DNA of 64,000 bases. Source: Tropicibacter sp. Alg240-R139. Its GTDB lineage: Bacteria; Pseudomonadota; Alphaproteobacteria; Rhodobacterales; Rhodobacteraceae. Positions 1 to 64,000 of the stretch are shown here, in pieces. The stretch is from NCBI RefSeq assembly GCF_900537075.1, contig NZ_UNRA01000002.1:1013228-1077227 (forward strand). Direction: 5' to 3'. Position 1 is the stretch's first letter. Each line of letters starts with the position of its first letter. The position numbers and the translations under genes were made by a program. The notes beneath the pieces are model-generated. The model was not told the DNA's origin. It saw only the letters and a list, made by a program, of their open reading frames with translations, and made no database searches.

Positions 1-1
1 G

Positions 2-1165
2 CCATCGACAAGCACGCTGAACTTGGAAACCGACCCGGCGGGGGGTCCCTTGCAAGGCAAGTTTCTCAAGGCGTTTGAATATTCCGACTGCTGGATACAA
101 GACGCGCGGCTGGTGGTGCTGAACGCCCGCGACGCCAAAGCCCGCGGCGCACAGATCATGACCCGCACCAAGGTTGTAAACGCTGAACACGACGGGGGGA
201 TGTGGACCATCACCACCGAAGACACCTCGACCAGACAGCGCCAATCTGTCCAAGCCAAGATGCTGATCAATGCGGGCGGCCCTTGGGTTGGCGACATCAT
301 TCAGAATACGCTGCGCAGCAATTCGACCGATGGCGTGCGCTTGGTGCGCGGCAGCCATATCGTGACCCGCAAGCTGTTTGACCACGACAAAGCCTATTTC
401 TTTCAAGGCACCGACGGGCGGATCATCTTTGCCATTCCCTACGAAGGCGAGTTTACTCTGATCGGCACAACAGATGCAGATCACGCAGATGCAGACACCA
501 AACCCGAATGTACCGAGGCCGAGCGTGATTATCTGCTTAACTTTGCCTCGCAGTATTTCGACGCGCCTTTGACCTCCGATGATGTGGTTTGGACTTATTC
601 GGGCGTGCGTCCACTGTTTGACGACGGGGCCAAATCCGCGACTGCCGCAACCCGCGAATATGTGCTGAAGCTGGAGCAATCGGATGGCGCGGCGCTACTC
701 AACGTGTTTGGCGGAAAAATCACCACTTATCGCAAACTGGCCGAGGCCGCGTTAGAGAAGATGGCCGAAGTCTTTCCTGGCACCAAACCAAAGTGGACGG
801 CAGGGGTCCCCCTGCCCGGCGGAGACTTTCCCGTTAACGGTTTGGACAGTCTGATCGCCTCGACCCGCGCACAATACCCATTTCTGGATCAGTATTGGGC
901 CACGCGATTGGTGCGTGCTTATGGCACCGAAGTGACCAGCATCTTGGGCAATGCAACTAGCGCCGACGCGCTTGGGGCCGACTTTGGAGCCACCATCACA
1001 GAACGAGAATTGGACTGGTGTATTAACAATGAATGGGTGCGCAGCGGGAGTGACTTTTTGTGGCGCCGGTCCAAGCTTGGACTGCGCCTGACCGCAGATC
1101 AGGTCAGTGCGGTGGATGTTCATATCGCTGCAGTCCTACAGACGAGATCAGCGAAAGCCGGCTGA
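2..1165 (+). CDS. glpD: Glycerol-3-phosphate dehydrogenase, C-terminal part (partial at window start)
   Basis: FAD-dependent oxidation of sn-glycerol-3-phosphate to dihydroxyacetone phosphate at the inner membrane. The frame is open through the left edge, so the N-terminal FAD-binding Rossmann part (roughly the first quarter of a ~500-residue protein) lies outside the window. The visible 387 residues show the GlpD blocks [32 protein letters not shown], an [14 protein letters not shown] segment and [12 protein letters not shown], followed by the C-terminal helical domain of the DAO family. The stop lies 74 nt before the tex start on the same strand. A TTG at 23 could be read as a start, but the family alignment continues upstream of it, so the gene is truncated only by the window. 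Confidence 0.93.
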
Positions 1166-1239
1166 AGTTTCATTCCCCCTTGGCGTGCCTGGACGGGCTG
1201 AGTAAGAAGGATGTCCGACCAAACCCTAGGGAGGCCGCA

Positions 1240-3573
1240 TTGGACAACGGACATCGTATCGCCCAGACCATCGCAACCGAGATCAGCGCACGCCCTGAAC
1301 AGGTGTGCGCCGCTGTTACATTGTTGGACGAAGGATCAACCGTACCTTTCATTGCGCGATACAGAAAAGAGGCGACCGGCGGTCTGGACGACACCCAACT
1401 GCGTCTATTGAACGATCGGCTGACCTATCTGCGCGAGTTGGATGCGCGGCGCGATATCATTTTGTCCTCGATCAAGGATCAAGGAAAATTAACCGACGCC
1501 CTAGCCAAATCCATCACGCTGGCCAACACCAAAGCTGAGCTGGAAGACATATATCTTCCCTACAAACCCAAGCGCCGCACTAAGGCGATGATCGCACGGG
1601 AAAACGGGCTGGAACCGTTGGCCGAGGCCATTCTGGCGGATCGCACACAAGCACCTGAAACACTGTCGGAATCTTATGTGTCAGACGCGGTTCCAACGGT
1701 ACGAGACGCCCTGAACGGGGCGCGTGACATCATCGCCGAAGGGTTGACCGAAAACGCGGGCCTGTTGCGCGAACTGCGCAAGTTCATGCAGACCGAAGCG
1801 TTCCTGACCTCGAAACTCATCGACGGGCAAGAGGCGAAGGGTGCCAAATTTTCTGATTATTTTGACCACCGCGAACGATGGGCTGATGTGCCGTCACACC
1901 GAGCGTTGGCCATGTTGCGAGCCTCGAAAGAAGGGGTCGTAACACTGGACGTCGCCCCTGACCCGGAAACTGGGGCCGAGCGGGCCGAAGCTATCGTCGC
2001 AGCACAGCTGCAAACCCGCAGCGAGGCGCCGGGCGACAAATGGTTGCGCAAGATGGCGGGCTGGACCTGGCGGGTGAAGCTGTCGTTGTCGATGATGGTC
2101 GAATTGATGGCCGATCTGCGCAGCCGCTCGCAAGAGGACGCGATCACTGTTTTTGCCCGAAATCTCAAGGATTTGCTGTTTGCAGCACCTGCTGGCGCGT
2201 GTCCTACTCTGGGGTTGGATCCGGGCATTCGAACGGGCGTGAAAGCTGCAGTCGTGGATGCAACCGGCAAATTGGTGGCGACCGAAACGCTCTATCCGTT
2301 TCAACCCAAGAATGACGTTCGCGGATCTGAAGCCGCGATCCTGAAACTGATTGCGACACATGGAATCGAACTGATCGCTATCGGCAACGGCACGGCCAGT
2401 CGCGAGACAGAACGGTTGGTGGCGGACACGCTGAAACTGCTGCCCAAAGGGGTCAAGGTCCCGACCAAGGTCGTGGTGTCCGAGGCAGGCGCATCGGTCT
2501 ATTCGGCATCGGAGCTGGCCGCCCGCGAATTTCCCGATCTGGATGTGTCGCTACGCGGCGCGGTGTCGATTGCCCGGCGTCTGCAAGACCCGCTGGCGGA
2601 ACTGGTCAAGATCGAGCCCAAATCCATTGGCGTCGGGCAGTATCAGCATGACGTGGATCAACACCGCCTGAGCAAATCGCTGGAAGCGGTGATCGAGGAC
2701 GTGGTCAACGCCGTTGGGGTTGATCTGAACATGGCCTCTGCCCCGCTTTTGGCGCATGTTTCAGGTCTTGGGCCGGGTCTGGCGGCGGCGATTGTGGCAC
2801 ATCGGGATCAAAACGGTGCTTTTGGCGCGCGTCGGGATCTGCTGAAAGTCCCCCGTCTGGGTCCGCGTGCCTTTGAACAATGCGCTGGTTTCCTGCGAAT
2901 TCGCGATGGCGGCGAGCCATTGGATGCCTCGTCCGTTCACCCCGAAGCTTATGGGGTTGCGAGAAAAATCGTTCAGGCTTGCGGACGCGACATTCGCCAG
3001 ATCATGGGCGACGAAGGGGCGCTCAAGTCGTTGCGAGCTGAACAATTTGTAGATGACAGCTTTGGTCTTCCAACTGTGCGGGACATCTTTGAAGAGCTTG
3101 AAAAGCCGGGTCGCGACCCTCGCCCCAGCTTTGTCACCGCATCCTTTGTAGACGGAATTGAAGACATCAAAGACCTCAAACCGGGGATGTCTCTGGAAGG
3201 CACTGTGACAAACGTTGCGGCCTTTGGCGCCTTTGTCGACATTGGCGTTCATCAAGATGGTCTGGTTCATGTCAGTCAGTTGGCGGACCGTTTTGTCAAA
3301 GACCCCCACGAGGTGGTCAAGACCGGACAAATTGTCAAAGTGCGCGTCACCGAAGTAGACGTCCCCCGCAAACGCATCGGGTTGAGCATGCGCAAAGATG
3401 GCGGCGCGTCTGCTGGTGAACATCGTGGCAACAATAAATCCGCACCGCGCGGCAAACCCCACGACAAGAGCCCACGGTCGCAGAAAACCAACCATCAGGC
3501 CAAATCAAATTCAAAAGGGACAGACACCGGTGCCTTGGGTGCGGCCCTGATGGATGCTTTCAAGAAAAACTAG
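1240..3573 (+). CDS. tex: Tex-type S1 RNA-binding protein
   Basis: Tex is a cytoplasmic nucleic-acid-binding protein with transcription-related roles. I place the start at TTG 1240 because AGGGAGG ends 5 nt before it and the Tex N-terminus ([10 protein letters not shown], then [12 protein letters not shown] and GGLDDTQLR) begins immediately after; the frame is open further upstream only over glpD. This gives 777 residues, the normal family length. In order: Tex N-terminal helical domain, YqgF/RNase H-like domain ([12 protein letters not shown] near residue 330), helix-hairpin-helix region ([26 protein letters not shown]), and the S1 domain ([20 protein letters not shown] to RKRIGLSM). A basic Lys/Ser-rich tail follows. 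Convergent with the SARP-type gene. Confidence 0.95.
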
Positions 3574-3608
3574 TCAGACAAACGGGGTCTGCTTTGCACG
3601 TCCAGTCT

Positions 3609-5216
3609 TCAATTCAATTCTCGTAGCTGTGCATCGGACACAATCCCCGCCGAGCGTAAAGTGGCCGAAGGATAGGCACCATCTTCGGTGAGCTGCTCTG
3701 CTAGGAAACTGGGCTCATATTGGCGAATTTGTCCAACAGCGTCCAATGCCGCTTCGACATTACCCGCGCGCAGATTCAACGCGACCAGATACCTTAGCGG
3801 CGGACGGAAATTCGGCGACATGACCCGAGCAGAGTTCGCCAGCGACGCAGCTGCATCGAAGTTGCCCGTCGCCGTCGCCGTGAGGCAAGCGCCCGTATCC
3901 CACCAGAACTTGAACGGGGACGCGCTCCCAATCGTGCGGGCCCGCATCATGTAGGTATGCGCTTCGTTCACCTGGCCCAGGTACAGGTTCGACGTACACA
4001 GCGCCAACCACGCGAACGGATTGGCGTTGTTCAAGGCCGACGCGCGACGTGACAGTTCGAACCCTTCACCAACCTCGGCAGTCACAACCAACTTGGCATA
4101 GGCCACAATTGACACCACCAGCGAGTTCATCGGTTCCAGTTCAAGCGCCTTGGCGCAAAGCTGTTTCAGCTCGTCCATTGTCGTTTGCGGGCAAAAGTCA
4201 TGTCGCTCAAGCAAACGGGTGATTCTCAGGAAAACACGCCACGCCAGGAATGTACCGCGTGGGCTGACTTCATAGGCACGACGCAAAAGGTCATCGGCCT
4301 CGGCCTGTTCGTCCTGCCGCATCGAAAAGATCTTTTGCACCGCGATGCTGGCCAGAACACCGGGGTCGTGTTCCAGGTCAGTGCGAAGGGTTCGCGCCTC
4401 GGCCGACAGTTGTTCACTGATAATTCCGACGGCCTCGCTGGCCATTTGCAAAACGCGATCGTCATTGATCGGAGGGGCACCGTGAGCTGACAGAACGCGT
4501 CGACCAGACCAGACCTGTTTGTTGGCGGGCCCTGCATTACACACCGAATGCAGGATGACCTGCCCGTCGTGGAACACGGTGTTCGCCCGCAAAGAAATCC
4601 GGTCATTGCTGTTTTGCGCAGCCGTCGGTTGTTCCGTTCCAACACAAAGCTGCTCGCCCAGATTGGACGCAACGTTGGCCACGAAAACTTCGGACATAAG
4701 CCGTTCCATTTCGGACCCTGTTTCCTGCGGCAATGTCACTACAAACCGTTGACGCAATGCGGAAAAACCCAGTTGATCTTGCACAATGGGTTTGGCAGGT
4801 ACCCGCTCGTCACGGCCGCGCTCTAGCCGCAACCAATCTTCGAATTCCGGGTCGCGAACATCAATACCCTCAAGAAACTCACTGTCCGCTGAACGCAGAA
4901 CCTCAATCCGATCCGAGGCAAGCGAAGCCATGCGTCTGTCCGATTGAAAAATGTCCGCATAGTCGCCAAGCGATCTGCGGATTTCTGTCAATGCTTGCCT
5001 CAAGCTGGCCGCGCCCTGTTCGCGGGCCCGGTCGCTCCACAATTTGTCCTGCAGCCAAATGCGCGCGCGCGAATGATGCGGCTGCACTGACAACAACGCC
5101 AAAAGCCCTTGTGCCTTGGCGCTGCGGGGCGTCAAATCCTGACTACTTAAGTCTTCAACGCGAAAGCGCCCGCAAAGATGAATTCTGATCTTCGCGCTTA
5201 GTACGTCTTTTGTCAC
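3609..5216 (-). CDS. SARP/BTAD-type transcriptional regulator with TPR-like C-terminus
   Basis: 535 residues with a GTG start at 5216. The N-terminus (RIHLCGRFRVEDL, LTPRSAKAQGLLALL, W-DKLWSDR, ASLRQALTEIRRSLG) matches the winged-helix output domain plus beginning of the bacterial transcriptional activator domain seen in SARP and OmpR-like single-component regulators. Residues ~150-280 resemble the middle beta domain found in such wHTH-TPR proteins. The C-terminal ~230 residues are alanine-rich helical repeats typical of TPRs (SPRGTFLAWRVFL, NPFAWLALC, SANLYLGQ-like units). It is divergent from the PAP2 gene with about 200 nt between them, so it probably controls that gene and perhaps the nearby proteases. 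No receiver or membrane segment is seen. The regulatory target is inference. Confidence 0.8.
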   Translation of the reverse strand: MTKDVLSAKIRIHLCGRFRVEDLSSQDLTPRSAKAQGLLALLSVQPHHSRARIWLQDKLWSDRAREQGAASLRQALTEIRRSLGDYADIFQSDRRMASLASDRIEVLRSADSEFLEGIDVRDPEFEDWLRLERGRDERVPAKPIVQDQLGFSALRQRFVVTLPQETGSEMERLMSEVFVANVASNLGEQLCVGTEQPTAAQNSNDRISLRANTVFHDGQVILHSVCNAGPANKQVWSGRRVLSAHGAPPINDDRVLQMASEAVGIISEQLSAEARTLRTDLEHDPGVLASIAVQKIFSMRQDEQAEADDLLRRAYEVSPRGTFLAWRVFLRITRLLERHDFCPQTTMDELKQLCAKALELEPMNSLVVSIVAYAKLVVTAEVGEGFELSRRASALNNANPFAWLALCTSNLYLGQVNEAHTYMMRARTIGSASPFKFWWDTGACLTATATGNFDAAASLANSARVMSPNFRPPLRYLVALNLRAGNVEAALDAVGQIRQYEPSFLAEQLTEDGAYPSATLRSAGIVSDAQLRELN

Positions 5217-5300
5217 TTTCTACCAATCCTCACTCAACGGACTAAAAACCCCCTCCGTGAGCGCCCTAAGCTTATCCAACAGTTGATGTTTTTTGCAACG

Positions 5301-5350
5301 AAATCGCGTCAATACGTGAAAAAAGCGTCAAATTTCCTTTCACGTTTGAC
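5301..5350. promoter_or_regulatory. Repeated GCGTCAA elements in the divergent SARP-PAP2 promoter region
   Basis: GCGTCAA occurs at 5306-5312 and 5325-5331, and an inverted partner GTTTGAC lies at 5344-5350. CGTGAAA (around 5315) and TTTCACG (around 5338) also face each other. SARP regulators often bind direct repeats, so this is a candidate operator. The 19-bp repeat distance is not the classical SARP spacing, so the call is weak. Confidence 0.3.
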
Positions 5351-5416
5351 AGGATGTTGACCTCGTTAACACAAATACGAACGGTTTACGTGAGATCGGA
5401 TAGGGAGGGTTTCAGA

Positions 5417-6535
5417 ATGGGTGCAGCAGGTTATTCAGGATATTCGGGGTATTCAGGCTACTCGGGGTACTCCGGTTATTCAGGTTATTCGGGTTACTCC
5501 GGCGGTGGTTCTTTGGGGGCGCATGCCGGCGGGCCGTCAAGTTCATTGATGAACGCAGCGCTGGTGTCGACCCGAGACGGCATTGGGGGGTATTGGAACA
5601 CCCAGGTCACCGACCCGATCCCTGATCTTGGCAAACCCGATGACAAGGACATTTTTTATCTACGATTGCCCCTGCGAGCCAGAATGCTGGATCACGCATT
5701 GGCCAGCAGTGCCCAGGTGCGGGCGTTGACAGACAACGGCAGCACAAGTGGAGCAGGCGTGTCATTTGTTCCGCAATGGGATGGCAGCAATGATATTCAA
5801 CCCGCCAGCCTGGTCGACATTCATCGGCAAACGCTGGATGTCCAGCAAATGCGCGGGCAGTTGGAGCTGGTGCGCAGCTACGCCGACCTGCGAATTGACC
5901 GGGTGGCCGAAATTCAAGTTCAGCAAGATGACATCCTGTCTTTTTACGGCGCCATCTCTCTGCTCGATGAGCAGCGACGCCTGCGGAGTCTAGAGCTTCT
6001 GGGCGCAGTCGTGCGGTTTCTGATTTTCGTCGAAATGCAGGTCAAGCATCTGTGCCGTTTCGCCCGCCCGGTCGACCTGGACACGCGAGTGCAGCCAATG
6101 ATCCAAACGCCCGATCACAGCAGTTTCCCAAGTGGCCACGCCACCGAGGCCTTTGCCGTGGCCACTGTCATGCACCGCCTTATGACAGGTGAAGGACCAC
6201 GCGCCGGGGTAAAGTCGGGTGCGCAAGTCTTCCGGCTGGCGACCCGTATCGCGGTGAACCGCACGATTGCCGGCGTACACTTCCCAATGGATAGCGCCGC
6301 CGGGGGAGTTTTGGGGTGTGCCATGGGCGAACACATCTTTGCGTTGGCCATGGGTCAGGACAATCGCACAAAGCTGAACTTCGACACTCTGGCCGATTAT
6401 TCTGAGGATTTCAGTCTGGACTGGCTGGAGCAGAGCCTTGGTGATCCGGCTCAGGATTACGCCACCCCGTCTACGCCGGACGAAAGCACAATCATTGGGA
6501 ATTTCTGGAAACAGGCTCGCGTCGAGTGGCCGTGA
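5417..6535 (+). CDS. PAP2-superfamily phosphatase/haloperoxidase-like protein with (Gly-Tyr-Ser)8 N-terminus
   Basis: I take ATG 5417 as the start because AGGGAGGG (5402-5409) precedes it; the frame is also open from 5354. The 372-residue product begins with eight uninterrupted Gly-Tyr-Ser triplets (residues 5-28) and a Gly/Ser-rich linker. The C-terminal half has the PAP2/vanadium-haloperoxidase signature: Lys210 with Arg217-Pro218, then PSGH at 238-241, then Arg282-x5-His288-x3-Asp292. The family contains acid phosphatases and vanadate-dependent haloperoxidases; the sequence alone does not decide which. No signal peptide or clear membrane helices are seen, which favours the soluble branch. 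Divergent from the SARP gene and followed by a strong terminator. What the GYS tract does is unknown; it could be for surface attachment or assembly. Confidence 0.8.
   Translation: MGAAGYSGYSGYSGYSGYSGYSGYSGYSGGGSLGAHAGGPSSSLMNAALVSTRDGIGGYWNTQVTDPIPDLGKPDDKDIFYLRLPLRARMLDHALASSAQVRALTDNGSTSGAGVSFVPQWDGSNDIQPASLVDIHRQTLDVQQMRGQLELVRSYADLRIDRVAEIQVQQDDILSFYGAISLLDEQRRLRSLELLGAVVRFLIFVEMQVKHLCRFARPVDLDTRVQPMIQTPDHSSFPSGHATEAFAVATVMHRLMTGEGPRAGVKSGAQVFRLATRIAVNRTIAGVHFPMDSAAGGVLGCAMGEHIFALAMGQDNRTKLNFDTLADYSEDFSLDWLEQSLGDPAQDYATPSTPDESTIIGNFWKQARVEWP
5429..5500 (+). repeat. Tandem 9-bp repeat x8 encoding (Gly-Tyr-Ser)8
   Basis: Eight 9-bp units encode Gly-Tyr-Ser without any amino-acid change, while the third codon positions vary freely (ggt/gga/ggg/ggc, tat/tac, tca/tcg/tcc). 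Invariant protein with mixed codons argues for selection on the peptide rather than a recent slippage expansion. Confidence 0.95.
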
Positions 6536-6542
6536 TGCCTGT

Positions 6543-6615
6543 TTCGTCCGAGTCCCCAACTCGGACGAAAGCGAGGGCCTGACATGATTCCGGTCAGGCC
6601 CTCGCTCATTTTTTT
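6543..6615 (+). terminator. Double hairpin, Rho-independent terminator after PAP2 gene
   Basis: The first stem TTCGTCCGAG (6543-6552) pairs with CTCGGACGAA (6560-6569). The second is a perfect 13-bp stem, 6571-6583 with 6593-6605, with a 9-nt loop, followed by a T-rich run to 6615. The T run lies on the plus strand, so it ends the PAP2 transcript; the hairpins may also act on the convergent subtilase transcript. Confidence 0.88.
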
Positions 6616-6655
6616 GGGGAGCTAATTCAACAAAATTGCTCGTTACAAAAATAGA

Positions 6656-8923
6656 TCAACTGCGAAACTCTCGGCGTGGCTTGCGCCCAGCTTCTGCCTT
6701 GAGCGGCAGCGTGTAGACACCCAAACGTGTGTCCGGTGGACTCGATGGAGTCTGAGAGCCACGCATGTCTTCCATAGCTTGCGGTTTGCTGTGGTTTGAG
6801 AAATCCGGGTCCGGATGGCTTCCGCTAGCGATAGAGTTGACAACTTGCCGGGTTACCTGAGGTGCCGCGGCGCTTGTACCGCGAAACCGGCTGGCAGAGC
6901 CTGAATACGTTCCCGCCGTCATGAGGCCGCCATGCGCACGAGTTTCTTCGGTCACCGCTGATAGATCCGGTGCATCTCGACCGTCGGTCGGCCCCGCCGC
7001 TGAATACAGGGCAGCGGTTGAGCGGTTGTCGCGATCATAGGCACCACCCACAACATAAACATCCGCCGAACTGCCACAAGCATAGGCTGAAAGAGTTCCC
7101 AGACGGGTGACTGGACCGACGGACCACAACGGCATGTCGCGGACCTCAGTTTCCCGATCCACCCCATCGACTCCGGGGTGATCCAGATAGGATTGTCGCG
7201 CATAACGCGGGAAAGTTCGTGGCGTGTCGTCTCTTTGTACCGTGATTGCCGCGTGCAACGGCGCACCGGCCTGGTTGGAGAGTTCTAACTTGTAAGACCC
7301 CACTGGCACTGACTGACCCCGGTTTTCGTGGTTCAAACTTGGCGCAAAGGCCAGAACAACGCGGGTCTTAGACGTATCTTCGAACCGACGCACGTATGCC
7401 CGCGCTATCAAAAAGTTGCCGCGTCCAGTTATCTGGCGATTTCGATCGACAGTGTAAGATGGAAGCACAATCGTTCCATCATCTTCAGTGTATTCGCTGC
7501 GCGTTAACTTCAGGTCAGCAGTGTCCCCTCCCGGCCCTGTGATCGTCAGAGTTGCCCGGTTGAGTTGATCCAACCAGATTTCAATGAAGGACATGGATTG
7601 ATCTTCGGGCTGGATTTGCCAGCTGACATAATCCTGTTCACCGCGCGGCAGCCTCATCATTGCCTGACAGCGCTCGCGAAATCCGTTTCCACTGGGCAGG
7701 ACCACTGCGGTTGCCACCCCTTCGGCATTGCGTTGGCGTGCCAGTCGGCCGACTTCGCGCTCTAGAAACCCGGTACCGTCCTTGGCATCGGCAAAAACCT
7801 CGTAGCTGATGTTGATGACGACGGCGACGCGGCGGGTGTCACCGTTACCGTCTTTCCAATTGTCGGCCCAACGCAGCATCCGGATCAATCCACTCAGGAT
7901 AAACAGCTCCAACCGGCCGCCCCAGGTTTCGGCGCTGGCCAATTGCGGCAATTGTACAAACATGATCGGGCGCGACTCGTCAGCTTCTTCGATCGGGCAC
8001 CCCGCAGCCAGATCGGCCACTTGTGTGCCGTGGCTGGAGTTAAAGCCTACCGGGCGTGTGAAATTCGGGTCCATCAGATTGCCGACGGCCAAAGTTCGCT
8101 TGCCCTTGTTCGCGTGCAGTCGGCGATAGAATTCGACCTCGTCAACGGTCCCGTCATACACGACATCATTCATGTCCGCGCTTAGGTCCGCGCCATTCAG
8201 GCTGCGGCCGAATTCCAGGGCCGACCCATTGCGCACTACGTCCCAGGACTGCTGCCAATAATGCTCGAACCGCGAGGCAAACGGCGCACTCGCATCTCCG
8301 GTCTCGATACGGAAGCGTTCGTTCGCAACCGCCACAACATCATCGACAATCCCGGTGACTACCTTGTCCCCCAAGGGTCGATCAAAGACATAGTGATGGC
8401 GGACTTCGGAAGGCATGGCCCCAGAAGTTGAGTTGCGTGCGTATCGTTTGGCGCCTCGGAATACAGTGTCCAGAACACCCATTGTGGCCGCTGCCAAGGA
8501 ATTGGCGATCGGGAACCCCACACCGATGTGAAGGCATTCACATTCCGGCACATCGTCATAGGCCTGCCCTTCGGGGCGATAGAGGAAAAAGCGAGTAAAG
8601 CGTTCGACGTTCTCGCCCGTCAACTCGCCCACAATGATGTTGACCACAACAGGTAGAAAGTCCGGGTCATGCTGAATCGTCTGGCCCTTGTCGGATTGAA
8701 TCATGAGTTTGACCAGCGCCTTGATCGACGAGCTGTAATCACCGTGCTCTCCGCGGTTCAGTTCCACAAAGACCGGCTTCCAGATACGCGCGCCATCAGA
8801 AATGTTCGGATTGCGGGTCGCCTGCTCCCAATCTTCATAAGGCTCAACGATGTCTGCCGGTTTGTGACCCGATACCACCGACTTTGGCTCATCCCAGATG
8901 ACGTTCATGTCTAAACCTCCCAC
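6656..8923 (-). CDS. Large subtilisin-like serine protease (S8), no signal peptide
   Basis: 755 residues (740-750 if a later start such as Met6 is used). The catalytic triad can be placed: Asp194/195 in GIVDDVVAVANERF, His298 in SSHGTQVADLAAG, Ser684 in RGTSAAAPQV; the oxyanion Asn is probably Asn413 in SGNG. The ~100 residues between Asp and His and a ~150-residue beta-rich insert before the Ser block make it much longer than a minimal S8 domain. The ~180-residue N-terminal region resembles no domain I know. No signal peptide or membrane anchor is visible, so it probably acts in the cytoplasm or is exported by an unrecognised route. It is divergent from the trypsin-like gene across a 226-nt gap and convergent with the PAP2 gene. 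Confidence 0.85.
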   Translation of the reverse strand: MGGLDMNVIWDEPKSVVSGHKPADIVEPYEDWEQATRNPNISDGARIWKPVFVELNRGEHGDYSSSIKALVKLMIQSDKGQTIQHDPDFLPVVVNIIVGELTGENVERFTRFFLYRPEGQAYDDVPECECLHIGVGFPIANSLAAATMGVLDTVFRGAKRYARNSTSGAMPSEVRHHYVFDRPLGDKVVTGIVDDVVAVANERFRIETGDASAPFASRFEHYWQQSWDVVRNGSALEFGRSLNGADLSADMNDVVYDGTVDEVEFYRRLHANKGKRTLAVGNLMDPNFTRPVGFNSSHGTQVADLAAGCPIEEADESRPIMFVQLPQLASAETWGGRLELFILSGLIRMLRWADNWKDGNGDTRRVAVVINISYEVFADAKDGTGFLEREVGRLARQRNAEGVATAVVLPSGNGFRERCQAMMRLPRGEQDYVSWQIQPEDQSMSFIEIWLDQLNRATLTITGPGGDTADLKLTRSEYTEDDGTIVLPSYTVDRNRQITGRGNFLIARAYVRRFEDTSKTRVVLAFAPSLNHENRGQSVPVGSYKLELSNQAGAPLHAAITVQRDDTPRTFPRYARQSYLDHPGVDGVDRETEVRDMPLWSVGPVTRLGTLSAYACGSSADVYVVGGAYDRDNRSTAALYSAAGPTDGRDAPDLSAVTEETRAHGGLMTAGTYSGSASRFRGTSAAAPQVTRQVVNSIASGSHPDPDFSNHSKPQAMEDMRGSQTPSSPPDTRLGVYTLPLKAEAGRKPRREFRS

Positions 8924-9149
8924 TTACCTTAGGAAATTTGGCACAATTGGCAGACAAGTACAGTTCGCGTTTCGGGATTCACGATTTTTTTGCGATAGTT
9001 AACGTTTGCACACAAAAGGCTTTGCAGCGTCGTTTTCACGATAATTTCTTATCTCATTCCCGATGCGCTCACGATGGCATGTCACTTTCAGGCAACTCCG
9101 CTTTCAGCGGAACATTAAGAAACCAAACTTGACTGTGGGATAACGAACC
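8924..9149. promoter_or_regulatory. Divergent promoter region between the two protease genes
   Basis: 226 nt, more AT-rich than its surroundings, between the start of the minus-strand subtilase and the plus-strand trypsin-like gene. It must hold both promoters. I see no convincing -35/-10 pair or palindrome. Because both proteases read outward from here, they could be co-regulated. Confidence 0.5.
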
Positions 9150-10433
9150 TTGAAAATCGCGCCTGAACTTTGGACGCAACTGCGTGCGGCATGGGCCGCA
9201 ACGAAAGATGAACCGACGGTTTGTGGTGTGGATTTTGGCCAGGGTAAGACGAATCACCGACAACCAGTACTGCGATTGCACCTGAGTTCTGACATTGGCG
9301 TTGGTCAACTACCAGAACCCGTTGAAACTGCCGTGGCGGTCTACAATGCGGAAGTTCTGCAGATCGATGGCGGATACGCCGTCGATACACCCCCTATGAC
9401 TGTCAAGGGCCCTGATCGTGTGCCCCTATTAATGTCTGGTTTAACCTGCGGAGTGCCCGGCGGGCCGTCAGGGTTCATCACGGCCATCGTCATCGACGAA
9501 CTATCTGGTCAGCCCTGCGTGCTCACGAGCGCGCATGTTTTGGTTAGCTCGTCGAACCCAATTCAATCCGACCTAAATCAGCCCCACACTTCTGTTTCGA
9601 CAACACGTGACACCAGAGTTGCGTCCCCAACGCGTTCTGTTTGTGATCTGGATGGGATTGCTGGCATTGCCTCCATGACTGGTGAAAGGGGCTGGTTGCC
9701 CGTGGTTTTTGGTCATTACGACCCCATCACTTCGGTCAAGGAAGCGGTCTTGGGCGATCAGTTGCTTCAAGAAACGCAAGTTGCAAGACAATCAAGAGCC
9801 GTTGTCGAGGGTGTCGGTTTCTACCGGATCAACGATCATCATGAAAAGGGACGTCTTCCCAATCAGTGGATGCAGGGCTTTCAGTTGCGCCCCGAACAAA
9901 GCTCCCAAGTGGATGAAGTTTTCGCTCAAGGCAGTGGTGCTCTGTGGTACGATCCCAACGATCAATCCGCTGTGGGGCTTCAGGTAACGACTGGTCGATC
10001 ACCTATCGCCTGTCACATATCTCTTATCGCACGCCGCTTGAAAATCAGGATGGCCAGTTATGACGATCTGATCGAGGACATCGAGGCACTGAACCAACAA
10101 ATGCAATCCAAACCGGCAGCCGAGTTTCCTCGCCGGACACTCACCGCACCCGGAACCCTTTCGGTCGCGCGCGAGGTTTGGCCACATCTTTTGGCTGCAG
10201 TGATGTCGTTTCCTGATTTGGATCGCATGAGCGTTACTCCCGACACGGAAATGAAAGACATCCCAATTGGCGTTCGTCGGCGCTTGACCTTTGTTATTCC
10301 CAACTCACCGTTCTTCGCGTCCACGGGCATCAAACTAGAGGCCAAGGACGTTTCGGCCAGCAACGATTTCAACGATTTACTGGCGTACCTCATCCTCGCG
10401 CTCAGTGATCAAGGTTACACACTGGTACCTTGA
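9150..10433 (+). CDS. Trypsin-like serine protease domain protein
   Basis: 427 residues with a TTG start at 9150; an in-frame stop at 9141 rules out an upstream start and GGGA at 9137-9140 can serve as a Shine-Dalgarno. Residues ~95-290 have a chymotrypsin-fold triad: His129 in LTSAHVLV, Asp168 in CDLDGIAGI, Ser262 in AQGSGALWY. The usual GDSGGP block is reduced to GSGALW, as in divergent bacterial S1 relatives. The last ~110 residues form a separate alpha/beta domain. No signal peptide is seen. It is divergent from the subtilase. Intracellular trypsin-like domains of this kind occur in bacterial conflict and signalling systems; that role is inference. Confidence 0.75.
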   Translation: MKIAPELWTQLRAAWAATKDEPTVCGVDFGQGKTNHRQPVLRLHLSSDIGVGQLPEPVETAVAVYNAEVLQIDGGYAVDTPPMTVKGPDRVPLLMSGLTCGVPGGPSGFITAIVIDELSGQPCVLTSAHVLVSSSNPIQSDLNQPHTSVSTTRDTRVASPTRSVCDLDGIAGIASMTGERGWLPVVFGHYDPITSVKEAVLGDQLLQETQVARQSRAVVEGVGFYRINDHHEKGRLPNQWMQGFQLRPEQSSQVDEVFAQGSGALWYDPNDQSAVGLQVTTGRSPIACHISLIARRLKIRMASYDDLIEDIEALNQQMQSKPAAEFPRRTLTAPGTLSVAREVWPHLLAAVMSFPDLDRMSVTPDTEMKDIPIGVRRRLTFVIPNSPFFASTGIKLEAKDVSASNDFNDLLAYLILALSDQGYTLVP

Positions 10434-10609
10434 ACTCTTGGTCTGTGGTTGACTATGTGTTAAAATCAACTTTAGGTTGCACGTCCAATAGTGGGAAAGA
10501 CAAAGGATTTGTCCCCGCGATATTTCCGAACACGCTCCTATTTCAGACATACTTGGTTCAGCACCGTAACGTTCAAGCTCACAAACGCTCATTACCATTG
10601 GATTGGCTC

Positions 10610-10990
10610 ATGATTGGTTATGCAACAGTTGGTAGCAATAATCTGCAACGCGCTGCCGCATTCTATGATGCTCTTTTGATCACCATTGGCGCCCACCGGT
10701 TCATAGACGATGAAAACTTCGTTGCCTGGGCTGCATTGCCCGGGTCCCCTGCCCTGGGCATCATCCGACCCAATGATGGCAAGCGGGCAACCGTCGGCAA
10801 CGGCGCAATGATCGCTTTGCACGTGCCGAGTTCTGGGCTTGTCGATTCCATGCACTCCAAAGCTTTAGAGCTTGGAGGCGATGATGAAGGGGAACCGGGG
10901 CTAAGAGGGCAACGGTTCTATGCTGCCTATTTCAGGGACTTGGATGGAAACAAAATTTGCGCCTTCAACATGGATGGTAACGCGCCCTAG
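10610..10990 (+). CDS. VOC (glyoxalase/bleomycin-resistance-like) family protein
   Basis: 126 residues from ATG 10610. The frame is open further upstream to 10430, but MIGYATVGSNNLQRAAAFYDALL is the typical start of this family. The C-terminal strand FRDLDGNKICAF is the classic VOC end, where a metal-ligand Glu is often found; here the position reads Asn-Lys. Single-domain VOC proteins dimerise to bind a metal and a small molecule; the substrate cannot be told. The stop overlaps the end of the convergent replication gene by 4 nt. Confidence 0.8.
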   Translation: MIGYATVGSNNLQRAAAFYDALLITIGAHRFIDDENFVAWAALPGSPALGIIRPNDGKRATVGNGAMIALHVPSSGLVDSMHSKALELGGDDEGEPGLRGQRFYAAYFRDLDGNKICAFNMDGNAP

Positions 10991-12258
10991 TCTGTTTCGA
11001 CCTCGTCAAACGCATCGGGTTCCATCTCTGCCCAGAATGCAAAAATGGAATTGGCATTTAGCGCCGACTGCCAACCGTGGTTACGAAATTCCATCCGCTC
11101 CAGATCATCATCTAACCTGGACAGGAACAATTGTTTATCCGCGTCTCTCTGAGTGGGGTTTCGTCGCGAAACCAACTCCGCGACGATCGCGAATTTCTGA
11201 GCACGCTTTGCGCGCTCAGCCAACCGTGCGTCCAGTTCTGCCTCGGCGGCGCGTTCACGGGCACGGCGATCTTCGGCCAATTTCATAGCTTCAGGGCTGG
11301 GAGGGGCGGCTTTTTCCTCATACGTGCCATAGTCATCCTTGAGAGCCGCATTTAGGTATCCTGCGGTGGACTTCACATCTGACTGTCGCCGAACATAGTC
11401 CAGCTTCTCAGCCACATGATCCTCACCGTGTTCGGATATCCACTGACGTGCCAACCGATCCGAAACGCCCTGCGCGACAAGCTTCTTGTAGACGGACAAA
11501 TTGCGAATGCCGTCATCGTCACCAATTTGAAACATGGCCAGTTGCGGGTTTTCCTTGATTAGGAACCTCACGTCCGCGACCGCCCTGCCCTTCTTTTTGA
11601 ATTCGGCTGTGATCTCGATGTCCGAGTTCCGGTTTACCTCGGCCACGGCCGGTTTGATGATTTTGGCGTTGAGATGCTTGAAACTCTCATAATAGCTCGA
11701 CCCATCAACGCCCATCAGTTTGCGGAAAATGTCCAACGACCACCAACCCGTAGATCCTGTTCTTACGAAACGATAACAATTTTCATACAGTGCCAAACCA
11801 TGACCAGACGTGAAGTTTCTCTGGATGTGGACATTAATCAGAGCATAAATTTTTGGATCGTGAAGTTTCTGCGCCAGAGCCGGCGAATATGAATACTCGC
11901 ACACCCCATTCTTAAGCTTGGCAAAAGACAGCAAGGATGACACGCCCCATTCCTGTCGCCCCTCCTCATCCAGCATATCCCATTCCGCCACAGTTTCGGC
12001 CAAGGCCCGCAAGCTGGCGCGAAGAGTATCCATATCGTTGGAATTGTAGCCAACCATGGTGGCCAATGTCCGGGCATCAATGGTGTGGGTTTGCGCGTTG
12101 GTTAGGGCATCGTAAGCGTTGAGCAATAAGACATTCGACAGTTTTCGCTGCAGCAAACTGAGTTTGCCGCTAATGTGGATCGCCGCCACATTCTTTTTGA
12201 CCGTTTCGCGACGCAATGCGCCAGTCAACTGGTCCATATCCATCTGTACGCTGGTCAT
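10987..12258 (-). CDS. Plasmid-type replication initiator (Rep_3-like)
   Basis: 423 residues. The N-terminal segment SLLQRKLSNVLLLNAYDAL and the following helices match the tandem winged-helix initiators of Rep_3 plasmids that bind iterons. Around residue 145 is ALYENCYRFVRTGSTGWWSLDIFRKLMGV, the usual second conserved block. The C-terminal ~150 residues are charged and Ala/Glu/Arg-rich, probably helical. Its start faces an iteron array and it is divergent from parAB, the standard layout of such replicons in Rhodobacterales. The gene carries one parS-like palindrome (11158-11172). The Rep_3 assignment is confident from layout and motifs; the subtype is not resolved. Confidence 0.85.
   Translation of the reverse strand: MTSVQMDMDQLTGALRRETVKKNVAAIHISGKLSLLQRKLSNVLLLNAYDALTNAQTHTIDARTLATMVGYNSNDMDTLRASLRALAETVAEWDMLDEEGRQEWGVSSLLSFAKLKNGVCEYSYSPALAQKLHDPKIYALINVHIQRNFTSGHGLALYENCYRFVRTGSTGWWSLDIFRKLMGVDGSSYYESFKHLNAKIIKPAVAEVNRNSDIEITAEFKKKGRAVADVRFLIKENPQLAMFQIGDDDGIRNLSVYKKLVAQGVSDRLARQWISEHGEDHVAEKLDYVRRQSDVKSTAGYLNAALKDDYGTYEEKAAPPSPEAMKLAEDRRARERAAEAELDARLAERAKRAQKFAIVAELVSRRNPTQRDADKQLFLSRLDDDLERMEFRNHGWQSALNANSIFAFWAEMEPDAFDEVETD
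11158..11172. other. parS-like palindrome 1
   Basis: GTTTCGTCGCGAAAC, one mismatch from a perfect 7-1-7 palindrome, flanked by G and C. It lies inside the initiator gene. The same motif recurs at three other places within 3.1 kb. Confidence 0.7.
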
Positions 12259-12294
12259 TTTTTCTTTCTGCTCTGGCCGAGTCGTCGCACAAAA

Positions 12295-12570
12295 GGTACC
12301 TCAAATCAAGTCCACCCGGGTTCTTTTGCATTGTCCCGTAGACGGGTACCGTAAGGCACAAAATCACTCTGGTCCCTGACGAAAGACGTATCTGGGTACC
12401 CTTATTACCCCCATGGTTTCGACGAAAATCGCTGTTTTCAGGCTCTAAACAAGCATTTCCGGACAACCCGCGAATCGGTACCTCAGCTCACGAATACGGG
12501 TACCCTAACTCCCGTGTTTGGGTACCTTTACAACTGCATATTGGTACCTTTCATCCCGGCATCGGGTACC
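12295..12570. repeat. Iteron array centred on GGTACC (8 copies, five at 22-bp period)
   Basis: GGTACC starts at 12295, 12345, 12395, 12477, 12499, 12521, 12543 and 12565. The last five are spaced exactly 22 bp apart, two helical turns, and the first three exactly 50 bp apart. Several copies share extra bases on the left, roughly C-x-G-C/A-AT-x-G before the core. This fits binding sites for the initiator encoded next door, the 50-bp group perhaps serving autorepression near the rep promoter. Confidence 0.88.
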
Positions 12571-12653
12571 AAGTGCTGACCATCACACTGATTTAGTTGA
12601 CTTATTGATGGGCAAAGAATCTAAATATACTAAACTAAATAAACAGTTTGTTG

Positions 12654-12662
12654 TGTGAATAA
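12654..12662 (-). other. DnaA box
   Basis: TGTGAATAA on the plus strand is TTATTCACA on the minus strand, matching the TTATNCACA consensus. It lies at the edge of the AT-rich segment, between iterons and parS-like site. Confidence 0.65.
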
Positions 12663-12678
12663 CTATTGGAATTTTGTA

Positions 12679-12693
12679 GTTTCGCCGCGAAAC
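12679..12693. other. parS-like palindrome 2
   Basis: GTTTCGCCGCGAAAC, a perfect 7-1-7 palindrome upstream of parA. It resembles the chromosomal parS core GTTTCACGTGAAAC in its outer bases but has a different centre. Confidence 0.78.
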
Positions 12694-12811
12694 CAGCATT
12701 CGCGAAAGACTAAGCAGCCCAATATATCGATTCATGGTAGTCTAAGATCTCCATGTTCGCTATTGTCCTCAATATACGCCGAAAAGGCGAACATATCGAG
12801 AGGCACAGAAA

Positions 12812-14191
12812 TTGAGCAAACATCCGGCACAAACGGTCCCACCTTATTTGAATCTCAATCCTGAGGCAGCGGCCTCTCGGCTTCCTGATCCTATCGATAC
12901 AACACGATTCGCCAAAGCCGCAGCATTTTGCGCCAAAGGACGAGAGGATCTTGCACGTAGAGGGTATGCTCCGGATGGACAAAAACGGCTCCGCAAGTTC
13001 TCGACATGGGAAATCACAAAGTACCTTATTCCCGTCGCACCTGCGCATTTGCGACGCGTGCTTAAGGCCAACTCAGACCTTCCCCAAGGTGAAGGTGACG
13101 GTGGAGCCAAGTGGTTCACCTTGGAAGAAGTCCTAACGCTTCGGCAGCACTTTGCCAACGAAGGCGTCAGCACCAAGGAATATCTTCCTTATCGTCCAAA
13201 TGACGCCAAGGCCAAGGTTGTTTCGGTCGCGAATTTTAAAGGTGGGGTTGGCAAGACCAGTACCGCTGCACATTTGGCGATGTCTGCTGCCTTGGATGGG
13301 TACAAGGTTCTGGTGATCGACTTGGACAGCCAGGGTTCAATGACGTCAATTCTTGGTGGAACTGTCCCCGACGAATGGTCCACAGTCTTTCCCCTGATTG
13401 CCAAAGACTTTGCCAAGGCGGTCACTGCTGAAAACGAAGTACGCCGCGCTGGTGGGCAAACAGAGATACCGCTCGACGAGACATTGCAAGAAGCACTTGA
13501 GGTTTCGTCGCGAAACGTCATTCAGAAAACCCACTGGCCCAATATCGACCTGATCGGCGCTCAGCTGAACCTGTATTGGGCCGAATTTCAGATTCCGGTC
13601 TGGCGGATGGGGCTAAAATCCTGGCCACTGTGGGACGGCTTGACGAACTTTCTCGAGGATGAAGGAGTTTTGGATGACTACGACATTGTTTTCCTGGATA
13701 CGCCCCCTGCCCTTGGTTATCTGACCATCAATGCTCTGGCAGCCGCGGACATCCTGCTCGTTCCTCTTGGCGCATCGTTCCTGGAATTTGATTCCACCGG
13801 GCGGTTTTTTGACATGCTCTATTCGACCTTCGCCTCAATCGAAGACGGGGAAAACGCGTCTCGCCGTGCGGCGAGTTTGCCCGAAATGAAGTTCGAATGG
13901 GATGTGGTCCGGGCCATTGTCACCCGCTTTGACGCGTCACAGCAGACGGACATGGCAAATGTGATCCAAGCCTACTTTGGTGACTTCATGAACGCATATC
14001 GTCAGGACTACACGGCTTTGGTCGGGCAGGCGGGCGAGCAAGTCAACGGAATTTATGAAGCGGATTATCGCGAATTCAATCGCGAAACCTATGTGCGCGG
14101 ACGCGAGACATTTGACCGGACTTATGCCGAATTCAAGGAGTTGTTGATAGGCTGCTGGTGGAGAGATGTGAATCTGGAGGGCACTAACTGA
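12812..14191 (+). CDS. parA: ParA-family partition ATPase
   Basis: 459 residues with a TTG start at 12812, preceded by GAGAGG. Residues ~1-130 form an N-terminal DNA-binding extension as in type Ia plasmid ParA proteins, which repress their own operon. The deviant Walker A KGGVGKTS is at 143-150, followed by VLVIDLDSQGSM (A' motif) and DYDIVFLDTPPALG (Walker B). It drives segregation of ParB-parS complexes by ATP-dependent nucleoid binding. The stop overlaps the parB start (TGATG). A parS-like palindrome lies within the gene at 13502-13516. Confidence 0.93.
   Translation: MSKHPAQTVPPYLNLNPEAAASRLPDPIDTTRFAKAAAFCAKGREDLARRGYAPDGQKRLRKFSTWEITKYLIPVAPAHLRRVLKANSDLPQGEGDGGAKWFTLEEVLTLRQHFANEGVSTKEYLPYRPNDAKAKVVSVANFKGGVGKTSTAAHLAMSAALDGYKVLVIDLDSQGSMTSILGGTVPDEWSTVFPLIAKDFAKAVTAENEVRRAGGQTEIPLDETLQEALEVSSRNVIQKTHWPNIDLIGAQLNLYWAEFQIPVWRMGLKSWPLWDGLTNFLEDEGVLDDYDIVFLDTPPALGYLTINALAAADILLVPLGASFLEFDSTGRFFDMLYSTFASIEDGENASRRAASLPEMKFEWDVVRAIVTRFDASQQTDMANVIQAYFGDFMNAYRQDYTALVGQAGEQVNGIYEADYREFNRETYVRGRETFDRTYAEFKELLIGCWWRDVNLEGTN
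13502..13516. other. parS-like palindrome 3
   Basis: GTTTCGTCGCGAAAC, identical to the copy in the initiator gene, here inside parA. Confidence 0.68.
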
Positions 14192-15255
14192 TGGCAAAAC
14201 GTAGACGATTGACCGCCCCAGACGCTGACGCACTTCGCGAATTGGACGAAGGTTTCGCGGCGAAACCGTTGGACGCGCTATCAATGACAGCCCCAATCGC
14301 GCAAGTTGCAGGAGAGGCGGCGGCGCTTGCGGGCATGACTTCGGTCACGGATCGGGCAGAACAGGCCAGGGATACCGCAGATGCAGAACAGTTTCGCCAG
14401 GCCAAGGCTGCGGGCCTTGTGGCGCAACCGATAGCGCTGGATCTAATCGATGCGGGTTTCATCCGGCGTGATCGTATAAGAGAAGATCCCGAGACGATGG
14501 CTGAGCTATTGACTTCGATCCGCTCTTCGGGCCTTCGCAGTCCGATCGAAGTTGCTGCAACACCGGAAGGGTTTGGTTTGATTTCGGGGTATCGACGGCT
14601 CAAGGCGTTTCAGACACTTGCAGCGGAAGATACCAAATACGGGATAATCCCGGCCTACGTGCGCGACGCGGATGCAGGGCAGGACGCCTACGTGTCGATG
14701 GTCGAAGAGAACGAGGTGCGCGCAAACTTGACACCGTACGAACGGGGGCGGATTGCAGTTTTGTCGGCGGGGCAGGGTGTGTTTCCAAATGTGTCCGACG
14801 CGGTCGACGTATTGTTTGCATCCGTTTCAAAAGCCAAGCGTTCCAAGGTACGCAGCTTTGCCTTGGTGCACGAATGCCTTGGCGATTTATTGCGGTACCC
14901 ATCTGCCTTGACCGAAAAAGCAGGGCTGCAATTGGCAGGTGCGTTGCGTGATGGGGGACAAGCAGATCTTAGGGTGGCGTTGGACAGTTCTGACTGTACG
15001 TCGGCAAGCGAAGAGTGGGCTGTTTTGGTCAACATTCTGTCGAACCGGGACAGGGCTGAAAAAGACCCCAGCAAAGGTGGTCGGCCCAACAGCAATATGC
15101 GTCTACCTTCGGTGCATGTCGAAGATGGGTCCGAGTTGCGCGGTGAGCTTTCTGCCACTGGTTTCCGGATCGAGCTGTTTGGCCGCAAGGTGGATACAAC
15201 GACTGGCGAGGTCATTCTGCGAGAGATTCGACGTATTCTGGAAGACCGGAATTGA
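14191..15255 (+). CDS. parB: ParB-family centromere-binding protein
   Basis: 354 residues, translationally coupled to parA by a one-base overlap. The ParB N-terminal domain spans about residues 75-180: SIRSSGLRSPIEV, the GYRRLKAFQ box (GERR equivalent) that binds CTP in the family, and VEENEVRANLTPYERGR. A helix-turn-helix region follows and a C-terminal dimerisation segment ends the protein. It binds parS; the likely sites are the GTTTCGC-N-GCGAAAC palindromes around it, one of which (14252-14266) lies in this gene. Confidence 0.92.
   Translation: MAKRRRLTAPDADALRELDEGFAAKPLDALSMTAPIAQVAGEAAALAGMTSVTDRAEQARDTADAEQFRQAKAAGLVAQPIALDLIDAGFIRRDRIREDPETMAELLTSIRSSGLRSPIEVAATPEGFGLISGYRRLKAFQTLAAEDTKYGIIPAYVRDADAGQDAYVSMVEENEVRANLTPYERGRIAVLSAGQGVFPNVSDAVDVLFASVSKAKRSKVRSFALVHECLGDLLRYPSALTEKAGLQLAGALRDGGQADLRVALDSSDCTSASEEWAVLVNILSNRDRAEKDPSKGGRPNSNMRLPSVHVEDGSELRGELSATGFRIELFGRKVDTTTGEVILREIRRILEDRN
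14252..14266. other. parS-like palindrome 4
   Basis: GTTTCGCGGCGAAAC, a perfect 7-1-7 palindrome (with flanking G and C) near the 5' end of parB. Confidence 0.78.
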
Positions 15256-15569
15256 GTTGAAAACTAAAGATCGACTAGTAGCGGTTAAAAATACACATTT
15301 TTGATCGTTAGGGTGAGAGGTTGTTTAATTCGAAGCGAAACTGACACTGAAGCAATAACCAAGATGGCGTGCCCGCGATCATTGTTCATCTTGTGAATGC
15401 GACTGAAGATTGAGTCAGGTTCAAGAAGATGGGCACACTAGCTCTGATGCGCCGCCAAAATGCAAGATTCTGGCAATGCACGGTGGAAATCGGTTGGTTA
15501 TGGCTTGGAACAGGCCATTGGGGTCTTTAAGGGTTCTACAAACGCGATACTGAAGAAGGGGCTCTGACC
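15256..15569. other. Intergenic region between parB and ilvD
   Basis: 314 nt. It starts AT-rich after the parB stop and becomes ordinary toward ilvD. No ORF, clear terminator or full parS-like palindrome is visible; only a half site GCGAAAC occurs near 15341. It should contain the ilvD promoter. It may mark the boundary between the replication module and core genes. Confidence 0.5.
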
Positions 15570-17405
15570 GTGCCGCAATACCGCTCTCGTAGATCCACCC
15601 ACGGCCGCAATATGGCAGGCGCTCGCAGCCTGTGGCGTGCAACAGGCGTCGGCGAAGGGGATTTTGGAAAACCGATTATTGCTGTGGTGAATTCATTCAC
15701 GCAGTTCGTGCCAGGCCACGTCCACCTCAAGGACCTGGGGCAGATGGTTGCGCGTGAGATCGAATCCGTTGGCGGTATCGCCAAAGAGTTCAACACCATA
15801 GCCGTCGATGACGGGATCGCCATGGGCCACGATGGGATGCTGTATTCGCTACCGTCGCGAGAGCTGATCGCGGATTCAGTCGAGTACATGGTCAACGCGC
15901 ATTGTGCGGATGCGATGGTCTGTATCTCGAACTGTGACAAGATCACGCCGGGTATGCTGATGGCCGCGATGCGCCTGAACATTCCGGTCATCTTTGTCTC
16001 TGGCGGCCCGATGGAGGCCGGGAAGATCGACATCGCCGATCTGGACATGAACAAGGTTGATCTTGTTGATGCAATGGTCGCGGCGGCGGACGAAAAGTTC
16101 ACTGATGAACAAGTTAAGCATATTGAAGAAAACGCTTGTCCGACATGTGGGTCGTGCTCAGGCATGTTCACCGCGAACTCGATGAACTGCTTGGCCGAAG
16201 CCCTGGGTCTGGCGCTGCCTGGCAATGGCTCGACGCTCGCCACACACTCGGACCGCAAGAACCTGTTCCTGGAGGCCGGTCGCAAGATCGTCGACATCAC
16301 CAAGCGCCACTACGAAGGCGAAGAGGCGGGTCTTGTACCTCGCGAAGTCGCGTCCTTTGCGGCCTTTGAGAACGCCATGAGCCTGGACATCGCCATGGGC
16401 GGATCGACCAATACGGTTTTGCACCTGCTTGCAATCGCGCAAGAGGGTGAAATTGAATTCACTATGGACGATATCGATCGGCTCAGCCGCAAGGTGCCAT
16501 GCTTGTGCAAGGTCGCGCCCAACATTGCCAACGTCCACATGGAAGACGTGCACCGCGCCGGCGGCATCTTTTCGATCCTGGGCGAATTGCACCGCGGCGG
16601 GTTGATCAACTCGGACGTGCCGACTGTGCACACGGCGTCCATGGGCGAAGCGATTGCCAAATGGGACATCAAGATTGCCAACAACCCCGAGGCCGAAGCG
16701 CTGTTCAAGGCCGCGCCGGGTGGGGTTCGCACGACGCAAGCCTTTAGCCAATCCAACCGGTTCAAAGAGCTGGACACCGACCGCGAAGGCGGGGTGATCA
16801 GGTCTGTTGAAGCGGCGTTTTCGAAAGACGGCGGTCTGGCTGTTCTGTTCGGCAACATCGCTTTGGAAGGTTGCATTGTGAAGACGGCCGGCGTGGACGA
16901 GAGCATTTTGAATTTCTCCGGCCCTGCACGCGTCTTCGAAAGCCAAGATGCAGCAGTCGAAGGCATCCTGACCCGTAAAGTTCAACCGGGCGAAGTGGTC
17001 ATCATTCGCTATGAGGGTCCGCAAGGTGGTCCTGGTATGCAAGAGATGCTCTATCCGACGTCCTACCTGAAATCCAAAGGCATGGGCAAAAAATGCGCCT
17101 TGCTGACGGATGGACGTTTCTCGGGTGGCACCTCTGGTCTGTCGATTGGTCACGCCAGCCCCGAGGCGGCTGAAGGCGGCACCATCGGCCTAGTAGAAAC
17201 GGGCGATCTGATCGAAATTGACATTCCGAACCGGACGATCAACCTGGCCGTGGCTGATGATGTTTTGGAGCAGCGCCGCGATGCAATGGGTCCGCTGCCT
17301 TGGGGGCCGACCGAGCCGCGTCAGCGGGCGGTGTCCACCGCGCTCAAGGCCTATGCCGCCTTGACCACCAGTGCAGCTAAAGGCGCGGTGCGTCGGTTGA
17401 AGTAA
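15570..17405 (+). CDS. ilvD: Dihydroxy-acid dehydratase
   Basis: Fe-S enzyme that dehydrates 2,3-dihydroxy-isovalerate and its methyl homologue in valine and isoleucine synthesis, cytoplasmic. 611 residues, the normal length of the bacterial [4Fe-4S] form. GTG start at 15570 after AAGGGG. Signature blocks seen: cluster Cys in [12 protein letters not shown] and in [51 protein letters not shown] and [10 protein letters not shown]. It stands alone between parB and a terminator. A core biosynthetic gene directly next to a plasmid-type partition locus is notable. Confidence 0.97.
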
Positions 17406-17425
17406 AGACACGTCTTTTGGTGTTG

Positions 17426-17456
17426 CGGCCTCGCCAATTGGCGGGGCCGTTTTCAT
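17426..17456 (+). terminator. Rho-independent terminator after ilvD
   Basis: A 10-bp stem, CGGCCTCGCC (17426-17435) with GGCGGGGCCG (17440-17449), including one T-G pair. It has an AATT loop and is followed by TTTTCATTT. Confidence 0.85.
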
Positions 17457-17479
17457 TTGCTACCAACTTGGGGGCGTAG

Positions 17480-18580
17480 TTGTGCGCTGATCTTGGGGGT
17501 TCAATCCTATTGCAATCACCTTACGACCCAGATGACGACCCAGCCGAAGAGGATCTGTGGTTCCTGCCCGGTCCATCAGACGAGGGCGAATCTGCCGATA
17601 CGCCTTGGCCTATAGCTCCCAGACCAATGAGCCTGGATGCTTCTGTTTGGCTCGAGGCTGAGCGCAGCCAATACCGGGAATTGTTGGCAACTGCACAAGC
17701 CGTGGAACGATACGCTGAGCGGCTGCGCCATTTCCCAGAACAGGTGAAAGAGCGATTTGCGCTTGCGACGGTTTCGGCGGTTCTTCGCAGCGAAGGCGTT
17801 TGGATGGGACCGGAACGTATTGCGCTCTATCAGGCATTGCGCATTGCCACCGGTGACACCGCCCGTGATCTGTCACGCGCCAGTTGGGCCATGCGCCGTC
17901 TGATGGCTCGGCCGGTGCAGGGTGGGGGACCTATGGACGGCGCCCACCATTTTCTTGGGCGCATCCATCAGACCGCGGCCCAAGATCTACCGGGTGAGGG
18001 GCGGCCAACCGGGTTTGAGCTTGAGGCGATTGGCCAGGATTGGTCGGATTCAGTAGCATCGCTGCAGGCGGCGCATCCGCTGACGCGCGCTGCTTACGCC
18101 TTTGCACAGTGGCGCGCGCACGACATCACGCCCTGGGACGAGCTGTTAGAACCGACGATTGCAGCCATAATACTGGGTCGCGACGGTTTGGGGGATGCGG
18201 CCACATTCTTGCCGTTGTCGGAAAGCCATCGTTTTGACCGTCACGGTTTGACTGAAAACGCAGGCGGGGCCGAGGCTCGATTGGCAGTTTTCTTCACAGC
18301 CATTCGGCAAGGGGCACTGCACGCAAACATGGAACTGGAGCGGTTGGCGGATTGGCGCAGCCGGGCGGAACACGCCACGCGACATTTGTCCGGGCGCACG
18401 CCCGGAGTGTTGATCGAAACGATGATGAAATACCCAATCGTCTCAGGGGAACTGCTTGCAGAAGATACCGGTTGCTCACGCCCCTCGGCGCGCCGGAACC
18501 TGAACCTTTTTTCTGATCTTGGCCTGATCCGAGAGGTCACGGGGCAAGATCGGTACCGGTTCTGGGCCGCACAGTTTTAA
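17480..18580 (+). CDS. DUF1612-type helix-turn-helix protein (RHE_PE00001-like)
   Basis: 366 residues from TTG 17480, which has GGGGG 5 nt upstream; a second TTG at 17510 is possible. The protein is helical, with an acidic N-terminus (DPDDDPAEEDLW), a central alpha-rich region (RSEGVWMGPERIALYQA, RASWAMRRLM) and a C-terminal winged-helix-like end (SGELLAEDTGCSRPSARRNLNLFSDLGLIREVTG). It resembles a family I remember from rhizobial plasmids, DUF1612 with an HTH. Function unknown; a DNA-binding role is likely from the C-terminus. Its position near the rep-par module fits a replicon-associated gene. Confidence 0.65.
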   Translation: MCADLGGSILLQSPYDPDDDPAEEDLWFLPGPSDEGESADTPWPIAPRPMSLDASVWLEAERSQYRELLATAQAVERYAERLRHFPEQVKERFALATVSAVLRSEGVWMGPERIALYQALRIATGDTARDLSRASWAMRRLMARPVQGGGPMDGAHHFLGRIHQTAAQDLPGEGRPTGFELEAIGQDWSDSVASLQAAHPLTRAAYAFAQWRAHDITPWDELLEPTIAAIILGRDGLGDAATFLPLSESHRFDRHGLTENAGGAEARLAVFFTAIRQGALHANMELERLADWRSRAEHATRHLSGRTPGVLIETMMKYPIVSGELLAEDTGCSRPSARRNLNLFSDLGLIREVTGQDRYRFWAAQF

Positions 18581-18672
18581 GCGCGATCCAAGGAGACAAA
18601 CCTCTGACGCGAAAGCCTGAAAACACCCAAAGCTGCTTGCCCTTTGGCCCCTTGGTTTCTATCAGTATCGAC

Positions 18673-19284
18673 ATGACATTGGCCACCAAGCAGACCATTT
18701 CCGACCAGATCGTTCAGTCACTGACCGATCAGATCGTGCGTGGTGAATTGCAGGCCGACACCAAGCTGCGCCAAGATCACATCGCGCGCACGTTCGAGAC
18801 CAGCCATGTACCTGTTCGCGAGGCTCTGCTGCGGCTAGAGGCCCGAGGGCTTGCCGTCAGCCAATCCCGTCGCGGGGTGCGGGTGGCTCCCTTTGATCCG
18901 GCTGATATGCGCGAGATTCGTGAAATGCGTTTGGCGCTGGAACCGCTGGCGCTTGGCCATTCGGTCGCGCATCTGACGCTGGAACAGCGGCAAGAAGCCG
19001 AGGCTGCGCGTATCGCCTGCGACGAAGCGCAGAACCTGTTCACATGGGAGGCGCAGAACCGGCGCTTTCACCTGGCGATCATCGCGGGCTGTGCGATGCC
19101 GCGTCTGAACGCCGAGATCACGGATTTGCAGATGCTCAGCGCGCGTCACCTGCTGGCGACCTATTCCAGCACTTGGTCTCAACGCGAGGACCGGGATCAC
19201 CGGGCGATCATGGCGGCGATCAACCGGCGCGATGTCGAAACAGCGGTGGCCGTGCTGCGCCGTCATCTGTCACGTTTGGGTTAA
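18673..19284 (+). CDS. bioR: GntR-family (FCD) regulator of biotin genes, BioR-like
   Basis: 203 residues from ATG 18673 (an upstream TTG at 18637 is open but lacks a ribosome site). The N-terminal winged helix is clear: SDQIVQSLTDQIVRGEL, LRQDHIARTFETSHVPVREALLRLEARGL. The FCD effector domain follows, with conserved His in FHLAIIAG and DHRAIMAAI. BioR is the known GntR repressor of biotin synthesis in alphaproteobacteria and recognises TTATMKATAA-like sites. This gene converges on bioC with a 4-nt overlap, and two such sites lie upstream of bioB. That context makes BioR the best call. Effector unknown from sequence. Confidence 0.82.
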   Translation: MTLATKQTISDQIVQSLTDQIVRGELQADTKLRQDHIARTFETSHVPVREALLRLEARGLAVSQSRRGVRVAPFDPADMREIREMRLALEPLALGHSVAHLTLEQRQEAEAARIACDEAQNLFTWEAQNRRFHLAIIAGCAMPRLNAEITDLQMLSARHLLATYSSTWSQREDRDHRAIMAAINRRDVETAVAVLRRHLSRLG

Positions 19285-20045
19285 CGTTTTTGCGCGATCA
19301 TCCAGACCGGATCGTAGGTCAGGGGCAACTTGCCTTTCTGTCCAAATTGCCCGGCATAGCGACGTTCAAAATCGACTAATTTTGAGCGTGACCACCGGGC
19401 GCTGGACTGCCCGTTCACCCCTGTCTTGCGCAAATGTCTGAGTAGGGGCAGGGCGCCGTCGAACCACATTACGATCGGGTCTTGTTTCAAGTGCAGGATA
19501 TCGAGCACATCTGGCGTCTTGGCGGACCAATCCTCGGCATCGCAATATCCTGGTGCCGCAGCGGACGAACCTAATGCCTGCAATTCGCGAAACTGTCCAG
19601 ATCCAAAGCCGCTGAGCGCCAGCCAGCCGCCGGGGCTCAAGTGGTCGCTCAGCCGTTGCATCAGCTGCGCTTGATCGGGAATCCACTGAACCGCCGAGGC
19701 CGAGCAGATGAGGTTCAGATTGGTTGGAATGGACAGTGTTTCAATCGGACCCGCGACAAAGGCGTCCACAGTGTCTTTCATTGCATCGCGACATTCGGGC
19801 ACCAGATCATTGGCCATCATCCAGGTGATGTCGAACCGCTTGCGCAGGTGTTCAGTCAAATGGCCAGTTCCACAGCCAAATTCGAATGCGCGGTCGATTG
19901 GGCCGGAAACATGAGCTCTCAGTGCAGTAACAAGGCCACGAGCTATCTGGGCTTGTGCTGCGGCATGATCGTGATAGCTGGCCAATCCCCGACGAAAACT
20001 TTGTCGCACTCGGCGCTGATCGGGGTCGAGAACGATGGATTTCAT
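19281..20045 (-). CDS. bioC: Malonyl-ACP O-methyltransferase
   Basis: SAM-dependent methylation of malonyl-ACP, which disguises the first biotin precursor as a fatty-acid primer. 254 residues from ATG 20045, which overlaps the bioG stop as ATGA; the frame is open slightly further upstream. The N-terminus VRQSFRRGLASYHDHAAAQ is typical of BioC, then the SAM motif AFEFGCGTGHLT, the NDLVPEC acidic loop and ASAVQWIPD. Last gene of the bio operon; it runs into the convergent bioR. Confidence 0.92.
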   Translation of the reverse strand: MKSIVLDPDQRRVRQSFRRGLASYHDHAAAQAQIARGLVTALRAHVSGPIDRAFEFGCGTGHLTEHLRKRFDITWMMANDLVPECRDAMKDTVDAFVAGPIETLSIPTNLNLICSASAVQWIPDQAQLMQRLSDHLSPGGWLALSGFGSGQFRELQALGSSAAAPGYCDAEDWSAKTPDVLDILHLKQDPIVMWFDGALPLLRHLRKTGVNGQSSARWSRSKLVDFERRYAGQFGQKGKLPLTYDPVWMIAQKR

Positions 20046-20671
20046 GGGCCAATGACCTCTTGCCAGTTGGACCAGCACGCAAAGGGCACATGCGGTGCAT
20101 CGATTTGGGTGACGCGATTTTCTTGCCCCTGCCAGCCCCGCAGTTGATTGGCGGCAGGCATGATCTTGTCTGCGCTAGAGATCCAGATCTGGTCGAACGC
20201 AACCACTGATGCATCGCCCCGTTCGCCAATGGCAATTAGTTCCGCTTTACGCGCGTCTACGTCAATTTCTGCACTCTCCTGTTTCACGCCATAGCAGCGC
20301 GCAAGGAAGAGCTGATAGGCCTGCGGTGAAAGCGTTTCGATGGTTTTCGACAGGGCGACCGGAGGGATTCCGGTAACACGATTTACCGGAGTGCACGTAC
20401 CATTTATGGCGACCTTGCGGTCAAAGGGATCAGGGTGGGTGGCTTGCCAATGCGCGTAGGAAGCCACGCCAAAAGAATAGGCAACAAGCGTGGCTCGGGC
20501 ATAGCTGCTCAGATCGGGCAGGGCGGTCATAAAATCGCGGTAGTCCTGAACAAACAGCACATCCTGCGGCCCATGCAGATGGTCGAAGGGCGCAGCCCCC
20601 AAGGCCCAACCGCCGAAAATCACGATCACCTCGTCCGCGGTATTCGATTGTTGCAACCAATTGGTTTTCAT
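20042..20671 (-). CDS. bioG: Pimeloyl-ACP methyl ester esterase, BioG type
   Basis: 209 residues of the DUF452/BioG alpha/beta-hydrolase family. It would cleave the methyl ester from pimeloyl-ACP, ending the BioC-started chain. Visible: FGGWALGAAPFDHL (the family's FGGWG-like block), nucleophile Ser in LVAYSFGVAS, the INGTCTPV block, and a C-terminal His in IDAPHVPFACW. Overlaps the bioA stop by one base and the bioC start by four, so it is translationally coupled. BioG replaces BioH in this lineage. Confidence 0.9.
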   Translation of the reverse strand: MKTNWLQQSNTADEVIVIFGGWALGAAPFDHLHGPQDVLFVQDYRDFMTALPDLSSYARATLVAYSFGVASYAHWQATHPDPFDRKVAINGTCTPVNRVTGIPPVALSKTIETLSPQAYQLFLARCYGVKQESAEIDVDARKAELIAIGERGDASVVAFDQIWISSADKIMPAANQLRGWQGQENRVTQIDAPHVPFACWSNWQEVIGP

Positions 20672-21954
20672 CAGAGCTCCCGCGCCAATCGCAACATGCC
20701 GTCGCAGATCGACGTCAGCTCGACGTCGGACGTGACGAAGGGTGGCATGCAGTAGATATTTTGCCCAAAGGGTCGCAGGAACACACCCATTTCATGCGCC
20801 AAGCCATGGGCCTGATCGGCGCTGACGCGGTGGTCCATTTCGATCACACCGATTGCACCCAGCACGCGGACGTCGGCCACGTTTGGCAGATCGCGGGCCG
20901 GGGCCAGTTGCTCTGTCAGCCCGGCTTCGATCCGGCTGACATTGGCGTGCCAGTTGGTTTGCTCTAGCAGGTCGAGGCTGGCCTTGGCCGCGACGCAGGC
21001 CAGCGGGTTCGCCATGAACGTCGGTCCGTGCATGAACACGCCTGGATCACCGTTTCCGATCCCTGTCGCTACGCGGTCGTTGGTCATGGAGGTGGCAAAG
21101 CTGATGTGCCCCCCGGTCAACGCCTTGCCCATGCACAGGATGTCCGGCTCGATATCGGTGAAGTCGGTGGCGAACAAGCTCCCGGTGCGGCCAAAGCCGG
21201 TGGCGATTTCGTCAAAGATCAACAGCACGCCGAATTCATCACACAACACGCGTGCCTGGTTTAGGTATTCTGGGTGATAAAAATACATGCCCCCGGTGCC
21301 CTGCACGACCGGTTCCAGAATGAACGCCGCGATCTGCGCGTGATGCTCTGTCAGTACAGCCCGCAATTCGGCGATGCCGTTCACGGCAGGATTTTCCGGC
21401 CAGTCCTGACCAATCGCGATTGGGGGTTGGGGCACAAAATGTTGGATGCTCAGAGCACCCTGAAACAGGTGATGCATGCCGGTGACCGGGTCGCAGACGC
21501 TCATCGCTTTCCAGGTGTCGCCGTGATAGCCCGAGCGGGTGGTGACAAACTGGCTGCGGCCCGGATGGCCGACAGCGTGCTGATACTGCACCGCCATTTT
21601 CATCGCCACTTCGACCGAGACCGAGCCGCTGTCGCAGTAGAAAATCCGCTGCAACGAAGGTGGCGTGATTTCGAGCAGCTTTTTCCCCAACTCAATCGCC
21701 GGATCATGGGTCATGCCGCCGAACATCACATGCGGCAGCCGGTCAAGTTGGTCATGGATTGCTTGCGTGATCGTCGGGTTGCGGTGGCCATGCAACATGC
21801 ACCACCACGACGACATGGCGTCGATCAGGCGCGTGCCGTCGTCCAGCGTAATCCAGACCCCTTCAGCCTCTTTCGCAACAAAGGTCGGGCCCGGCTTTTC
21901 GACATTTGTGTAGGGGTGCCACAGGTGCTTCTGGTCGAATTCAAGCGGTGTCAT
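20671..21954 (-). CDS. bioA: Adenosylmethionine-8-amino-7-oxononanoate aminotransferase
   Basis: PLP enzyme converting 7-keto-8-aminopelargonate (KAPA) to 7,8-diaminopelargonate (DAPA) with SAM as amino donor. 427 residues. ATG 21954 overlaps the bioD stop as ATGA; the longer open frame upstream only covers bioD antiframe. Family blocks: HLWHPYTNV at the start, [41 protein letters not shown], and the PLP lysine in [10 protein letters not shown]. Confidence 0.95.
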
Positions 21955-22586
21955 GCGGTCAATCCCTGACGGATGGTGTCCATGTCGATGTTGCCGAAGG
22001 CCTGATCCAGCGCATCTGGAGTTACAGCATCCATCACCGGCAAGCGGCCCAGGTGAGTGCAAGCGCCAAAGTCGATGATTGTCTGTTCGACCAGCGGCTC
22101 GGGCCCACCGATAAAGGCCACACCAAGAACCGGACAGTTCCGCTCTCGCAGAGCTGCAAGCGACAGCAATGTGTGGTTGATTGTGCCCAGTTTGGTGCGT
22201 GCGCACAGGATCACCGGTGCCCGCCAATCCGCGATTAGATCTGCGTAGAGCACTTGCCGGTTCAGTGGCACTAACAACCCGCCTGCGCCTTCGACGACCA
22301 GCGGCCCATCGACTGTTGGAAGGGGCAGGGTGGCGGGATCAATCTCGGCCCCTTCGGCCTCGGCGGACAAATGGGGCGAGGCGGGCAGATTCAGCAGATA
22401 TCCCTCGGGCATAACGGGCTGACCGGACAAACGAGCCACAATTTGGCTGTCGGTTTCAGTTTCGATGCCCGATTGTACCGGCTTCCAATACGTCGCCTTC
22501 AGTGCGCGAGTAAGCCCGGCCGAAAAGACGGTTTTGCCGATTTCGGTATCGGTTCCGGTGACGATGACGATGACGGTTTGAGTCAT
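21951..22586 (-). CDS. bioD: Dethiobiotin synthetase
   Basis: ATP-dependent ureido-ring closure of 7,8-diaminopelargonate with CO2. 211 residues. The P-loop [15 protein letters not shown] is near the N-terminus, followed by YWKPVQSG (Lys that binds the substrate), [11 protein letters not shown] and [13 protein letters not shown]. Overlaps bioF and bioA by four bases on each side. Confidence 0.95.
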
Positions 22587-23722
22587 GTGGCTGTGGCCTC
22601 CTTCGCCTGGGCCAGATCGCGGAACATGTCCGAGATCACCGGGGCAGTCGTGTTGAGCGTGATGGAAATCCGCAAGCGTGAGGTGCCGCGTGGGACTGTG
22701 GGAGGGCGGATGCCGCGAATGTCATAGCCGCGGTTTTGCATCTCTTGGGCAAGGGCCATCGTAGATTTGTCCGCGCCGATGATGATCGGCATGATCTGGC
22801 TTTGGTTCCCGGTCAGACCAAGGTGTTGATCAGCCTCCGCATGGGCATGTTGCATCAAATCCTGCGCCGCTAACTGACGGGCGGGGTTGTCGCGAAGTTC
22901 GGTCAGCGCGGCCCGCACCATCGCTGCGCTAAGCGGCGAGGGGGCGGTTGCAAAGATGAACCCGCGCGCCTTGTTGATCAGCGTGTCGATCAACGTCGTT
23001 GCACCGCAGATCAACGCGCCCGACACCCCAAGCCCCTTGCCACAGGTGTGCAGGGTCAACAGGTTCTCGCGATCGGCAAAAGCATGGCTTAGTCCCCGCC
23101 CTTTGTCGCCAAAGACGCCGGTGGCATGAGCTTCGTCGACAATCAGCACGGCGTCGTGGGCGTTAGCCAGCATCATCAGGTCGGGCAGGGGGGCCAAGTC
23201 GCCGTCCATGGAATACAGGCTTTCGACCGCGATCCAGATCTGGCCAGTGTTTCCGGCGGTGCGCCAGTCGCGAATGGTGCATTCAGCTGCGGTCACATCG
23301 TTGTGCGCAAAGGCCTGCGTTTCTGCGCGGCCCAACCTCATTCCGTCATGTGTGCTGGCGTGGATCAGCGCATCGTACAGCACCAGGTCCTCATGCCCTG
23401 GCAGGGTCGAAAAGATCGCTGTGTTGGCCTGAAACCCGCCGCCCATGAAAAGGGCGGCTTGGGAGCCAAAAAATGCAGCCGCTTCGCGTTCGAGCAACAC
23501 ATGCTCGTCTACATTGCCTCGCAGCAGGCGAGAGCCGCCGGCGCCGATAGGAACACCCCGATCCAGAGCATCCCGTGCGGCAGTGTTTAGCACATCGGAC
23601 CCGGCCAGCCCCAGATAGTCGTTTGAGGCAAAGTCATGCCCGGCCCGCGCGATCAGAGCGCGGTAACGACCCCTTGTCTGCAACGCAGTCAGGGCGTGGT
23701 CATGCCGGGCAAAAAACGTCAT
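22583..23722 (-). CDS. bioF: 8-amino-7-oxononanoate synthase
   Basis: PLP enzyme condensing pimeloyl-ACP with alanine. 379 residues. Visible: [47 protein letters not shown] and the PLP lysine Lys229 in [12 protein letters not shown]. Overlaps bioB (upstream) and bioD (downstream) by ATGA junctions. Confidence 0.95.
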
Positions 23723-24696
23723 TTCGAGGCGTCACATCCCACGACCATGGCCTGAATGCCGAGTTTAGCGAACAACTGACCATCCTTGTCCTCTTCGGGG
23801 TTGTCGGCGGTCAGCAGCGTGTCGCCCACGAAGATCGAATTGGCCCCGGCAAAGATACACATCGCTTGCATCTCGTCGCTCATGTCGGTGCGGCCCGCGG
23901 ACAGACGCACGTGCGATTTCGGCATCAGAATACGCGCCAAGGCACATGTGCGGACAAACTCGATCGGGTCCAGTTTTTCGACATCAGCTAGCGGCGTATC
24001 GGCGATCGGGATCAACATGTTGACTGGCACCGAATCCGGGTGCTCTTCGAGCGTGGCGAGCGAGACCAGCATGTCGATGCGGTCCATCTGCTGTTCGCCC
24101 ATGCCGACGATACCACCTGCGCAAACCTTCATGCCTGCCTCGCGGACGCGGTTGAGTGTGTCGATCCGGTCCGCAAAGGTACGAGTGGTGATGATTTCTG
24201 AATAATAACGCTCGGACGTGTCGATGTTGTGGTTGTAGTAATCCAGCCCCGCGTCGCGCAGACGGAACACCTGATTGTCGTCCAGCATGCCCAAGGTCAT
24301 GCAGGTCTCCATACCCAGGTCTTTGACGCCTTGGATCATCGCCTCGAGCGCGGCCATGTCGCGATCTTTGGGTGACCGCCAAGCTGCCCCCATGCAATAG
24401 CGGGTCGCGCCGCCCTCCTTGGCTTTGCGGGCCTCGGCGATCACGCGCTGAACCTCGATCAGTTTCGAGGCAGATAGCTTGGCCCCGTTGCGCGCTGATT
24501 GGCTGCAATACGCGCAATCTTCGGCGCAACCGCCGGTCTTGATCGACAGGAGTTTCGAGCGCTGAACTTGATTGGGGTCAAAATGGGTCCGGTGAACCGT
24601 CTGGGCCTGATAGAGCAGGTCCATGAATGGTTGGTTATAGATCTTTTCTGCCTCTTCGCGGGTCCAATCTGTGCGAACCAATGGTGTATCCAGCAC
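23719..24696 (-). CDS. bioB: Biotin synthase
   Basis: Radical-SAM enzyme inserting sulfur into dethiobiotin. 325 residues with a GTG start at 24696 and AAAGGAG upstream. The radical-SAM triad is Cys57, Cys61, Cys64 in [13 protein letters not shown]. Also [23 protein letters not shown] and SAGRTDMSD (Arg ligand of the auxiliary 2Fe-2S region). First gene of the operon bioB-F-D-A-G-C; two BioR-like boxes lie in its leader. Confidence 0.96.
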
Positions 24697-24709
24697 GTCG
24701 GTACTCCTT

Positions 24710-24719
24710 TTATAGATAA
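24710..24719 (-). promoter_or_regulatory. BioR box 1
   Basis: TTATAGATAA matches the published TTATMKATAA consensus for BioR. It lies 14 bp upstream of the bioB start, touching the ribosome-binding region. Confidence 0.85.
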
Positions 24720-24750
24720 AAACTTCCTGCCTGACGCATAGGGTGGTTTT

Positions 24751-24760
24751 TTATCTACAA
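24751..24760 (-). promoter_or_regulatory. BioR box 2 (one mismatch)
   Basis: TTATCTACAA differs from TTATMKATAA at one position. Its centre is 41 bp from that of box 1, close to four helical turns, so both boxes face the same side of the DNA. Confidence 0.7.
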
Positions 24761-24911
24761 AGAGGGATCGCGCAAGTGGAAATGCTGCTTTGCAGCGAAT
24801 TGGTGCCAATTCCGCAGCGTTAGGATTACCTTGGTTGATATGGGCAACGGCAAGACAAATAGGCGCCAAGCCATTGGTAGCTCCGCGCTTAAGGGTTGTT
24901 AAAAAAGTGTA

Positions 24912-25910
24912 CTATTTCAGCAAGCTGGGTACAAATAGGGCTCGGTCAATCTCCGCCAATGCTTCGTAGCGCGCTTCGCGCGGGTGGTCGAGGTTGAAGG
25001 TTCCGGTGCGCTTGTACCATGTCCGGCCCAAGCGACCGGCGACACAATCCAGCACCCGGTTGCCCTCGACGTCCTCACCAAAACCCAAAGCGTCAGGCAA
25101 GGTCTCGCGTGTCAGATTCGGGTCAGCGGTCAACGCGTCGGCCATTGCCAGCACCATAAGATCCCATTGCAGATAGCTGACCCCAAGCTGTGCTTCGTCA
25201 CCTGCGCTGATGCCCAAACCATCGGTCGGGGTTGCGCGCCAGGTCTTTTCCGGCACGCCAATTTCGCGCGACATCCACGGCACTTCCCACGATTTCAACA
25301 GTGACTGGATCGGCGCCACATCACCCACATCCCCGTTCAGCGTCCAAAACCCCGCCGCCAGTTCCGAGAAATTGTCGGTGCTGGCGACGATCCCGCCATA
25401 GCGGTGCGCCTGGTCATAAAGCGTGATCATCCGCAAACGTGCCCGCATGTTGCCGCGCCGGATGCGCAGGCCTGCGTCATCGCCATTGGTCAAAGCAGGG
25501 TCCAGATTGGTCAGTCCCTCGACCATCGCGTGAAACTGCGGGGTTAGATCAATGTTGTGATGTTCGATGCCAAGCGCATGACAGGCCTCTTCGCCGCGCG
25601 CAGTTTCTTCGGGGTTTTGCTCGATGGGCATGGTGTGGCCCACCACACGCCAGCCTGCAGCCTTGAACAGCGCCGCCGTCAGGGCACTGTCAACGCCACC
25701 CGACATGCCAATCACGGCAGCGCCAATTCCATTCTGTTCACGGTATTCGGTCAAGTCGGCCAAGATACGTGCCATATCGGCGCGCAGAACGTCTGCTTGG
25801 GCAAAAGCCCTGCTTTCGATACGCGCGTCCAGTTGGGCGTTAAACCAAGGTGTCAGATCGCCAATGTTGTTTTGGCGGGAAAGGTCCAGGATTTCAGATT
25901 TCAATGACAT
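24912..25910 (-). CDS. nadE: NAD synthetase (ammonia-dependent type)
   Basis: ATP-dependent amidation of deamido-NAD. 332 residues from ATG 25910, which is preceded by GGAGG; the frame is open to 25940. The ATP-pyrophosphatase P-loop IGMSGGVDSALTAAL is near residue 75. Further blocks NMRARLRMITLY, ASTDNFSELAAGFWTLNGDVGD and KTWRATPTDGLG follow the NadE fold. No glutaminase domain, so ammonia is the expected nitrogen source. It lies 190 nt upstream of bioB and is transcribed in the same direction, but the BioR boxes lie in between. Confidence 0.93.
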   Translation of the reverse strand: MSLKSEILDLSRQNNIGDLTPWFNAQLDARIESRAFAQADVLRADMARILADLTEYREQNGIGAAVIGMSGGVDSALTAALFKAAGWRVVGHTMPIEQNPEETARGEEACHALGIEHHNIDLTPQFHAMVEGLTNLDPALTNGDDAGLRIRRGNMRARLRMITLYDQAHRYGGIVASTDNFSELAAGFWTLNGDVGDVAPIQSLLKSWEVPWMSREIGVPEKTWRATPTDGLGISAGDEAQLGVSYLQWDLMVLAMADALTADPNLTRETLPDALGFGEDVEGNRVLDCVAGRLGRTWYKRTGTFNLDHPREARYEALAEIDRALFVPSLLK

Positions 25911-26012
25911 GCGGCCTCCGACACCGGCGTGTGCAAACAAGGGTTAGCGCCTTCTTAGCCGAGGCGGGGGATTGATTGAAACCGATTTTGGGCCGGGCAT
26001 TCTGGCGGTGGT

Positions 26013-27116
26013 CTACGTTTGCTCAAAAAAGCGGCAAGCGATGTCCAGAAGTCGGGCATCTTGCCCCTGATGCCCGATCAGTTGCACGCACCCTGCACGG
26101 GGTCCGGGAAGCGTCACACAGGGGTGGTTCATGGAACTCCACAGCTGGTGGTCGGCGGAAACAAGCAGGGCCTCGATATTCTGGAGCATATCATCCATTA
26201 GGTTATGGGCTTGTTTCCTTTGTCGCTGAGCTTCGGCATAATTGGCGTCGCTGATCCTGGCCCCCGCGGCCGCCAAATCGCAAAGCGACTGACCGACGCG
26301 AGACGGCCCAAGAGCAGCTTCGGCGGCGCGGGACCGAGCGACCTCAAAGGCCAGAATCGTAGCATGGGTTTGAGCTAAGGTTTTGAACTCCGATGAATTT
26401 GAAACCTCGTGAGTGGTGCGCCACTCAGCGGAGGTCACCTTGGAGGTTTCGTTCTGTAAAGAGCCCGGAAAGAAACCGATGCGGGAAATAGCGCTTTCGG
26501 TATTCTGATCATCATCACAGCTAATAATGGTTTGCAGCATCTTCAGATCACGCGGATCGCGGGCGAGAATGCAGAAGGTGTCCAAGGTGTGAGACAGCCC
26601 CATTATCCCACGCAGATCGCAAATTTTTCGCGTGGGTTTGTATGCTACGATAACGTCTGTACAAGGTGGCCTGGAACATAGCGCAAATGTTGCCAAGCCC
26701 TCGGCCACCGCAGCTTCTGCTCCGTTCGGGGTCTCATCAATTGCAAACGCCGGTGTCGTTGTTTTGCCAATTGGCATCGCACCTGCGGACAACAGGGTGT
26801 CGACACAGGCCGCGTTTTGCTCGGGTACGCGGTTCTCATACAGCTTGACCCCCCAACCCGTGGGCATGTCGCAGGTGTCGATGGTGTCCATGATCGCAAA
26901 GGGCACACCATGAAGCGGCCCAGTGGGTGGCAAAGCATCAGCTACTTGAGCCCGCATCATGGCTTGGGATGGATCGACGAACTGGAACACGTACTTCGGC
27001 GAACCTGACTGGGCAATGCGCTCTAGGTGGGCGGACATCACCTCGGACGGTTTGATCTGTCCCGCACGGATTAGCGCGGCCAGGTCAGTCACTCCAAGGT
27101 GGGTTGAGTCGGTCAT
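26013..27116 (-). CDS. Amidase-family homologue lacking the catalytic triad
   Basis: 367 residues with the overall amidase-signature layout (DLAALIRAGQIKPSEVMSAHLERI, PLHGVPFAIMDTID, GAMPIGKTTTPAFAID). The parts that make an amidase are gone. The triad Lys of the GVPxxxKD block is Met76. The Gly/Ser-rich signature GGSSGGSAAAVA with cis-Ser is reduced to NGAEAAVAEGLA. The nucleophile block DTGGSIRIPA is replaced by CSRPPCTDVIVAYKPT. The frame is open, so it may be a non-catalytic binding protein rather than debris. It overlaps the Rieske gene by ATGA and is the second gene of that operon. Confidence 0.75.
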   Translation of the reverse strand: MTDSTHLGVTDLAALIRAGQIKPSEVMSAHLERIAQSGSPKYVFQFVDPSQAMMRAQVADALPPTGPLHGVPFAIMDTIDTCDMPTGWGVKLYENRVPEQNAACVDTLLSAGAMPIGKTTTPAFAIDETPNGAEAAVAEGLATFALCSRPPCTDVIVAYKPTRKICDLRGIMGLSHTLDTFCILARDPRDLKMLQTIISCDDDQNTESAISRIGFFPGSLQNETSKVTSAEWRTTHEVSNSSEFKTLAQTHATILAFEVARSRAAEAALGPSRVGQSLCDLAAAGARISDANYAEAQRQRKQAHNLMDDMLQNIEALLVSADHQLWSSMNHPCVTLPGPRAGCVQLIGHQGQDARLLDIACRFFEQT

Positions 27117-28171
27117 GCGTGTCCGGGTTGTTCGGCCTCGCTCAGGTGCGCGACCTTGTGTCGGAACCGCATCGCGCCCGCGTCCAAACCTAGGTTCAGG
27201 TATGGTGTTGTACGGTTGGCCATCCCAGTTTGTACCTCTTCCAGCACTTCTTTGTCTTCGTTGAATGCCATCACGGCGCCCGCAAACATCTTGTCGTCAA
27301 TCGCCGTGTCGTCGGCAAACATGTTGCGGTGTTGGAACCAGAAATAGAGCGAAGTTTTTTCATCCACGGGCGTGATGAAGTTGTATGAAATGTTGATGAA
27401 CGCGTTTTCAGACAATGGCCTATCCGCCCCGCCTTCACCCGGAGGGGTGTATATGGACATGTTGATCGCGGTCGATGGCACCCTGCATTCATAGTGCTGC
27501 TTACGGTCGCAATTGTCACCAAAGGGCAGCATTTGCGCGTAATACGGCGGCGCAGGTTCTTCGCTGATCCAGCGCGAGATGACAACGAAATCTTCGCCAT
27601 CTTCCAGATCTAGCGGGTGGTTGTCAGTGCCGGCCCCTGCAAAGGATGTCAGATGGACCCAGGCGACATGGCTGGGGTCAAGCAGGTTATCGATGATATA
27701 GAGGTAGTGGCACTTCATCTCCATCGCGCCGCGTTTCGTCTTGCCCCAGGTTGGGTTGTCAAAATTCGGGATGTCGATGATGTTCGCCGGATCGGCATGC
27801 TCGGCATCACCCATCCAGATCCACAAGAAACCATAGCGATCTTCGACCGGATAGCTGCGTACCATAGCGCGCTTGGGAACGGCGTTGTCCTGCGTAGGTG
27901 CGGCGACGCAGCTGCCCGTGCAATCAAAGGTCAGCCCGTGATAGCCGCAGACAACGGTGCTACCCTGAATGCTGCCTTTGGAGAGTGGCAGTTTGCGATG
28001 GGGGCAAGCGTCTTCAAGTGCGATGGGTTCGTCTACTTCGCCGCGAAACAGAACGATCCGGTCGCCCATCAAGGTCATCGCCTTGAGCGAGCGGTCAAAA
28101 TCTTCGCTGCGGCCGGCCACATACCAGCAGTTACGCACAAACGCGTCGGTTCCGGTCAGATCTTTCTGCAT
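27113..28171 (-). CDS. Rieske non-heme iron oxygenase, alpha-subunit type
   Basis: 352 residues from ATG 28171 (open to 28195). Rieske 2Fe-2S ligands Cys56, His58, Cys75, His78 in DACPHRKLPL and VVCGYHGLTF. The mononuclear iron motif is in NLLDPSHVAWVHLTSF. Overall it matches the vanillate O-demethylase/phthalate oxygenase-like group, which hydroxylates or demethylates aromatic or quaternary-amine substrates with a separate reductase. No reductase is in view. Coupled to the dead amidase homologue. Substrate unknown. Confidence 0.88.
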   Translation of the reverse strand: MQKDLTGTDAFVRNCWYVAGRSEDFDRSLKAMTLMGDRIVLFRGEVDEPIALEDACPHRKLPLSKGSIQGSTVVCGYHGLTFDCTGSCVAAPTQDNAVPKRAMVRSYPVEDRYGFLWIWMGDAEHADPANIIDIPNFDNPTWGKTKRGAMEMKCHYLYIIDNLLDPSHVAWVHLTSFAGAGTDNHPLDLEDGEDFVVISRWISEEPAPPYYAQMLPFGDNCDRKQHYECRVPSTAINMSIYTPPGEGGADRPLSENAFINISYNFITPVDEKTSLYFWFQHRNMFADDTAIDDKMFAGAVMAFNEDKEVLEEVQTGMANRTTPYLNLGLDAGAMRFRHKVAHLSEAEQPGHA

Positions 28172-28502
28172 CTTTGGCCCTCGTTGTCTGGTCAATTTGG
28201 GATAGTCAGAGAGACGATCAGCCAGCCATTGCCTGACACGTCATAATTTTCCTAACAAGAAAAAAATTAACTGACAAGAATGAACTGACTGGGTGTAGAT
28301 CGTGAATCTGCTGTCACCCGTGCAGAGACCGCTGGTTGGAAATTGCGCCTCGCCAATCCGGAATTGGCAGCGCAAGTCGGAATAGTCCTGATCCTAACTT
28401 GAGCCCGGCCATGTCCCGTCACACATCTTGGCAAGACAGTTGGACTGTGACGCGCCGCTGCTGGCAATCGTGACCATTCTAATCACGATACAAGCTATCG
28501 GG
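28172..28502. other. Intergenic region upstream of the Rieske gene
   Basis: 331 nt between two minus-strand genes, with an AT-rich stretch near 28240-28275. It should hold the Rieske-operon promoter. I see no convincing ORF or palindrome. Confidence 0.5.
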
Positions 28503-29534
28503 TCATTGAGCTGAAGGAGGGGTCAAGCTGTCGGTGCCGGTAACCCGAAACGGGTTCATGTTGCGCCGATCCTCTTGCGGAGAGAGGCCGAAGCAGCGGC
28601 GATAGTTGCGGATCATTGTGGCCGAAGTTTCGTACCCCACCGCATGGGCGATCCGGCTGATGGGGTCGTTGGAGTAAAGCACCATCTGCCTTGCCGCCCG
28701 CATCCGCAGGTCACGATAATGCTTGCCGGGGCTTTCCCCCATCGTCGCTTTGAAGCTGCGTTCTAGGTGGCGGGCAGACACGCCCAACTGGTCCGCTATC
28801 TCACTCATCGGGAGGGGGTAGGCGAGGTTCTGACCAAAAAGCTCGACAGCCTTAGATACGATGGGGGGCAACCCGTCTGCAGTGCTGTCGCAGGCAAAAG
28901 CAGGTGTTTTTTGCCGGACGCCTTCGCTGCGGATCATTGGGTGCTGGAACCAGCAGGCCACTTCGGTCATCAGGGTGGCGCCCAATGTGTCTTCGATGAC
29001 ATGCAGCATCAGGTCAAACACAGCGCCTGCACCAGAGGCGGTATAGCGGCGCTTGTCCATCTGGATCAGGCTGTCGTTGAGGTGCAAGTGGGGGAATGCC
29101 TCGTGAAAGGCGGCGCGATAACACCAGTGGGCGGAACAAGAATGCCCGTCCATCAATCCAGATTGCGCCAAGGGAAAGATACCTCCGCTGACGGCACCGA
29201 CGATGGCGCCGTGTCTTGCAATCTTTCGAAGGTGCCCGTTGGAGGTTTTGGGTGCGGTGAACTCTCCCGATGGGCTGGACATCAGAAATAGCATGTCCAT
29301 GTCCGGCGCGTTGGTCAGCGCGCAGTTGGCCTGAAACGGAATTTCTGCGCTAGATTGCACGGCATCGCCGTCCTCGGACAGCAATACCCAGGAAAAGGTG
29401 GTTGTCCCGGTGATGTCATTGGCTGCGCGCAAGGGTTCAATGGCCGAGGTCAGGCAAGACATGGGAAAGCCGGGAAACAGCAGGAATCCGACTTTGATCC
29501 GGGACTCTTGGCGTGGCGGGGCGATGCCGGGCAT
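28503..29534 (-). CDS. GlxA-family AraC-type regulator
   Basis: 343 residues from ATG 29534 (a TTG 6 nt upstream is possible). N-terminal DJ-1/PfpI-like amidotransferase fold (IKVGFLLFPGFPMSCLTSAIEPLRAAN, GAVSGGIFPLAQSGLMDG, SAHWCYRAAFHEAFP) and C-terminal AraC HTH (MSEIADQLGVSARHLERSFK, ISRIAHAVGYETSATMIRNYRRCFG). The nucleophile-elbow Cys of active DJ-1 members is Ser/Gly here, so it is likely a sensor. Members include GbdR and CdhR, which control quaternary-amine catabolism. It sits between the Rieske operon and the P450 gene and probably controls one of them. Confidence 0.85.
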   Translation of the reverse strand: MPGIAPPRQESRIKVGFLLFPGFPMSCLTSAIEPLRAANDITGTTTFSWVLLSEDGDAVQSSAEIPFQANCALTNAPDMDMLFLMSSPSGEFTAPKTSNGHLRKIARHGAIVGAVSGGIFPLAQSGLMDGHSCSAHWCYRAAFHEAFPHLHLNDSLIQMDKRRYTASGAGAVFDLMLHVIEDTLGATLMTEVACWFQHPMIRSEGVRQKTPAFACDSTADGLPPIVSKAVELFGQNLAYPLPMSEIADQLGVSARHLERSFKATMGESPGKHYRDLRMRAARQMVLYSNDPISRIAHAVGYETSATMIRNYRRCFGLSPQEDRRNMNPFRVTGTDSLTPPSAQ

Positions 29535-29641
29535 GATCAACTCTTTCGAACGGGGCTGTGCAACATTGATGGCGTTGCAACCAATTGCGAAAGGTTAATC
29601 AAATCCATCGCTCGGGAAAAGAGTTGAGATAGCGGCTCGTC

Positions 29642-30805
29642 CTATACGTCCCAGTACACCGGCATCGTCAACGGCCCCCTGAATGCCCACCCGCCAAGGG
29701 GAACATCACCAGCCAGGCGCAGATTGTGCAGCCGCTCAAAGATCATCGGTAGAGCGACCTCGGCAATCAGGCATCGCGCGGCCCAGGCACCCGCGCAAAA
29801 ATGGGGGCCTGCTCCAAATGCGATCGAGGGCCCGTGATCTTGGGTCAGGTCGAACTCATCGGGTCGCGCGAACACACGCTCATCCCGGTTGCCCGAGCCG
29901 AACATGAAGAACACCCTGTCCCCGGGAGACAACAAGACCCCGTGCAGTTCATGCGGTTTAGCGATCTCGCGTGGGGACATGCCAATGGGGGACATCCAGC
30001 GGGCGTATTCTTCGAACACGTCCATCCAAGTGGCTTGCCCGTTTTGAACAAGGCCAAGCTGGTCAGGATGGGTCAGCAAGGCCCAAATTGCCCCGGCAAT
30101 CACGTCGCGCGGTTCGTTCTGCCCGCCCGAAATTGCAAGTTTGATGTTGGCACTAATCTGTTCGTCCGACAGCCCGGCCTGCATTTGCACCGACAAAAGC
30201 GACGTGTCAGGGTTGGCCGCCAACTCAGGCCTTCGTCCTGCGATGTGGCGATCAATGGATGCAGTGCAATCATGGCATCGCGACTCGATCTCGGGGTCGG
30301 CGGCATAATTTGCACAGCCGTCAATCATGCCTTGACTGGTGCGATCCATTTCCTGCCAGCTCATGTTGGTCAGCCCGGTCATGACACGCAGCGCGTCCCC
30401 TGAAATCCGCTTGGCGATGTCCTGAACCATGTCTGCCAGGCCTTGCGGGTGCAGGTTGGTCAGCGTGGCCTCGGTCATCTCGATGAACTGCTCTTTCCAG
30501 ATGTTCTTGACTGTCTTGGGCGAGACAGTCGGAAAGATCGCCTTGCGCTCGGCCATATGCGCATCGCCATCTTTACGCATCATGTTCTGGCCCATGAGCT
30601 GGGTCATCAGACCGTCCGGCTGGGTCGAGGAGAAGACATCGATCTTTTTCTCATTCACAAAGATGTCCTCGCGCCGCGTGATTAGGACGGCCCCCAACTG
30701 CGGGACAAAGGCAATGGGGGCGTGTTTGCGTAGGTGTTTCAGATCTGGATAGGGGTCTTTCCAGAACGCGGCTGGATCAATCTCATAAACTGGGGCATTG
30801 GACAT
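29642..30805 (-). CDS. Cytochrome P450
   Basis: 387 residues, soluble bacterial type, with GGAGG before the ATG. The heme loop FGAGPHFCAGAWAARC gives the axial Cys. The I-helix reads AISGGQNEPRD; the usual acid-Thr pair is altered. The ExxR motif is in EEYARWM. Substrate and redox partner unknown; no ferredoxin is adjacent. Divergent from marR by about 95 nt, which probably makes it the MarR target. Confidence 0.9.
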   Translation of the reverse strand: MSNAPVYEIDPAAFWKDPYPDLKHLRKHAPIAFVPQLGAVLITRREDIFVNEKKIDVFSSTQPDGLMTQLMGQNMMRKDGDAHMAERKAIFPTVSPKTVKNIWKEQFIEMTEATLTNLHPQGLADMVQDIAKRISGDALRVMTGLTNMSWQEMDRTSQGMIDGCANYAADPEIESRCHDCTASIDRHIAGRRPELAANPDTSLLSVQMQAGLSDEQISANIKLAISGGQNEPRDVIAGAIWALLTHPDQLGLVQNGQATWMDVFEEYARWMSPIGMSPREIAKPHELHGVLLSPGDRVFFMFGSGNRDERVFARPDEFDLTQDHGPSIAFGAGPHFCAGAWAARCLIAEVALPMIFERLHNLRLAGDVPLGGWAFRGPLTMPVYWDV

Positions 30806-30901
30806 TTGGCTGACCTCCCACGCGGTATGTTGTCATGTCAACACGCCAACTGTTGTTGAGTCAATCCGATTTCGCTAGGGTCGCCACAAAGCGAGGTTTT
30901 G

Positions 30902-31411
30902 ATGACGGAAATTGACGATCTGCCGGACGAGATGTTCCTGACCGATTTGGAGCAGGATGGTCGACAGACCCTGAGCTTTTCGCGCTCTCCCACGGTATTG
31001 CTAAACTTTGCCGCCAACCGGTTCACTCGCAATGCGTCTCGCCATTACCAGAACGCCTTTGGCATTGGGGCAATGGACTGGCGCATGTTGGTCAGCCTGA
31101 CCCGCAACCCCGGCAGCAGTGTGTCACATGCCAGTGCCACTATTGGCATAGACAAAGGCGCTGTCAGTCGCAGTCTGGCACGGCTGGAAAAAGACGGTCT
31201 GGCCAAAGCGCAATGCAACAGCCCGGACGAACGCCGCAAAGAATGGTTTCTGACCGACAAGGGGCAAGAGCTGCATGACAACGTTCTTGTGGCCGCCTTG
31301 GAGCGGCAAAAACACTTATTGCGTGGGTTTTCGCGTCAGGACGTTTCCGAGTTGAACCGGCTTTTGAGCAAGTTGTTGGTCAATCTCGACGGAAGCGAGG
31401 CGGAAAACTGA
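30902..31411 (+). CDS. MarR-family transcriptional regulator
   Basis: 169 residues from ATG 30902 with GAGG upstream. Winged-helix core: DWRMLVSLTRNPGSSVSHASATIGIDKGAVSRSLARLEKDGL, then DERRKEWFLTDKGQELHD. Divergent from the P450 gene and 89 nt upstream of the RidA gene, so it likely senses a compound handled by these enzymes. Confidence 0.9.
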   Translation: MTEIDDLPDEMFLTDLEQDGRQTLSFSRSPTVLLNFAANRFTRNASRHYQNAFGIGAMDWRMLVSLTRNPGSSVSHASATIGIDKGAVSRSLARLEKDGLAKAQCNSPDERRKEWFLTDKGQELHDNVLVAALERQKHLLRGFSRQDVSELNRLLSKLLVNLDGSEAEN

Positions 31412-31500
31412 CCCGCTGCCCAACAATGAGGGTTGCTTCTTTGATCGCAAGTTGATGAGTAAACACAGCAACATTCCTGTGGTCAGAATTGGAGACACCC

Positions 31501-31842
31501 GTGATCGAACGCATGCACACCACCGAACGCGCCAGCAAGATCGTTAAGTACAACGGGGTGGTCTACCTCAGCGGTCAGGTCGCTGAGGGCGATACCATCA
31601 CCGAGCAGACCCGCGATTGCCTGGCCAAGGTGGACGGTCTGCTGGCTGAGGCTGGAACCGACAAAGAGCACCTGCTGCAAACTACGATCTGGCTGGCGGA
31701 TATGGCAGATTTTGCCGAAATGAACCTGGTTTGGAATGACTGGGTGCCGACAGGCTTTGCACCTGCGCGTGCTTGCGGTGAGGCCAAGTTGGCCCGCGAT
31801 ATTCTTAAGGTCGAAATCCTAGTGATCGCTGCAATGCCCTGA
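31501..31842 (+). CDS. RidA/YjgF-family protein
   Basis: 113 residues from GTG 31501 with GGAG at 31491-31494; an in-frame TTG at 31489 is less likely. RidA proteins hydrolyse reactive enamine/imine intermediates. Blocks seen: VVYLSGQVAEGDTITEQTRDCLAKVDGLLAEAG and a C-terminal GEAKLAR (Arg that binds the carboxylate in active members). Lies downstream of marR and converges on the ALDH gene. Confidence 0.87.
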   Translation: MIERMHTTERASKIVKYNGVVYLSGQVAEGDTITEQTRDCLAKVDGLLAEAGTDKEHLLQTTIWLADMADFAEMNLVWNDWVPTGFAPARACGEAKLARDILKVEILVIAAMP

Positions 31843-31852
31843 ACCAAAGGGC

Positions 31853-33343
31853 TCAGAGCTGTATCCATATTGCTTTGAGGTTTTCGTATTTCTCAATCGC
31901 ATGGAGAGACCGGTCTACGCCGTTGCCCGATTGTTTGACCCCGCCCAAGGGCGAGGTCACATCCGCGCCGCTGAAACAGTTCACCTGAACGGTGCCTGAC
32001 TTGATGCGGCGCGACATGCGATGTGCGCAGGATATGTCCCGCGACCAGACCACCGAAGACAGGCCGTAGACGGTTTCGTTTGCAATCGCCACGGCCTCGT
32101 CTTCTGTGTTGAAACTGCGAGCTGCCAGCACCGGGCCGAACACCTCGTTTTGGGCAATGTCCATGGCAGAAGTCACGCCAGTTAGAATAGTTGGCTCATG
32201 ATAGAACCCACCGCTATCAGCGTGCAGTTGGTGACCGCCAGTCCAAAGCGCGGCCCCTTCATCCAACGCGCGTGACACAGCAGTTTTCGTTTTTCCGAGT
32301 TGCGCGGCATTGGCCAATGCGCCGGTGGAATGGGTCAAATCCAGTGGATTGCCGATCTTAAGCGCCATCGCATGTTCCCGTACCCTCGCCAGGAAGTCAT
32401 CGTGGATGTCGCGGTGCACGATCAAGCGCGACGCGGCAACGCAGACCTGCCCGTTGTTGCGAAAGATCGAAGCCGCCGTTTCTGCCGCGGCGCGGTCTAG
32501 GTCGGGCGCATCGGGAAAGATGATGTTGGGGGATTTGCCGCCAAGTTCCAGATAGACCCGCTTCAGGTTGGATTGGGCCGAATACTCCATCAGCCGCCGA
32601 CCCACGCTGCCTGACCCGGTAAAGGCCATGACATCGACGTCCATGTGCAGGCCCATAGCAGCACCTACGTCGATGCCGCGTCCAGTGACCGCGTTCAGTA
32701 CACCGGTGGGTAGGCCCGCTTCGGCGGCCAGTTGAACGACGCGCAGGGTGGACAGGCTTGCCTCTTCGGACGGTTTGATTACCACCGAATTGCCCGCTGC
32801 CAGAGCAGGGGCCAGTTTCCAGGCACCGATCATCAGCGGGAAGTTCCACGGTGTAATAACGCTTACAACACCTACCGGTTCGCGGTCGATGAGCGACAGT
32901 ACGTCGTTGCGGGTCGGCGTGATCTCTCCGTTCCGCTTGTCGATTGCCTCGGCATAGAAACGGATCGTCTGCGCCGCAGACAACGGCTCGCCCTTGAGTG
33001 CTGAGCGGATGTCGGTGCCATTGTCGCGCGCCCCCAGAACGGCTAGTTCCAGTGCCGCGCCCTCGATCAGATCGGCCCATCTTTGCAGGATGCGTTTACG
33101 CTCGACAGGCGCCATTTCGGACCAATCCCCGGCCTCGAATGTGCGCCGGGCGGCGGTTATGGCACGGTCTACCTCGGCCGTCCCGGACGCAGCCAGATCA
33201 GTCAGCTTTGTGCCGTCGATCGGAGAGATCACGGGCATCACTGCGCCGTCGCTTGCGGCGAGGGATTGGCCGTCGATGAAGTTCAGCCCCGGTGCGACGG
33301 GTTGGGCACGCAGAGCGTCAATACGAGATTGGTCCAGAGTCAT
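31853..33343 (-). CDS. NAD(P)-dependent aldehyde dehydrogenase
   Basis: 496 residues. Asn in TPWNFPLM, Glu in LELGGKSPN and catalytic Cys in NNGQVCVAASRL are all present, as is FGPVLAARSF. Fourth and last gene of an operon that starts at the aminotransferase (36972). In that order a keto acid would be decarboxylated by the ThDP enzyme and the aldehyde oxidised here. Substrate unknown. Confidence 0.92.
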   Translation of the reverse strand: MTLDQSRIDALRAQPVAPGLNFIDGQSLAASDGAVMPVISPIDGTKLTDLAASGTAEVDRAITAARRTFEAGDWSEMAPVERKRILQRWADLIEGAALELAVLGARDNGTDIRSALKGEPLSAAQTIRFYAEAIDKRNGEITPTRNDVLSLIDREPVGVVSVITPWNFPLMIGAWKLAPALAAGNSVVIKPSEEASLSTLRVVQLAAEAGLPTGVLNAVTGRGIDVGAAMGLHMDVDVMAFTGSGSVGRRLMEYSAQSNLKRVYLELGGKSPNIIFPDAPDLDRAAAETAASIFRNNGQVCVAASRLIVHRDIHDDFLARVREHAMALKIGNPLDLTHSTGALANAAQLGKTKTAVSRALDEGAALWTGGHQLHADSGGFYHEPTILTGVTSAMDIAQNEVFGPVLAARSFNTEDEAVAIANETVYGLSSVVWSRDISCAHRMSRRIKSGTVQVNCFSGADVTSPLGGVKQSGNGVDRSLHAIEKYENLKAIWIQL

Positions 33344-33379
33344 GTCTTGTCCTTTGTCGGGATCAGGGCCTGCGGCACG

Positions 33380-34246
33380 TCAGTAGTCATACCAGCGGTC
33401 AACCACGGGGCCGACGCTATCGCCCGGAAACTGTTCCCCCAGTTGGGCATAGCTTGCAGTGATTTCGTCTGCGCTTGCCGTCAGCTCTTGCACAGGAACC
33501 AGACGTTCATAGGCAGAGCCTTTGGTTTCAAACGTCCGGTCGATGTCCAGGATTTGCAAGTTGCGGTGTCGCATCAGGCGGTCATAGACATGGCGATAGA
33601 TCTCGGCGTCATAGACATGGGCCGTTGTTGGGTCGCTTTGTGTGCCGGTCCACAGGTCATGCACCCGGCGAATGTCCAGCCAATCGTTCTGAACGATTTC
33701 GGGCGGGGCGTCTTTGGTTTCCTGATCGTTGCGCGGATTGGCGAATGTATCGGCCCGAAACCCTTCGATGGCGCGGCGGATTTCGGCGCGTGGGATCGGG
33801 ACAAAGAACACGGCTTGGTCCGAGCCTAGCAGAGCCTCCGCATCATCCTTGGATTGATGCAGCAGCTCTGTAAACCGCCCGCCGACGACGGGAAGTTCGG
33901 CCACCAACAGGTCGCTCTGATCACTGTGCTGCTCATGCCATTTCAACACACCCTGACGCACCCACAATCCCACCGCCTTGCGAATGCCCGGGTGGGTCAG
34001 GTTGTCGACCTCGGGGAATTTGTCCAGCCACTGGGGCGTTTCAAAGGGGCGGCGCGCGGCGTCCCATTGCATCGTATGCACCCGACGCCCGGTCTGATCT
34101 GCCAGCAAGATGATCTGTTGCAGCATCAGACTTTTGCCCGTGCCAGGCAGGCCCGCGACAAAGATTATGCGGCAGGTCGATACCGCATGTTCCAGGTGCG
34201 CCCGAATGGGGCTGTCGTGTGGGATGATGATCTGATCGTCGCTCAT
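33380..34246 (-). CDS. P-loop NTP-binding protein of unknown function
   Basis: 288 residues. A Walker A, FVAGLPGTGKSLMLQQ, lies near residue 35. There is no clear Walker B; the acidic stretch LLVAELPVVGGRF may replace it. Other conserved-looking blocks are TMQWDAARRPFETPQWLDKFP and FVPIPRAEIRRAIEGFRADTF. It looks like a small-molecule kinase or a stand-alone ATPase, but I do not recognise the family. It is bracketed by metabolic genes, nine bases after the ThDP gene and 36 before the ALDH gene. That makes an enzymatic or chaperone role in the same pathway likely. Confidence 0.6.
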   Translation of the reverse strand: MSDDQIIIPHDSPIRAHLEHAVSTCRIIFVAGLPGTGKSLMLQQIILLADQTGRRVHTMQWDAARRPFETPQWLDKFPEVDNLTHPGIRKAVGLWVRQGVLKWHEQHSDQSDLLVAELPVVGGRFTELLHQSKDDAEALLGSDQAVFFVPIPRAEIRRAIEGFRADTFANPRNDQETKDAPPEIVQNDWLDIRRVHDLWTGTQSDPTTAHVYDAEIYRHVYDRLMRHRNLQILDIDRTFETKGSAYERLVPVQELTASADEITASYAQLGEQFPGDSVGPVVDRWYDY

Positions 34247-34255
34247 GTGGCCCCC

Positions 34256-35866
34256 TTAACGGAATTGATCAACGCTTGGCATCTCGGTGAACGGCACCTC
34301 GATCACAGTTGGCACGTCCGTGGTGTGCTTGCCTTGCTGGATGGCGGCGCGCACCTCTTCGGGCGTGGTTGCACGCAGGGCTTGCGCGCCAAAGCTATCG
34401 ACCATGCGCAGAAAATCGGGGTTGTGCAGATCGGTCGCGATCACCCGGCCGCCATAGTTGTTCTTTTGCATCTGTTGCACGTTGCCATACTTGTTGTTGT
34501 TAAACAGCAAGACAATCAGCGGGATCTTGTGTTGTACGGCAGTAGCAAGTTCCTGCACCCCGAACATGAACCCGCCATCCCCGCAAACCGAGATGACCGG
34601 CACATCCGGGCGGGCCACCTTGACGCCAAGCGCAGTGGGGAAGCCGTAGCCCAACGTGCCCTGATACCCGGTCGAGATATAGGTGCGGGGGTTGTAAACC
34701 GGATAGGTGATGCGGCTGGCAAAGCCCACTTGAGTCAGCTCGTCGACAAAGATTCCGTCCTCTCCCAACTCTTCTCGGATGACCTTGAGGTAGCTGAGCT
34801 GCGGTTCCAATACGGACGAGCGTTCAGCCCATTTGGCCTTGGCCTCAAGCAACTCGTCCTTGCGAGAATTACGGATGTGGTTGTGTCTCTCCAACCGGTT
34901 CATCAGATCCGGTAGTGCACGTTCAGCGCGGGCCGTGATGGCGCAAGCAGGGGTAAAGAACTTTTCATGTGTGTCCGGGTCAACGTCGATGCGGATGATC
35001 TGTGGTTGATGGGACTTGATCCACTTGCGGGCAGGGACGCGCATGTTGGTGCCAATCGCCAAAACTACGTCAGCTTTGGCCCACAAATCCTTAGCTGCGG
35101 GCTGATGCAATGACAGGTAACTGCGCGCATCGACCACGCCCATGCCGGTACGATACCCCACCACAGGCGCCTGTAGAGATTCTGCCAGCCGACGGACCAA
35201 CGAGCTGGAGGAATGCGCCCCGCTGCCTACAAAGATCATTGGCGTCCTGGCTTGCCCCAGCAATTTGGCGGCAGCTTCGACAGCGTCCTCATCAAGCTCA
35301 GGTTCCTCGCCCTGGACAACACCGGACAGCAGATCGACCTGCGCTTCGGACGCCAGCACATCCATCGGAATTTCCAGTCCGACGGGGCGTGGGCGACCCG
35401 ACAGCATTTGACGAAACCCCTCGTGGATAAGTCCGGGCACCTCGGTCGGTGCATTGGCCCGGTCTGCCCATTTGGTCAGGCCCCCAATCACACCCAACTG
35501 ATCATTGATCTCGTGCAGCTCGCCCCACTCCTTGCCAATGGCGCGCGAATTGATCTGGCCTGTCAGGCAGAACAGCCGGGCGTTTAGAGCGTAAGCCGTC
35601 GACATGGCCGCAGTTGCATTCAGCAGCCCTGGACCGGGGACCACGTTGAACACAGCCGGTTCATCCTTGGCCAGCGCATAACCAAGCCCCATGTAGGCCG
35701 CGCCCTGCTCGTGGCGGGTGTGGATGATGCGGAACTTCTCGCGGTGATCATAGAAGGCGTTGTAGAGCCAGTCGTTTTGAACGCCCGGAAGCCCGAACAC
35801 GGTGTTGATTCCGTGGTTGTGGAGTGAGAGGACAGCCGCCTCGCCGCCGGTCATTGTCTGGGTCAT
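34256..35866 (-). CDS. ThDP-dependent acetolactate-synthase-like enzyme
   Basis: 536 residues with all three domains of the ALS/decarboxylase family. Catalytic Glu53 is in HTRHEQGAAYMG, the ThDP-binding GDGGFMFGVQE...NNNKYG block is C-terminal, and VGSGAHSSSS marks the middle domain. Family members decarboxylate 2-oxo acids or ligate the product to another acceptor. Coupled to the aminotransferase by an ATGA overlap, it most simply acts on that enzyme's 2-oxo acid product. Not an anabolic ALS: no regulatory subunit gene is nearby and ilvD is 20 kb away. Confidence 0.85.
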   Translation of the reverse strand: MTQTMTGGEAAVLSLHNHGINTVFGLPGVQNDWLYNAFYDHREKFRIIHTRHEQGAAYMGLGYALAKDEPAVFNVVPGPGLLNATAAMSTAYALNARLFCLTGQINSRAIGKEWGELHEINDQLGVIGGLTKWADRANAPTEVPGLIHEGFRQMLSGRPRPVGLEIPMDVLASEAQVDLLSGVVQGEEPELDEDAVEAAAKLLGQARTPMIFVGSGAHSSSSLVRRLAESLQAPVVGYRTGMGVVDARSYLSLHQPAAKDLWAKADVVLAIGTNMRVPARKWIKSHQPQIIRIDVDPDTHEKFFTPACAITARAERALPDLMNRLERHNHIRNSRKDELLEAKAKWAERSSVLEPQLSYLKVIREELGEDGIFVDELTQVGFASRITYPVYNPRTYISTGYQGTLGYGFPTALGVKVARPDVPVISVCGDGGFMFGVQELATAVQHKIPLIVLLFNNNKYGNVQQMQKNNYGGRVIATDLHNPDFLRMVDSFGAQALRATTPEEVRAAIQQGKHTTDVPTVIEVPFTEMPSVDQFR

Positions 35867-36972
35867 GAGTTTACCTTGTCTTGAAGCGACGCCAGAGCGT
35901 CCAGGAGACGGGTGTTGTCATCCGGCAAACCAACAGTGGCGCGGATATGGTTGGGTAGGTCAAAGGCGGGTCGAACCATGACGCCATGGCTTACCAGTTC
36001 GTTGGTCAACGTCTTGGCGTCCTTGCCATCGGGACAGCGGAACATAACGAAATTGGCTTGGCTTTTGCTGATCTCGAACCCCAAGCTTTTGAGAGCTTTG
36101 GACAGGCGCGCGCGCTCTGTCGTGTTGTTCGTCACAGTTCGAACCAGATGCGCGGCATCGTCCAAGGCCGCGATGGCCGCAGTCATACCCATAGTGTTCA
36201 GGTGAAAACTGCGTTTGTGTTTGCGGATCTTTGCCGCGATCTGTTCCGGCGCAATCCCATATCCGACCCGCATCCCAGCCAAGCCGTACGCTTTGGAAAA
36301 GCTGTGCACGATGACGATGTTGCGGTTGTTGCGAACATGGTGCAGCACATCAGGCAGATCGAACTCGGTTGCGAACTGGAAATAGACCTCGTCATAAATC
36401 AGGGTCACGTGATCTGGCAGTCCGTCCAAAATGGCATTCAAGACTTCGGCGCCAAAGTAGGTGCCTGTGGGGTTGTTCGGGTTGCATAGATAGACAAGCC
36501 GCGTGTCCGAGGTCACCGCGCTCAAGATGCCGTCGACATCCACGTCAAAACCCGCCCCGATCAGATCGACTTTGTCCACCAACACGCCTTTTTTCATGAG
36601 CGAGCTGGTGTAGGCCCCAAAACACGGGGGGCAAATGATGGCGCGTTGGCCGGGTTCCGTGACTGCGTCTTCGATCAGGGACAGGACCTCGACCCCACTG
36701 TTGGCCGAAAAGAAATGTTCGGGCTGCATGCCTTGGCCGTGAAATTCCGCCAACTTCTGGCAAAGGGCTGCGTCGGTACGTTCAGGGTAGATATTGGCAT
36801 TCTCCAACGCGTCCCGCGCTGCTGCGACGGCTGCCGGGGATGGGCCAAAGGGGTTTTCGTTCGAGCTGAGCTTGGTGATCGGCTGGTTGGCTGCTCGGCT
36901 TTGGACCTCGGCTATGGACAAGCCAGCCTGGTATCCACCGGTGTCTGAATGGGTCATGTCTGTGGCATCCAT
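35863..36972 (-). CDS. HisC-like class I/II aminotransferase
   Basis: 369 residues (364 if Met6 is the start). PLP-fold blocks: KLSSNENPFGPSPAA, ENANIYPERTDA, YLCNPNNPTGTYFG, LIYDEVYFQF and the PLP lysine in HSFSKAYGLAGMRVGYG. It resembles histidinol-phosphate and aromatic aminotransferases, but the catabolic neighbours suggest a different amino donor. First gene of a four-gene operon; divergent from a LuxR-type regulator about 115 nt away. Confidence 0.87.
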   Translation of the reverse strand: MDATDMTHSDTGGYQAGLSIAEVQSRAANQPITKLSSNENPFGPSPAAVAAARDALENANIYPERTDAALCQKLAEFHGQGMQPEHFFSANSGVEVLSLIEDAVTEPGQRAIICPPCFGAYTSSLMKKGVLVDKVDLIGAGFDVDVDGILSAVTSDTRLVYLCNPNNPTGTYFGAEVLNAILDGLPDHVTLIYDEVYFQFATEFDLPDVLHHVRNNRNIVIVHSFSKAYGLAGMRVGYGIAPEQIAAKIRKHKRSFHLNTMGMTAAIAALDDAAHLVRTVTNNTTERARLSKALKSLGFEISKSQANFVMFRCPDGKDAKTLTNELVSHGVMVRPAFDLPNHIRATVGLPDDNTRLLDALASLQDKVNS

Positions 36973-37087
36973 TATTGCGGTTGCTTTGCAGTCTATTTAC
37001 CTCAGAGTGGCGGCGAGTGTCTGTCCTTATTCAGGGGGGACACGAGCGCCGTTGCGTTTGCATTCCTGACTGCGCATTGTGCCTGCC

Positions 37088-37825
37088 ATGTCCTTGGAAG
37101 ATTTTTTTAGCGGCCCCGGCGCGCCTGATTTTCTGCACATCTTTTCGACGTGCCTGCAATCGATTGGCACGCCGGGTTTTAATGCGCAGTTTCTGGACTT
37201 GATCGAAAAAGTCATCAAGGCCGATCAATGCATGGTTTTTTCCTACAAGACCCCAAGGCCGCAATGCTATCTGACCTACAATGAACGCCACGCAAAAGGC
37301 GTGCAAAACATGGTACAAACCTATCTGCGCGGCGGGTTCAAAGAGGATCCCTCGCACGATGTGATTGAACAGGTGCGCGAGACTGGCAAAACGCGGATCA
37401 CAACCATGCTCGAATCCGACGGGGAAGAGCCCTTTGCGGTTGCTGGTATCGGCGATCGCCTTACAATTGTTGCCTGCCGCGATGATGACGTCATTGCCAT
37501 GAACTTTTTCCGCTTCAAGGAAAATGGTCGCTTTTCGGTTAGTGAAAACCGGCTGAGGTTCGATTTTTGGAACGCGATTGCTCAGATCGTCTTGCTTCAT
37601 TTTTCGGAACGAAACGGAGCCAAGGTGCGCAGTCCTTTGAACTCGTTGTCGGCGCGAGAAAAGGAAATCTGCGAAGGGATGCTAAGGGGCCTGACCGCGG
37701 ACGCTATCGCGTGGGACTTGGACGTGGCGCCAAGCACGGTGCTGACCTACCGAAAACGGGCTTATGAAAAGCTGGGGATCAATTCCAAATCGGCGTTGTT
37801 CATGCTGTGTAATGCTGGGGCCTGA
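37088..37825 (+). CDS. LuxR-type transcriptional regulator
   Basis: 245 residues from ATG 37088 (GTG at 37079 also possible). C-terminal LuxR HTH: SLSAREKEICEGMLRGLTADAIAWDLDVAPSTVLTYRKRAYEKLGI. The N-terminal ~170 residues are a sensory domain without an obvious acyl-homoserine-lactone signature. Divergent from the aminotransferase operon and probably its regulator. Confidence 0.85.
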   Translation: MSLEDFFSGPGAPDFLHIFSTCLQSIGTPGFNAQFLDLIEKVIKADQCMVFSYKTPRPQCYLTYNERHAKGVQNMVQTYLRGGFKEDPSHDVIEQVRETGKTRITTMLESDGEEPFAVAGIGDRLTIVACRDDDVIAMNFFRFKENGRFSVSENRLRFDFWNAIAQIVLLHFSERNGAKVRSPLNSLSAREKEICEGMLRGLTADAIAWDLDVAPSTVLTYRKRAYEKLGINSKSALFMLCNAGA

Positions 37826-38482
37826 TTAAGTGTCAACATCACGCCATACGACATTTCGTAGCGCGGTCAGCTCCTCCTCTGTCGGCGCCACACCGGTGAT
37901 GCAATAGACGTAATCACGCCCGCGTGCGGCGCGAGTTTCCATGCTCTCGCGTTGATCCAAGGCGTCATAGCCGATCTGCGTGAAATAGGTTATCCGCGCC
38001 CGCGTCTCGGCCTCGGATCGAAGATAGCCGAAGCGTTCGAACATATCAGACAGAGCGTCAACCCGCGCGGCGTCGGACAGATCCAGCGCTCGCCGAACGC
38101 TGCCGGATCGCCGCGCCCAATCGCGGATGGCAAAGTCCAGCTGCGTGTCGAACGATCCGTCGGCGACCCAGATGCCATAGACCTGAACTAGCGCAAAATT
38201 AATGGTTTCCGCAGGACGTTTCGTGCTGTCGAGCACGGCCTTGGTGTTGGTCGATTGCCAATGATCCAGCAGGGCATTCAACAAGTCGGTGCGGTTCTTG
38301 AAAAACCAGTAGAAACTTGACCGAGCGCATTCCAGTTTTTCGGCCAGCGTGAGAACTTTGACACTGTCCACACCGTCCGAGATCAGCGTGTCCAAAGCGA
38401 TCTGGATCCAATCTTCACGACTGGTGCGGCTTGGTCCACGACTGCGGGGTTTGGTGCCATCAGGTGCATTTTTTTCTGTCAT
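37826..38482 (-). CDS. TetR-family transcriptional regulator
   Basis: 218 residues. N-terminal HTH: DWIQIALDTLISDGVDSVKVLTLAEKLECARSSFYWFFKNRTDLLNALLDHW. The helical C-terminal domain has FAIRDWARRSGSVRRALDLSDAARVDALSDMF, seen in many proteobacterial TetR proteins. It converges directly on the luxR gene (adjacent stops) and faces away from yceI. Target unknown. Confidence 0.88.
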   Translation of the reverse strand: MTEKNAPDGTKPRSRGPSRTSREDWIQIALDTLISDGVDSVKVLTLAEKLECARSSFYWFFKNRTDLLNALLDHWQSTNTKAVLDSTKRPAETINFALVQVYGIWVADGSFDTQLDFAIRDWARRSGSVRRALDLSDAARVDALSDMFERFGYLRSEAETRARITYFTQIGYDALDQRESMETRAARGRDYVYCITGVAPTEEELTALRNVVWRDVDT

Positions 38483-38821
38483 AAATTCGAGAACGTACGA
38501 TCCTGTACGGAATAGGCAAGGGATTCCTGAAATCGGGTCAGATAGATGTCACGGATCAAGTGTGGATCGAGCATACGTTTGACCGTGATTTCGCTTCGGG
38601 GCCACGAGGCGTCAAATGATGGCCAGGGCAGGACACCGCAAGGAACACTCCTCCCCTTGGCGCTTTTGCTCGATGCGAATACCGTCGATAACCTGTTTGT
38701 TCGCGGAAACGTGCTCACGATGTCGAGAGGGTGAAGAAAACGGGTTGTCTTGGGAGCGGAGCGCAATAAAGATGCAAATGCATTTAAATTACACCTTGTC
38801 GATACGGTGAACTAAAGGGCA
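38483..38821. other. Intergenic region between tetR and yceI
   Basis: 339 nt. No believable gene. A perfect palindrome AAATGCATTT lies at 38776-38785, 37 nt before the yceI start, in an AT-rich patch that may be a promoter or operator. Confidence 0.45.
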
Positions 38822-39421
38822 ATGACCATGATCCGTTCCTTCCAGACTTTCCTCTCCGCCAGTGCCGTTGCCGCTTTGTTTGCCGCAGGCGGCGCAACTG
38901 CAGCGCAATTCAAAACCGACCAAGGCCATACCGAAGTGAACTTTGGCTGGAGTCACGCAGGTGTCTCGATGCAATCGGCCGAATTTTCGGTTGCTGATGG
39001 AACACTGGACCTAGATCCAGAGAACCCAGGCGATGCCAAGCTGAACGTGACAATCAAGGCCGACAGCGTGAACACAGGCTTTGGCCCGCTGGACGATCAC
39101 TTGAAAAGCAATGATTTCCTTGAGGTACAAACTTATCCAGAAATTACATTCACAAGCACTTCGGTTGAGGTGACGGGCGAAAAAACCGCCAATGTGACCG
39201 GTGATCTGACGATTCATGGCACCACAAAGCCGGTAACGCTCGTAACCGAACTGACTCACGTCGGTCCGCATCCTTTGGGTGGCGTGGTCGACTACTACAA
39301 GGGTGAGTGGATTGCATTTACCGCCCAAACGGAAATCGACCACATGGCGTTTGGCGTCGGTGGGTTTTCGACCGGCCCGATTTCGATATCGATCGTGACC
39401 GAGATGAAGGCGGTTGAGTAA
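38822..39421 (+). CDS. Secreted YceI-family lipid-binding protein
   Basis: 199 residues. A signal peptide covers about residues 1-27 (hydrophobic core ASAVAALFAAGGATAA, cleavage after AxA). YceI lipocalin-like barrel: TEVNFGWSHAGVSMQSAEF, DLTIHGTTKPVTLV and AFGVGGFS near the end. YceI proteins bind isoprenoid-like lipids in the periplasm. Its regulation may use the AT-rich palindrome upstream. Confidence 0.9.
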   Translation: MTMIRSFQTFLSASAVAALFAAGGATAAQFKTDQGHTEVNFGWSHAGVSMQSAEFSVADGTLDLDPENPGDAKLNVTIKADSVNTGFGPLDDHLKSNDFLEVQTYPEITFTSTSVEVTGEKTANVTGDLTIHGTTKPVTLVTELTHVGPHPLGGVVDYYKGEWIAFTAQTEIDHMAFGVGGFSTGPISISIVTEMKAVE

Positions 39422-39481
39422 GAGGCTTTATCGGCCAGCAAAGAAATGAGCGGTGCCAAGCGGCGCCGTTTTTCGGTGCGT

Positions 39482-40237
39482 CTATCGCCACATCGCGGCC
39501 GCCTTGAGCCGCAGATAGTACGGCATGTGATATTCCAGATAGGCGAGCATCTTGGGTTCGACTTCGGCCGCAGCAAAGAATGCCTCTTCTTGTCGTGTGA
39601 GGTCTTTGAGCGTCAAGGGACGGATAGATTTCGACGTTCCGGCGTCCGCATGCCAACCATCAACCTGCGCCCAGTCCGCCGGTCGTTCATTCTGCCAGTC
39701 AAAGGCGGACTCGACAAAGGGTAGGCCGATCCTGTCCCACATGGCTAACAGCGTCCCGCGATCATCGCGGCGCACAGCTTCGGCCTCGATCACCACCGGG
39801 GTTTGACCCGTGTCCGCCAGCGCCTGATAGTGGCGCCATTGTTGTTCGATCCCGATCTCGTCATTGGACACGTTCGGGTCAAGCTTGAAGTAGGATTTGA
39901 TCGACGCCATTGGGTTGCGGATCAAAAAGCAATTCACCAACCGGTCCCGAAACGCCGCATCCTCCAGGATGTGGGGCATAACGTAATAACTCATGTCCTT
40001 GAAGAACACCGGTTGATCCTCGGCACGGGCCAGCAGCATGTCCCGGATCGCCTCATACGTCTGGGGATGGTCGTCCTGTACGTCGAAATGCGGCATCTCG
40101 CGAACCGAGCGGTTGACGTAGTAATCATACATGAACGGTTCATGCGCGCAGTCCAGATCGCCCCGTTCTCGCATGACCCGCTCCATCGCCGTCGACATAG
40201 AGCGGGGGTGCGACCAAAGGGCGATAATCTTGTGCAT
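39482..40237 (-). CDS. Sulfotransferase-like P-loop protein
   Basis: 251 residues from ATG 40237 with GAGG upstream; the frame is open to 40252. N-terminal ALWSHPRSMSTAMERVM is the PAPS-type phosphate loop of a bacterial sulfotransferase-like family. Internal blocks include FKDMSYYVMPH and FLIRNPMASIKSYF (3'-phosphate loop equivalent). Acceptor unknown. Stands alone. Confidence 0.72.
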   Translation of the reverse strand: MHKIIALWSHPRSMSTAMERVMRERGDLDCAHEPFMYDYYVNRSVREMPHFDVQDDHPQTYEAIRDMLLARAEDQPVFFKDMSYYVMPHILEDAAFRDRLVNCFLIRNPMASIKSYFKLDPNVSNDEIGIEQQWRHYQALADTGQTPVVIEAEAVRRDDRGTLLAMWDRIGLPFVESAFDWQNERPADWAQVDGWHADAGTSKSIRPLTLKDLTRQEEAFFAAAEVEPKMLAYLEYHMPYYLRLKAAAMWR

Positions 40238-40308
40238 TTGTAACCTCGGCATTCGCAGCTGTTTGGGGCAAGCGAACGCCTAATCGCCAGCGCTGTCAAC
40301 GCTCGAGA

Positions 40309-41259
40309 TTAGGAGATTTTTCCGCGTTGGAGCATGGGCGTAACGCCATAGGTCGCGCGGTAGACACGGCTGAAATGACCAGGGCTTTCGAACCCGCACG
40401 CAAAGGCCACTTCGGTCACAGATGCTTCTGTTTGGATCAAAAGGTTGCGCGCACGATCAAGGCGCATTTCCATGAAATATTTCTTGGGAGAGGCGTTCAG
40501 ATACTTGCCAAAGAGCCGTTCCAACTGGCGCGTCGAGATGCCCACGTTCTCCGCGATGACGGTGGGCGAGATCGGGTCCGAAATCTGATCCTGCATGATC
40601 TGGATCGCCTTGGTCAAATGCGCATTGCGCATTCCGTTGCGGGACTGCAGCGAGACTTTTTGTTCGGCTGTGGCGTGGCGAACGGCATTGTAAACCATTT
40701 GATCGGCAACAGCGACGGACAGGTCCTGACCATGATCGCGTTCGATCAGATGCAGGATCAGGTCGGCGGTGGCTGTTCCACCGGACGCGGTCATGTATTT
40801 CTCATCCGCGACAAAGACGCTGCGTACCAGGTTCACCTCTGGGAAGGCCTCCATGAAGCTGTCGTGATACTCCCAATGGATCGCGGCCTGCATGTCATCC
40901 AGAAACCCCGCTTCGGCCAGAACCCAGGCGCCCGAGCAAAGCGCGCCGATGGCCGTGCCCCGTACCCGCTCGCGACGCAATGCGGCCAACAGCGGTTTGG
41001 TGACGTGATCGCGCATGTGGATTCCCGACAAGACAAACAGCTGGTCACAGCGGGGCAGGGCATCGAATCCCGAATGCACCAGTGTCACGGATTCGTTCGA
41101 ACAGGTCGCGGTTTCACTATTCTCGGATGCGAACGACCAGTGATACAGCGGCTCGCCGCTGACCAGATTGGCGATGCGCAGCGGCTCGACCGCGCAGGAA
41201 AACGCGAGGTGTGAGAATTCTTCGACGAGAAGAAAGACAAAGTGCTGTGTCTTGGACAT
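40309..41259 (-). CDS. GlxA/GbdR-like AraC-family regulator
   Basis: 316 residues from ATG 41259 (open to 41385 without a good start). DJ-1-like N-terminus with a retained Cys in GALCSGAWVLAEAGFLDD, then AIHWEYHDSFMEAFP. C-terminal AraC HTH SPTVIAENVGISTRQLERLFGKYL and VAFACGFESPGHFSRVYRATYGVTP. It resembles GbdR-type sensors of glycine betaine and related amines. It is divergent from the gntR-dapA-aldh-oxidase operon of a probable betaine/proline island, which supports that role; the ligand is inference. Confidence 0.83.
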   Translation of the reverse strand: MSKTQHFVFLLVEEFSHLAFSCAVEPLRIANLVSGEPLYHWSFASENSETATCSNESVTLVHSGFDALPRCDQLFVLSGIHMRDHVTKPLLAALRRERVRGTAIGALCSGAWVLAEAGFLDDMQAAIHWEYHDSFMEAFPEVNLVRSVFVADEKYMTASGGTATADLILHLIERDHGQDLSVAVADQMVYNAVRHATAEQKVSLQSRNGMRNAHLTKAIQIMQDQISDPISPTVIAENVGISTRQLERLFGKYLNASPKKYFMEMRLDRARNLLIQTEASVTEVAFACGFESPGHFSRVYRATYGVTPMLQRGKIS

Positions 41260-41398
41260 GGCGTGACCCAATTCAAGGTTACCGGGGCGTGGCGTCTGCT
41301 TGCCCTGCGACGCAGTTCTCAGGCTAAGCCAAGATTCGTCTGCGCGGCAAGATAATGCGAGGTACGCCACATATTTTTTGCACACAACAATTTTTTAC

Positions 41399-41408
41399 TG
41401 TGTACACA
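41399..41408. promoter_or_regulatory. Candidate GntR operator TGTGTACACA
   Basis: A perfect 10-bp palindrome in the 211-nt AT-rich region between the GlxA and GntR genes. FadR/FCD-type GntR proteins often bind T-G-T-x-A-C-A-like dyads, so it may be the autoregulatory site of the gntR gene 63 nt downstream. Confidence 0.5.
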
Positions 41409-41470
41409 ATGTGTATTTTTATGTGATAGAGAATCTGACAACTGCGCAACCGATTCAAGGAGAGGTGAGG

Positions 41471-42181
41471 GTGAAGGACGCCGCGAAAAATCGCAAAACC
41501 GAACTTTATGACTGGCTAAAAACCGCGATCATGACCTTGGATCTGCGGCCCGGCGCCGATCTGGATGAAAGCCGCCTGTCGGATGAATTTCAATTGTCAC
41601 GCACACCGTTGCGCGAGGTGCTGCGCCAGCTTGCGGGTGAGGGGTATGTCGATCTGCGCGAAAACCGCGGCGCGCGGGTCAGCGAGATGTCCCACATGAC
41701 TCTGCGCGACTTCTTTCTGGCCGCGCCGATGATCTATGGCGCGGTGCTGCAACTTGCGGCGCAGAACGCGCGGCCCGAGCAGATTGACGATCTGAAAGCC
41801 GCGCAAGACGTGTTCAAATCAACGCTGCGCACGGGTTCCGGTGCGGATCGCGCCATGGCCAACAACCGTTTTCACGAGGTGACCGGAGAGATGGCCGACA
41901 ACATCTATTTGTTGCCCTCGTTCCAACGTCTGCTGATCGACCACGCGCGCATTTCTATGACCTTCTATCGCCCACAAGACGCGCAGATGGTCGAAAACGT
42001 GTCCGAGGCAAGCGCTCAACACGACGCGATCATCGCGGCCATAGAGGCACGGGATGACGTGGCAGCGGCGCAACTGGCCATCGACCATTGGAACCTGTCC
42101 CGAGACCAGATTGAACTGTTCGTCATGCCCGCAGGGTTGGACGTGCAACTGGGCTCAGTCGCACGAAACACATCAGCCTGA
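41471..42181 (+). CDS. GntR-family (FCD) transcriptional regulator
   Basis: 236 residues from GTG 41471, the best start because the wHTH follows (KTELYDWLKTAIMTLDLRPGADL, LSDEFQLSRTPLREVLRQLAGEGYV) and AGGAG lies upstream. The helical FCD ligand domain ends with AQHDAIIAAIEARDDVAAAQLAIDHW. First gene of the catabolic operon and eight bases before the DapA-family gene. Confidence 0.88.
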   Translation: MKDAAKNRKTELYDWLKTAIMTLDLRPGADLDESRLSDEFQLSRTPLREVLRQLAGEGYVDLRENRGARVSEMSHMTLRDFFLAAPMIYGAVLQLAAQNARPEQIDDLKAAQDVFKSTLRTGSGADRAMANNRFHEVTGEMADNIYLLPSFQRLLIDHARISMTFYRPQDAQMVENVSEASAQHDAIIAAIEARDDVAAAQLAIDHWNLSRDQIELFVMPAGLDVQLGSVARNTSA

Positions 42182-42189
42182 GGACTATC

Positions 42190-43107
42190 ATGACACCCCT
42201 GTTTGAATTCAAAGGGATCTACACGCCTGTTGTGACCCCTTATCGCGCCAATGGTAGCGTCAATTGGGACGGCCTGTCAGACGTGATCGAATATCTCGCT
42301 GAAAACGGCGTGCATGGCCTAATTTCGGGCGGCTCGACCGGCGAAAACTATGCCCAAACCGTGAAAGAGCGTCTGGACCTGGCAAAGTTCACGCACCAGC
42401 AGCTCAAAGGACGTCTGCCGCTGGTGGTGGGGACCGGAGCCATGTTGACGTCGGATTCGATTGCTCTGGCGACCGGCGCGCGTGAGATTGGGGCTGACTC
42501 GATCCTGCTCGCCAGCCCGCCATATTCGGTGCCAACGGATCGCGAAAACGCGCTGAACGCGCTTGCCATCGACAAAGCCGCTGATCTGCCGATCATGCTC
42601 TACAACTATCCCCACCGCACCGGCACGATGATGGGAGAGGAGTTTCTTGACCGTGTCGGCCGGTCGCGCAATTTCAGCGGGATCAAGGAAAGCTCAGGCG
42701 ACATCAACCGGGTTCATCTGTTGGCGCGGGACTATCCGCACATCCAGCTGGGTTGTGGCATGGACGATCAGGCGCTTGAATTCTTTGCCTGGGGCGCGCC
42801 GTTCTGGGTCTGTGGCGGATCGAACTTTCTGCCGCGCGAGCATGTGGCGCTCTACAACGCTTGTGTCATCGAAGGGAATTTTGCCAAGGGCCGCCGGATC
42901 ATGTCGGCGATGATGCCGTTGATGCGGGTGCTGGAGCAGGGCGGAAAGTTCATCCAGACCATCAAACATGGCGTCACCATGAACGGGATCGAGGCCAGCG
43001 TTGTGCGCCCGCCGCTCAAAGGGCTCAACAAGGACGACAAACGCGCATTGGAACAGGTCACGCGCGTGTTGAAACAGAAAATCGCAGATATTGAGGCGGA
43101 GGGTTAA
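42190..43107 (+). CDS. DapA/NanA-family lyase or deaminase
   Basis: 305 residues. Schiff-base Lys166 in FSGIKESSGD, Tyr138 in MLYNYPHRTG and the GGSTGENYAQ loop define the dihydrodipicolinate-synthase superfamily. In hydroxyproline catabolism a member of this family deaminates the pyrroline intermediate. With hpbD in the facing operon that is a reasonable candidate, but the same fold serves many 2-oxo-acid aldolases. Three bases separate it from the ALDH gene. Confidence 0.85.
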   Translation: MTPLFEFKGIYTPVVTPYRANGSVNWDGLSDVIEYLAENGVHGLISGGSTGENYAQTVKERLDLAKFTHQQLKGRLPLVVGTGAMLTSDSIALATGAREIGADSILLASPPYSVPTDRENALNALAIDKAADLPIMLYNYPHRTGTMMGEEFLDRVGRSRNFSGIKESSGDINRVHLLARDYPHIQLGCGMDDQALEFFAWGAPFWVCGGSNFLPREHVALYNACVIEGNFAKGRRIMSAMMPLMRVLEQGGKFIQTIKHGVTMNGIEASVVRPPLKGLNKDDKRALEQVTRVLKQKIADIEAEG

Positions 43108-43110
43108 GAC

Positions 43111-44607
43111 ATGTCACTGCTCACTCAGGACGAATACAAATCCATCGCTGCCAATCTGGATATGCCAACCGGAGCCTTCATTGACGGCGCCTATCGCCCG
43201 GCGCTTTCAGGCAAGACGTTTGAGACATCGAACCCGGCCACCGGGGAGAAAATCGTCGATATTGCGGCTTGCGGTGCCGAAGACGTTGACTTTGCTGTCG
43301 AAAAGGCACGTGAGGCATTTGACGACGGCCGATGGTCGCGGATGCACCCATCTGATCGCAAGGACGTGCTGATACGCCTGTGCAAACTGATGACCCGAAA
43401 TGCGCGCGAACTGGCGGTGATGGAAAGCATCGACAGCGGCAAGACGATTTATGATTGCGAAACCGTCGACGTGCCCGAGACTATTCACTGCATCAAATGG
43501 CACGCCGAGGTGATCGACAAAATCTATGATCAGGTCTCGCCCGCCAGCGACGACCACATCGCCATGGTCGTGCGCGAACCGATTGGCGTTGTAGGGTTGG
43601 TGCTACCGTGGAACTTTCCGCTGCTGATGCTGGGGTGGAAGATCGGCCCAGCTTTGGCCGCAGGCTGCTCGGTCGTGGTAAAGCCCGCGGCTGAGACCAC
43701 ACTGACCGCCTTGCGTCTGGCTGAACTGGCGATGGAGGCAGGCCTGCCGCGCGGCGTTCTGAACATCGCACCGGGCGGCGGCGCGGAGGTGGGCGAGCCG
43801 ATTGGCCGTCACATGGACATCGATATGGTGTCCTTCACCGGCTCGACCGTGACAGGCAAACGGTTCCTTGGCTATTCGGGAGAAAGCAACGCCAAGGAGG
43901 TGGTGCTGGAAATGGGCGGTAAGAACCCGGCTATCGTGATGGATGACACCGAAAACCTAGATCGTGTTGCCGCGCATGTGGTCAACGGTGCATTCTGGAA
44001 CATGGGCGAGAACTGCTCGGCCTCTTCACGCCTGATCGTGCACAAGGACGTAAAGGCCGAACTGCTGGAGCGCATCGCCCATCACGCCAAACAGTGGAAC
44101 ATCGGCGATCCGTTGGACCCGGAAACCCGCATGGGTGCCTTGGTTAGCGAAGAGCACTACACCAAGGTTTGTGGCTACTTGGACCAAGCCAAAAACGTCT
44201 TGATCGGCGGCAAGGCCAAGGATGGATTTGTCGAGGCCACGGTTGTTGAAGTGCCTGATAACGACGCTGTTCTGGCCCGCGAAGAGATATTTGGTCCGGT
44301 TCTGTCAGTGATCGAAGTGTCCAGCTTTGACGAGGCGATCAACATCGCCAATGACACCGACTATGGCCTATGTGCCTCGATCTTTACCGCCAACGCCAAA
44401 CGGGCCATCCGCGGCGCGCGCGCGATCCGGGCGGGGACCGTGACGGTCAACAGCTTTGGCGAGGGTGACATCACCACGCCGTTTGGCGGTTACAAGCAGT
44501 CCGGCTTTGGCGGTCGCGACAATTCGGTTCATGCGCATGACCAGTACACGCAGCTGAAAACCATCTGGATCGATCTGGCCGACGACGAAGACGAGGCGGT
44601 GGATTGA
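43111..44607 (+). CDS. Aldehyde dehydrogenase, PuuC-like
   Basis: 498 residues. Asn in LPWNFPLL, Glu in LEMGGKNPA and catalytic Cys in NMGENCSASSRL are intact. It looks like gamma-glutamyl-aminobutyraldehyde or semialdehyde dehydrogenases. With a DapA-family enzyme and an oxidase it could oxidise 2-oxoglutarate semialdehyde, the end of hydroxyproline breakdown; this is inference. Overlaps the oxidase gene by four bases. Confidence 0.88.
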   Translation: MSLLTQDEYKSIAANLDMPTGAFIDGAYRPALSGKTFETSNPATGEKIVDIAACGAEDVDFAVEKAREAFDDGRWSRMHPSDRKDVLIRLCKLMTRNARELAVMESIDSGKTIYDCETVDVPETIHCIKWHAEVIDKIYDQVSPASDDHIAMVVREPIGVVGLVLPWNFPLLMLGWKIGPALAAGCSVVVKPAAETTLTALRLAELAMEAGLPRGVLNIAPGGGAEVGEPIGRHMDIDMVSFTGSTVTGKRFLGYSGESNAKEVVLEMGGKNPAIVMDDTENLDRVAAHVVNGAFWNMGENCSASSRLIVHKDVKAELLERIAHHAKQWNIGDPLDPETRMGALVSEEHYTKVCGYLDQAKNVLIGGKAKDGFVEATVVEVPDNDAVLAREEIFGPVLSVIEVSSFDEAINIANDTDYGLCASIFTANAKRAIRGARAIRAGTVTVNSFGEGDITTPFGGYKQSGFGGRDNSVHAHDQYTQLKTIWIDLADDEDEAVD

Positions 44608-45944
44608 CCAACTACACCGCCAAAAGACTGCCCCGGCAAACGGGCCCGGCAGGATGGAATGCCATCTTGCCGGAACAACCCCCGCTGCCGGTACTAGAAA
44701 AGGATATGACCGTCGACATCACGGTGATCGGTGGCGGATTTACCGGGCTGTCCACTGCGCGGCGGCTGCATCAGCTTGACCCCAACCTGAAGATCGCATT
44801 GGTCGAGGCCGGGCGGTTTGCAGACAGCTCGGCAGGGCGCAATTCGGGTTTCATGATCGACCTGCCCCATGATCTGTCTTCTGACAACTACGCGGGTGAT
44901 GGGCCAGAGGTGGACAGAGCAGAGATTGCTTTGAACAGGCAGGCCATTGGATTTGCCAAAGAGGTCGCCGCAGACTGCCAAATGCCGGATGAGATTTTTG
45001 ATCCGTGCGGCAAATACAATGCGGCTGCGACACGGGCAGGCGACAGGCACAATCGGGAGTATGCCGACCATCTGCGGCAATTGGGGGAGCCTTGCGAGTT
45101 TCTCGACAAAGCGCAGATCGAAGAGGTCACCGGCAGTCCGCACTATACTTCGGGCGTGTTTTGTCCCGGCACGGTGATGCTGCAGCCGGCGGGCTATATT
45201 CGCGGGCTCTCGCAGCTGCTGGCGCGGCAGATCGCAGTCTTTGAGAACACACCCGCAACCGGGTTTGAACGGAAGGGCAACGGATGGCAGGTGAGCACCC
45301 CCAAGGGCAGGATCGCCACCGGTACCGTCGTGCTGGCCAATAACGGGCATCTAGAGAGTTTCGGGTTTTTTCAACGCCAGCTGATGCACATTTGCCTCTA
45401 CGCCTCGATAACCGAGCAGCTGACCGGCGAGCAGGTCCAATCACTTGGTGGCCAGCCCAGATGGGGTGTCACGCCTGCTGATCCCATGGGCACCTCGGTT
45501 CGGCGTATTTCAGGCAGCTATGGCGACCGCATCCTGATCCGAACCTGCGCCAGCTTTCATCCTACCATCGAAACCAGCCCCATGCGCGTGCGCAACGCGG
45601 GCTGGGTGCATGACCGCAAGTTCACTGAACGTTTCCCGCACCTGCCAAATGTGGGGATGGAACATCGGTGGGCCGGGATGCTGTGCCTCAGCCGCAATGG
45701 GTCCGCCGCTTTTGGCGAGTTGGATCAGGGCGTCTACTCTGCGTGCTGCCAGAACGGATTGGGCACAGCGCGGGGAACCCTGCAAGGCATGGGTATTGCC
45801 GAGCTGATTGTGCAGGGGAAATCAGACATTTCCGATCATTTTCTGGCTCAGCCCGAGTTGCCGAAACTGCCGCCCGAACCTTTGGCTGCATTGGGCGCCA
45901 ATACCTATCTGATGTGGAAGGAATGGCGCTCGGGCAAGGAGTAA
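44604..45944 (+). CDS. FAD-dependent DAO-family oxidoreductase (PuuB/OrdL-like)
   Basis: 446 residues with a TTG start overlapping the ALDH stop (TTGA). Rossmann FAD motif DITVIGGGFTGLSTARRL, then the SSAGRNSGFMI loop typical of gamma-glutamylputrescine-oxidase-like proteins, and a C-terminal FAD loop GLGTARGTLQGMGIAELI. Members oxidise secondary amines or amino acids; here a D-hydroxyproline- or N-methyl-amino-acid-like substrate is plausible. Converges on the SDR genes five bases away. Confidence 0.87.
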   Translation: MTNYTAKRLPRQTGPAGWNAILPEQPPLPVLEKDMTVDITVIGGGFTGLSTARRLHQLDPNLKIALVEAGRFADSSAGRNSGFMIDLPHDLSSDNYAGDGPEVDRAEIALNRQAIGFAKEVAADCQMPDEIFDPCGKYNAAATRAGDRHNREYADHLRQLGEPCEFLDKAQIEEVTGSPHYTSGVFCPGTVMLQPAGYIRGLSQLLARQIAVFENTPATGFERKGNGWQVSTPKGRIATGTVVLANNGHLESFGFFQRQLMHICLYASITEQLTGEQVQSLGGQPRWGVTPADPMGTSVRRISGSYGDRILIRTCASFHPTIETSPMRVRNAGWVHDRKFTERFPHLPNVGMEHRWAGMLCLSRNGSAAFGELDQGVYSACCQNGLGTARGTLQGMGIAELIVQGKSDISDHFLAQPELPKLPPEPLAALGANTYLMWKEWRSGKE

Positions 45945-45949
45945 GGGCG

Positions 45950-46684
45950 TCAGGGCAGGCTGAGCTGTGTCATACGGCCGCCGTCCACGGTGTAAACCTG
46001 ACCGGTGATAAAGCCTGCATCTGCCGAGGCAAGGAAAGCAACGAGGGCGGCGATCTCTTCGGGTTTGCCAGTGCGGGCAATTGGATGGACACCTGCTATA
46101 TCGCGGCGAAAGGCTTGGGGATCAGGCATGTTGTCGATGAAATTCTCGTTCAGTTCGGTGTCGATCCAGCCTGGCGCGACGGCATTGCAGCGGATGCATT
46201 CGGGCCCGTGATCCACGGCGACCGCACGCGTCATCCCGTGCAGCCCAGCTTTAGAGGCGCAATAGGCTGCGTGGCCGGGGTTGCTCCCCAGCCCCTCGAT
46301 GGAACCAATATTGACGATATTGCCCTTGGTGTCGCGCAGGTGAGGCAGGGCGGCCTGGATCATCAGGAACGGCGCGGTGAGGTTGATGGTGAGCGTCCTG
46401 TTCCAATCAGCAAGGCTCATGTCCTCGACGCGGGCCTCTTGCATCATGCCCGCGTTGTTCACAAGCATGTCGAGACGGCCCGTTTGAGCGATCATGTCAG
46501 AGATCACATTACCTGGCGCACTTGGGTCCACGAAATCAGCAGTGACATGTTCAAATTCGGGGTCAATGCCGCGTTGTGCTGTGAAGACACGCGCGCCTTC
46601 GTCACGCAGCCGTCGGGCGATGGCTTGCCCGATGCCGCTGCGTCCGCCAGTGACCAAAGCGACCATGTTTTTGAACCGCTTCAT
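45950..46684 (-). CDS. SDR-family oxidoreductase 1
   Basis: 244 residues. Cofactor motif TGGRSGIGQAIARRL, NNAG block, Tyr-Lys in YCASKAGLHGM, and the C-terminal ITGQVYTVDGG. Classical SDR acting on a hydroxy or keto group. Last of the mttB-hpbD-SDR-SDR operon, coupled to SDR 2 by ATGA. Confidence 0.9.
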   Translation of the reverse strand: MKRFKNMVALVTGGRSGIGQAIARRLRDEGARVFTAQRGIDPEFEHVTADFVDPSAPGNVISDMIAQTGRLDMLVNNAGMMQEARVEDMSLADWNRTLTINLTAPFLMIQAALPHLRDTKGNIVNIGSIEGLGSNPGHAAYCASKAGLHGMTRAVAVDHGPECIRCNAVAPGWIDTELNENFIDNMPDPQAFRRDIAGVHPIARTGKPEEIAALVAFLASADAGFITGQVYTVDGGRMTQLSLP

Positions 46685-47415
46685 GAGACCGGCTTACCCC
46701 CGTTCACTTCGATCAAGGCACCACACACGTAGCGCGCGGCGTCTGAGGCCAGAAACAGCACCACATCCGCGATGTCTTCGGGCTCGGCGATCCGGCCCAG
46801 AGGTACCGATTGGCCCAGTTCCGCGACGGCTGTGTCAGGATCAAAGCCACGCTTTTCGAACCCACTGCGCAGCATGGGTGTGTTCACCTCATTCGGGCAG
46901 ACCGCGTTGATGCGGATGCCTTGAGGCGCATGATCCATGCCCATGCATTGGGTCAGCGAGGCAATCGCCGCCTTGGTCATGCAATAGAGCGCGTGGTTCG
47001 GCCCCGGCGCTGTGGCACCCCAGCAAGAGGCTGTGTTAACGATTGCACCGCCGCCGGTTTCCGCCATCAGCGGGATCGCGGCGCGGCAGATGCGAAAGGG
47101 CGCCTCGACATTGACCCCCATCGACAACTGCCAATCCGCGTCCGAGGCCTCGGTCACCGGTCCGCGCGTGATGACGCCCGCGTTGTTGATTACGATGTTC
47201 AGACCGCCAAGCGCTGCTATGGCGGCGGCAGGTAATCCGTCTGCATACTTCGCATCCAGCAGATCGCCGGGCAGATGAGCGTCAGCTTCGAAATGATCTG
47301 TCACACGATCAGCCACCGCGACCTGCGCCCCGGCGGCGCGCAAGCGGTTGACGATTGCGGTTCCGATGCCGCCTGCGCCGCCGGTAACGAGGGCGCGTTT
47401 TCCCTGAAACTCCAT
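46681..47415 (-). CDS. SDR-family oxidoreductase 2
   Basis: 244 residues from ATG 47415, just downstream of AGGAGG; the longer open frame would run into hpbD. Cofactor motif TGGAGGIGTAIVNRL, NNAG block, YCMTKAAIASL with Tyr and Lys, and CGALIEVNGG. The two SDRs are paralogues in tandem. Sixteen bases separate it from hpbD. Confidence 0.9.
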   Translation of the reverse strand: MEFQGKRALVTGGAGGIGTAIVNRLRAAGAQVAVADRVTDHFEADAHLPGDLLDAKYADGLPAAAIAALGGLNIVINNAGVITRGPVTEASDADWQLSMGVNVEAPFRICRAAIPLMAETGGGAIVNTASCWGATAPGPNHALYCMTKAAIASLTQCMGMDHAPQGIRINAVCPNEVNTPMLRSGFEKRGFDPDTAVAELGQSVPLGRIAEPEDIADVVLFLASDAARYVCGALIEVNGGKPVS

Positions 47416-47431
47416 GCTCGACCTCCTGCTG

Positions 47432-48535
47432 TCAGAATGCTGCGACCGGCGACCCGAACAGGGTTTCATCCGGTGTGACCCCTAAACCTGGACCGCGTGG
47501 AACCGAGATGTGCCCACCTTCGACGCGGATACCATTCTCGGGATCATAGTGCCCTTCAATATATGGCGCGGCCAACCAAACTCCTTCGAGCAGATCGGGA
47601 CGGACTGTGGCACCGATATGAGTACAGGCAGCTGCAATGATGTCGCCGCCCCAATTGTCATCGCAGGTGTGCGGCAGGTTGCGTGCCTCACAAATATCGC
47701 GGAAGGCGCGCATCGGGTGCAGACCGCCGATGCGGGTGACCTTCATCCCGAACCCATCGACCAATCCGGTTCCGGCGGCGGTGATGACGGTATTCAGCGA
47801 CGTGCTGCTTTCATCCATGTAAAGGCCATGGGTGATCTGAGGACGGATCTTTTGAAGATCCTCAATTGTGTTGCAGGGCTGTTCCATGATGAAGGGAATG
47901 TCTGGACACTCCCGGCTGACCCGCAGCGCGTCGCGGGTGGTCCAGCCTCGGTTGCCATCGACGGCCAGGCGCATGCCCGATCCTTTGACGACCTCCCAGA
48001 CCCTGCGGATGACCTCGATATCAATCTCGACGGGGCGTCCGCCAACCTTGATCTGTAGGCGGGGGTATCCCTCGGCCATTTTTTCTGCCGCCAGCTGCGC
48101 AATGTCGTCTGGCGTTCCCACACCGGTGGCATAGTAGGATGGCACGCGAGACGTCGCTGCCCCCCCCAACAACTCGGACACGCTGATGCCAAAGTGCTTG
48201 CCCAGAAGATCGTGCGCCGCGATGTCGATGGCCGCCTTGGCGTAATTGTGCCCGGTCAGCAACCCGTCCATCGCGCGGTGTAATGTGAGCGGTGCCACCT
48301 CTACCCCGATCAAATCGGGGGTCATCTGGATCAGCGCCGCTTGCGCACCGGCGGCATGCGCTTCGGCATATGTGGGTCCAACGGGACAGGTTTCGCCCCA
48401 ACCGATCAGACCGGTGTCCGAGACAAGTTTTACCAGCGTGGTGTCCAATGCCCAAACCTGCGCCTTGGCCATCGTGTAGGGGCCGTTTCGAACCGGCAGG
48501 TCGTGTTGATAGATGTATATTTCGGCGATCTTCAA
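47432..48535 (-). CDS. hpbD: 4-hydroxyproline betaine 2-epimerase (enolase superfamily)
   Basis: 367 residues, TTG start with GAGGG upstream. A mandelate-racemase-subgroup protein: acid/base Lys163 in RLQIKVGGR and Lys265 in FGMKVTR, metal ligands Asp193 (VDGNR), Glu218 (EQPCNT) and Asp241 (MDES). Its full sequence resembles, as I remember it, Pelagibaca bermudensis HpbD, which epimerises trans-4-hydroxy-L-proline betaine and proline betaine. That pathway then N-demethylates and degrades the product. Here the gene follows an MttB-family methyltransferase instead of Rieske demethylase genes. Confidence 0.85.
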
Positions 48536-48555
48536 GGGGTGCCCTCAAGAAAATA

Positions 48556-48583
48556 AGCCCGCCCTAGAAAGGGGCGAGCCAGT
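48556..48583 (-). terminator. Hairpin between mttB and hpbD
   Basis: AGCCCGCCC (48556-48564) pairs with GGGCGAGCC (48572-48580) with two wobble pairs and a seven-base loop. On the minus-strand transcript it is followed by UAUUUUC. It is a weak terminator or processing site that could lower expression of the genes after mttB. Confidence 0.5.
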
Positions 48584-48596
48584 AGGGGGGAGTGAA

Positions 48597-50153
48597 TTAG
48601 TAGTGTTGGTTCAGCTCGTCGGCTGCCGGGATCTCGCGCTCGCGCCGGGCGATGTAGTCCAGCAGCTCCTCGTTCTTGGCGATGTCGAGGGTTGGTTCCT
48701 GGTATTCCGACAACAGCTTGCGGGCGTGGTTCAGAGCGCGCTCAGTGATTTCGACGCTACCTTCGGCCGCCCATTGCTCGATCGAGTTGTTGTCGAACAT
48801 GTCGGGCATGAAGAACGCCTCTTGGAAGTTTTCCTGCGTGTGGGGGTGGCCGAGATAGTGCCCACCCGGCCCGACGTCCGGCACTGCGGACAGAGCTTGA
48901 TCGAAGTCGCCCCATTTCGGGCCTTCGGCCATGCGATAGGCCATCGCGCATTGTTCTGCGTCGACGATGAATTTGGCCGTAGAACAATGCATCCCGGCCT
49001 CGTTCCAGCCGGCGCTGTGCCAGATGTAGTTCGCCCCGGCGTGCATCACGGCCTGCAAGGTTGTCGCGCTTTCGTAACCGGCTTGCGCGTCGAATGTCTT
49101 GGCCCCACCAAGCGTGTTCGAGGTGCGCCAAGGGACGCCGTAGTAACGGGCCATCTGTCCGATCATGAAGTTCATCAGGCTGATTTCGGGCGTGCCGGCC
49201 ATCGGCGCACCGGATTTCATCGAAACGGTCGACAGATAGTGACCGTAAATCGCAGGCGCACCTTTGCGGATCACCTGCGTGTAGGCCAATGCGCTCAGCG
49301 CCTCGGCGTTCAATTGCGCGACGGTTGCGGGAACGCTTGCGGGCGTATTGGCGCCACCCAGAACAAAGGGCGAGCACAGCACCGGTTGATTACGGCGACA
49401 GAAGGCGCGCATCGCGCCCAACATCGTCTCGTCCCACACCAGCGGTGAATTGCCGTTGCAGTTGCCGGTGGTCACGGGGTGCGTTTCCAGGAATTCCTCG
49501 CCGAACAGGATGGCGCACATGTCCAGCACGTCTTCGGCGTTCTTGGGCGAGGTGGTCATGCCCATGAACGTTTTGTCGGAATGTTTCATTGATGAATAGG
49601 TGATGCGCAGGTGGCGCTGGCTGATTGGGTGATCGTAGGGTTCCACGATGTGGTGAGCTGAGGAATGCAGCGCGGGCATCATGTGGCTCAGCTTATGGAA
49701 CATTGCCAGATCATCGAGCGTCGGGTTGCGCCGCACGTCATCCAGATCACGCAGGAAGGGCGCGCCTGTCATGGGGACAAAGATCGAATGTCGCCCACCA
49801 AGGCGCACATTCTTTTTCGGATCGCGGGCGTGATACGTGAAGTCGGATGGGATCGTGGCAATCAGTTCGCGGACCAATCCGCGATCCAGAAACACAAGCT
49901 CTCCTTCGACCTTGGCACCGGCATTTTTCCAGTCTTCCAACGCAATAGGGTCGCGGAACTGGACCCCCACGTTTTCCAGGATGTGCATCGAAGCGCTGTC
50001 GATGCGCTCGACCTGACTGCCGTCCATTACCTCACACAGCGCAATAGTCGCGGTCAGGCCGGGTAACATGTCGACTTTCGGGGCTGTGCGCAGGGCACGG
50101 CGGGCTTGCCTGCCACCCGAACGGGTGCGCGGTGCGGTGGCGAGTTGTGTCAT
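48597..50153 (-). CDS. MttB-superfamily methyltransferase, non-pyrrolysine
   Basis: 518 residues from ATG 50153; the frame is open to 50294 but the family starts here. Trimethylamine-methyltransferase fold: FLDRGLVRELIATIP, GRHSIFVPMTG, RHLRITYSSMKHSDKTFMGM, TGNCNGNSPLVWDETMLGAM, and a long TIM-barrel C-terminal part. There is no in-frame amber codon, so it does not use pyrrolysine. Such members demethylate glycine betaine, proline betaine, carnitine or similar quaternary amines onto a corrinoid protein. Proximity to hpbD points to (hydroxy)proline betaine. No corrinoid protein or reactivase is in the window. Confidence 0.85.
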   Translation of the reverse strand: MTQLATAPRTRSGGRQARRALRTAPKVDMLPGLTATIALCEVMDGSQVERIDSASMHILENVGVQFRDPIALEDWKNAGAKVEGELVFLDRGLVRELIATIPSDFTYHARDPKKNVRLGGRHSIFVPMTGAPFLRDLDDVRRNPTLDDLAMFHKLSHMMPALHSSAHHIVEPYDHPISQRHLRITYSSMKHSDKTFMGMTTSPKNAEDVLDMCAILFGEEFLETHPVTTGNCNGNSPLVWDETMLGAMRAFCRRNQPVLCSPFVLGGANTPASVPATVAQLNAEALSALAYTQVIRKGAPAIYGHYLSTVSMKSGAPMAGTPEISLMNFMIGQMARYYGVPWRTSNTLGGAKTFDAQAGYESATTLQAVMHAGANYIWHSAGWNEAGMHCSTAKFIVDAEQCAMAYRMAEGPKWGDFDQALSAVPDVGPGGHYLGHPHTQENFQEAFFMPDMFDNNSIEQWAAEGSVEITERALNHARKLLSEYQEPTLDIAKNEELLDYIARREREIPAADELNQHY

Positions 50154-50294
50154 GGCGACGATCTCCTGTTTGGATGTAGGATGCCTGTCGCAAGGACCAC
50201 TTGGCGTGTAGGTTTCCGATATGTGAATGCAGAAACCGACATGTCTTCGAACGGGACCGGCAAAAACCGCCGCTCCCGTGTCGTGTTTGTACAA

Positions 50295-50480
50295 TCAGCG
50301 TTTTCCGGCCGCGATCCAGTCGAGAATCAGAGTGCAGAAGGGAATTGCCAGACTGGCCAGAATGCCCTGACCCACAGTGGCGTATTGCAGGGCTTCGCGC
50401 ACATCCTCGTCCAGACATTTGGCACCGATCAGCGGGGCGACAACCACCATGGCCAATGACAGAAGGATGGTTTTGCTGTG
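50295..50480 (-). pseudogene. 3' remnant of a membrane-protein gene
   Basis: Read on the minus strand, a frame closing at 50295 encodes about 60 residues that look like a real protein end: KTILLSLAMVVVAPLIGAKC, DEDVREALQYATVGQGILA, then IPFCTLILDWIAAGKR. Two hydrophobic helices suggest a transporter or other membrane protein. No start exists, and the upstream part is lost next to the IS6-family remnant. Family not recognised. It lies just upstream of mttB on the same strand, so it may be a lost transporter of the betaine operon. Confidence 0.6.
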
Positions 50481-50522
50481 AGGTTTTGAGCCCTCCGAGC
50501 TGTTCCAGCAGTCGCTTGGGAG

Positions 50523-51192
50523 TTAGTCGGTGAGCTTAGAGAACTGCAGAGACGGACAGACTCCGGGCGTGAGTTGGTCTTTACGGATCATTTGCGCAAC
50601 CTCGATGCCTGCTAGAGTTGCTGAAGTTGAAACAAAAGACTTGAACCCGAACATTGGCCGAGTGCGTCTCTTGATGAAACGGTAGCCCTGTTCCACAATG
50701 TTGTTCAAATATTTTCGCCTCACCGTCTTGATCGGGATCAGACAACCAAGGCCTTTGATCACCTTTGTGCCCACTGTGTTGGCGCCACTTTTGTCGATGA
50801 CAATCTTTCTCGGATGGCCGTTAGCCTCTAGCATCCTGGCGAAGAACTTTGTGGTCACCGCTCTATTGCACAGCTCGGACAACATGAAATCAAGCGATTT
50901 TGCCGTATTTGTCGACGGCTCGATAGAGATAAACTCAAGCACCTTTCACTTTTATGTCGGTCTCGTCCATCCTCTAGGAAGGATCGCATGGTCCTCTGGA
51001 CCTGCGCGCTCCGCCGACAATAGCGTCTGAGTATCGCTTCACCCAGCGGTTCGGCGTAGTTTGATCAACCGATACGCCGCGTTCCGTCACAAATTTTTGC
51101 AGGCGACGATATGAAACGTCGTATCGAATATAAAAGAAAAGGGTAAAGAGGGTCACATCCTTCGGATACTGCGCGCCTTTGAAGGAGATCAT
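50523..51192 (-). pseudogene. Decayed IS6-family transposase
   Basis: The N-terminal part (50974-51192) reads FKGAQYPKDVTLFTLFFYIRYDVSYRRL and ERGVSVDQTTPNRWVKRYS. The C-terminal part (50523-50942), in another frame, reads VIDKSGANTVGTKVIKGLGC and EQGYRFIKRRTRPMFGFKSF. Both are IS6/IS26-type blocks with part of the DDE core. Between them the expected RMDETDIKVKG piece is present but broken by stops and a frameshift. The element is dead. I could not find clear terminal inverted repeats or a target duplication. Confidence 0.88.
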
Positions 51193-51254
51193 GAGCTGGC
51201 TTTCATCTGGTAACTACGGCTGGCAAACCACCACCCAGGGTACAGTGAAAAATC

Positions 51255-52697
51255 TCAACCTGAAAAATAGCCCAACCATCGCACCCAGACAAAGTGCAAT
51301 GGGGCAAACACAAGAATTCCAAGTGCGAAATAGCACAGCAGCAAACGGACCGCCTGACCGGAAGGTATTCGACCGATTGACAAGGTCAGCAACAGGGGCG
51401 GCACCAGATATGGAAAGGGCACGAGAACCCAGGTTTGAACCTGCGCCAGAAGTACAGATTCAACCGACCACCCGGTGGCAGTCGCCAGTTGTCCGGCCAG
51501 CGGAGTCATCACGCCGGGTGCTGTTGGAACGGTGGTGCCGACAGCAACCAGTGAACCTATGGCGGTCAGGGCGCCAAATATCGCTATGTTGTTGGTCAGG
51601 TTCGCCTGATGGAACATGGCGACCAGAGAACCACCGGCCCAAGTGCTGATGCCCGTCGCTGCGACTGCCGCGCCAAAGCCGATAACGCCTGCCACAAAGA
51701 AAATCGGAGCAATGTTGATCTTTTGGGGCAGATCTCCGACGGGAATGATGCCGACACCGGGTAGGGCACAAAACAGAGCGGCCCCCATCGCGACCCAGGC
51801 GGGAGCGATGCCGTACCAATAGTCGGTGATCCACATCAGAACAGTGAATGCAAGAACAACCGTCAGTCTGACCTGCGGTGCCGTCAACGGCTCGGCCTCG
51901 TCCACGGTTGTAACCTGTTCGGGTGGTTCATGAAAAAACCACCAGTTCAGCGCGATGGTGGCGGCGCAGCTGAATAGGCCAAGCACCGGGAAATTCACAA
52001 GGAAATAGTCGCTGTAGGTAAAGGTCACACCATAAAGACCCTCGGCCGAGCCTGACATCACCAAGTTTGGGACGTTTGAGGGTAGAATGGTAAAGGCAGG
52101 CAGGGATGTGCTCATCCCGGCGGTCAGAACCAGTCCTGCCTGTCCGTTCGACCCGGCCTGGAACCCAAGGCGTTTGGCAAGGTGAACAGCGATAGGGGCC
52201 ATCAGCACGACGCGCCCGATGGCTGTGGGTACGATGAAGGACAAGAGAAGTCCGGCCAGAGCGATCGTTGTTAGTGCACCTAGATAGCCTGGTGCAGACA
52301 AAGCCGCCAGCCGATGAACAAGCCAGTCTCCCAAACCGCTTTGAGTCACGGCGTGTCCGAGTACAAGCCCGCCGAAGATCAGCCACAGAGCGCTGGAATA
52401 GAACCCTGAGAATACGACATCGGGCGGCGCGATTGCCAAAAGCGAAGAGAGAAACAGAAAAAGCAACGAAGTGAAGAATTCGGGAACGACGCCAGTGATC
52501 CACAGGCCAAGGGTAAAGATCACAACGCCCAAAGCGCGTGACATTGCAGGATCGACGTCGAGCACAGAAACCCCACTCTGACCGGCAATCAACAACCCAA
52601 TCGCCACCAGGGATGTCAGCAGTGCAATCACCTTGGCGGGGCGCGGCCTGTTTTGAAGGACAAAAAAGTTAGGTTGGCGAACAGATAGCCTGGCCAT
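51255..52697 (-). CDS. SLC13/DASS-type anion transporter
   Basis: 480 residues from ATG 52697 with GAGAG upstream (a TTG at 52718 is possible). About twelve hydrophobic helices. Blocks of the divalent-anion/Na+ symporter family: SSLLAIAPPDVVFSGFYSSALWLIFGG, FIVPTAIGRVVLMAPIAVHLA, TSLPAFTILPSNVPNLVMSGSAEG, VGTTVPTAPGVMTPLAG. Probably imports a carboxylate or sulfonate. It lies upstream of the IS6 remnant on the same strand. Confidence 0.8.
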   Translation of the reverse strand: MARLSVRQPNFFVLQNRPRPAKVIALLTSLVAIGLLIAGQSGVSVLDVDPAMSRALGVVIFTLGLWITGVVPEFFTSLLFLFLSSLLAIAPPDVVFSGFYSSALWLIFGGLVLGHAVTQSGLGDWLVHRLAALSAPGYLGALTTIALAGLLLSFIVPTAIGRVVLMAPIAVHLAKRLGFQAGSNGQAGLVLTAGMSTSLPAFTILPSNVPNLVMSGSAEGLYGVTFTYSDYFLVNFPVLGLFSCAATIALNWWFFHEPPEQVTTVDEAEPLTAPQVRLTVVLAFTVLMWITDYWYGIAPAWVAMGAALFCALPGVGIIPVGDLPQKINIAPIFFVAGVIGFGAAVAATGISTWAGGSLVAMFHQANLTNNIAIFGALTAIGSLVAVGTTVPTAPGVMTPLAGQLATATGWSVESVLLAQVQTWVLVPFPYLVPPLLLTLSIGRIPSGQAVRLLLCYFALGILVFAPLHFVWVRWLGYFSG

Positions 52698-52820
52698 CGC
52701 GATCTCTCGATATGTCAATTGGATCGCGTCAGGATATCAATGGAATGTATTCAGTCCATTCATGGTCATTTATTAACGACATTAGAGATTCACATGTATT
52801 CGGTGGTCGCGAGAGGCGGT

Positions 52821-53738
52821 TTACAAACCTTTCATTAACTCCGGAACTTTGGCGGAGATTGCCGATATCCTGTTGCGCAACCACATATGCGCCGGGTCAT
52901 TGGTGCTGCGTTCGTGCCAGATCATAAAGATCGTCACGACGTTGCTTTTAAATGGCAAGGCGGCCACGCTCAGGCTGCTGAGTGTGTGAATTCGCATCAA
53001 GCTCATTTCGGTGGCGATCAGCCCGGTGCCTTTGACAAAGGGTGGAATCGCATTGAAATTCGGCACTGAAATCCGCGGCTCTTGGATTTGCGACGCTTCC
53101 AGATCAGTTATCACCTTGATCGAAGTGCCGCCCCCGGCAAACTGCACAGTCAAGTGATCGGCCTTGCGGTATTCGTCCCAAGTCGCTGGCGGATCTCGGA
53201 CCTCGGAGTCGTAAAAACACATCATCTCGCTTGTAAACAGAGGCTTTTGGAAAATGTCTGGCCCATCGGGTGGCAAGGGTGTCAGCGCCAGGTCGCACTG
53301 TGCCTCGCGCATCATGTTTACGGTGGGCTGTCCCGACGGGAGAAATCGGATGTTCACCGAAATCCCTTCTTCCCACGCCTCGCGCATTAACTGCGGGAAA
53401 ACCAAATCACGTTGCATGTCATTGGCGGCGACCACAAAGCGCATCTCTTCGGTTGTGGGGTCAAAGATGCGGTCATCAGTCAGGTTTTTCAGGCTATCGA
53501 GCGCCTTTTGCACCGGTTCTTTCAGGGCCAAGGCCGTCTCTGTGGGCATTAGTCCCTGGCCTGAGCGCACGAAAAGCGGGTCACCAAGGATCTTGCGCAG
53601 CCGCGACAGCGTGTGACTGACCGCAGGTTGTGTCACGCCCAATTGTTCGGCCGCAATCGAGACCGAGCTGTTTTCAAGAATTGCGAGGAAAGTCCGGAGG
53701 ATATGACCATCCAGGTCCAAGAAATTAGTTTTCTGCAT
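52821..53738 (-). CDS. LysR-family transcriptional regulator
   Basis: 305 residues. N-terminal HTH LRTFLAILENSSVSIAAEQLGVTQPAVSHTLSRLRKILGDPLFVR, followed by the periplasmic-binding-like effector domain (MRFVVAANDMQRDLVFPQLM, GQPTVNMMREAQCDLALTPL). Divergent from dctPQM (about 80 nt) and close to the SLC13 gene, so it most likely controls uptake genes on one or both sides. Confidence 0.92.
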   Translation of the reverse strand: MQKTNFLDLDGHILRTFLAILENSSVSIAAEQLGVTQPAVSHTLSRLRKILGDPLFVRSGQGLMPTETALALKEPVQKALDSLKNLTDDRIFDPTTEEMRFVVAANDMQRDLVFPQLMREAWEEGISVNIRFLPSGQPTVNMMREAQCDLALTPLPPDGPDIFQKPLFTSEMMCFYDSEVRDPPATWDEYRKADHLTVQFAGGGTSIKVITDLEASQIQEPRISVPNFNAIPPFVKGTGLIATEMSLMRIHTLSSLSVAALPFKSNVVTIFMIWHERSTNDPAHMWLRNRISAISAKVPELMKGL

Positions 53739-53817
53739 GAGATATATAAATACTCATAAATAGATTGAATGTCTAGCTGCGCGTACTCTGTGCTGACAAA
53801 TATGGCGGAGGAACGCA

Positions 53818-54828
53818 ATGAAACTTACTCAAATCCTCGGCGCACTGACTGTCGTAGCTTCGACAGCCGTCGCCTCAATCACTCATGCAGAGGAATTGTC
53901 GGTTGCGACCTTCATTCCGCCGCAGCATCATGTCAACGCGAACCTGTTCAAATGGTTCGGTGAAGAGCTGGATAAACGCTCTGGCGGGTCGTTGACCATG
54001 AAGCTCTACCCGGCTGGCCAGCTGGGCGCTGGCCCGGTGCAGCAATACAAGCGCGTCGTCGAAGGTGTGGCCGACGTTACCTTTGGTCTGCAGGCCTATA
54101 CCCCGAAAATCTTTCCGCGCAGCATGCTGATTATCCCGCCGGGCAAAGCGACGTCCGCAAAAGAGTCGACCGAGCGGATGCTGAATGTCTATGAGGAGCA
54201 CCTTGCTCAGGAGTATCAGGACGTCAAACTTCTGGGCATCTTCACCACCTCGGGCAACATCTGGGCTGCCACAAGTGATGTTTCGACCATGGACGGCATC
54301 AAGGGCAAAAAGATGGTGCCATATGCGGCAATGACCACCCCGATCGTCGAAGCGTTAGGCGCCGTGCCTGTGCAGATGCCGGTGACCGAGATGTACACCG
54401 GGCTTTCTACGGGCACTATCGACAGCACCACAGCGACCTACAACAACATAACGGCGCCCTGGAATTTCTGGGATGTATCGAGCCATCTGGTCACCAACGT
54501 ACCTGTGCAATTCGCCGTGTTTTTCGTGGCAATGAACAAGGAACGGTACCAGGATCTCTCGGACGAGCATCGCGCTATCATCGACGAATTGGCGGGCGAG
54601 GTGTTCTCGCTGAAGGGTGCTGAGAGCTTTGATGGGGCTGACGCCCGCTCCAAAGAGATCATGCAGACCGCCGATCAGATGGCCAACATCACGCAGGTTG
54701 TTGTCAACGACGAAGAGCGCGCCAAGATGAACGCCGCGGTCGCCGACGGCATGGAAGTGATCTTTGCCGACTACGAAGGCCGCGGTGTCGAGAATGCCCG
54801 CGCGATCTACGGCGCAATCAACAACTAA
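53818..54828 (+). CDS. dctP: TRAP transporter periplasmic binding protein (DctP family)
   Basis: 336 residues with a signal peptide (about 1-24, cleavage after ITHAEE-type end) and GGAGG before the ATG. DctP fold: FIPPQHHVNANLFKWFGEELDKRSGG, YPAGQLG, VPVTEMYTGLSTGTID and VAMNKERYQDLSDEHRAIID. The Arg that clamps carboxylates in most DctP proteins is not obvious at its usual place (the PYAAMTTP region), so the ligand may not be a simple acid. Followed by a GC-rich hairpin and dctQM. Confidence 0.92.
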   Translation: MKLTQILGALTVVASTAVASITHAEELSVATFIPPQHHVNANLFKWFGEELDKRSGGSLTMKLYPAGQLGAGPVQQYKRVVEGVADVTFGLQAYTPKIFPRSMLIIPPGKATSAKESTERMLNVYEEHLAQEYQDVKLLGIFTTSGNIWAATSDVSTMDGIKGKKMVPYAAMTTPIVEALGAVPVQMPVTEMYTGLSTGTIDSTTATYNNITAPWNFWDVSSHLVTNVPVQFAVFFVAMNKERYQDLSDEHRAIIDELAGEVFSLKGAESFDGADARSKEIMQTADQMANITQVVVNDEERAKMNAAVADGMEVIFADYEGRGVENARAIYGAINN

Positions 54829-54831
54829 AGA

Positions 54832-54870
54832 CTTGGACGGCGCGCCCGGTCAGCGGGCGCGCCGTCCAAG
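54832..54870 (+). promoter_or_regulatory. 16-bp GC-rich hairpin between dctP and dctQ
   Basis: CTTGGACGGCGCGCCC (54832-54847) pairs perfectly with 54855-54870 around a seven-base loop. No T run follows. Its likely role is mRNA protection or partial termination, so the binding protein is made in excess over the membrane subunits. Confidence 0.75.
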
Positions 54871-54891
54871 TGACAATTCGCGGAGGTTCGA

Positions 54892-55428
54892 ATGTCGGGA
54901 CACGTCAAGTTACCTATCTGGATTCGTTTGATGGACAGAGCCATTCTGATCACTGCCTTGTTTGGCGGTACTTTAGTTCTTGCCTTCATGATGCTTTTGA
55001 GCACGACCAACGTGCTTGTCATGCGCAAGATGCTCAATGCCCCGATCAAGGGCACAGAGGACATGCTGATCCTGGGTCTGGTGATCCTTGTTGCGATCGC
55101 CGTTCCTCTTGGTGGTCGGACTGGCGCACATATCGAGATCGAGGTTCTGGAAAGCCGTATGTCGGTCGGATTTGCGAAATGGTCGATGGTTTTTCTGCGC
55201 CTGATGGGCAGCGTGTTGATGTTCATCATGTCCTATCAGCTGGTCCATGCCGGGCAAAAAGCCACCAAGTTCGGTGAAACCACCCAGCAATTGCTGATCT
55301 CATACGAGCCGTTTTACTACCTGCTGGCGGGCTGCATCGGCGTTTACGCGGTGGTCCTGGTTACAGACGTTTTTCAACTGCTCACGCGCGGAGCGATCCG
55401 CCTGATTAATTTGGGAGACTCCGAATGA
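54892..55428 (+). CDS. dctQ: TRAP transporter small membrane subunit
   Basis: 178 residues with four hydrophobic helices. Block GTEDMLILGLVILVAIAVPLGGRTGAHIEIEV is typical of DctQ. Coupled to dctM by ATGA. Confidence 0.9.
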   Translation: MSGHVKLPIWIRLMDRAILITALFGGTLVLAFMMLLSTTNVLVMRKMLNAPIKGTEDMLILGLVILVAIAVPLGGRTGAHIEIEVLESRMSVGFAKWSMVFLRLMGSVLMFIMSYQLVHAGQKATKFGETTQQLLISYEPFYYLLAGCIGVYAVVLVTDVFQLLTRGAIRLINLGDSE

Positions 55429-56807
55429 GCCTGACACTCATTGGCATTTTCGGACTGCTTAGCTTGTTCGTCTTGTTGGGACTGCGATTTCCTGTTGCGC
55501 TCTCTATGATTTTCGTCGGCGTGATTGGAACAATCGTCGCCACAACTCAAAAATTCGTTCTGGTCGGTATGGATCCCGATCAGGCGCTGTCGCGGGGGAT
55601 CAAGACCGCGATGTCAAACATGTCTGGCGAGACCTTCGAGGCCGCCTCGAACTACAACCTCCTGGTCATTCCGATGTTCGTGCTCATGGGCAATCTGGCG
55701 GGGGTGTCCGGCATGTCTGCGGACCTGTTCAATGCAGCGTATCGCTGTATGGGGCATTTGCGCGGAGGGTTGGCCTCGGCCACGATTGCGGCATGTGCAG
55801 GGTTCGCTGCGTTGTCCGGTTCGTCCCTGGCGGCGGCCATCACCATGGGTCGTGTGGCTTTGCCTGAAATGAAAAAATTCAACTATTCAGATAGTCTTGC
55901 CACGGGATCAGTTGCGGCCGGAGGCACGTTGGGTTTTCTGATCCCGCCCTCAGGGGGAATGATTATCTATGCCGTGCTGACCGAACAATCCATCGGGCGG
56001 CTGTTCATGGCTGGGGTTATTCCTGGCATCGTGCTGACCCTGTTGTTTATCGGCGCGATTTATCAGACCGTATTGCGCAAGCCCGAAACCGGACCTGCTG
56101 GCCCAAAGGCACCTTGGTCTGAACGCCGCAACGCGCTGATATCCGCGCTGCCGTTTGCCGGTGTCGTGGGCATCACTATCGGCGGCATGTACACCGGCTT
56201 CTTTACCCCGGTCGAAGCCTCTTCGGTCGGTGCTTTCCTGGCCTTTCTTGTGGCCATCTGGCGGCGGACGCTCAACGGGGCTGCGATCCGCGAGGTCGTT
56301 CTGCAAACGATGAAGGCTTCGGCCACGGTGTTTCTGATCATCATCGGTGCCTTTATCTTTATCCCTTTCATGTCGTTGACTGAATTGCCCGGCCAGTTGG
56401 TGGTTCTGCTCACCTCATTGCCGATTGGGGATTATGGCATCCTGCTAGTGATCATTCTGATCTACATGTTCTTAGGCATGTTTCTGGAAGGCATCGCGAT
56501 GCTGGTACTGACTATTCCAGTGGTGCTGCCGATCATTGCCGCGCTGGAATTTGGGTTCGACCCGTCGATGGCCAGCATGAAGATGATCTGGTTCGGGGTG
56601 CTGGTTGTGATTGTGCTGGAGATGGGCATGATCAGCCCGCCGGTTGGTATCAACGTCTTCGTTGTGAAATCCATCGCGCCGGGCGTTTCGATGGCAGAGG
56701 TGTTTCGCGGGATATGGCCATTCTGGTTCGCCATGGCGTTGATGCTGGTGCTGTTGATCCTGTTTCCGCAGATCGCCATTTGGCTGCCTCAAACCATGAT
56801 TGGCTAA
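55425..56807 (+). CDS. dctM: TRAP transporter large membrane subunit
   Basis: 460 residues with about twelve helices. DctM signatures: FVLMGNLAGVSGMSADLFNAAYRCMGHLRGGLA, AACAGFAALSGSSLAAAITMGRVALPEMKKFNY and LIPPSGGMIIYAVLTEQSIG. Forms the transport channel with DctQ. Followed 90 nt later by the ALDH gene. Confidence 0.95.
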   Translation: MSLTLIGIFGLLSLFVLLGLRFPVALSMIFVGVIGTIVATTQKFVLVGMDPDQALSRGIKTAMSNMSGETFEAASNYNLLVIPMFVLMGNLAGVSGMSADLFNAAYRCMGHLRGGLASATIAACAGFAALSGSSLAAAITMGRVALPEMKKFNYSDSLATGSVAAGGTLGFLIPPSGGMIIYAVLTEQSIGRLFMAGVIPGIVLTLLFIGAIYQTVLRKPETGPAGPKAPWSERRNALISALPFAGVVGITIGGMYTGFFTPVEASSVGAFLAFLVAIWRRTLNGAAIREVVLQTMKASATVFLIIIGAFIFIPFMSLTELPGQLVVLLTSLPIGDYGILLVIILIYMFLGMFLEGIAMLVLTIPVVLPIIAALEFGFDPSMASMKMIWFGVLVVIVLEMGMISPPVGINVFVVKSIAPGVSMAEVFRGIWPFWFAMALMLVLLILFPQIAIWLPQTMIG

Positions 56808-56897
56808 AGCCTCGAACGCCTGACTTAGACGGTTTTGTCGATGCGATCTCGTGTTGGCACAGCCCCCAATTGTCCTCAACTTGGAAGGAACCCAGCC

Positions 56898-58385
56898 ATG
56901 GACAACATGGATCAAGTGATCACCACCGAGATCTTCATCAATGGCGAAGCCCGTCGGGCGTCGGATGGTGCGGTTTATGACATCTTTAACCCAGCACGTC
57001 CCGACGAATTAGTGGGTCACGCTGCTTCGGCCACTGAAAAGGATGTCGATGATGCGGTCAAAGCCGCCCATGCGGCGTTCCCGACTTGGGCCGCGCTTGG
57101 TTTCAAGGAGCGGGCGGCATTGCTTCGTGAGGTGGCGCAAACACTCACTGCGGATGAAGAAGACGTCAAATATCGCTCGCGCCTGTTCACCCGTGAGCAC
57201 GGAAAGATCGCGCGCGAAACCCTGATGGAGATGTCCCGGCTGGGGGACCGTTTTATGCAGGCGGCTGCCTTTGCCGAACGCATGGCCATCGACGAAGAGA
57301 TTAAAGGCCCCCCGTTTGATTCACTGATAGCCCGACAGCCGCGCGGTGTTGCGGCGCTGATCGTGCCGTGGAACTGGCCCCTGTCGATCCTGGGTGCAAA
57401 GCTGCCTGCGGCTCTGGCTGCCGGCAACACAGTGGTTGTCAAACCGTCGGCCAATTCGGCGCTGGCCCCCTGTCTGACCTTGCAGATCATCGCCAGGATG
57501 CTGCCGCCGGGTGTGGTGAACATCCTGACCGGGTCAGCCTCGACCATCGGGGATCCGCTGGTTGGGCACCCGTTGGTGCGCATGGTGAATTTCACGGGCT
57601 CTACAACCATTGGTCGACACGTCATGAAGGTGGCCGCCGACAACATCACGCCGGTTACTCTGGAATTGGGTGGCAATGACGCGGGGTTGGTGCTGGATGA
57701 CGCTCAGCTGGATGATGATGCGTTCAACCGGATGTATTGGGGTGCTTTTGGCTCGTCAGGGCAGATCTGCATGGCACTGAAGCGGCTTTATGTACATGAG
57801 AGCCGCTATGACGAGGTGATCGACGGATTTACCGCCGCGTGTGAGCGGGCCGTTGTTGGCGATGGCTTGCTGCCGGAAACCACCATGGGGCCGATCAATA
57901 ACGCCAAACAGTTAAAGGTGGTGACTGACATGATCGCCGAAGCCCGCGCCAAGGGCGCCGAGGTGCGCGAATGCGGTCAGGTGCCTGACGAAGCGCTTTT
58001 TGGCGGAGGCGGGTATTTCCAGAAACCTACGCTGGTTTACGATGCTGACCCGTCGCTATCGGTCGTACACGAAGAACAGTTCGGCCCGGCCTTGCCGATC
58101 ATGAAGTTCAAGACCGATGAAGAAGCCATCACCAAGGCAAATGACAGCATCTTTGGCCTGTGCTCTTCGGTCTGGACACCTGACCAAGAGCGCGCTGTTG
58201 CAATCGCGCGTCGGATCGAGGCTGGCTATACCTATCTAAATGCGCATGGTCCGGCGGCACAGGATTCACGCGGACCCTTTGGCGGCTTCAAGCAGTCCGG
58301 GATAGGTCGAAACCTGGGCTATGATGGTATCTTGTCCTTTACCGAGGCACATACGATCACTGGACCCGAAGGGTTTTTGTTATGA
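56898..58385 (+). CDS. Aldehyde dehydrogenase
   Basis: 495 residues from ATG 56898 (AAGGA upstream; the frame is open to 56835). Asn in VPWNWPLS, Glu in LELGGNDAG, Cys in SSGQICMALKRL. The usual LGGK is LGGN, as in some coniferyl- and short-aldehyde dehydrogenases. Probably oxidises an aldehyde derived from the TRAP substrate. Overlaps the DUF2218 gene by four bases. Confidence 0.9.
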   Translation: MDNMDQVITTEIFINGEARRASDGAVYDIFNPARPDELVGHAASATEKDVDDAVKAAHAAFPTWAALGFKERAALLREVAQTLTADEEDVKYRSRLFTREHGKIARETLMEMSRLGDRFMQAAAFAERMAIDEEIKGPPFDSLIARQPRGVAALIVPWNWPLSILGAKLPAALAAGNTVVVKPSANSALAPCLTLQIIARMLPPGVVNILTGSASTIGDPLVGHPLVRMVNFTGSTTIGRHVMKVAADNITPVTLELGGNDAGLVLDDAQLDDDAFNRMYWGAFGSSGQICMALKRLYVHESRYDEVIDGFTAACERAVVGDGLLPETTMGPINNAKQLKVVTDMIAEARAKGAEVRECGQVPDEALFGGGGYFQKPTLVYDADPSLSVVHEEQFGPALPIMKFKTDEEAITKANDSIFGLCSSVWTPDQERAVAIARRIEAGYTYLNAHGPAAQDSRGPFGGFKQSGIGRNLGYDGILSFTEAHTITGPEGFLL

Positions 58386-58681
58386 GCGTCCCTCTGACAT
58401 CCGTCGCCTGCGTCGCCCTCTCTCCGGCGTCGCGGTTCCTGCAACAGCTTGCCCAGCATTTTGCGCATAAGGTCGATGTGGAACAGACCAAAACAGCGAC
58501 CAGGGTGACCTTGAGTTACGGGTATTTCGAGCTCAGCACGGATGGTGAGGATACTCTTGTCATGCGGACGTTTGCGGATACGGATGAGCACCGCAAACGG
58601 CTGGAACATGTTGCAGCCGCACATCTGGAGCGGTTTGCTTTTCGCGATCCCCCTGTAATCGTTTGGTCCGAGGTCGGGTGA
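58382..58681 (+). CDS. DUF2218 small protein
   Basis: 99 residues, coupled to the ALDH gene by ATGA. Blocks ASRFLQQLAQHFAHKVDV, GYFELSTDGEDTLVMR and HLERFAFRDPPVIVW match a small alpha/beta family of unknown function that I know as DUF2218, often near siderophore or oxidoreductase genes. Function unknown. Confidence 0.75.
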   Translation: MSVPLTSVACVALSPASRFLQQLAQHFAHKVDVEQTKTATRVTLSYGYFELSTDGEDTLVMRTFADTDEHRKRLEHVAAAHLERFAFRDPPVIVWSEVG

Positions 58682-58774
58682 CGCGAATGCGGTGTGAACA
58701 ACGGTTTGGGGAACATCACGCAGAGCGGTCTTGCGGAAAATGCCATTTTGGCCAACGACCTGAAAGGCCATGCT

Positions 58775-59383
58775 ATGGCTGATCTGATAGATCTGCGATC
58801 CCCGCGTTTCGCGGCGGACAAATACGGCTATATCGAAGAGCTGCGACAGCAGTCTCCGATTGGGCGCGTCGAAGGCGGCTTTGTTTTCTTCAACCAAGAA
58901 GACGCTCGTTATGTTCTGCGCTGCGAGGATTTCCGGTTTGATTTCTTTCACGCCGACCCTTCCATCAGCCCCTATCTGGCAGACAGCGTCCAACATGAAA
59001 TGTTGAACATGCATGGCCCCGGCCATGAACTGCTGAAGAAAATCGTGATGAAAGCGCTGCGCGATGTGACCTACAAGGGGATAGCGATCAGGAAGGGCGA
59101 CCGGGCGTTGACGTTGATCCCGGCTGCAAACCGAGACCCCGAGGCGTTCAGTGACCCGAACAGATTCGACATCACCCGTCCACGGCAGCGGCATTACAGT
59201 TTCGGCTACGGTATGCATGCTTGTCCGGGCGCGCAACTGGCGCGGATGGAGATGGCGCTGGCGATTGAGGTGCTATTGGCACGGACGCAGACGCTGCAGC
59301 TGTTGGACATTCCAGAGCGCGACAGTGTGCAAAAGGGGGGAAGCCCCCTGAGACTGCAGCTGGCCCTGTCCAAGCGCGTTTGA
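58775..59383 (+). pseudogene. Cytochrome P450 with large in-frame internal deletion
   Basis: 202 residues from ATG 58775. Residues 1-95 are a P450 N-terminus (QQSPIGRVEGGFVFFNQEDARYVL, MLNMHGPGHELLKKIVMKAL). From residue 96 the text jumps to the region just before the heme loop (DVTYKGIAIRKGDRALTLIPAANRDPEAFSDPNRFD), then YSFGYGMHACPGAQLARMEMA with Cys150. A normal P450 has about 180-200 more residues here, including the I helix and ExxR. Deletion point near 59060. The frame is intact, so it may still be translated but cannot be a normal P450. Confidence 0.82.
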
Positions 59384-59422
59384 AACTGCATTTTGATGCG
59401 ACTAGCCCGTTAGTTTGGCTCG

Positions 59423-59884
59423 CTAGTTCATCGTGACTGGGTCCGAGACGTTGATTGCACCGCCGGTCACAACCCGACAGATCAAGCCTGCGCGGTCTGC
59501 AAGTGGAACCGAAACCGGTTTGCGTGCCGCGACATTCAGGAACCGGCACGTATTGCAGGGTCGCAATCCTTCAAGAGTGACCCCTCCAACGGAAAAGGTC
59601 TTACCGACGAGCTGCATCAAGGCGACACCTTCGGTGGTCAAATTGCGCCGATGGTCCAGAGGGCGCAAATCAAACCCGCGTTCTTCTTTCAAGGCTTGCA
59701 GCACTTCATTCTCGAACAAAGTCACGTCGCGCGGATCTGGAGATCGGGAAAACCGGCCAGTCCCGGCCAGATATCTGTCACCTTCCAAGCCTGCGTCGGC
59801 AATGGCGATGGCACTTTGATGCGAAACCATTGGCCGACCGGCTGCTGCGGTCGTGTGAATGTGTAAAAGTTTCCCGATACTCAT
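59423..59884 (-). CDS. MOSC-domain protein
   Basis: 153 residues. MOSC fold: HTTAAAGRPMV, GLEGDRYLAGTGRFS, QLVGKTFSVGGVTLEGLRPCNTC with the conserved Cys near the C-terminus. MOSC proteins bind molybdenum cofactor sulfur and act as sulfurases or as sulfur carriers in detoxification. Stand-alone form, target unknown. Confidence 0.88.
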   Translation of the reverse strand: MSIGKLLHIHTTAAAGRPMVSHQSAIAIADAGLEGDRYLAGTGRFSRSPDPRDVTLFENEVLQALKEERGFDLRPLDHRRNLTTEGVALMQLVGKTFSVGGVTLEGLRPCNTCRFLNVAARKPVSVPLADRAGLICRVVTGGAINVSDPVTMN

Positions 59885-59986
59885 CGAAACTCTCTCCTTT
59901 CGTGTGCCCGATCAGTGCCTGAAATGGTCGAACGGCATGTTTGAACTGTCTTGTAGGATACTTTTCGGCATCATTTGTGGCGCGCG

Positions 59987-60550
59987 CTACGCAGATGATG
60001 TTGCGCCGTATTTCTCTTCTAGCTTGCGCAAAAGCGCCATCGACCGGGGCAGGAAAAAATATGAGTTGAGCAGGATGTTGCAGATTAAAAGAACGACCAT
60101 GCGCGGGTAACCGGCTGGAAAATCAGGAGAGATCTGATCGGCAATCCACCCGAGACAGGCCCCGACAACCAGAACCCAGAACGTCAGAACCGACACCGTT
60201 TTCCATTTCTTGGGGGCATGCGTCGCCCCAAGTCCCCCAAGTAGGGAATCCAGATCCCAAAGACGGTTTTTGACCACCTCACCTTCGATGTATTGCGCCA
60301 ATTCCTCCACGATGTCCCTGCGCGTCGAAGACTGCTCCCAAGCGATCAAATCCTCTAGCGTCGCAAAAGAAATTACGGTCGCAAACGTCCCGGCAGATTC
60401 GCTTGACGGCACGTTGTGGCGGACCTCGATGAACCCGGGTTGCGCCTTAAGAGCCAGCTCGAAGCGACCCAAGACCTCGTTTGCGGCATCCCTTTGAGTT
60501 TCACGGAATTTGCGAACGATGACGGACAAGACAGGTGACGTGTTTGACAT
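59987..60550 (-). CDS. ABM-domain membrane protein
   Basis: 187 residues from ATG 60550 with GGAG seven bases upstream. Residues ~5-95 look like an antibiotic-biosynthesis-monooxygenase dimeric alpha/beta barrel (VLSVIVRKFRETQRDAANEVL, PGFIEVRHNV, ATVISFATLEDLIAWEQS). Two hydrophobic helices follow (VSVLTFWVLVVGACLGWIA and MVVLLICNILLNSYFFLP). Membrane-tethered ABM proteins exist but have no clear function. Stand-alone. Confidence 0.7.
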   Translation of the reverse strand: MSNTSPVLSVIVRKFRETQRDAANEVLGRFELALKAQPGFIEVRHNVPSSESAGTFATVISFATLEDLIAWEQSSTRRDIVEELAQYIEGEVVKNRLWDLDSLLGGLGATHAPKKWKTVSVLTFWVLVVGACLGWIADQISPDFPAGYPRMVVLLICNILLNSYFFLPRSMALLRKLEEKYGATSSA

Positions 60551-60950
60551 TGAATTACTCCACCTCCGAGGCGCTTGTGGGGAATGAATTCCGGAGCGCT
60601 TTGATCCCATACAGGCTAAGAAACAGGCGTTGATCTAACAAGTGCAGGGCAAGCTGGGTGAAGGGGAAAAATTCCGATTCCTGGGCTTTTTCACGTCATT
60701 GCCAAGAGCGTAGTGCGGTCGATGTTCTAGGAATTCATGACCTCGTAAGAGTCAGAAAGAAAACGATAATACGGCTCAACTCCGAGCTGGATCATAAGAT
60801 TTTTGGCGCTTGGGGCGACCGAACAGGAAACGTATTTATAAAATGTCTTCATAATAAATATCAATTCACATCAATGGATCGAATGAATTTAAAGGTCTAG
60901 TTTTGACCGAACAAAGCCGAAGTTCAATTCCGACAGAAGGTGAAACCAAC
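60551..60950. other. Intergenic region upstream of the oxalomesaconate operon
   Basis: 400 nt, AT-rich in the right half (60760-60900). No credible gene. The promoter of the SDR-galB-galC operon should be here. I see no clear palindrome for a regulator. Confidence 0.5.
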
Positions 60951-61730
60951 ATGCTTACAAACAAGAAAATCATTGTGACCGGCTGTGCGTCGGGAATCGG
61001 TGCCGAAACCGCGCGTCTCGTCAAAGAACTTGGGGGCACAGTCATCGGCATTGATCGCAATGAAACCACTGAGAATGTCGATTCTTTTTACAAGGTCGAC
61101 TTTGGCGACAAGGCTTCTATCGACGCTTTGGTGCAGGCGCTGCCGGACGGTGTCGACGGTCTTGCCAATATCGCAGGTGTGCCGCCGACCTTGGACGCCG
61201 AAACGGTGGTTCGGGTCAATCTGATTGGTGTGAAATACTTTACCCTGAATATGATCGACAAGCTGGCGGACGGCGCGTCCATCGTCAATCTGGCCTCGCT
61301 AGCAGGATTGGGTTGGCCGAACTCGGTCGAGCAGATCAAGGTTGCGGCAGATCTGGACTTTGACCAAGTCGCGGAATTTGTCGCGAGCCACGACATCGAC
61401 AAGGAACAGGCGCGCTCGTACTTCTTTGCAAAAGAGGCGCTTGTCGTCTGGACTATGCAACACCGATGGACCTGGCGCGACCGCGGCATTCGTGTCAACG
61501 CGATCAGCCCCGGCGCGGTGGAAACTCCGATCCTGAAAGATTTCCTCGAAACTCTGGGGAAGAAGGCCGACGAAGCCCGCAAGGTCATGGACCGCGCCGG
61601 CACACCAAAGGACATTGCGCCTGTCGTTGCCTTTCTGCTCTCGGACATGACCCCTTGGATTCGCGGCGTCAACATCGCCGTGGACGGCGGGCAGGCGGCC
61701 AATGCCCTCTGCGGTATGAATGGTCTGTAA
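60951..61730 (+). CDS. SDR-family oxidoreductase 3
   Basis: 259 residues from ATG 60951 (GAAGGTG upstream; open to 60903). Cofactor block IIVTGCASGIGAETARL, NIAGVP, Ser in NLASLAG, Tyr-Lys in ARSYFFAKEALV, and the C-terminal IRGVNIAVDGG. An extra ~20-residue insert precedes the Tyr. It opens the operon for 4-oxalomesaconate breakdown; its substrate may be an aromatic-derived diol or a hydroxy acid upstream of that route. Confidence 0.88.
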   Translation: MLTNKKIIVTGCASGIGAETARLVKELGGTVIGIDRNETTENVDSFYKVDFGDKASIDALVQALPDGVDGLANIAGVPPTLDAETVVRVNLIGVKYFTLNMIDKLADGASIVNLASLAGLGWPNSVEQIKVAADLDFDQVAEFVASHDIDKEQARSYFFAKEALVVWTMQHRWTWRDRGIRVNAISPGAVETPILKDFLETLGKKADEARKVMDRAGTPKDIAPVVAFLLSDMTPWIRGVNIAVDGGQAANALCGMNGL

Positions 61731-61752
61731 TTTTCTCTCTTTGCAAATGCCG

Positions 61753-61776
61753 GGCCCGCCTTTTCAAGGGCGGGCC
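61753..61776 (+). terminator. Hairpin between SDR and galB-like gene
   Basis: GGCCCGCC (61753-61760) pairs with GGCGGGCC (61769-61776). No T run follows, so it is more likely an attenuating or stabilising hairpin than a full terminator. Confidence 0.5.
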
Positions 61777-61839
61777 TGAGAGTCCTTTGCGATCCCCTTG
61801 TCACGCGGTCAAACCGCCGCCTCGCTGGAGTAGTCTACC

Positions 61840-62574
61840 ATGACGAAAAACAAGAGCGCTCTTGTCATTAGTGCCCACGCTGCCGATTTCGTCTGGCGCT
61901 GCGGCGGCGCCATCGCCCTGCATCAGGAACGGGGCTATGACGTGACCATTGCCTGCTTGAGCTATGGCGAGCGCGGAGAATCTGCCAAGCTCTGGAAACA
62001 GGATGGTTGCACGCTTGATCAGGTGAAAACCGCGCGTAAAGCCGAGGCCGAAGGGGCTGCTATGGCTCTTGGCGTGCACGATATCGTTTTCTTTGATGCG
62101 GGTGATTACCCGCTCGAATTGAAACGCGAACAGAAGTTCGAAGTTGTGGACCTGATCCGTAAGGTGCAGCCCGACTTTATGTTGAGCCATTCAACATACG
62201 ACCCCTACAACACTGATCATATGTACGCGACCAGCATCGCTATGGAGTGTCGGATGATTGCCCAGGCCTGGGGTCACAATCCCGGCGACAAGGTTCTGGG
62301 CGCGCCGCAGCTCTATTTGTTCGAACCACACCAGACCGAACAGATGGGCTGGAAGCCCGACACGTTCCTCGACATCACGCCGGTCTGGGACAAGAAGCGT
62401 GCTGCAATCGAATGTATGCAGGGGCAAGAGCACTTGTGGGACTACTACACCAATGTCGCCCGCAACCGTGCCAACCACTTCCGCCGCAACTCTGGCGGCA
62501 TGGCAGGGGGGCGAAAATCCGAATACGCCGAAGGGTTCCAATCGGTTTACCCTCGCACCGTGGATGAACTCTGA
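61840..62574 (+). CDS. PIG-L-type 4-oxalomesaconate hydratase (GalB-like)
   Basis: 244 residues. PIG-L/LmbE metal site partly changed: the usual HPDD reads [13 protein letters not shown], with later His in [13 protein letters not shown]. Pseudomonas GalB, a PIG-L-fold 4-oxalomesaconate hydratase, has this altered AHxxDFxWRxGG motif, and the next two genes encode the aldolase and tautomerase of the same pathway. Together these strongly favour hydration of 4-oxalomesaconate to 4-carboxy-4-hydroxy-2-oxoadipate over deacetylation. Stop and next start overlap (TGATG). Confidence 0.85.
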
Positions 62575-63245
62575 TGGGTGTCGTCGTTCAAAATATCGAA
62601 AGGCCAGACCCGGCTGTGGTTGCCGAACTTGCCGAATGCGGCGTCGCGACCGTGCACGAAGCACAAGGACGCAAGGGGCTGCTCGGCTCAAACATGCGGC
62701 CGATCTATCCGGGCGCGCGGATCGCGGCCTCGGCTGTCACCATTTCCGCGCCACCGGGTGACAATTGGATGCTGCATGTGGCCATCGAACAGCTGCACCG
62801 GGATGACATCCTGGTGCTTGCGCCGACCTCTCCTTGCGAAGACGGGTATTTTGGTGACCTTTTGGCGACATCTGCCAGGGCCCGTGGGTGTGCGGGTCTG
62901 ATCATCGATGCCGGTGTGCGCGATGTGCGCGATTTGACAGAGATGCAGTTTCCCGTCTGGTCCAAGGCCGTATTTGCCCAAGGGACCGTCAAGGAAACGT
63001 TGGGGTCGGTCAATGTGCCGGTGGTGTGCGCGGGCGCGTTGATCAACCCCGGCGACATAATCGTTGCCGACGATGACGGCGTCTGCGTGGTGCAGCGAGA
63101 CGAAGCTTTCGATGTGCTGAAAAAGGCGCAGGCACGCGAGACCAATGAGGCAGAGAAACGGGCGCGTCTGACCCAGGGAGAGCTGGGGCTGGATATCTAT
63201 GACATGCGGGCCCGCCTGGCAGAGAAGGGCCTCAGATATGTCTGA
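62574..63245 (+). CDS. 4-carboxy-4-hydroxy-2-oxoadipate aldolase (LigK/GalC family)
   Basis: 223 residues of the RraA-like class II pyruvate aldolase family. Blocks [72 protein letters not shown] (metal-pyruvate site with Arg and Asp) and [21 protein letters not shown]. Cleaves the hydroxyoxoadipate to pyruvate and oxaloacetate. Overlaps the tautomerase gene by eight bases. Confidence 0.92.
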
Positions 63246-64000
63246 CACAGGATGGGCTGGCGCGGTCAGATGTATGTGGATGCGGGGTGGCACGTCCAAA
63301 GGCGGGTTCTTCCTAGGCCAGGATTTGCCTGACGAACGGGCGGCGCGTGACCGGTTCCTGCTTCGAGTTATGGGTTCGCCTGACGCCCGCCAGATCGATG
63401 GCATCGGCGGTGGGGATCCGCTGACGTCCAAAGTCGCCGTCGTTCGCAAATCGACCCGTCGCGGAGTGGATGTCGACTATTTGTTTTTGCAGGTCTTTGT
63501 TGATCAGGCGCTTGTGACGGATGCGCAGAACTGCGGGAATATCCTGGCTGGCGTCGGTGCCTTTGCGATCGAGCGGGGGCTGGTTTCGCCAAACGACGGT
63601 ATCACGCCAGTCACCGTTTTCATGGAAAACACCCAGCAGATCGCAACCCTTAACGTACAGACACCAGCCGGCCATGTTTGTTATGCGGGCGATGCACGTA
63701 TCGATGGTGTTCCCGGAACGGCCGCGCCCGTACCGATCACATTTCGGGACACCGCCGGTTCCAGCTGTGGGGCCCTGCTGCCCACGGGTCGCGCGGTGGA
63801 TGAGATCGACGGCATTCCAGCCACGCTGATCGACAATGGAATGCCGGTCGTGGTTCTACGCGCCGATGATTTGAACGTTGATGGCGGCGCAAATCGCGAA
63901 AGTCTTGATCGCGATCAAGCCCTCAAGGTGCGATTAGAGAGCATTCGTCTGCAAGCTGGCCCGTTGATGAATCTTGGCGACGTAAAAGAAAAATCGGTGC
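63238..64000 (+). CDS. PrpF-family 4-oxalomesaconate tautomerase (partial)
   Basis: The frame starts with ATG 63238 inside the end of the aldolase gene and stays open to the right edge, giving about 254 residues. PrpF blocks: [44 protein letters not shown] and [16 protein letters not shown]. PrpF-fold enzymes isomerise aconitate-like compounds; GalD/LigU converts keto and enol or double-bond isomers of 4-oxalomesaconate. The context supports that role. The C-terminal third lies outside the window. Confidence 0.88.

Follow-up and report, generated by a model that had tools for sequence, protein, structure and literature searches.

An MttB-superfamily methyltransferase gene beside hpbD points to a probable B12-dependent demethylation of a proline-type betaine in an aerobic marine bacterium

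Algae and plants use proline betaines as osmolytes, and the aerobic marine bacterium Tropicibacter sp. Alg240-R139 probably demethylates a proline-type osmolyte by means of a vitamin B12-dependent enzyme. In the 64,000-nucleotide stretch of DNA that was analysed (the window), an MttB–HpbD–SDR–SDR row of genes faces a GntR–DapA–ALDH–DAO row on the opposite strand (Table 1). Judged from homology and gene content, it is fairly likely that MttB acts as the first demethylase of a betaine-degrading unit, that DAO, DapA and ALDH finish the breakdown, and that HpbD is an add-on for betaine of the opposite configuration at C2. The open reading frames, start and stop codons and families given in a preliminary description of this DNA were all matched on rechecking; the GTG start of the GntR gene was picked by comparison with relatives. 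MttB and HpbD are 61 bp apart, and from such spacing we infer a single operon for these genes. No ProVWX-type transporter adjoining the unit was found in the window with the profile table.

Table 1. Genes of the mttB-hpbD locus, with positions counted from the first nucleotide of the window.
Feature	Position	Strand	Basis and remarks
AraC/GlxA-type regulator	40309-41385	-	Family from annotated relatives and inspection
GntR/FCD-family regulator	41471-42181	+	Pfam GntR and FCD; GTG start
DapA/DHDPS-family enzyme	42190-43107	+	Pfam DHDPS, 177 bits
ALDH, predicted alpha-ketoglutarate semialdehyde dehydrogenase	43111-44607	+	Pfam Aldedh, 528 bits
DAO-type FAD amine oxidase, predicted D-hydroxyproline or N-methyl-hydroxyproline oxidase	44604-45944	+	Pfam DAO, 142 bits; TTG start
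SDR oxidoreductase 1	45950-46684	-	Pfam
SDR oxidoreductase 2	46681-47415	-	Pfam; end overlaps start of SDR 1 by 4 bp
HpbD-like (hydroxy)proline betaine 2-epimerase, enolase superfamily	47432-48535	-	Identity to annotated hpbD; TTG start
Non-pyrrolysine MttB-superfamily methyltransferase, predicted betaine:corrinoid methyltransferase	48597-50153	-	Pfam MTTB, 706.6 bits

The MttB protein spans positions 1-500 of PF06253 with no internal stop and therefore lacks an amber codon, as the preliminary description had stated for the gene preceding hpbD. It is 46% identical to 4yyc and 38% identical to MtgB (2qne), and its score of 273.3 bits against TIGR02369, the trimethylamine methyltransferase equivalog, lies below the curated cut-off of 525. 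The source genome (4.66 Mb) holds 11 MttB genes. In a quickly built tree, whose support values are SH-aLRT only and which includes some duplicate rows and several long-branched paralogues, MttB falls in one clade of 88 rows. It is unlikely that its substrate is another quaternary amine (glycine betaine, carnitine or other) and that the locus is a general osmolyte island with a hydroxyproline unit. Substrates are diverse across the MttB superfamily, and a paper on R. pomeroyi anticipates distinct compounds for several pfam06253 proteins (PMC12478193); the MttB clade, however, stands apart from the paralogue C1:1140020, which is nearest to S. meliloti 4yyc (60%).

Pairing of MttB with HpbD was examined at other HpbD loci. 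A scan found 173 HpbD relatives, of which the best 80 were kept, so that the sample leans to close relatives; for this reason, and through common descent, the 80 loci are not independent. Score thresholds in the profile table behind the neighbour counts were set by hand. Among these best 80 of 173, an MttB orthologue was present at 57 loci and lay directly upstream of hpbD at 39, bearing out the conserved pair that the preliminary description had proposed to look for. Such adjacency, with only 11 MttB genes in 4.66 Mb, argues against a chance neighbourhood. DapA, ALDH and DAO occurred together at 53 of the same 80 loci, 50 of them with MttB.

A search across 120 family genomes revealed that the steady partners of MttB are DapA, ALDH and DAO, HpbD being an add-on. 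MttB orthologues were found in 30 genomes; a DapA orthologue was present in all 30, compared with 2 of the 90 others (Fisher tests on these co-occurrences treat genomes as independent). The two co-occur even when non-adjacent (G055, G020), and this 30/30 association, unlinked cases included, also argues against another quaternary amine as the substrate. Two genomes (G039, G092) have the DapA–ALDH–DAO trio without an MttB orthologue. From the family genomes, 29 neighbourhoods of MttB were compared, not including G078, whose MttB lies at a contig end; ALDH was present in 27, DAO in 26 and the GntR regulator in 24. Of the 30 genomes with MttB, on the other hand, just 8 also carried HpbD, 6 of them with the two genes adjacent, a reciprocal result that rules HpbD out as an obligate partner. 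HpbD therefore does not fix the substrate, and its absence from most units favours the reading with another quaternary amine. The corrinoid route for hydroxyproline betaine that had been suggested for this locus is thus upheld as to the conserved pair and the encoded corrinoid partners (below), but its constant partners are DapA, ALDH and DAO rather than HpbD. Two SDRs travel with HpbD: at least two were present in 6/6 HpbD-containing neighbourhoods versus 5/23 without HpbD.

The AraC/GlxA-type regulator adjoins the unit in 11 of the 29 neighbourhoods and is an occasional neighbour outside the pathway proper. A GntR operator shared by the upstream regions of both operons was rejected, as any given 9-base word was common to the two regions in at most 4 of 73 loci. 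The pattern TNGTNNACNA was found in 3 of 92 MttB regions and 13 of 74 GntR regions, for which shuffled sequences gave 3.5 and 4.1, respectively; regulation of the unit by GntR would be a prediction.

HpbD carries the sequence features expected of a 4-hydroxyproline betaine 2-epimerase and is a good candidate for that activity. It is 69.8% identical to a Paracoccus pantotrophus protein annotated hpbD, its best sequence matches among solved chains are 4e8g, 2pmq and 4h2h, and it keeps K163, K265 and W320, which we take to be the catalytic residues. These residues and this identity (70%) weigh against a further alternative, that HpbD has a different substrate here and that the unit degrades a betaine with a non-hydroxyproline carbon skeleton, which we regard as distinctly improbable. 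In its favour, the top NCBIfam scores are PuuC for ALDH and AmaA for DAO, both under cut-off. No NCBIfam equivalog for DapA, ALDH or DAO was over cut-off among the matches listed, which counts against the preferred reading. Set against the alternative are the superfamilies themselves: PMC4113996 describes the end of hydroxyproline breakdown as a set of DAAO-, DHDPS- and ALDH-superfamily enzymes, and by Pfam genes of all three stand together at the locus, in keeping with the facing operon of DapA-family, ALDH and DAO-type genes first proposed. The role of the DapA-family enzyme is assigned because of these pathway superfamilies (PMC4113996); its solved relatives are mostly named dihydrodipicolinate synthase, and none among the best 60 of 115 is named Pyr4H2C deaminase. 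DAO had no solved relative at E 1e-8.

Corrinoid partners are encoded in the genome, all away from the locus. A search of the kind first proposed found a corrinoid protein homologue with both B12 domains (C1:1588745) and a RACo-type reactivase homologue (C1:1215658), both by Pfam, which disposes of the objection that any corrinoid partner might be absent. The MtgC- and RamA-like proteins score below their NCBIfam cut-offs; the MtgD-like tetrahydrofolate methyltransferase homologue (C1:1412276, Pterin_bind) is above its NCBIfam domain cut-off. Another candidate for MtgD, C2:849547, was rejected, its context being FolP-like by inspection. No MetH was detected in the source genome, and the gene at the place of metF2 had no Pfam match at 1e-5. 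All but one of the 30 MttB genomes had an MtgC-like orthologue (29/30), the exception being a 76% complete genome (G068); MtgC-like proteins are near-universal in the family (111/120 genomes).

Aerobic B12-dependent demethylation has been reported before, as has an MttB for proline betaine. In R. pomeroyi, MtgBCD/E is a glycine betaine demethylase with a split methionine synthase, according to PMC12478193. That system resembles the present one in its aerobic marine alphaproteobacterial host, MttB-superfamily donor enzyme, shared corrinoid protein, pterin-binding methyltransferase, RamA and lack of MetH (PMC12478193). Unlike there, MttB here lies beside HpbD, DapA, ALDH and DAO and is predicted to act on a (hydroxy)proline betaine; its likeness to MtgB1 and MtgB2 (SPO2108, SPO2134) is one of described features. 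MtpB of Eubacterium limosum, a proline betaine:corrinoid methyltransferase according to PMC8604678 and PMC12478193, is likewise an MttB-superfamily member without pyrrolysine that demethylates a proline-type betaine and supplies a shared corrinoid protein, but E. limosum is an acetogenic anaerobe. In a literature search, no title or abstract opening among the matches listed named a link between MttB and HpbD.

The reactions, substrate and stereochemistry of the proposed pathway are predictions. A (hydroxy)proline-type betaine would lose one N-methyl group to MttB, which would load it onto the Co(I) corrinoid carried by the shared MtgC-like protein; the RamA-like reactivase would hold the cobalt reduced, and the MtgD-like enzyme would hand the methyl group to tetrahydrofolate, from where it could enter C1 oxidation or be used to make methionine. 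DAO may then oxidise the remaining tertiary amine, or DAO or HpbA may demethylate it first; the DapA-family enzyme would open the DAO product and ALDH oxidise it on to alpha-ketoglutarate. Betaine of the opposite C2 configuration would be converted by HpbD, with the two SDRs, to the stereoisomer accepted by the unit. The demethylation had been called oxygen-independent, a description that fits the first demethylation at most. A wholly oxygenase-free route seems rather unlikely to us: MttB would remove one methyl group with B12, DAO would oxidise the ring of the N-methyl amino acid rather than demethylate it, and ring opening by the DapA-family enzyme would set free methylamine, not ammonia. 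Such a route would account for the lack of a recognised second demethylase beside most MttB–DAO–DapA–ALDH units and for the missing association of HpbA with MttB. HpbA is unlinked to the locus in the source genome, and as a linked second demethylase it was rejected, with matches of at least 57% identity in 16/30 MttB genomes and 51/90 others (19/30 and 54/90 over all 73 genomes with matches).

The Hpb pathway of Paracoccus and Pelagibaca, described by Zhao in 2013 and Kumar in 2014, reportedly comprises HpbD, a Rieske demethylase and HpbA. There, as here, a demethylase gene lies directly upstream of hpbD; the present locus differs in having MttB instead of Rieske oxygenase and reductase, HpbA unlinked and two extra SDRs. 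In a few Paracoccus clusters, a Rieske oxygenase and reductase occupy the place of MttB. The pair directly precedes hpbD in P. pantotrophus, and in P. onubensis (L074), which has HpbD copies of 67% and 76%, it stands before the 67% one, with SDR-SDR-DAO-ALDH following. A Rieske-type reductase was found at 5/23 MttB-less HpbD loci (L055, L074, L075, L107, L108) and at 2/57 with MttB (L052, L102), among the best 80 of 173. L107 and L108 have a reductase only, with no Rieske alpha subunit found in the stretch scanned, and their trio is 41-53% identical. The exchange of MttB for Rieske rests on few clean loci.

It is also conceivable, though very unlikely, that a Rieske oxygenase encoded elsewhere carries out the first demethylation and that MttB plays a lesser part or a different one. 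There are 12 Ring_hydroxyl_A genes in the genome, and a Rieske gene is present at 13 of the 57 MttB-bearing HpbD loci (best 80 of 173). All 12, however, are at most about 34% identical to the GbcA-like Rieske beside P. pantotrophus hpbD, and the Rieske profile had no match in any of the 29 family neighbourhoods around MttB, some of which are truncated at contig ends. Some own-genome frames among the profile seeds are probably antisense (L017, L018, L021, L023); own Rieske genes were still found in scanned stretches. The preliminary description had named Rieske demethylases elsewhere as a point against the corrinoid route. No Rieske alpha subunit and reductase beside hpbD were found within the window, but one of the 12 (C1:929469), in an unrelated context by inspection, shares 63% identity with a Rieske in the vicinity of Ruegeria hpbD (L060), and this likeness to Rieske genes near some Ruegeria hpbD loci keeps the oxygenase route as a rival.

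The first demethylation by MttB remains our preferred reading, and the unit recurs in related bacteria. On a plasmid of Rhodobacter (Cereibacter) sphaeroides (L211), the MttB–HpbD–SDR–SDR row likewise faces DAO, ALDH, DapA and GntR genes, with gene order unchanged; that locus differs in having ProVWX and a GlxA-type regulator directly beside the unit. ProVWX transporter genes also adjoin the unit in P. inhibens (M633). The lag phase of Phaeobacter inhibens is shorter on stachydrine, according to PMC11306105; a strain other than the one in that paper carries an MttB–DAO–ALDH–DapA unit on a plasmid, with no HpbD in the stretch seen. With a corrinoid methyltransferase at the position that a Rieske oxygenase holds in related clusters, one enzyme would have functionally replaced another within the same pathway; R. 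sphaeroides, as carrier of the same locus, would lend itself to a test. If B12-dependent demethylation of proline betaines is widespread in aerobic roseobacters, there would be a marker gene for it, and another osmolyte would be tied to cobalamin supply and methionine synthesis at sea.

The window carries two convergent gene runs, one per strand (see table). The preliminary description had placed an MttB homologue without an amber codon ahead of hpbD, opposite DapA-family, ALDH and DAO-type genes, as a possible corrinoid-dependent route for hydroxyproline betaine. Its gene observation was correct: the window MttB has no internal stop and matched PF06253 over all 500 positions, the window HpbD shares 69.8% identity with the protein annotated as hpbD in P. 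pantotrophus and retains the catalytic residues K163, K265 and W320, and a GntR-DapA-ALDH-DAO run faces them. Against the trimethylamine equivalog, MttB scored 273, below the cut-off of 525. A profile scan of the window revealed no ProVWX-type transporter adjoining the unit, and a search for an operator common to its gene runs found none. The genes at 61840-63999, which by a look at the sequence we take to be PIG-L-, aldolase- and PrpF-type, presumably recall protocatechuate or gallate breakdown.

Genes of the MttB-HpbD unit, with window positions
Gene	Position	Strand	Place in run
GntR	41471-42181	+	first in plus-strand run
DapA-family	42190-43107	+	second in plus-strand run
ALDH	43111-44607	+	third in plus-strand run
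DAO	44604-45944	+	fourth in plus-strand run
MttB	48597-50153	-	first transcribed in minus-strand run
HpbD	47432-48535	-	second transcribed in minus-strand run
SDR	46681-47415	-	third transcribed in minus-strand run
SDR	45950-46684	-	fourth transcribed in minus-strand run

A scan of named genomes gave 173 HpbD relatives, and the loci of the best 80 were analysed, with neighbours scored by profiles built in the present analysis and MttB orthologues defined by 60% identity or more. Such an orthologue was present in 57 of these 80 loci; in 39 it lay immediately upstream of hpbD in the same orientation, with intervals of -1 to 121 bp, confirming that the pairing is conserved. The complete DapA, ALDH and DAO trio occurred in 53 of the 80, 50 of them with MttB, and at least two co-directed SDRs were found near HpbD in 55/57 loci with MttB versus 6/23 without (locus L074 was omitted from this count; a different HpbD copy had been used there). 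These loci are related by descent and are therefore not independent events. A locus of the same gene order, with ProVWX adjoining, is present in Rhodobacter sphaeroides, reportedly the species treated by Kumar in 2014.

For the reciprocal comparison, 120 family genomes from 119 genera were sampled. MttB orthologues (E 1e-200 or better) were detected in 30 genomes, DapA orthologues (1e-80) in 32 and HpbD (1e-100) in nine. DapA occurred in 30/30 MttB genomes versus 2/90 others (Fisher p 3e-26), and HpbD in 8/30 versus 1/90 (p 5e-5). HpbD directly adjoins MttB in 6/30 genomes. The 29 MttB neighbourhoods tallied (G078 omitted) contained ALDH in 27, DapA in 27, DAO in 26, GntR in 24 and HpbD in six, while a profile scan detected Rieske genes in none of the 29. 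In seven neighbourhoods (L177, L181, L183, L184, L189, L190 and L191), DapA, ALDH, MttB and DAO form a single run without HpbD. These partner counts and HpbD-less runs mark MttB-DAO-ALDH-DapA as the core unit, with HpbD as an add-on, a picture other than that of the preliminary description. The trio is present without window-type MttB in two genomes, G039 and G092 (loci L201 and L202). MttB with DAO-ALDH-DapA was also observed on conjugative-typed plasmids of Leisingera methylohalidivorans and Phaeobacter inhibens M633 (L213, L227).

Among the best 80 of 173 HpbD loci, 56 carried two or all three of DapA, ALDH and DAO, and 52 of these had MttB. Three of the four without it (L074, L107 and L108) had a Rieske-type reductase; in the fourth, L080, the available stretch stops 458 bp upstream of hpbD. 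Over the same 80 loci, the reductase occurred in 5/23 without MttB versus 2/57 with it (L052, L102). The annotated hpbD of P. pantotrophus is immediately preceded by Rieske and reductase genes. These two also precede a 67%-identity HpbD copy in Paracoccus onubensis (L074), followed by SDR-SDR-DAO-ALDH; a 76%-identity copy upstream is without them. The halomonad loci L107 and L108 yielded the reductase alone, and their DapA, ALDH and DAO are less similar (41-53%). Exchange of Rieske and MttB was observed, but in few loci, and is not strict, because a Rieske gene occurs in 13 of the 57 MttB-bearing loci (12 of the 13 differing in kind from the GbcA-like one). The Tropicibacter genome itself has 12 Rieske genes, one of which (contig position C1:929469) is 63% identical to a Rieske near hpbD in Ruegeria, so that an oxygenase encoded elsewhere might perform the first demethylation, leaving MttB a minor or other role; the surroundings of C1:929469 looked unrelated, however, and we consider this explanation very unlikely.

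For corrinoid-dependent demethylation by MttB, a genome-wide search for a corrinoid protein and a reactivase found candidates for both. Two of three PF02310 matches lie within frames of about 740 residues; the third (C1:1588745, 232 residues) has both B12 domains, and C1:1215658 is the genome's one RACo protein. The genome's candidates scored below the NCBIfam cut-offs for MtgC and RamA. With a score of 403, a Pterin_bind protein (C1:1412276) exceeded the methylTHF:corrinoid methyltransferase cut-off of 259, and the 321-residue gene in the metF2 position, adjoining the MtgD-like gene, gave no Pfam match at 1e-5. The sole other Pterin_bind match appeared FolP-like in context; hence no MetH was detected in the genome by this search. 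The set is similar to the R. pomeroyi Mtg system (PMC12478193), where MtgC and MtgD take part in demethylating glycine betaine as well as in making methionine. For that organism as many as seven pfam06253 proteins are suggested to act on different compounds, compared with 11 genes of this MttB superfamily in Tropicibacter sp. Alg240-R139. Since MtgC-like proteins occur in 111/120 family genomes, they show a corrinoid route to be feasible without implying its use.

In a tree built by a quick method, unit-associated MttB proteins form one clade (88 rows; SH-aLRT 100, stem 1.63), separate from the ten remaining Tropicibacter paralogues, and the label 'HpbD in the locus' shows at least eight changes on starred branches. 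The paralogue nearest S. meliloti 4yyc, C1:1140020 (60%), may be the likelier one to act on glycine betaine. Several paralogues, unlike the window MttB, adjoin 800-residue DMGDH-like genes (L115, L117, L118, L121). A further locus of this genome (L124, G000:C7:107000-126000; 6180-16012) groups three enolase paralogues resembling HpbD (33-37% identity) with a Rieske gene, a DMGDH-like enzyme of 817 residues and a gene similar to quinone oxidoreductases; it may be a further cluster for a betaine or a cyclic amine.

The DAAO, DHDPS and ALDH superfamilies include, respectively, the cHyp oxidase, Pyr4H2C deaminase and KGSA dehydrogenase of hydroxyproline degradation (PMC4113996), and all three superfamilies are represented in the window. 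The window DapA, ALDH and DAO each scored below the NCBIfam equivalog cut-off among the matches listed. HpbA (67%) is encoded at C2:414098, paired with a reductase gene and unlinked to the window unit. HpbA is not associated with MttB (16/30 MttB genomes versus 51/90 others), so the second N-methyl group may be removed by DAO, by HpbA or through methylamine loss at ring opening. HpbA, a pyrroline-5-carboxylate reductase-looking gene and window-type MttB stand in a row in G020 (L176), and an HpbA-like match in another genome (G102:C152:1862-3904) carries two in-frame TAG codons.

Close prior art exists in R. pomeroyi Mtg (PMC12478193) and E. limosum MtpB. Judged from gene content and conservation, the unit is probably an aerobic corrinoid-dependent demethylase module for (hydroxy)proline betaine, in which HpbD would be an optional epimerase.
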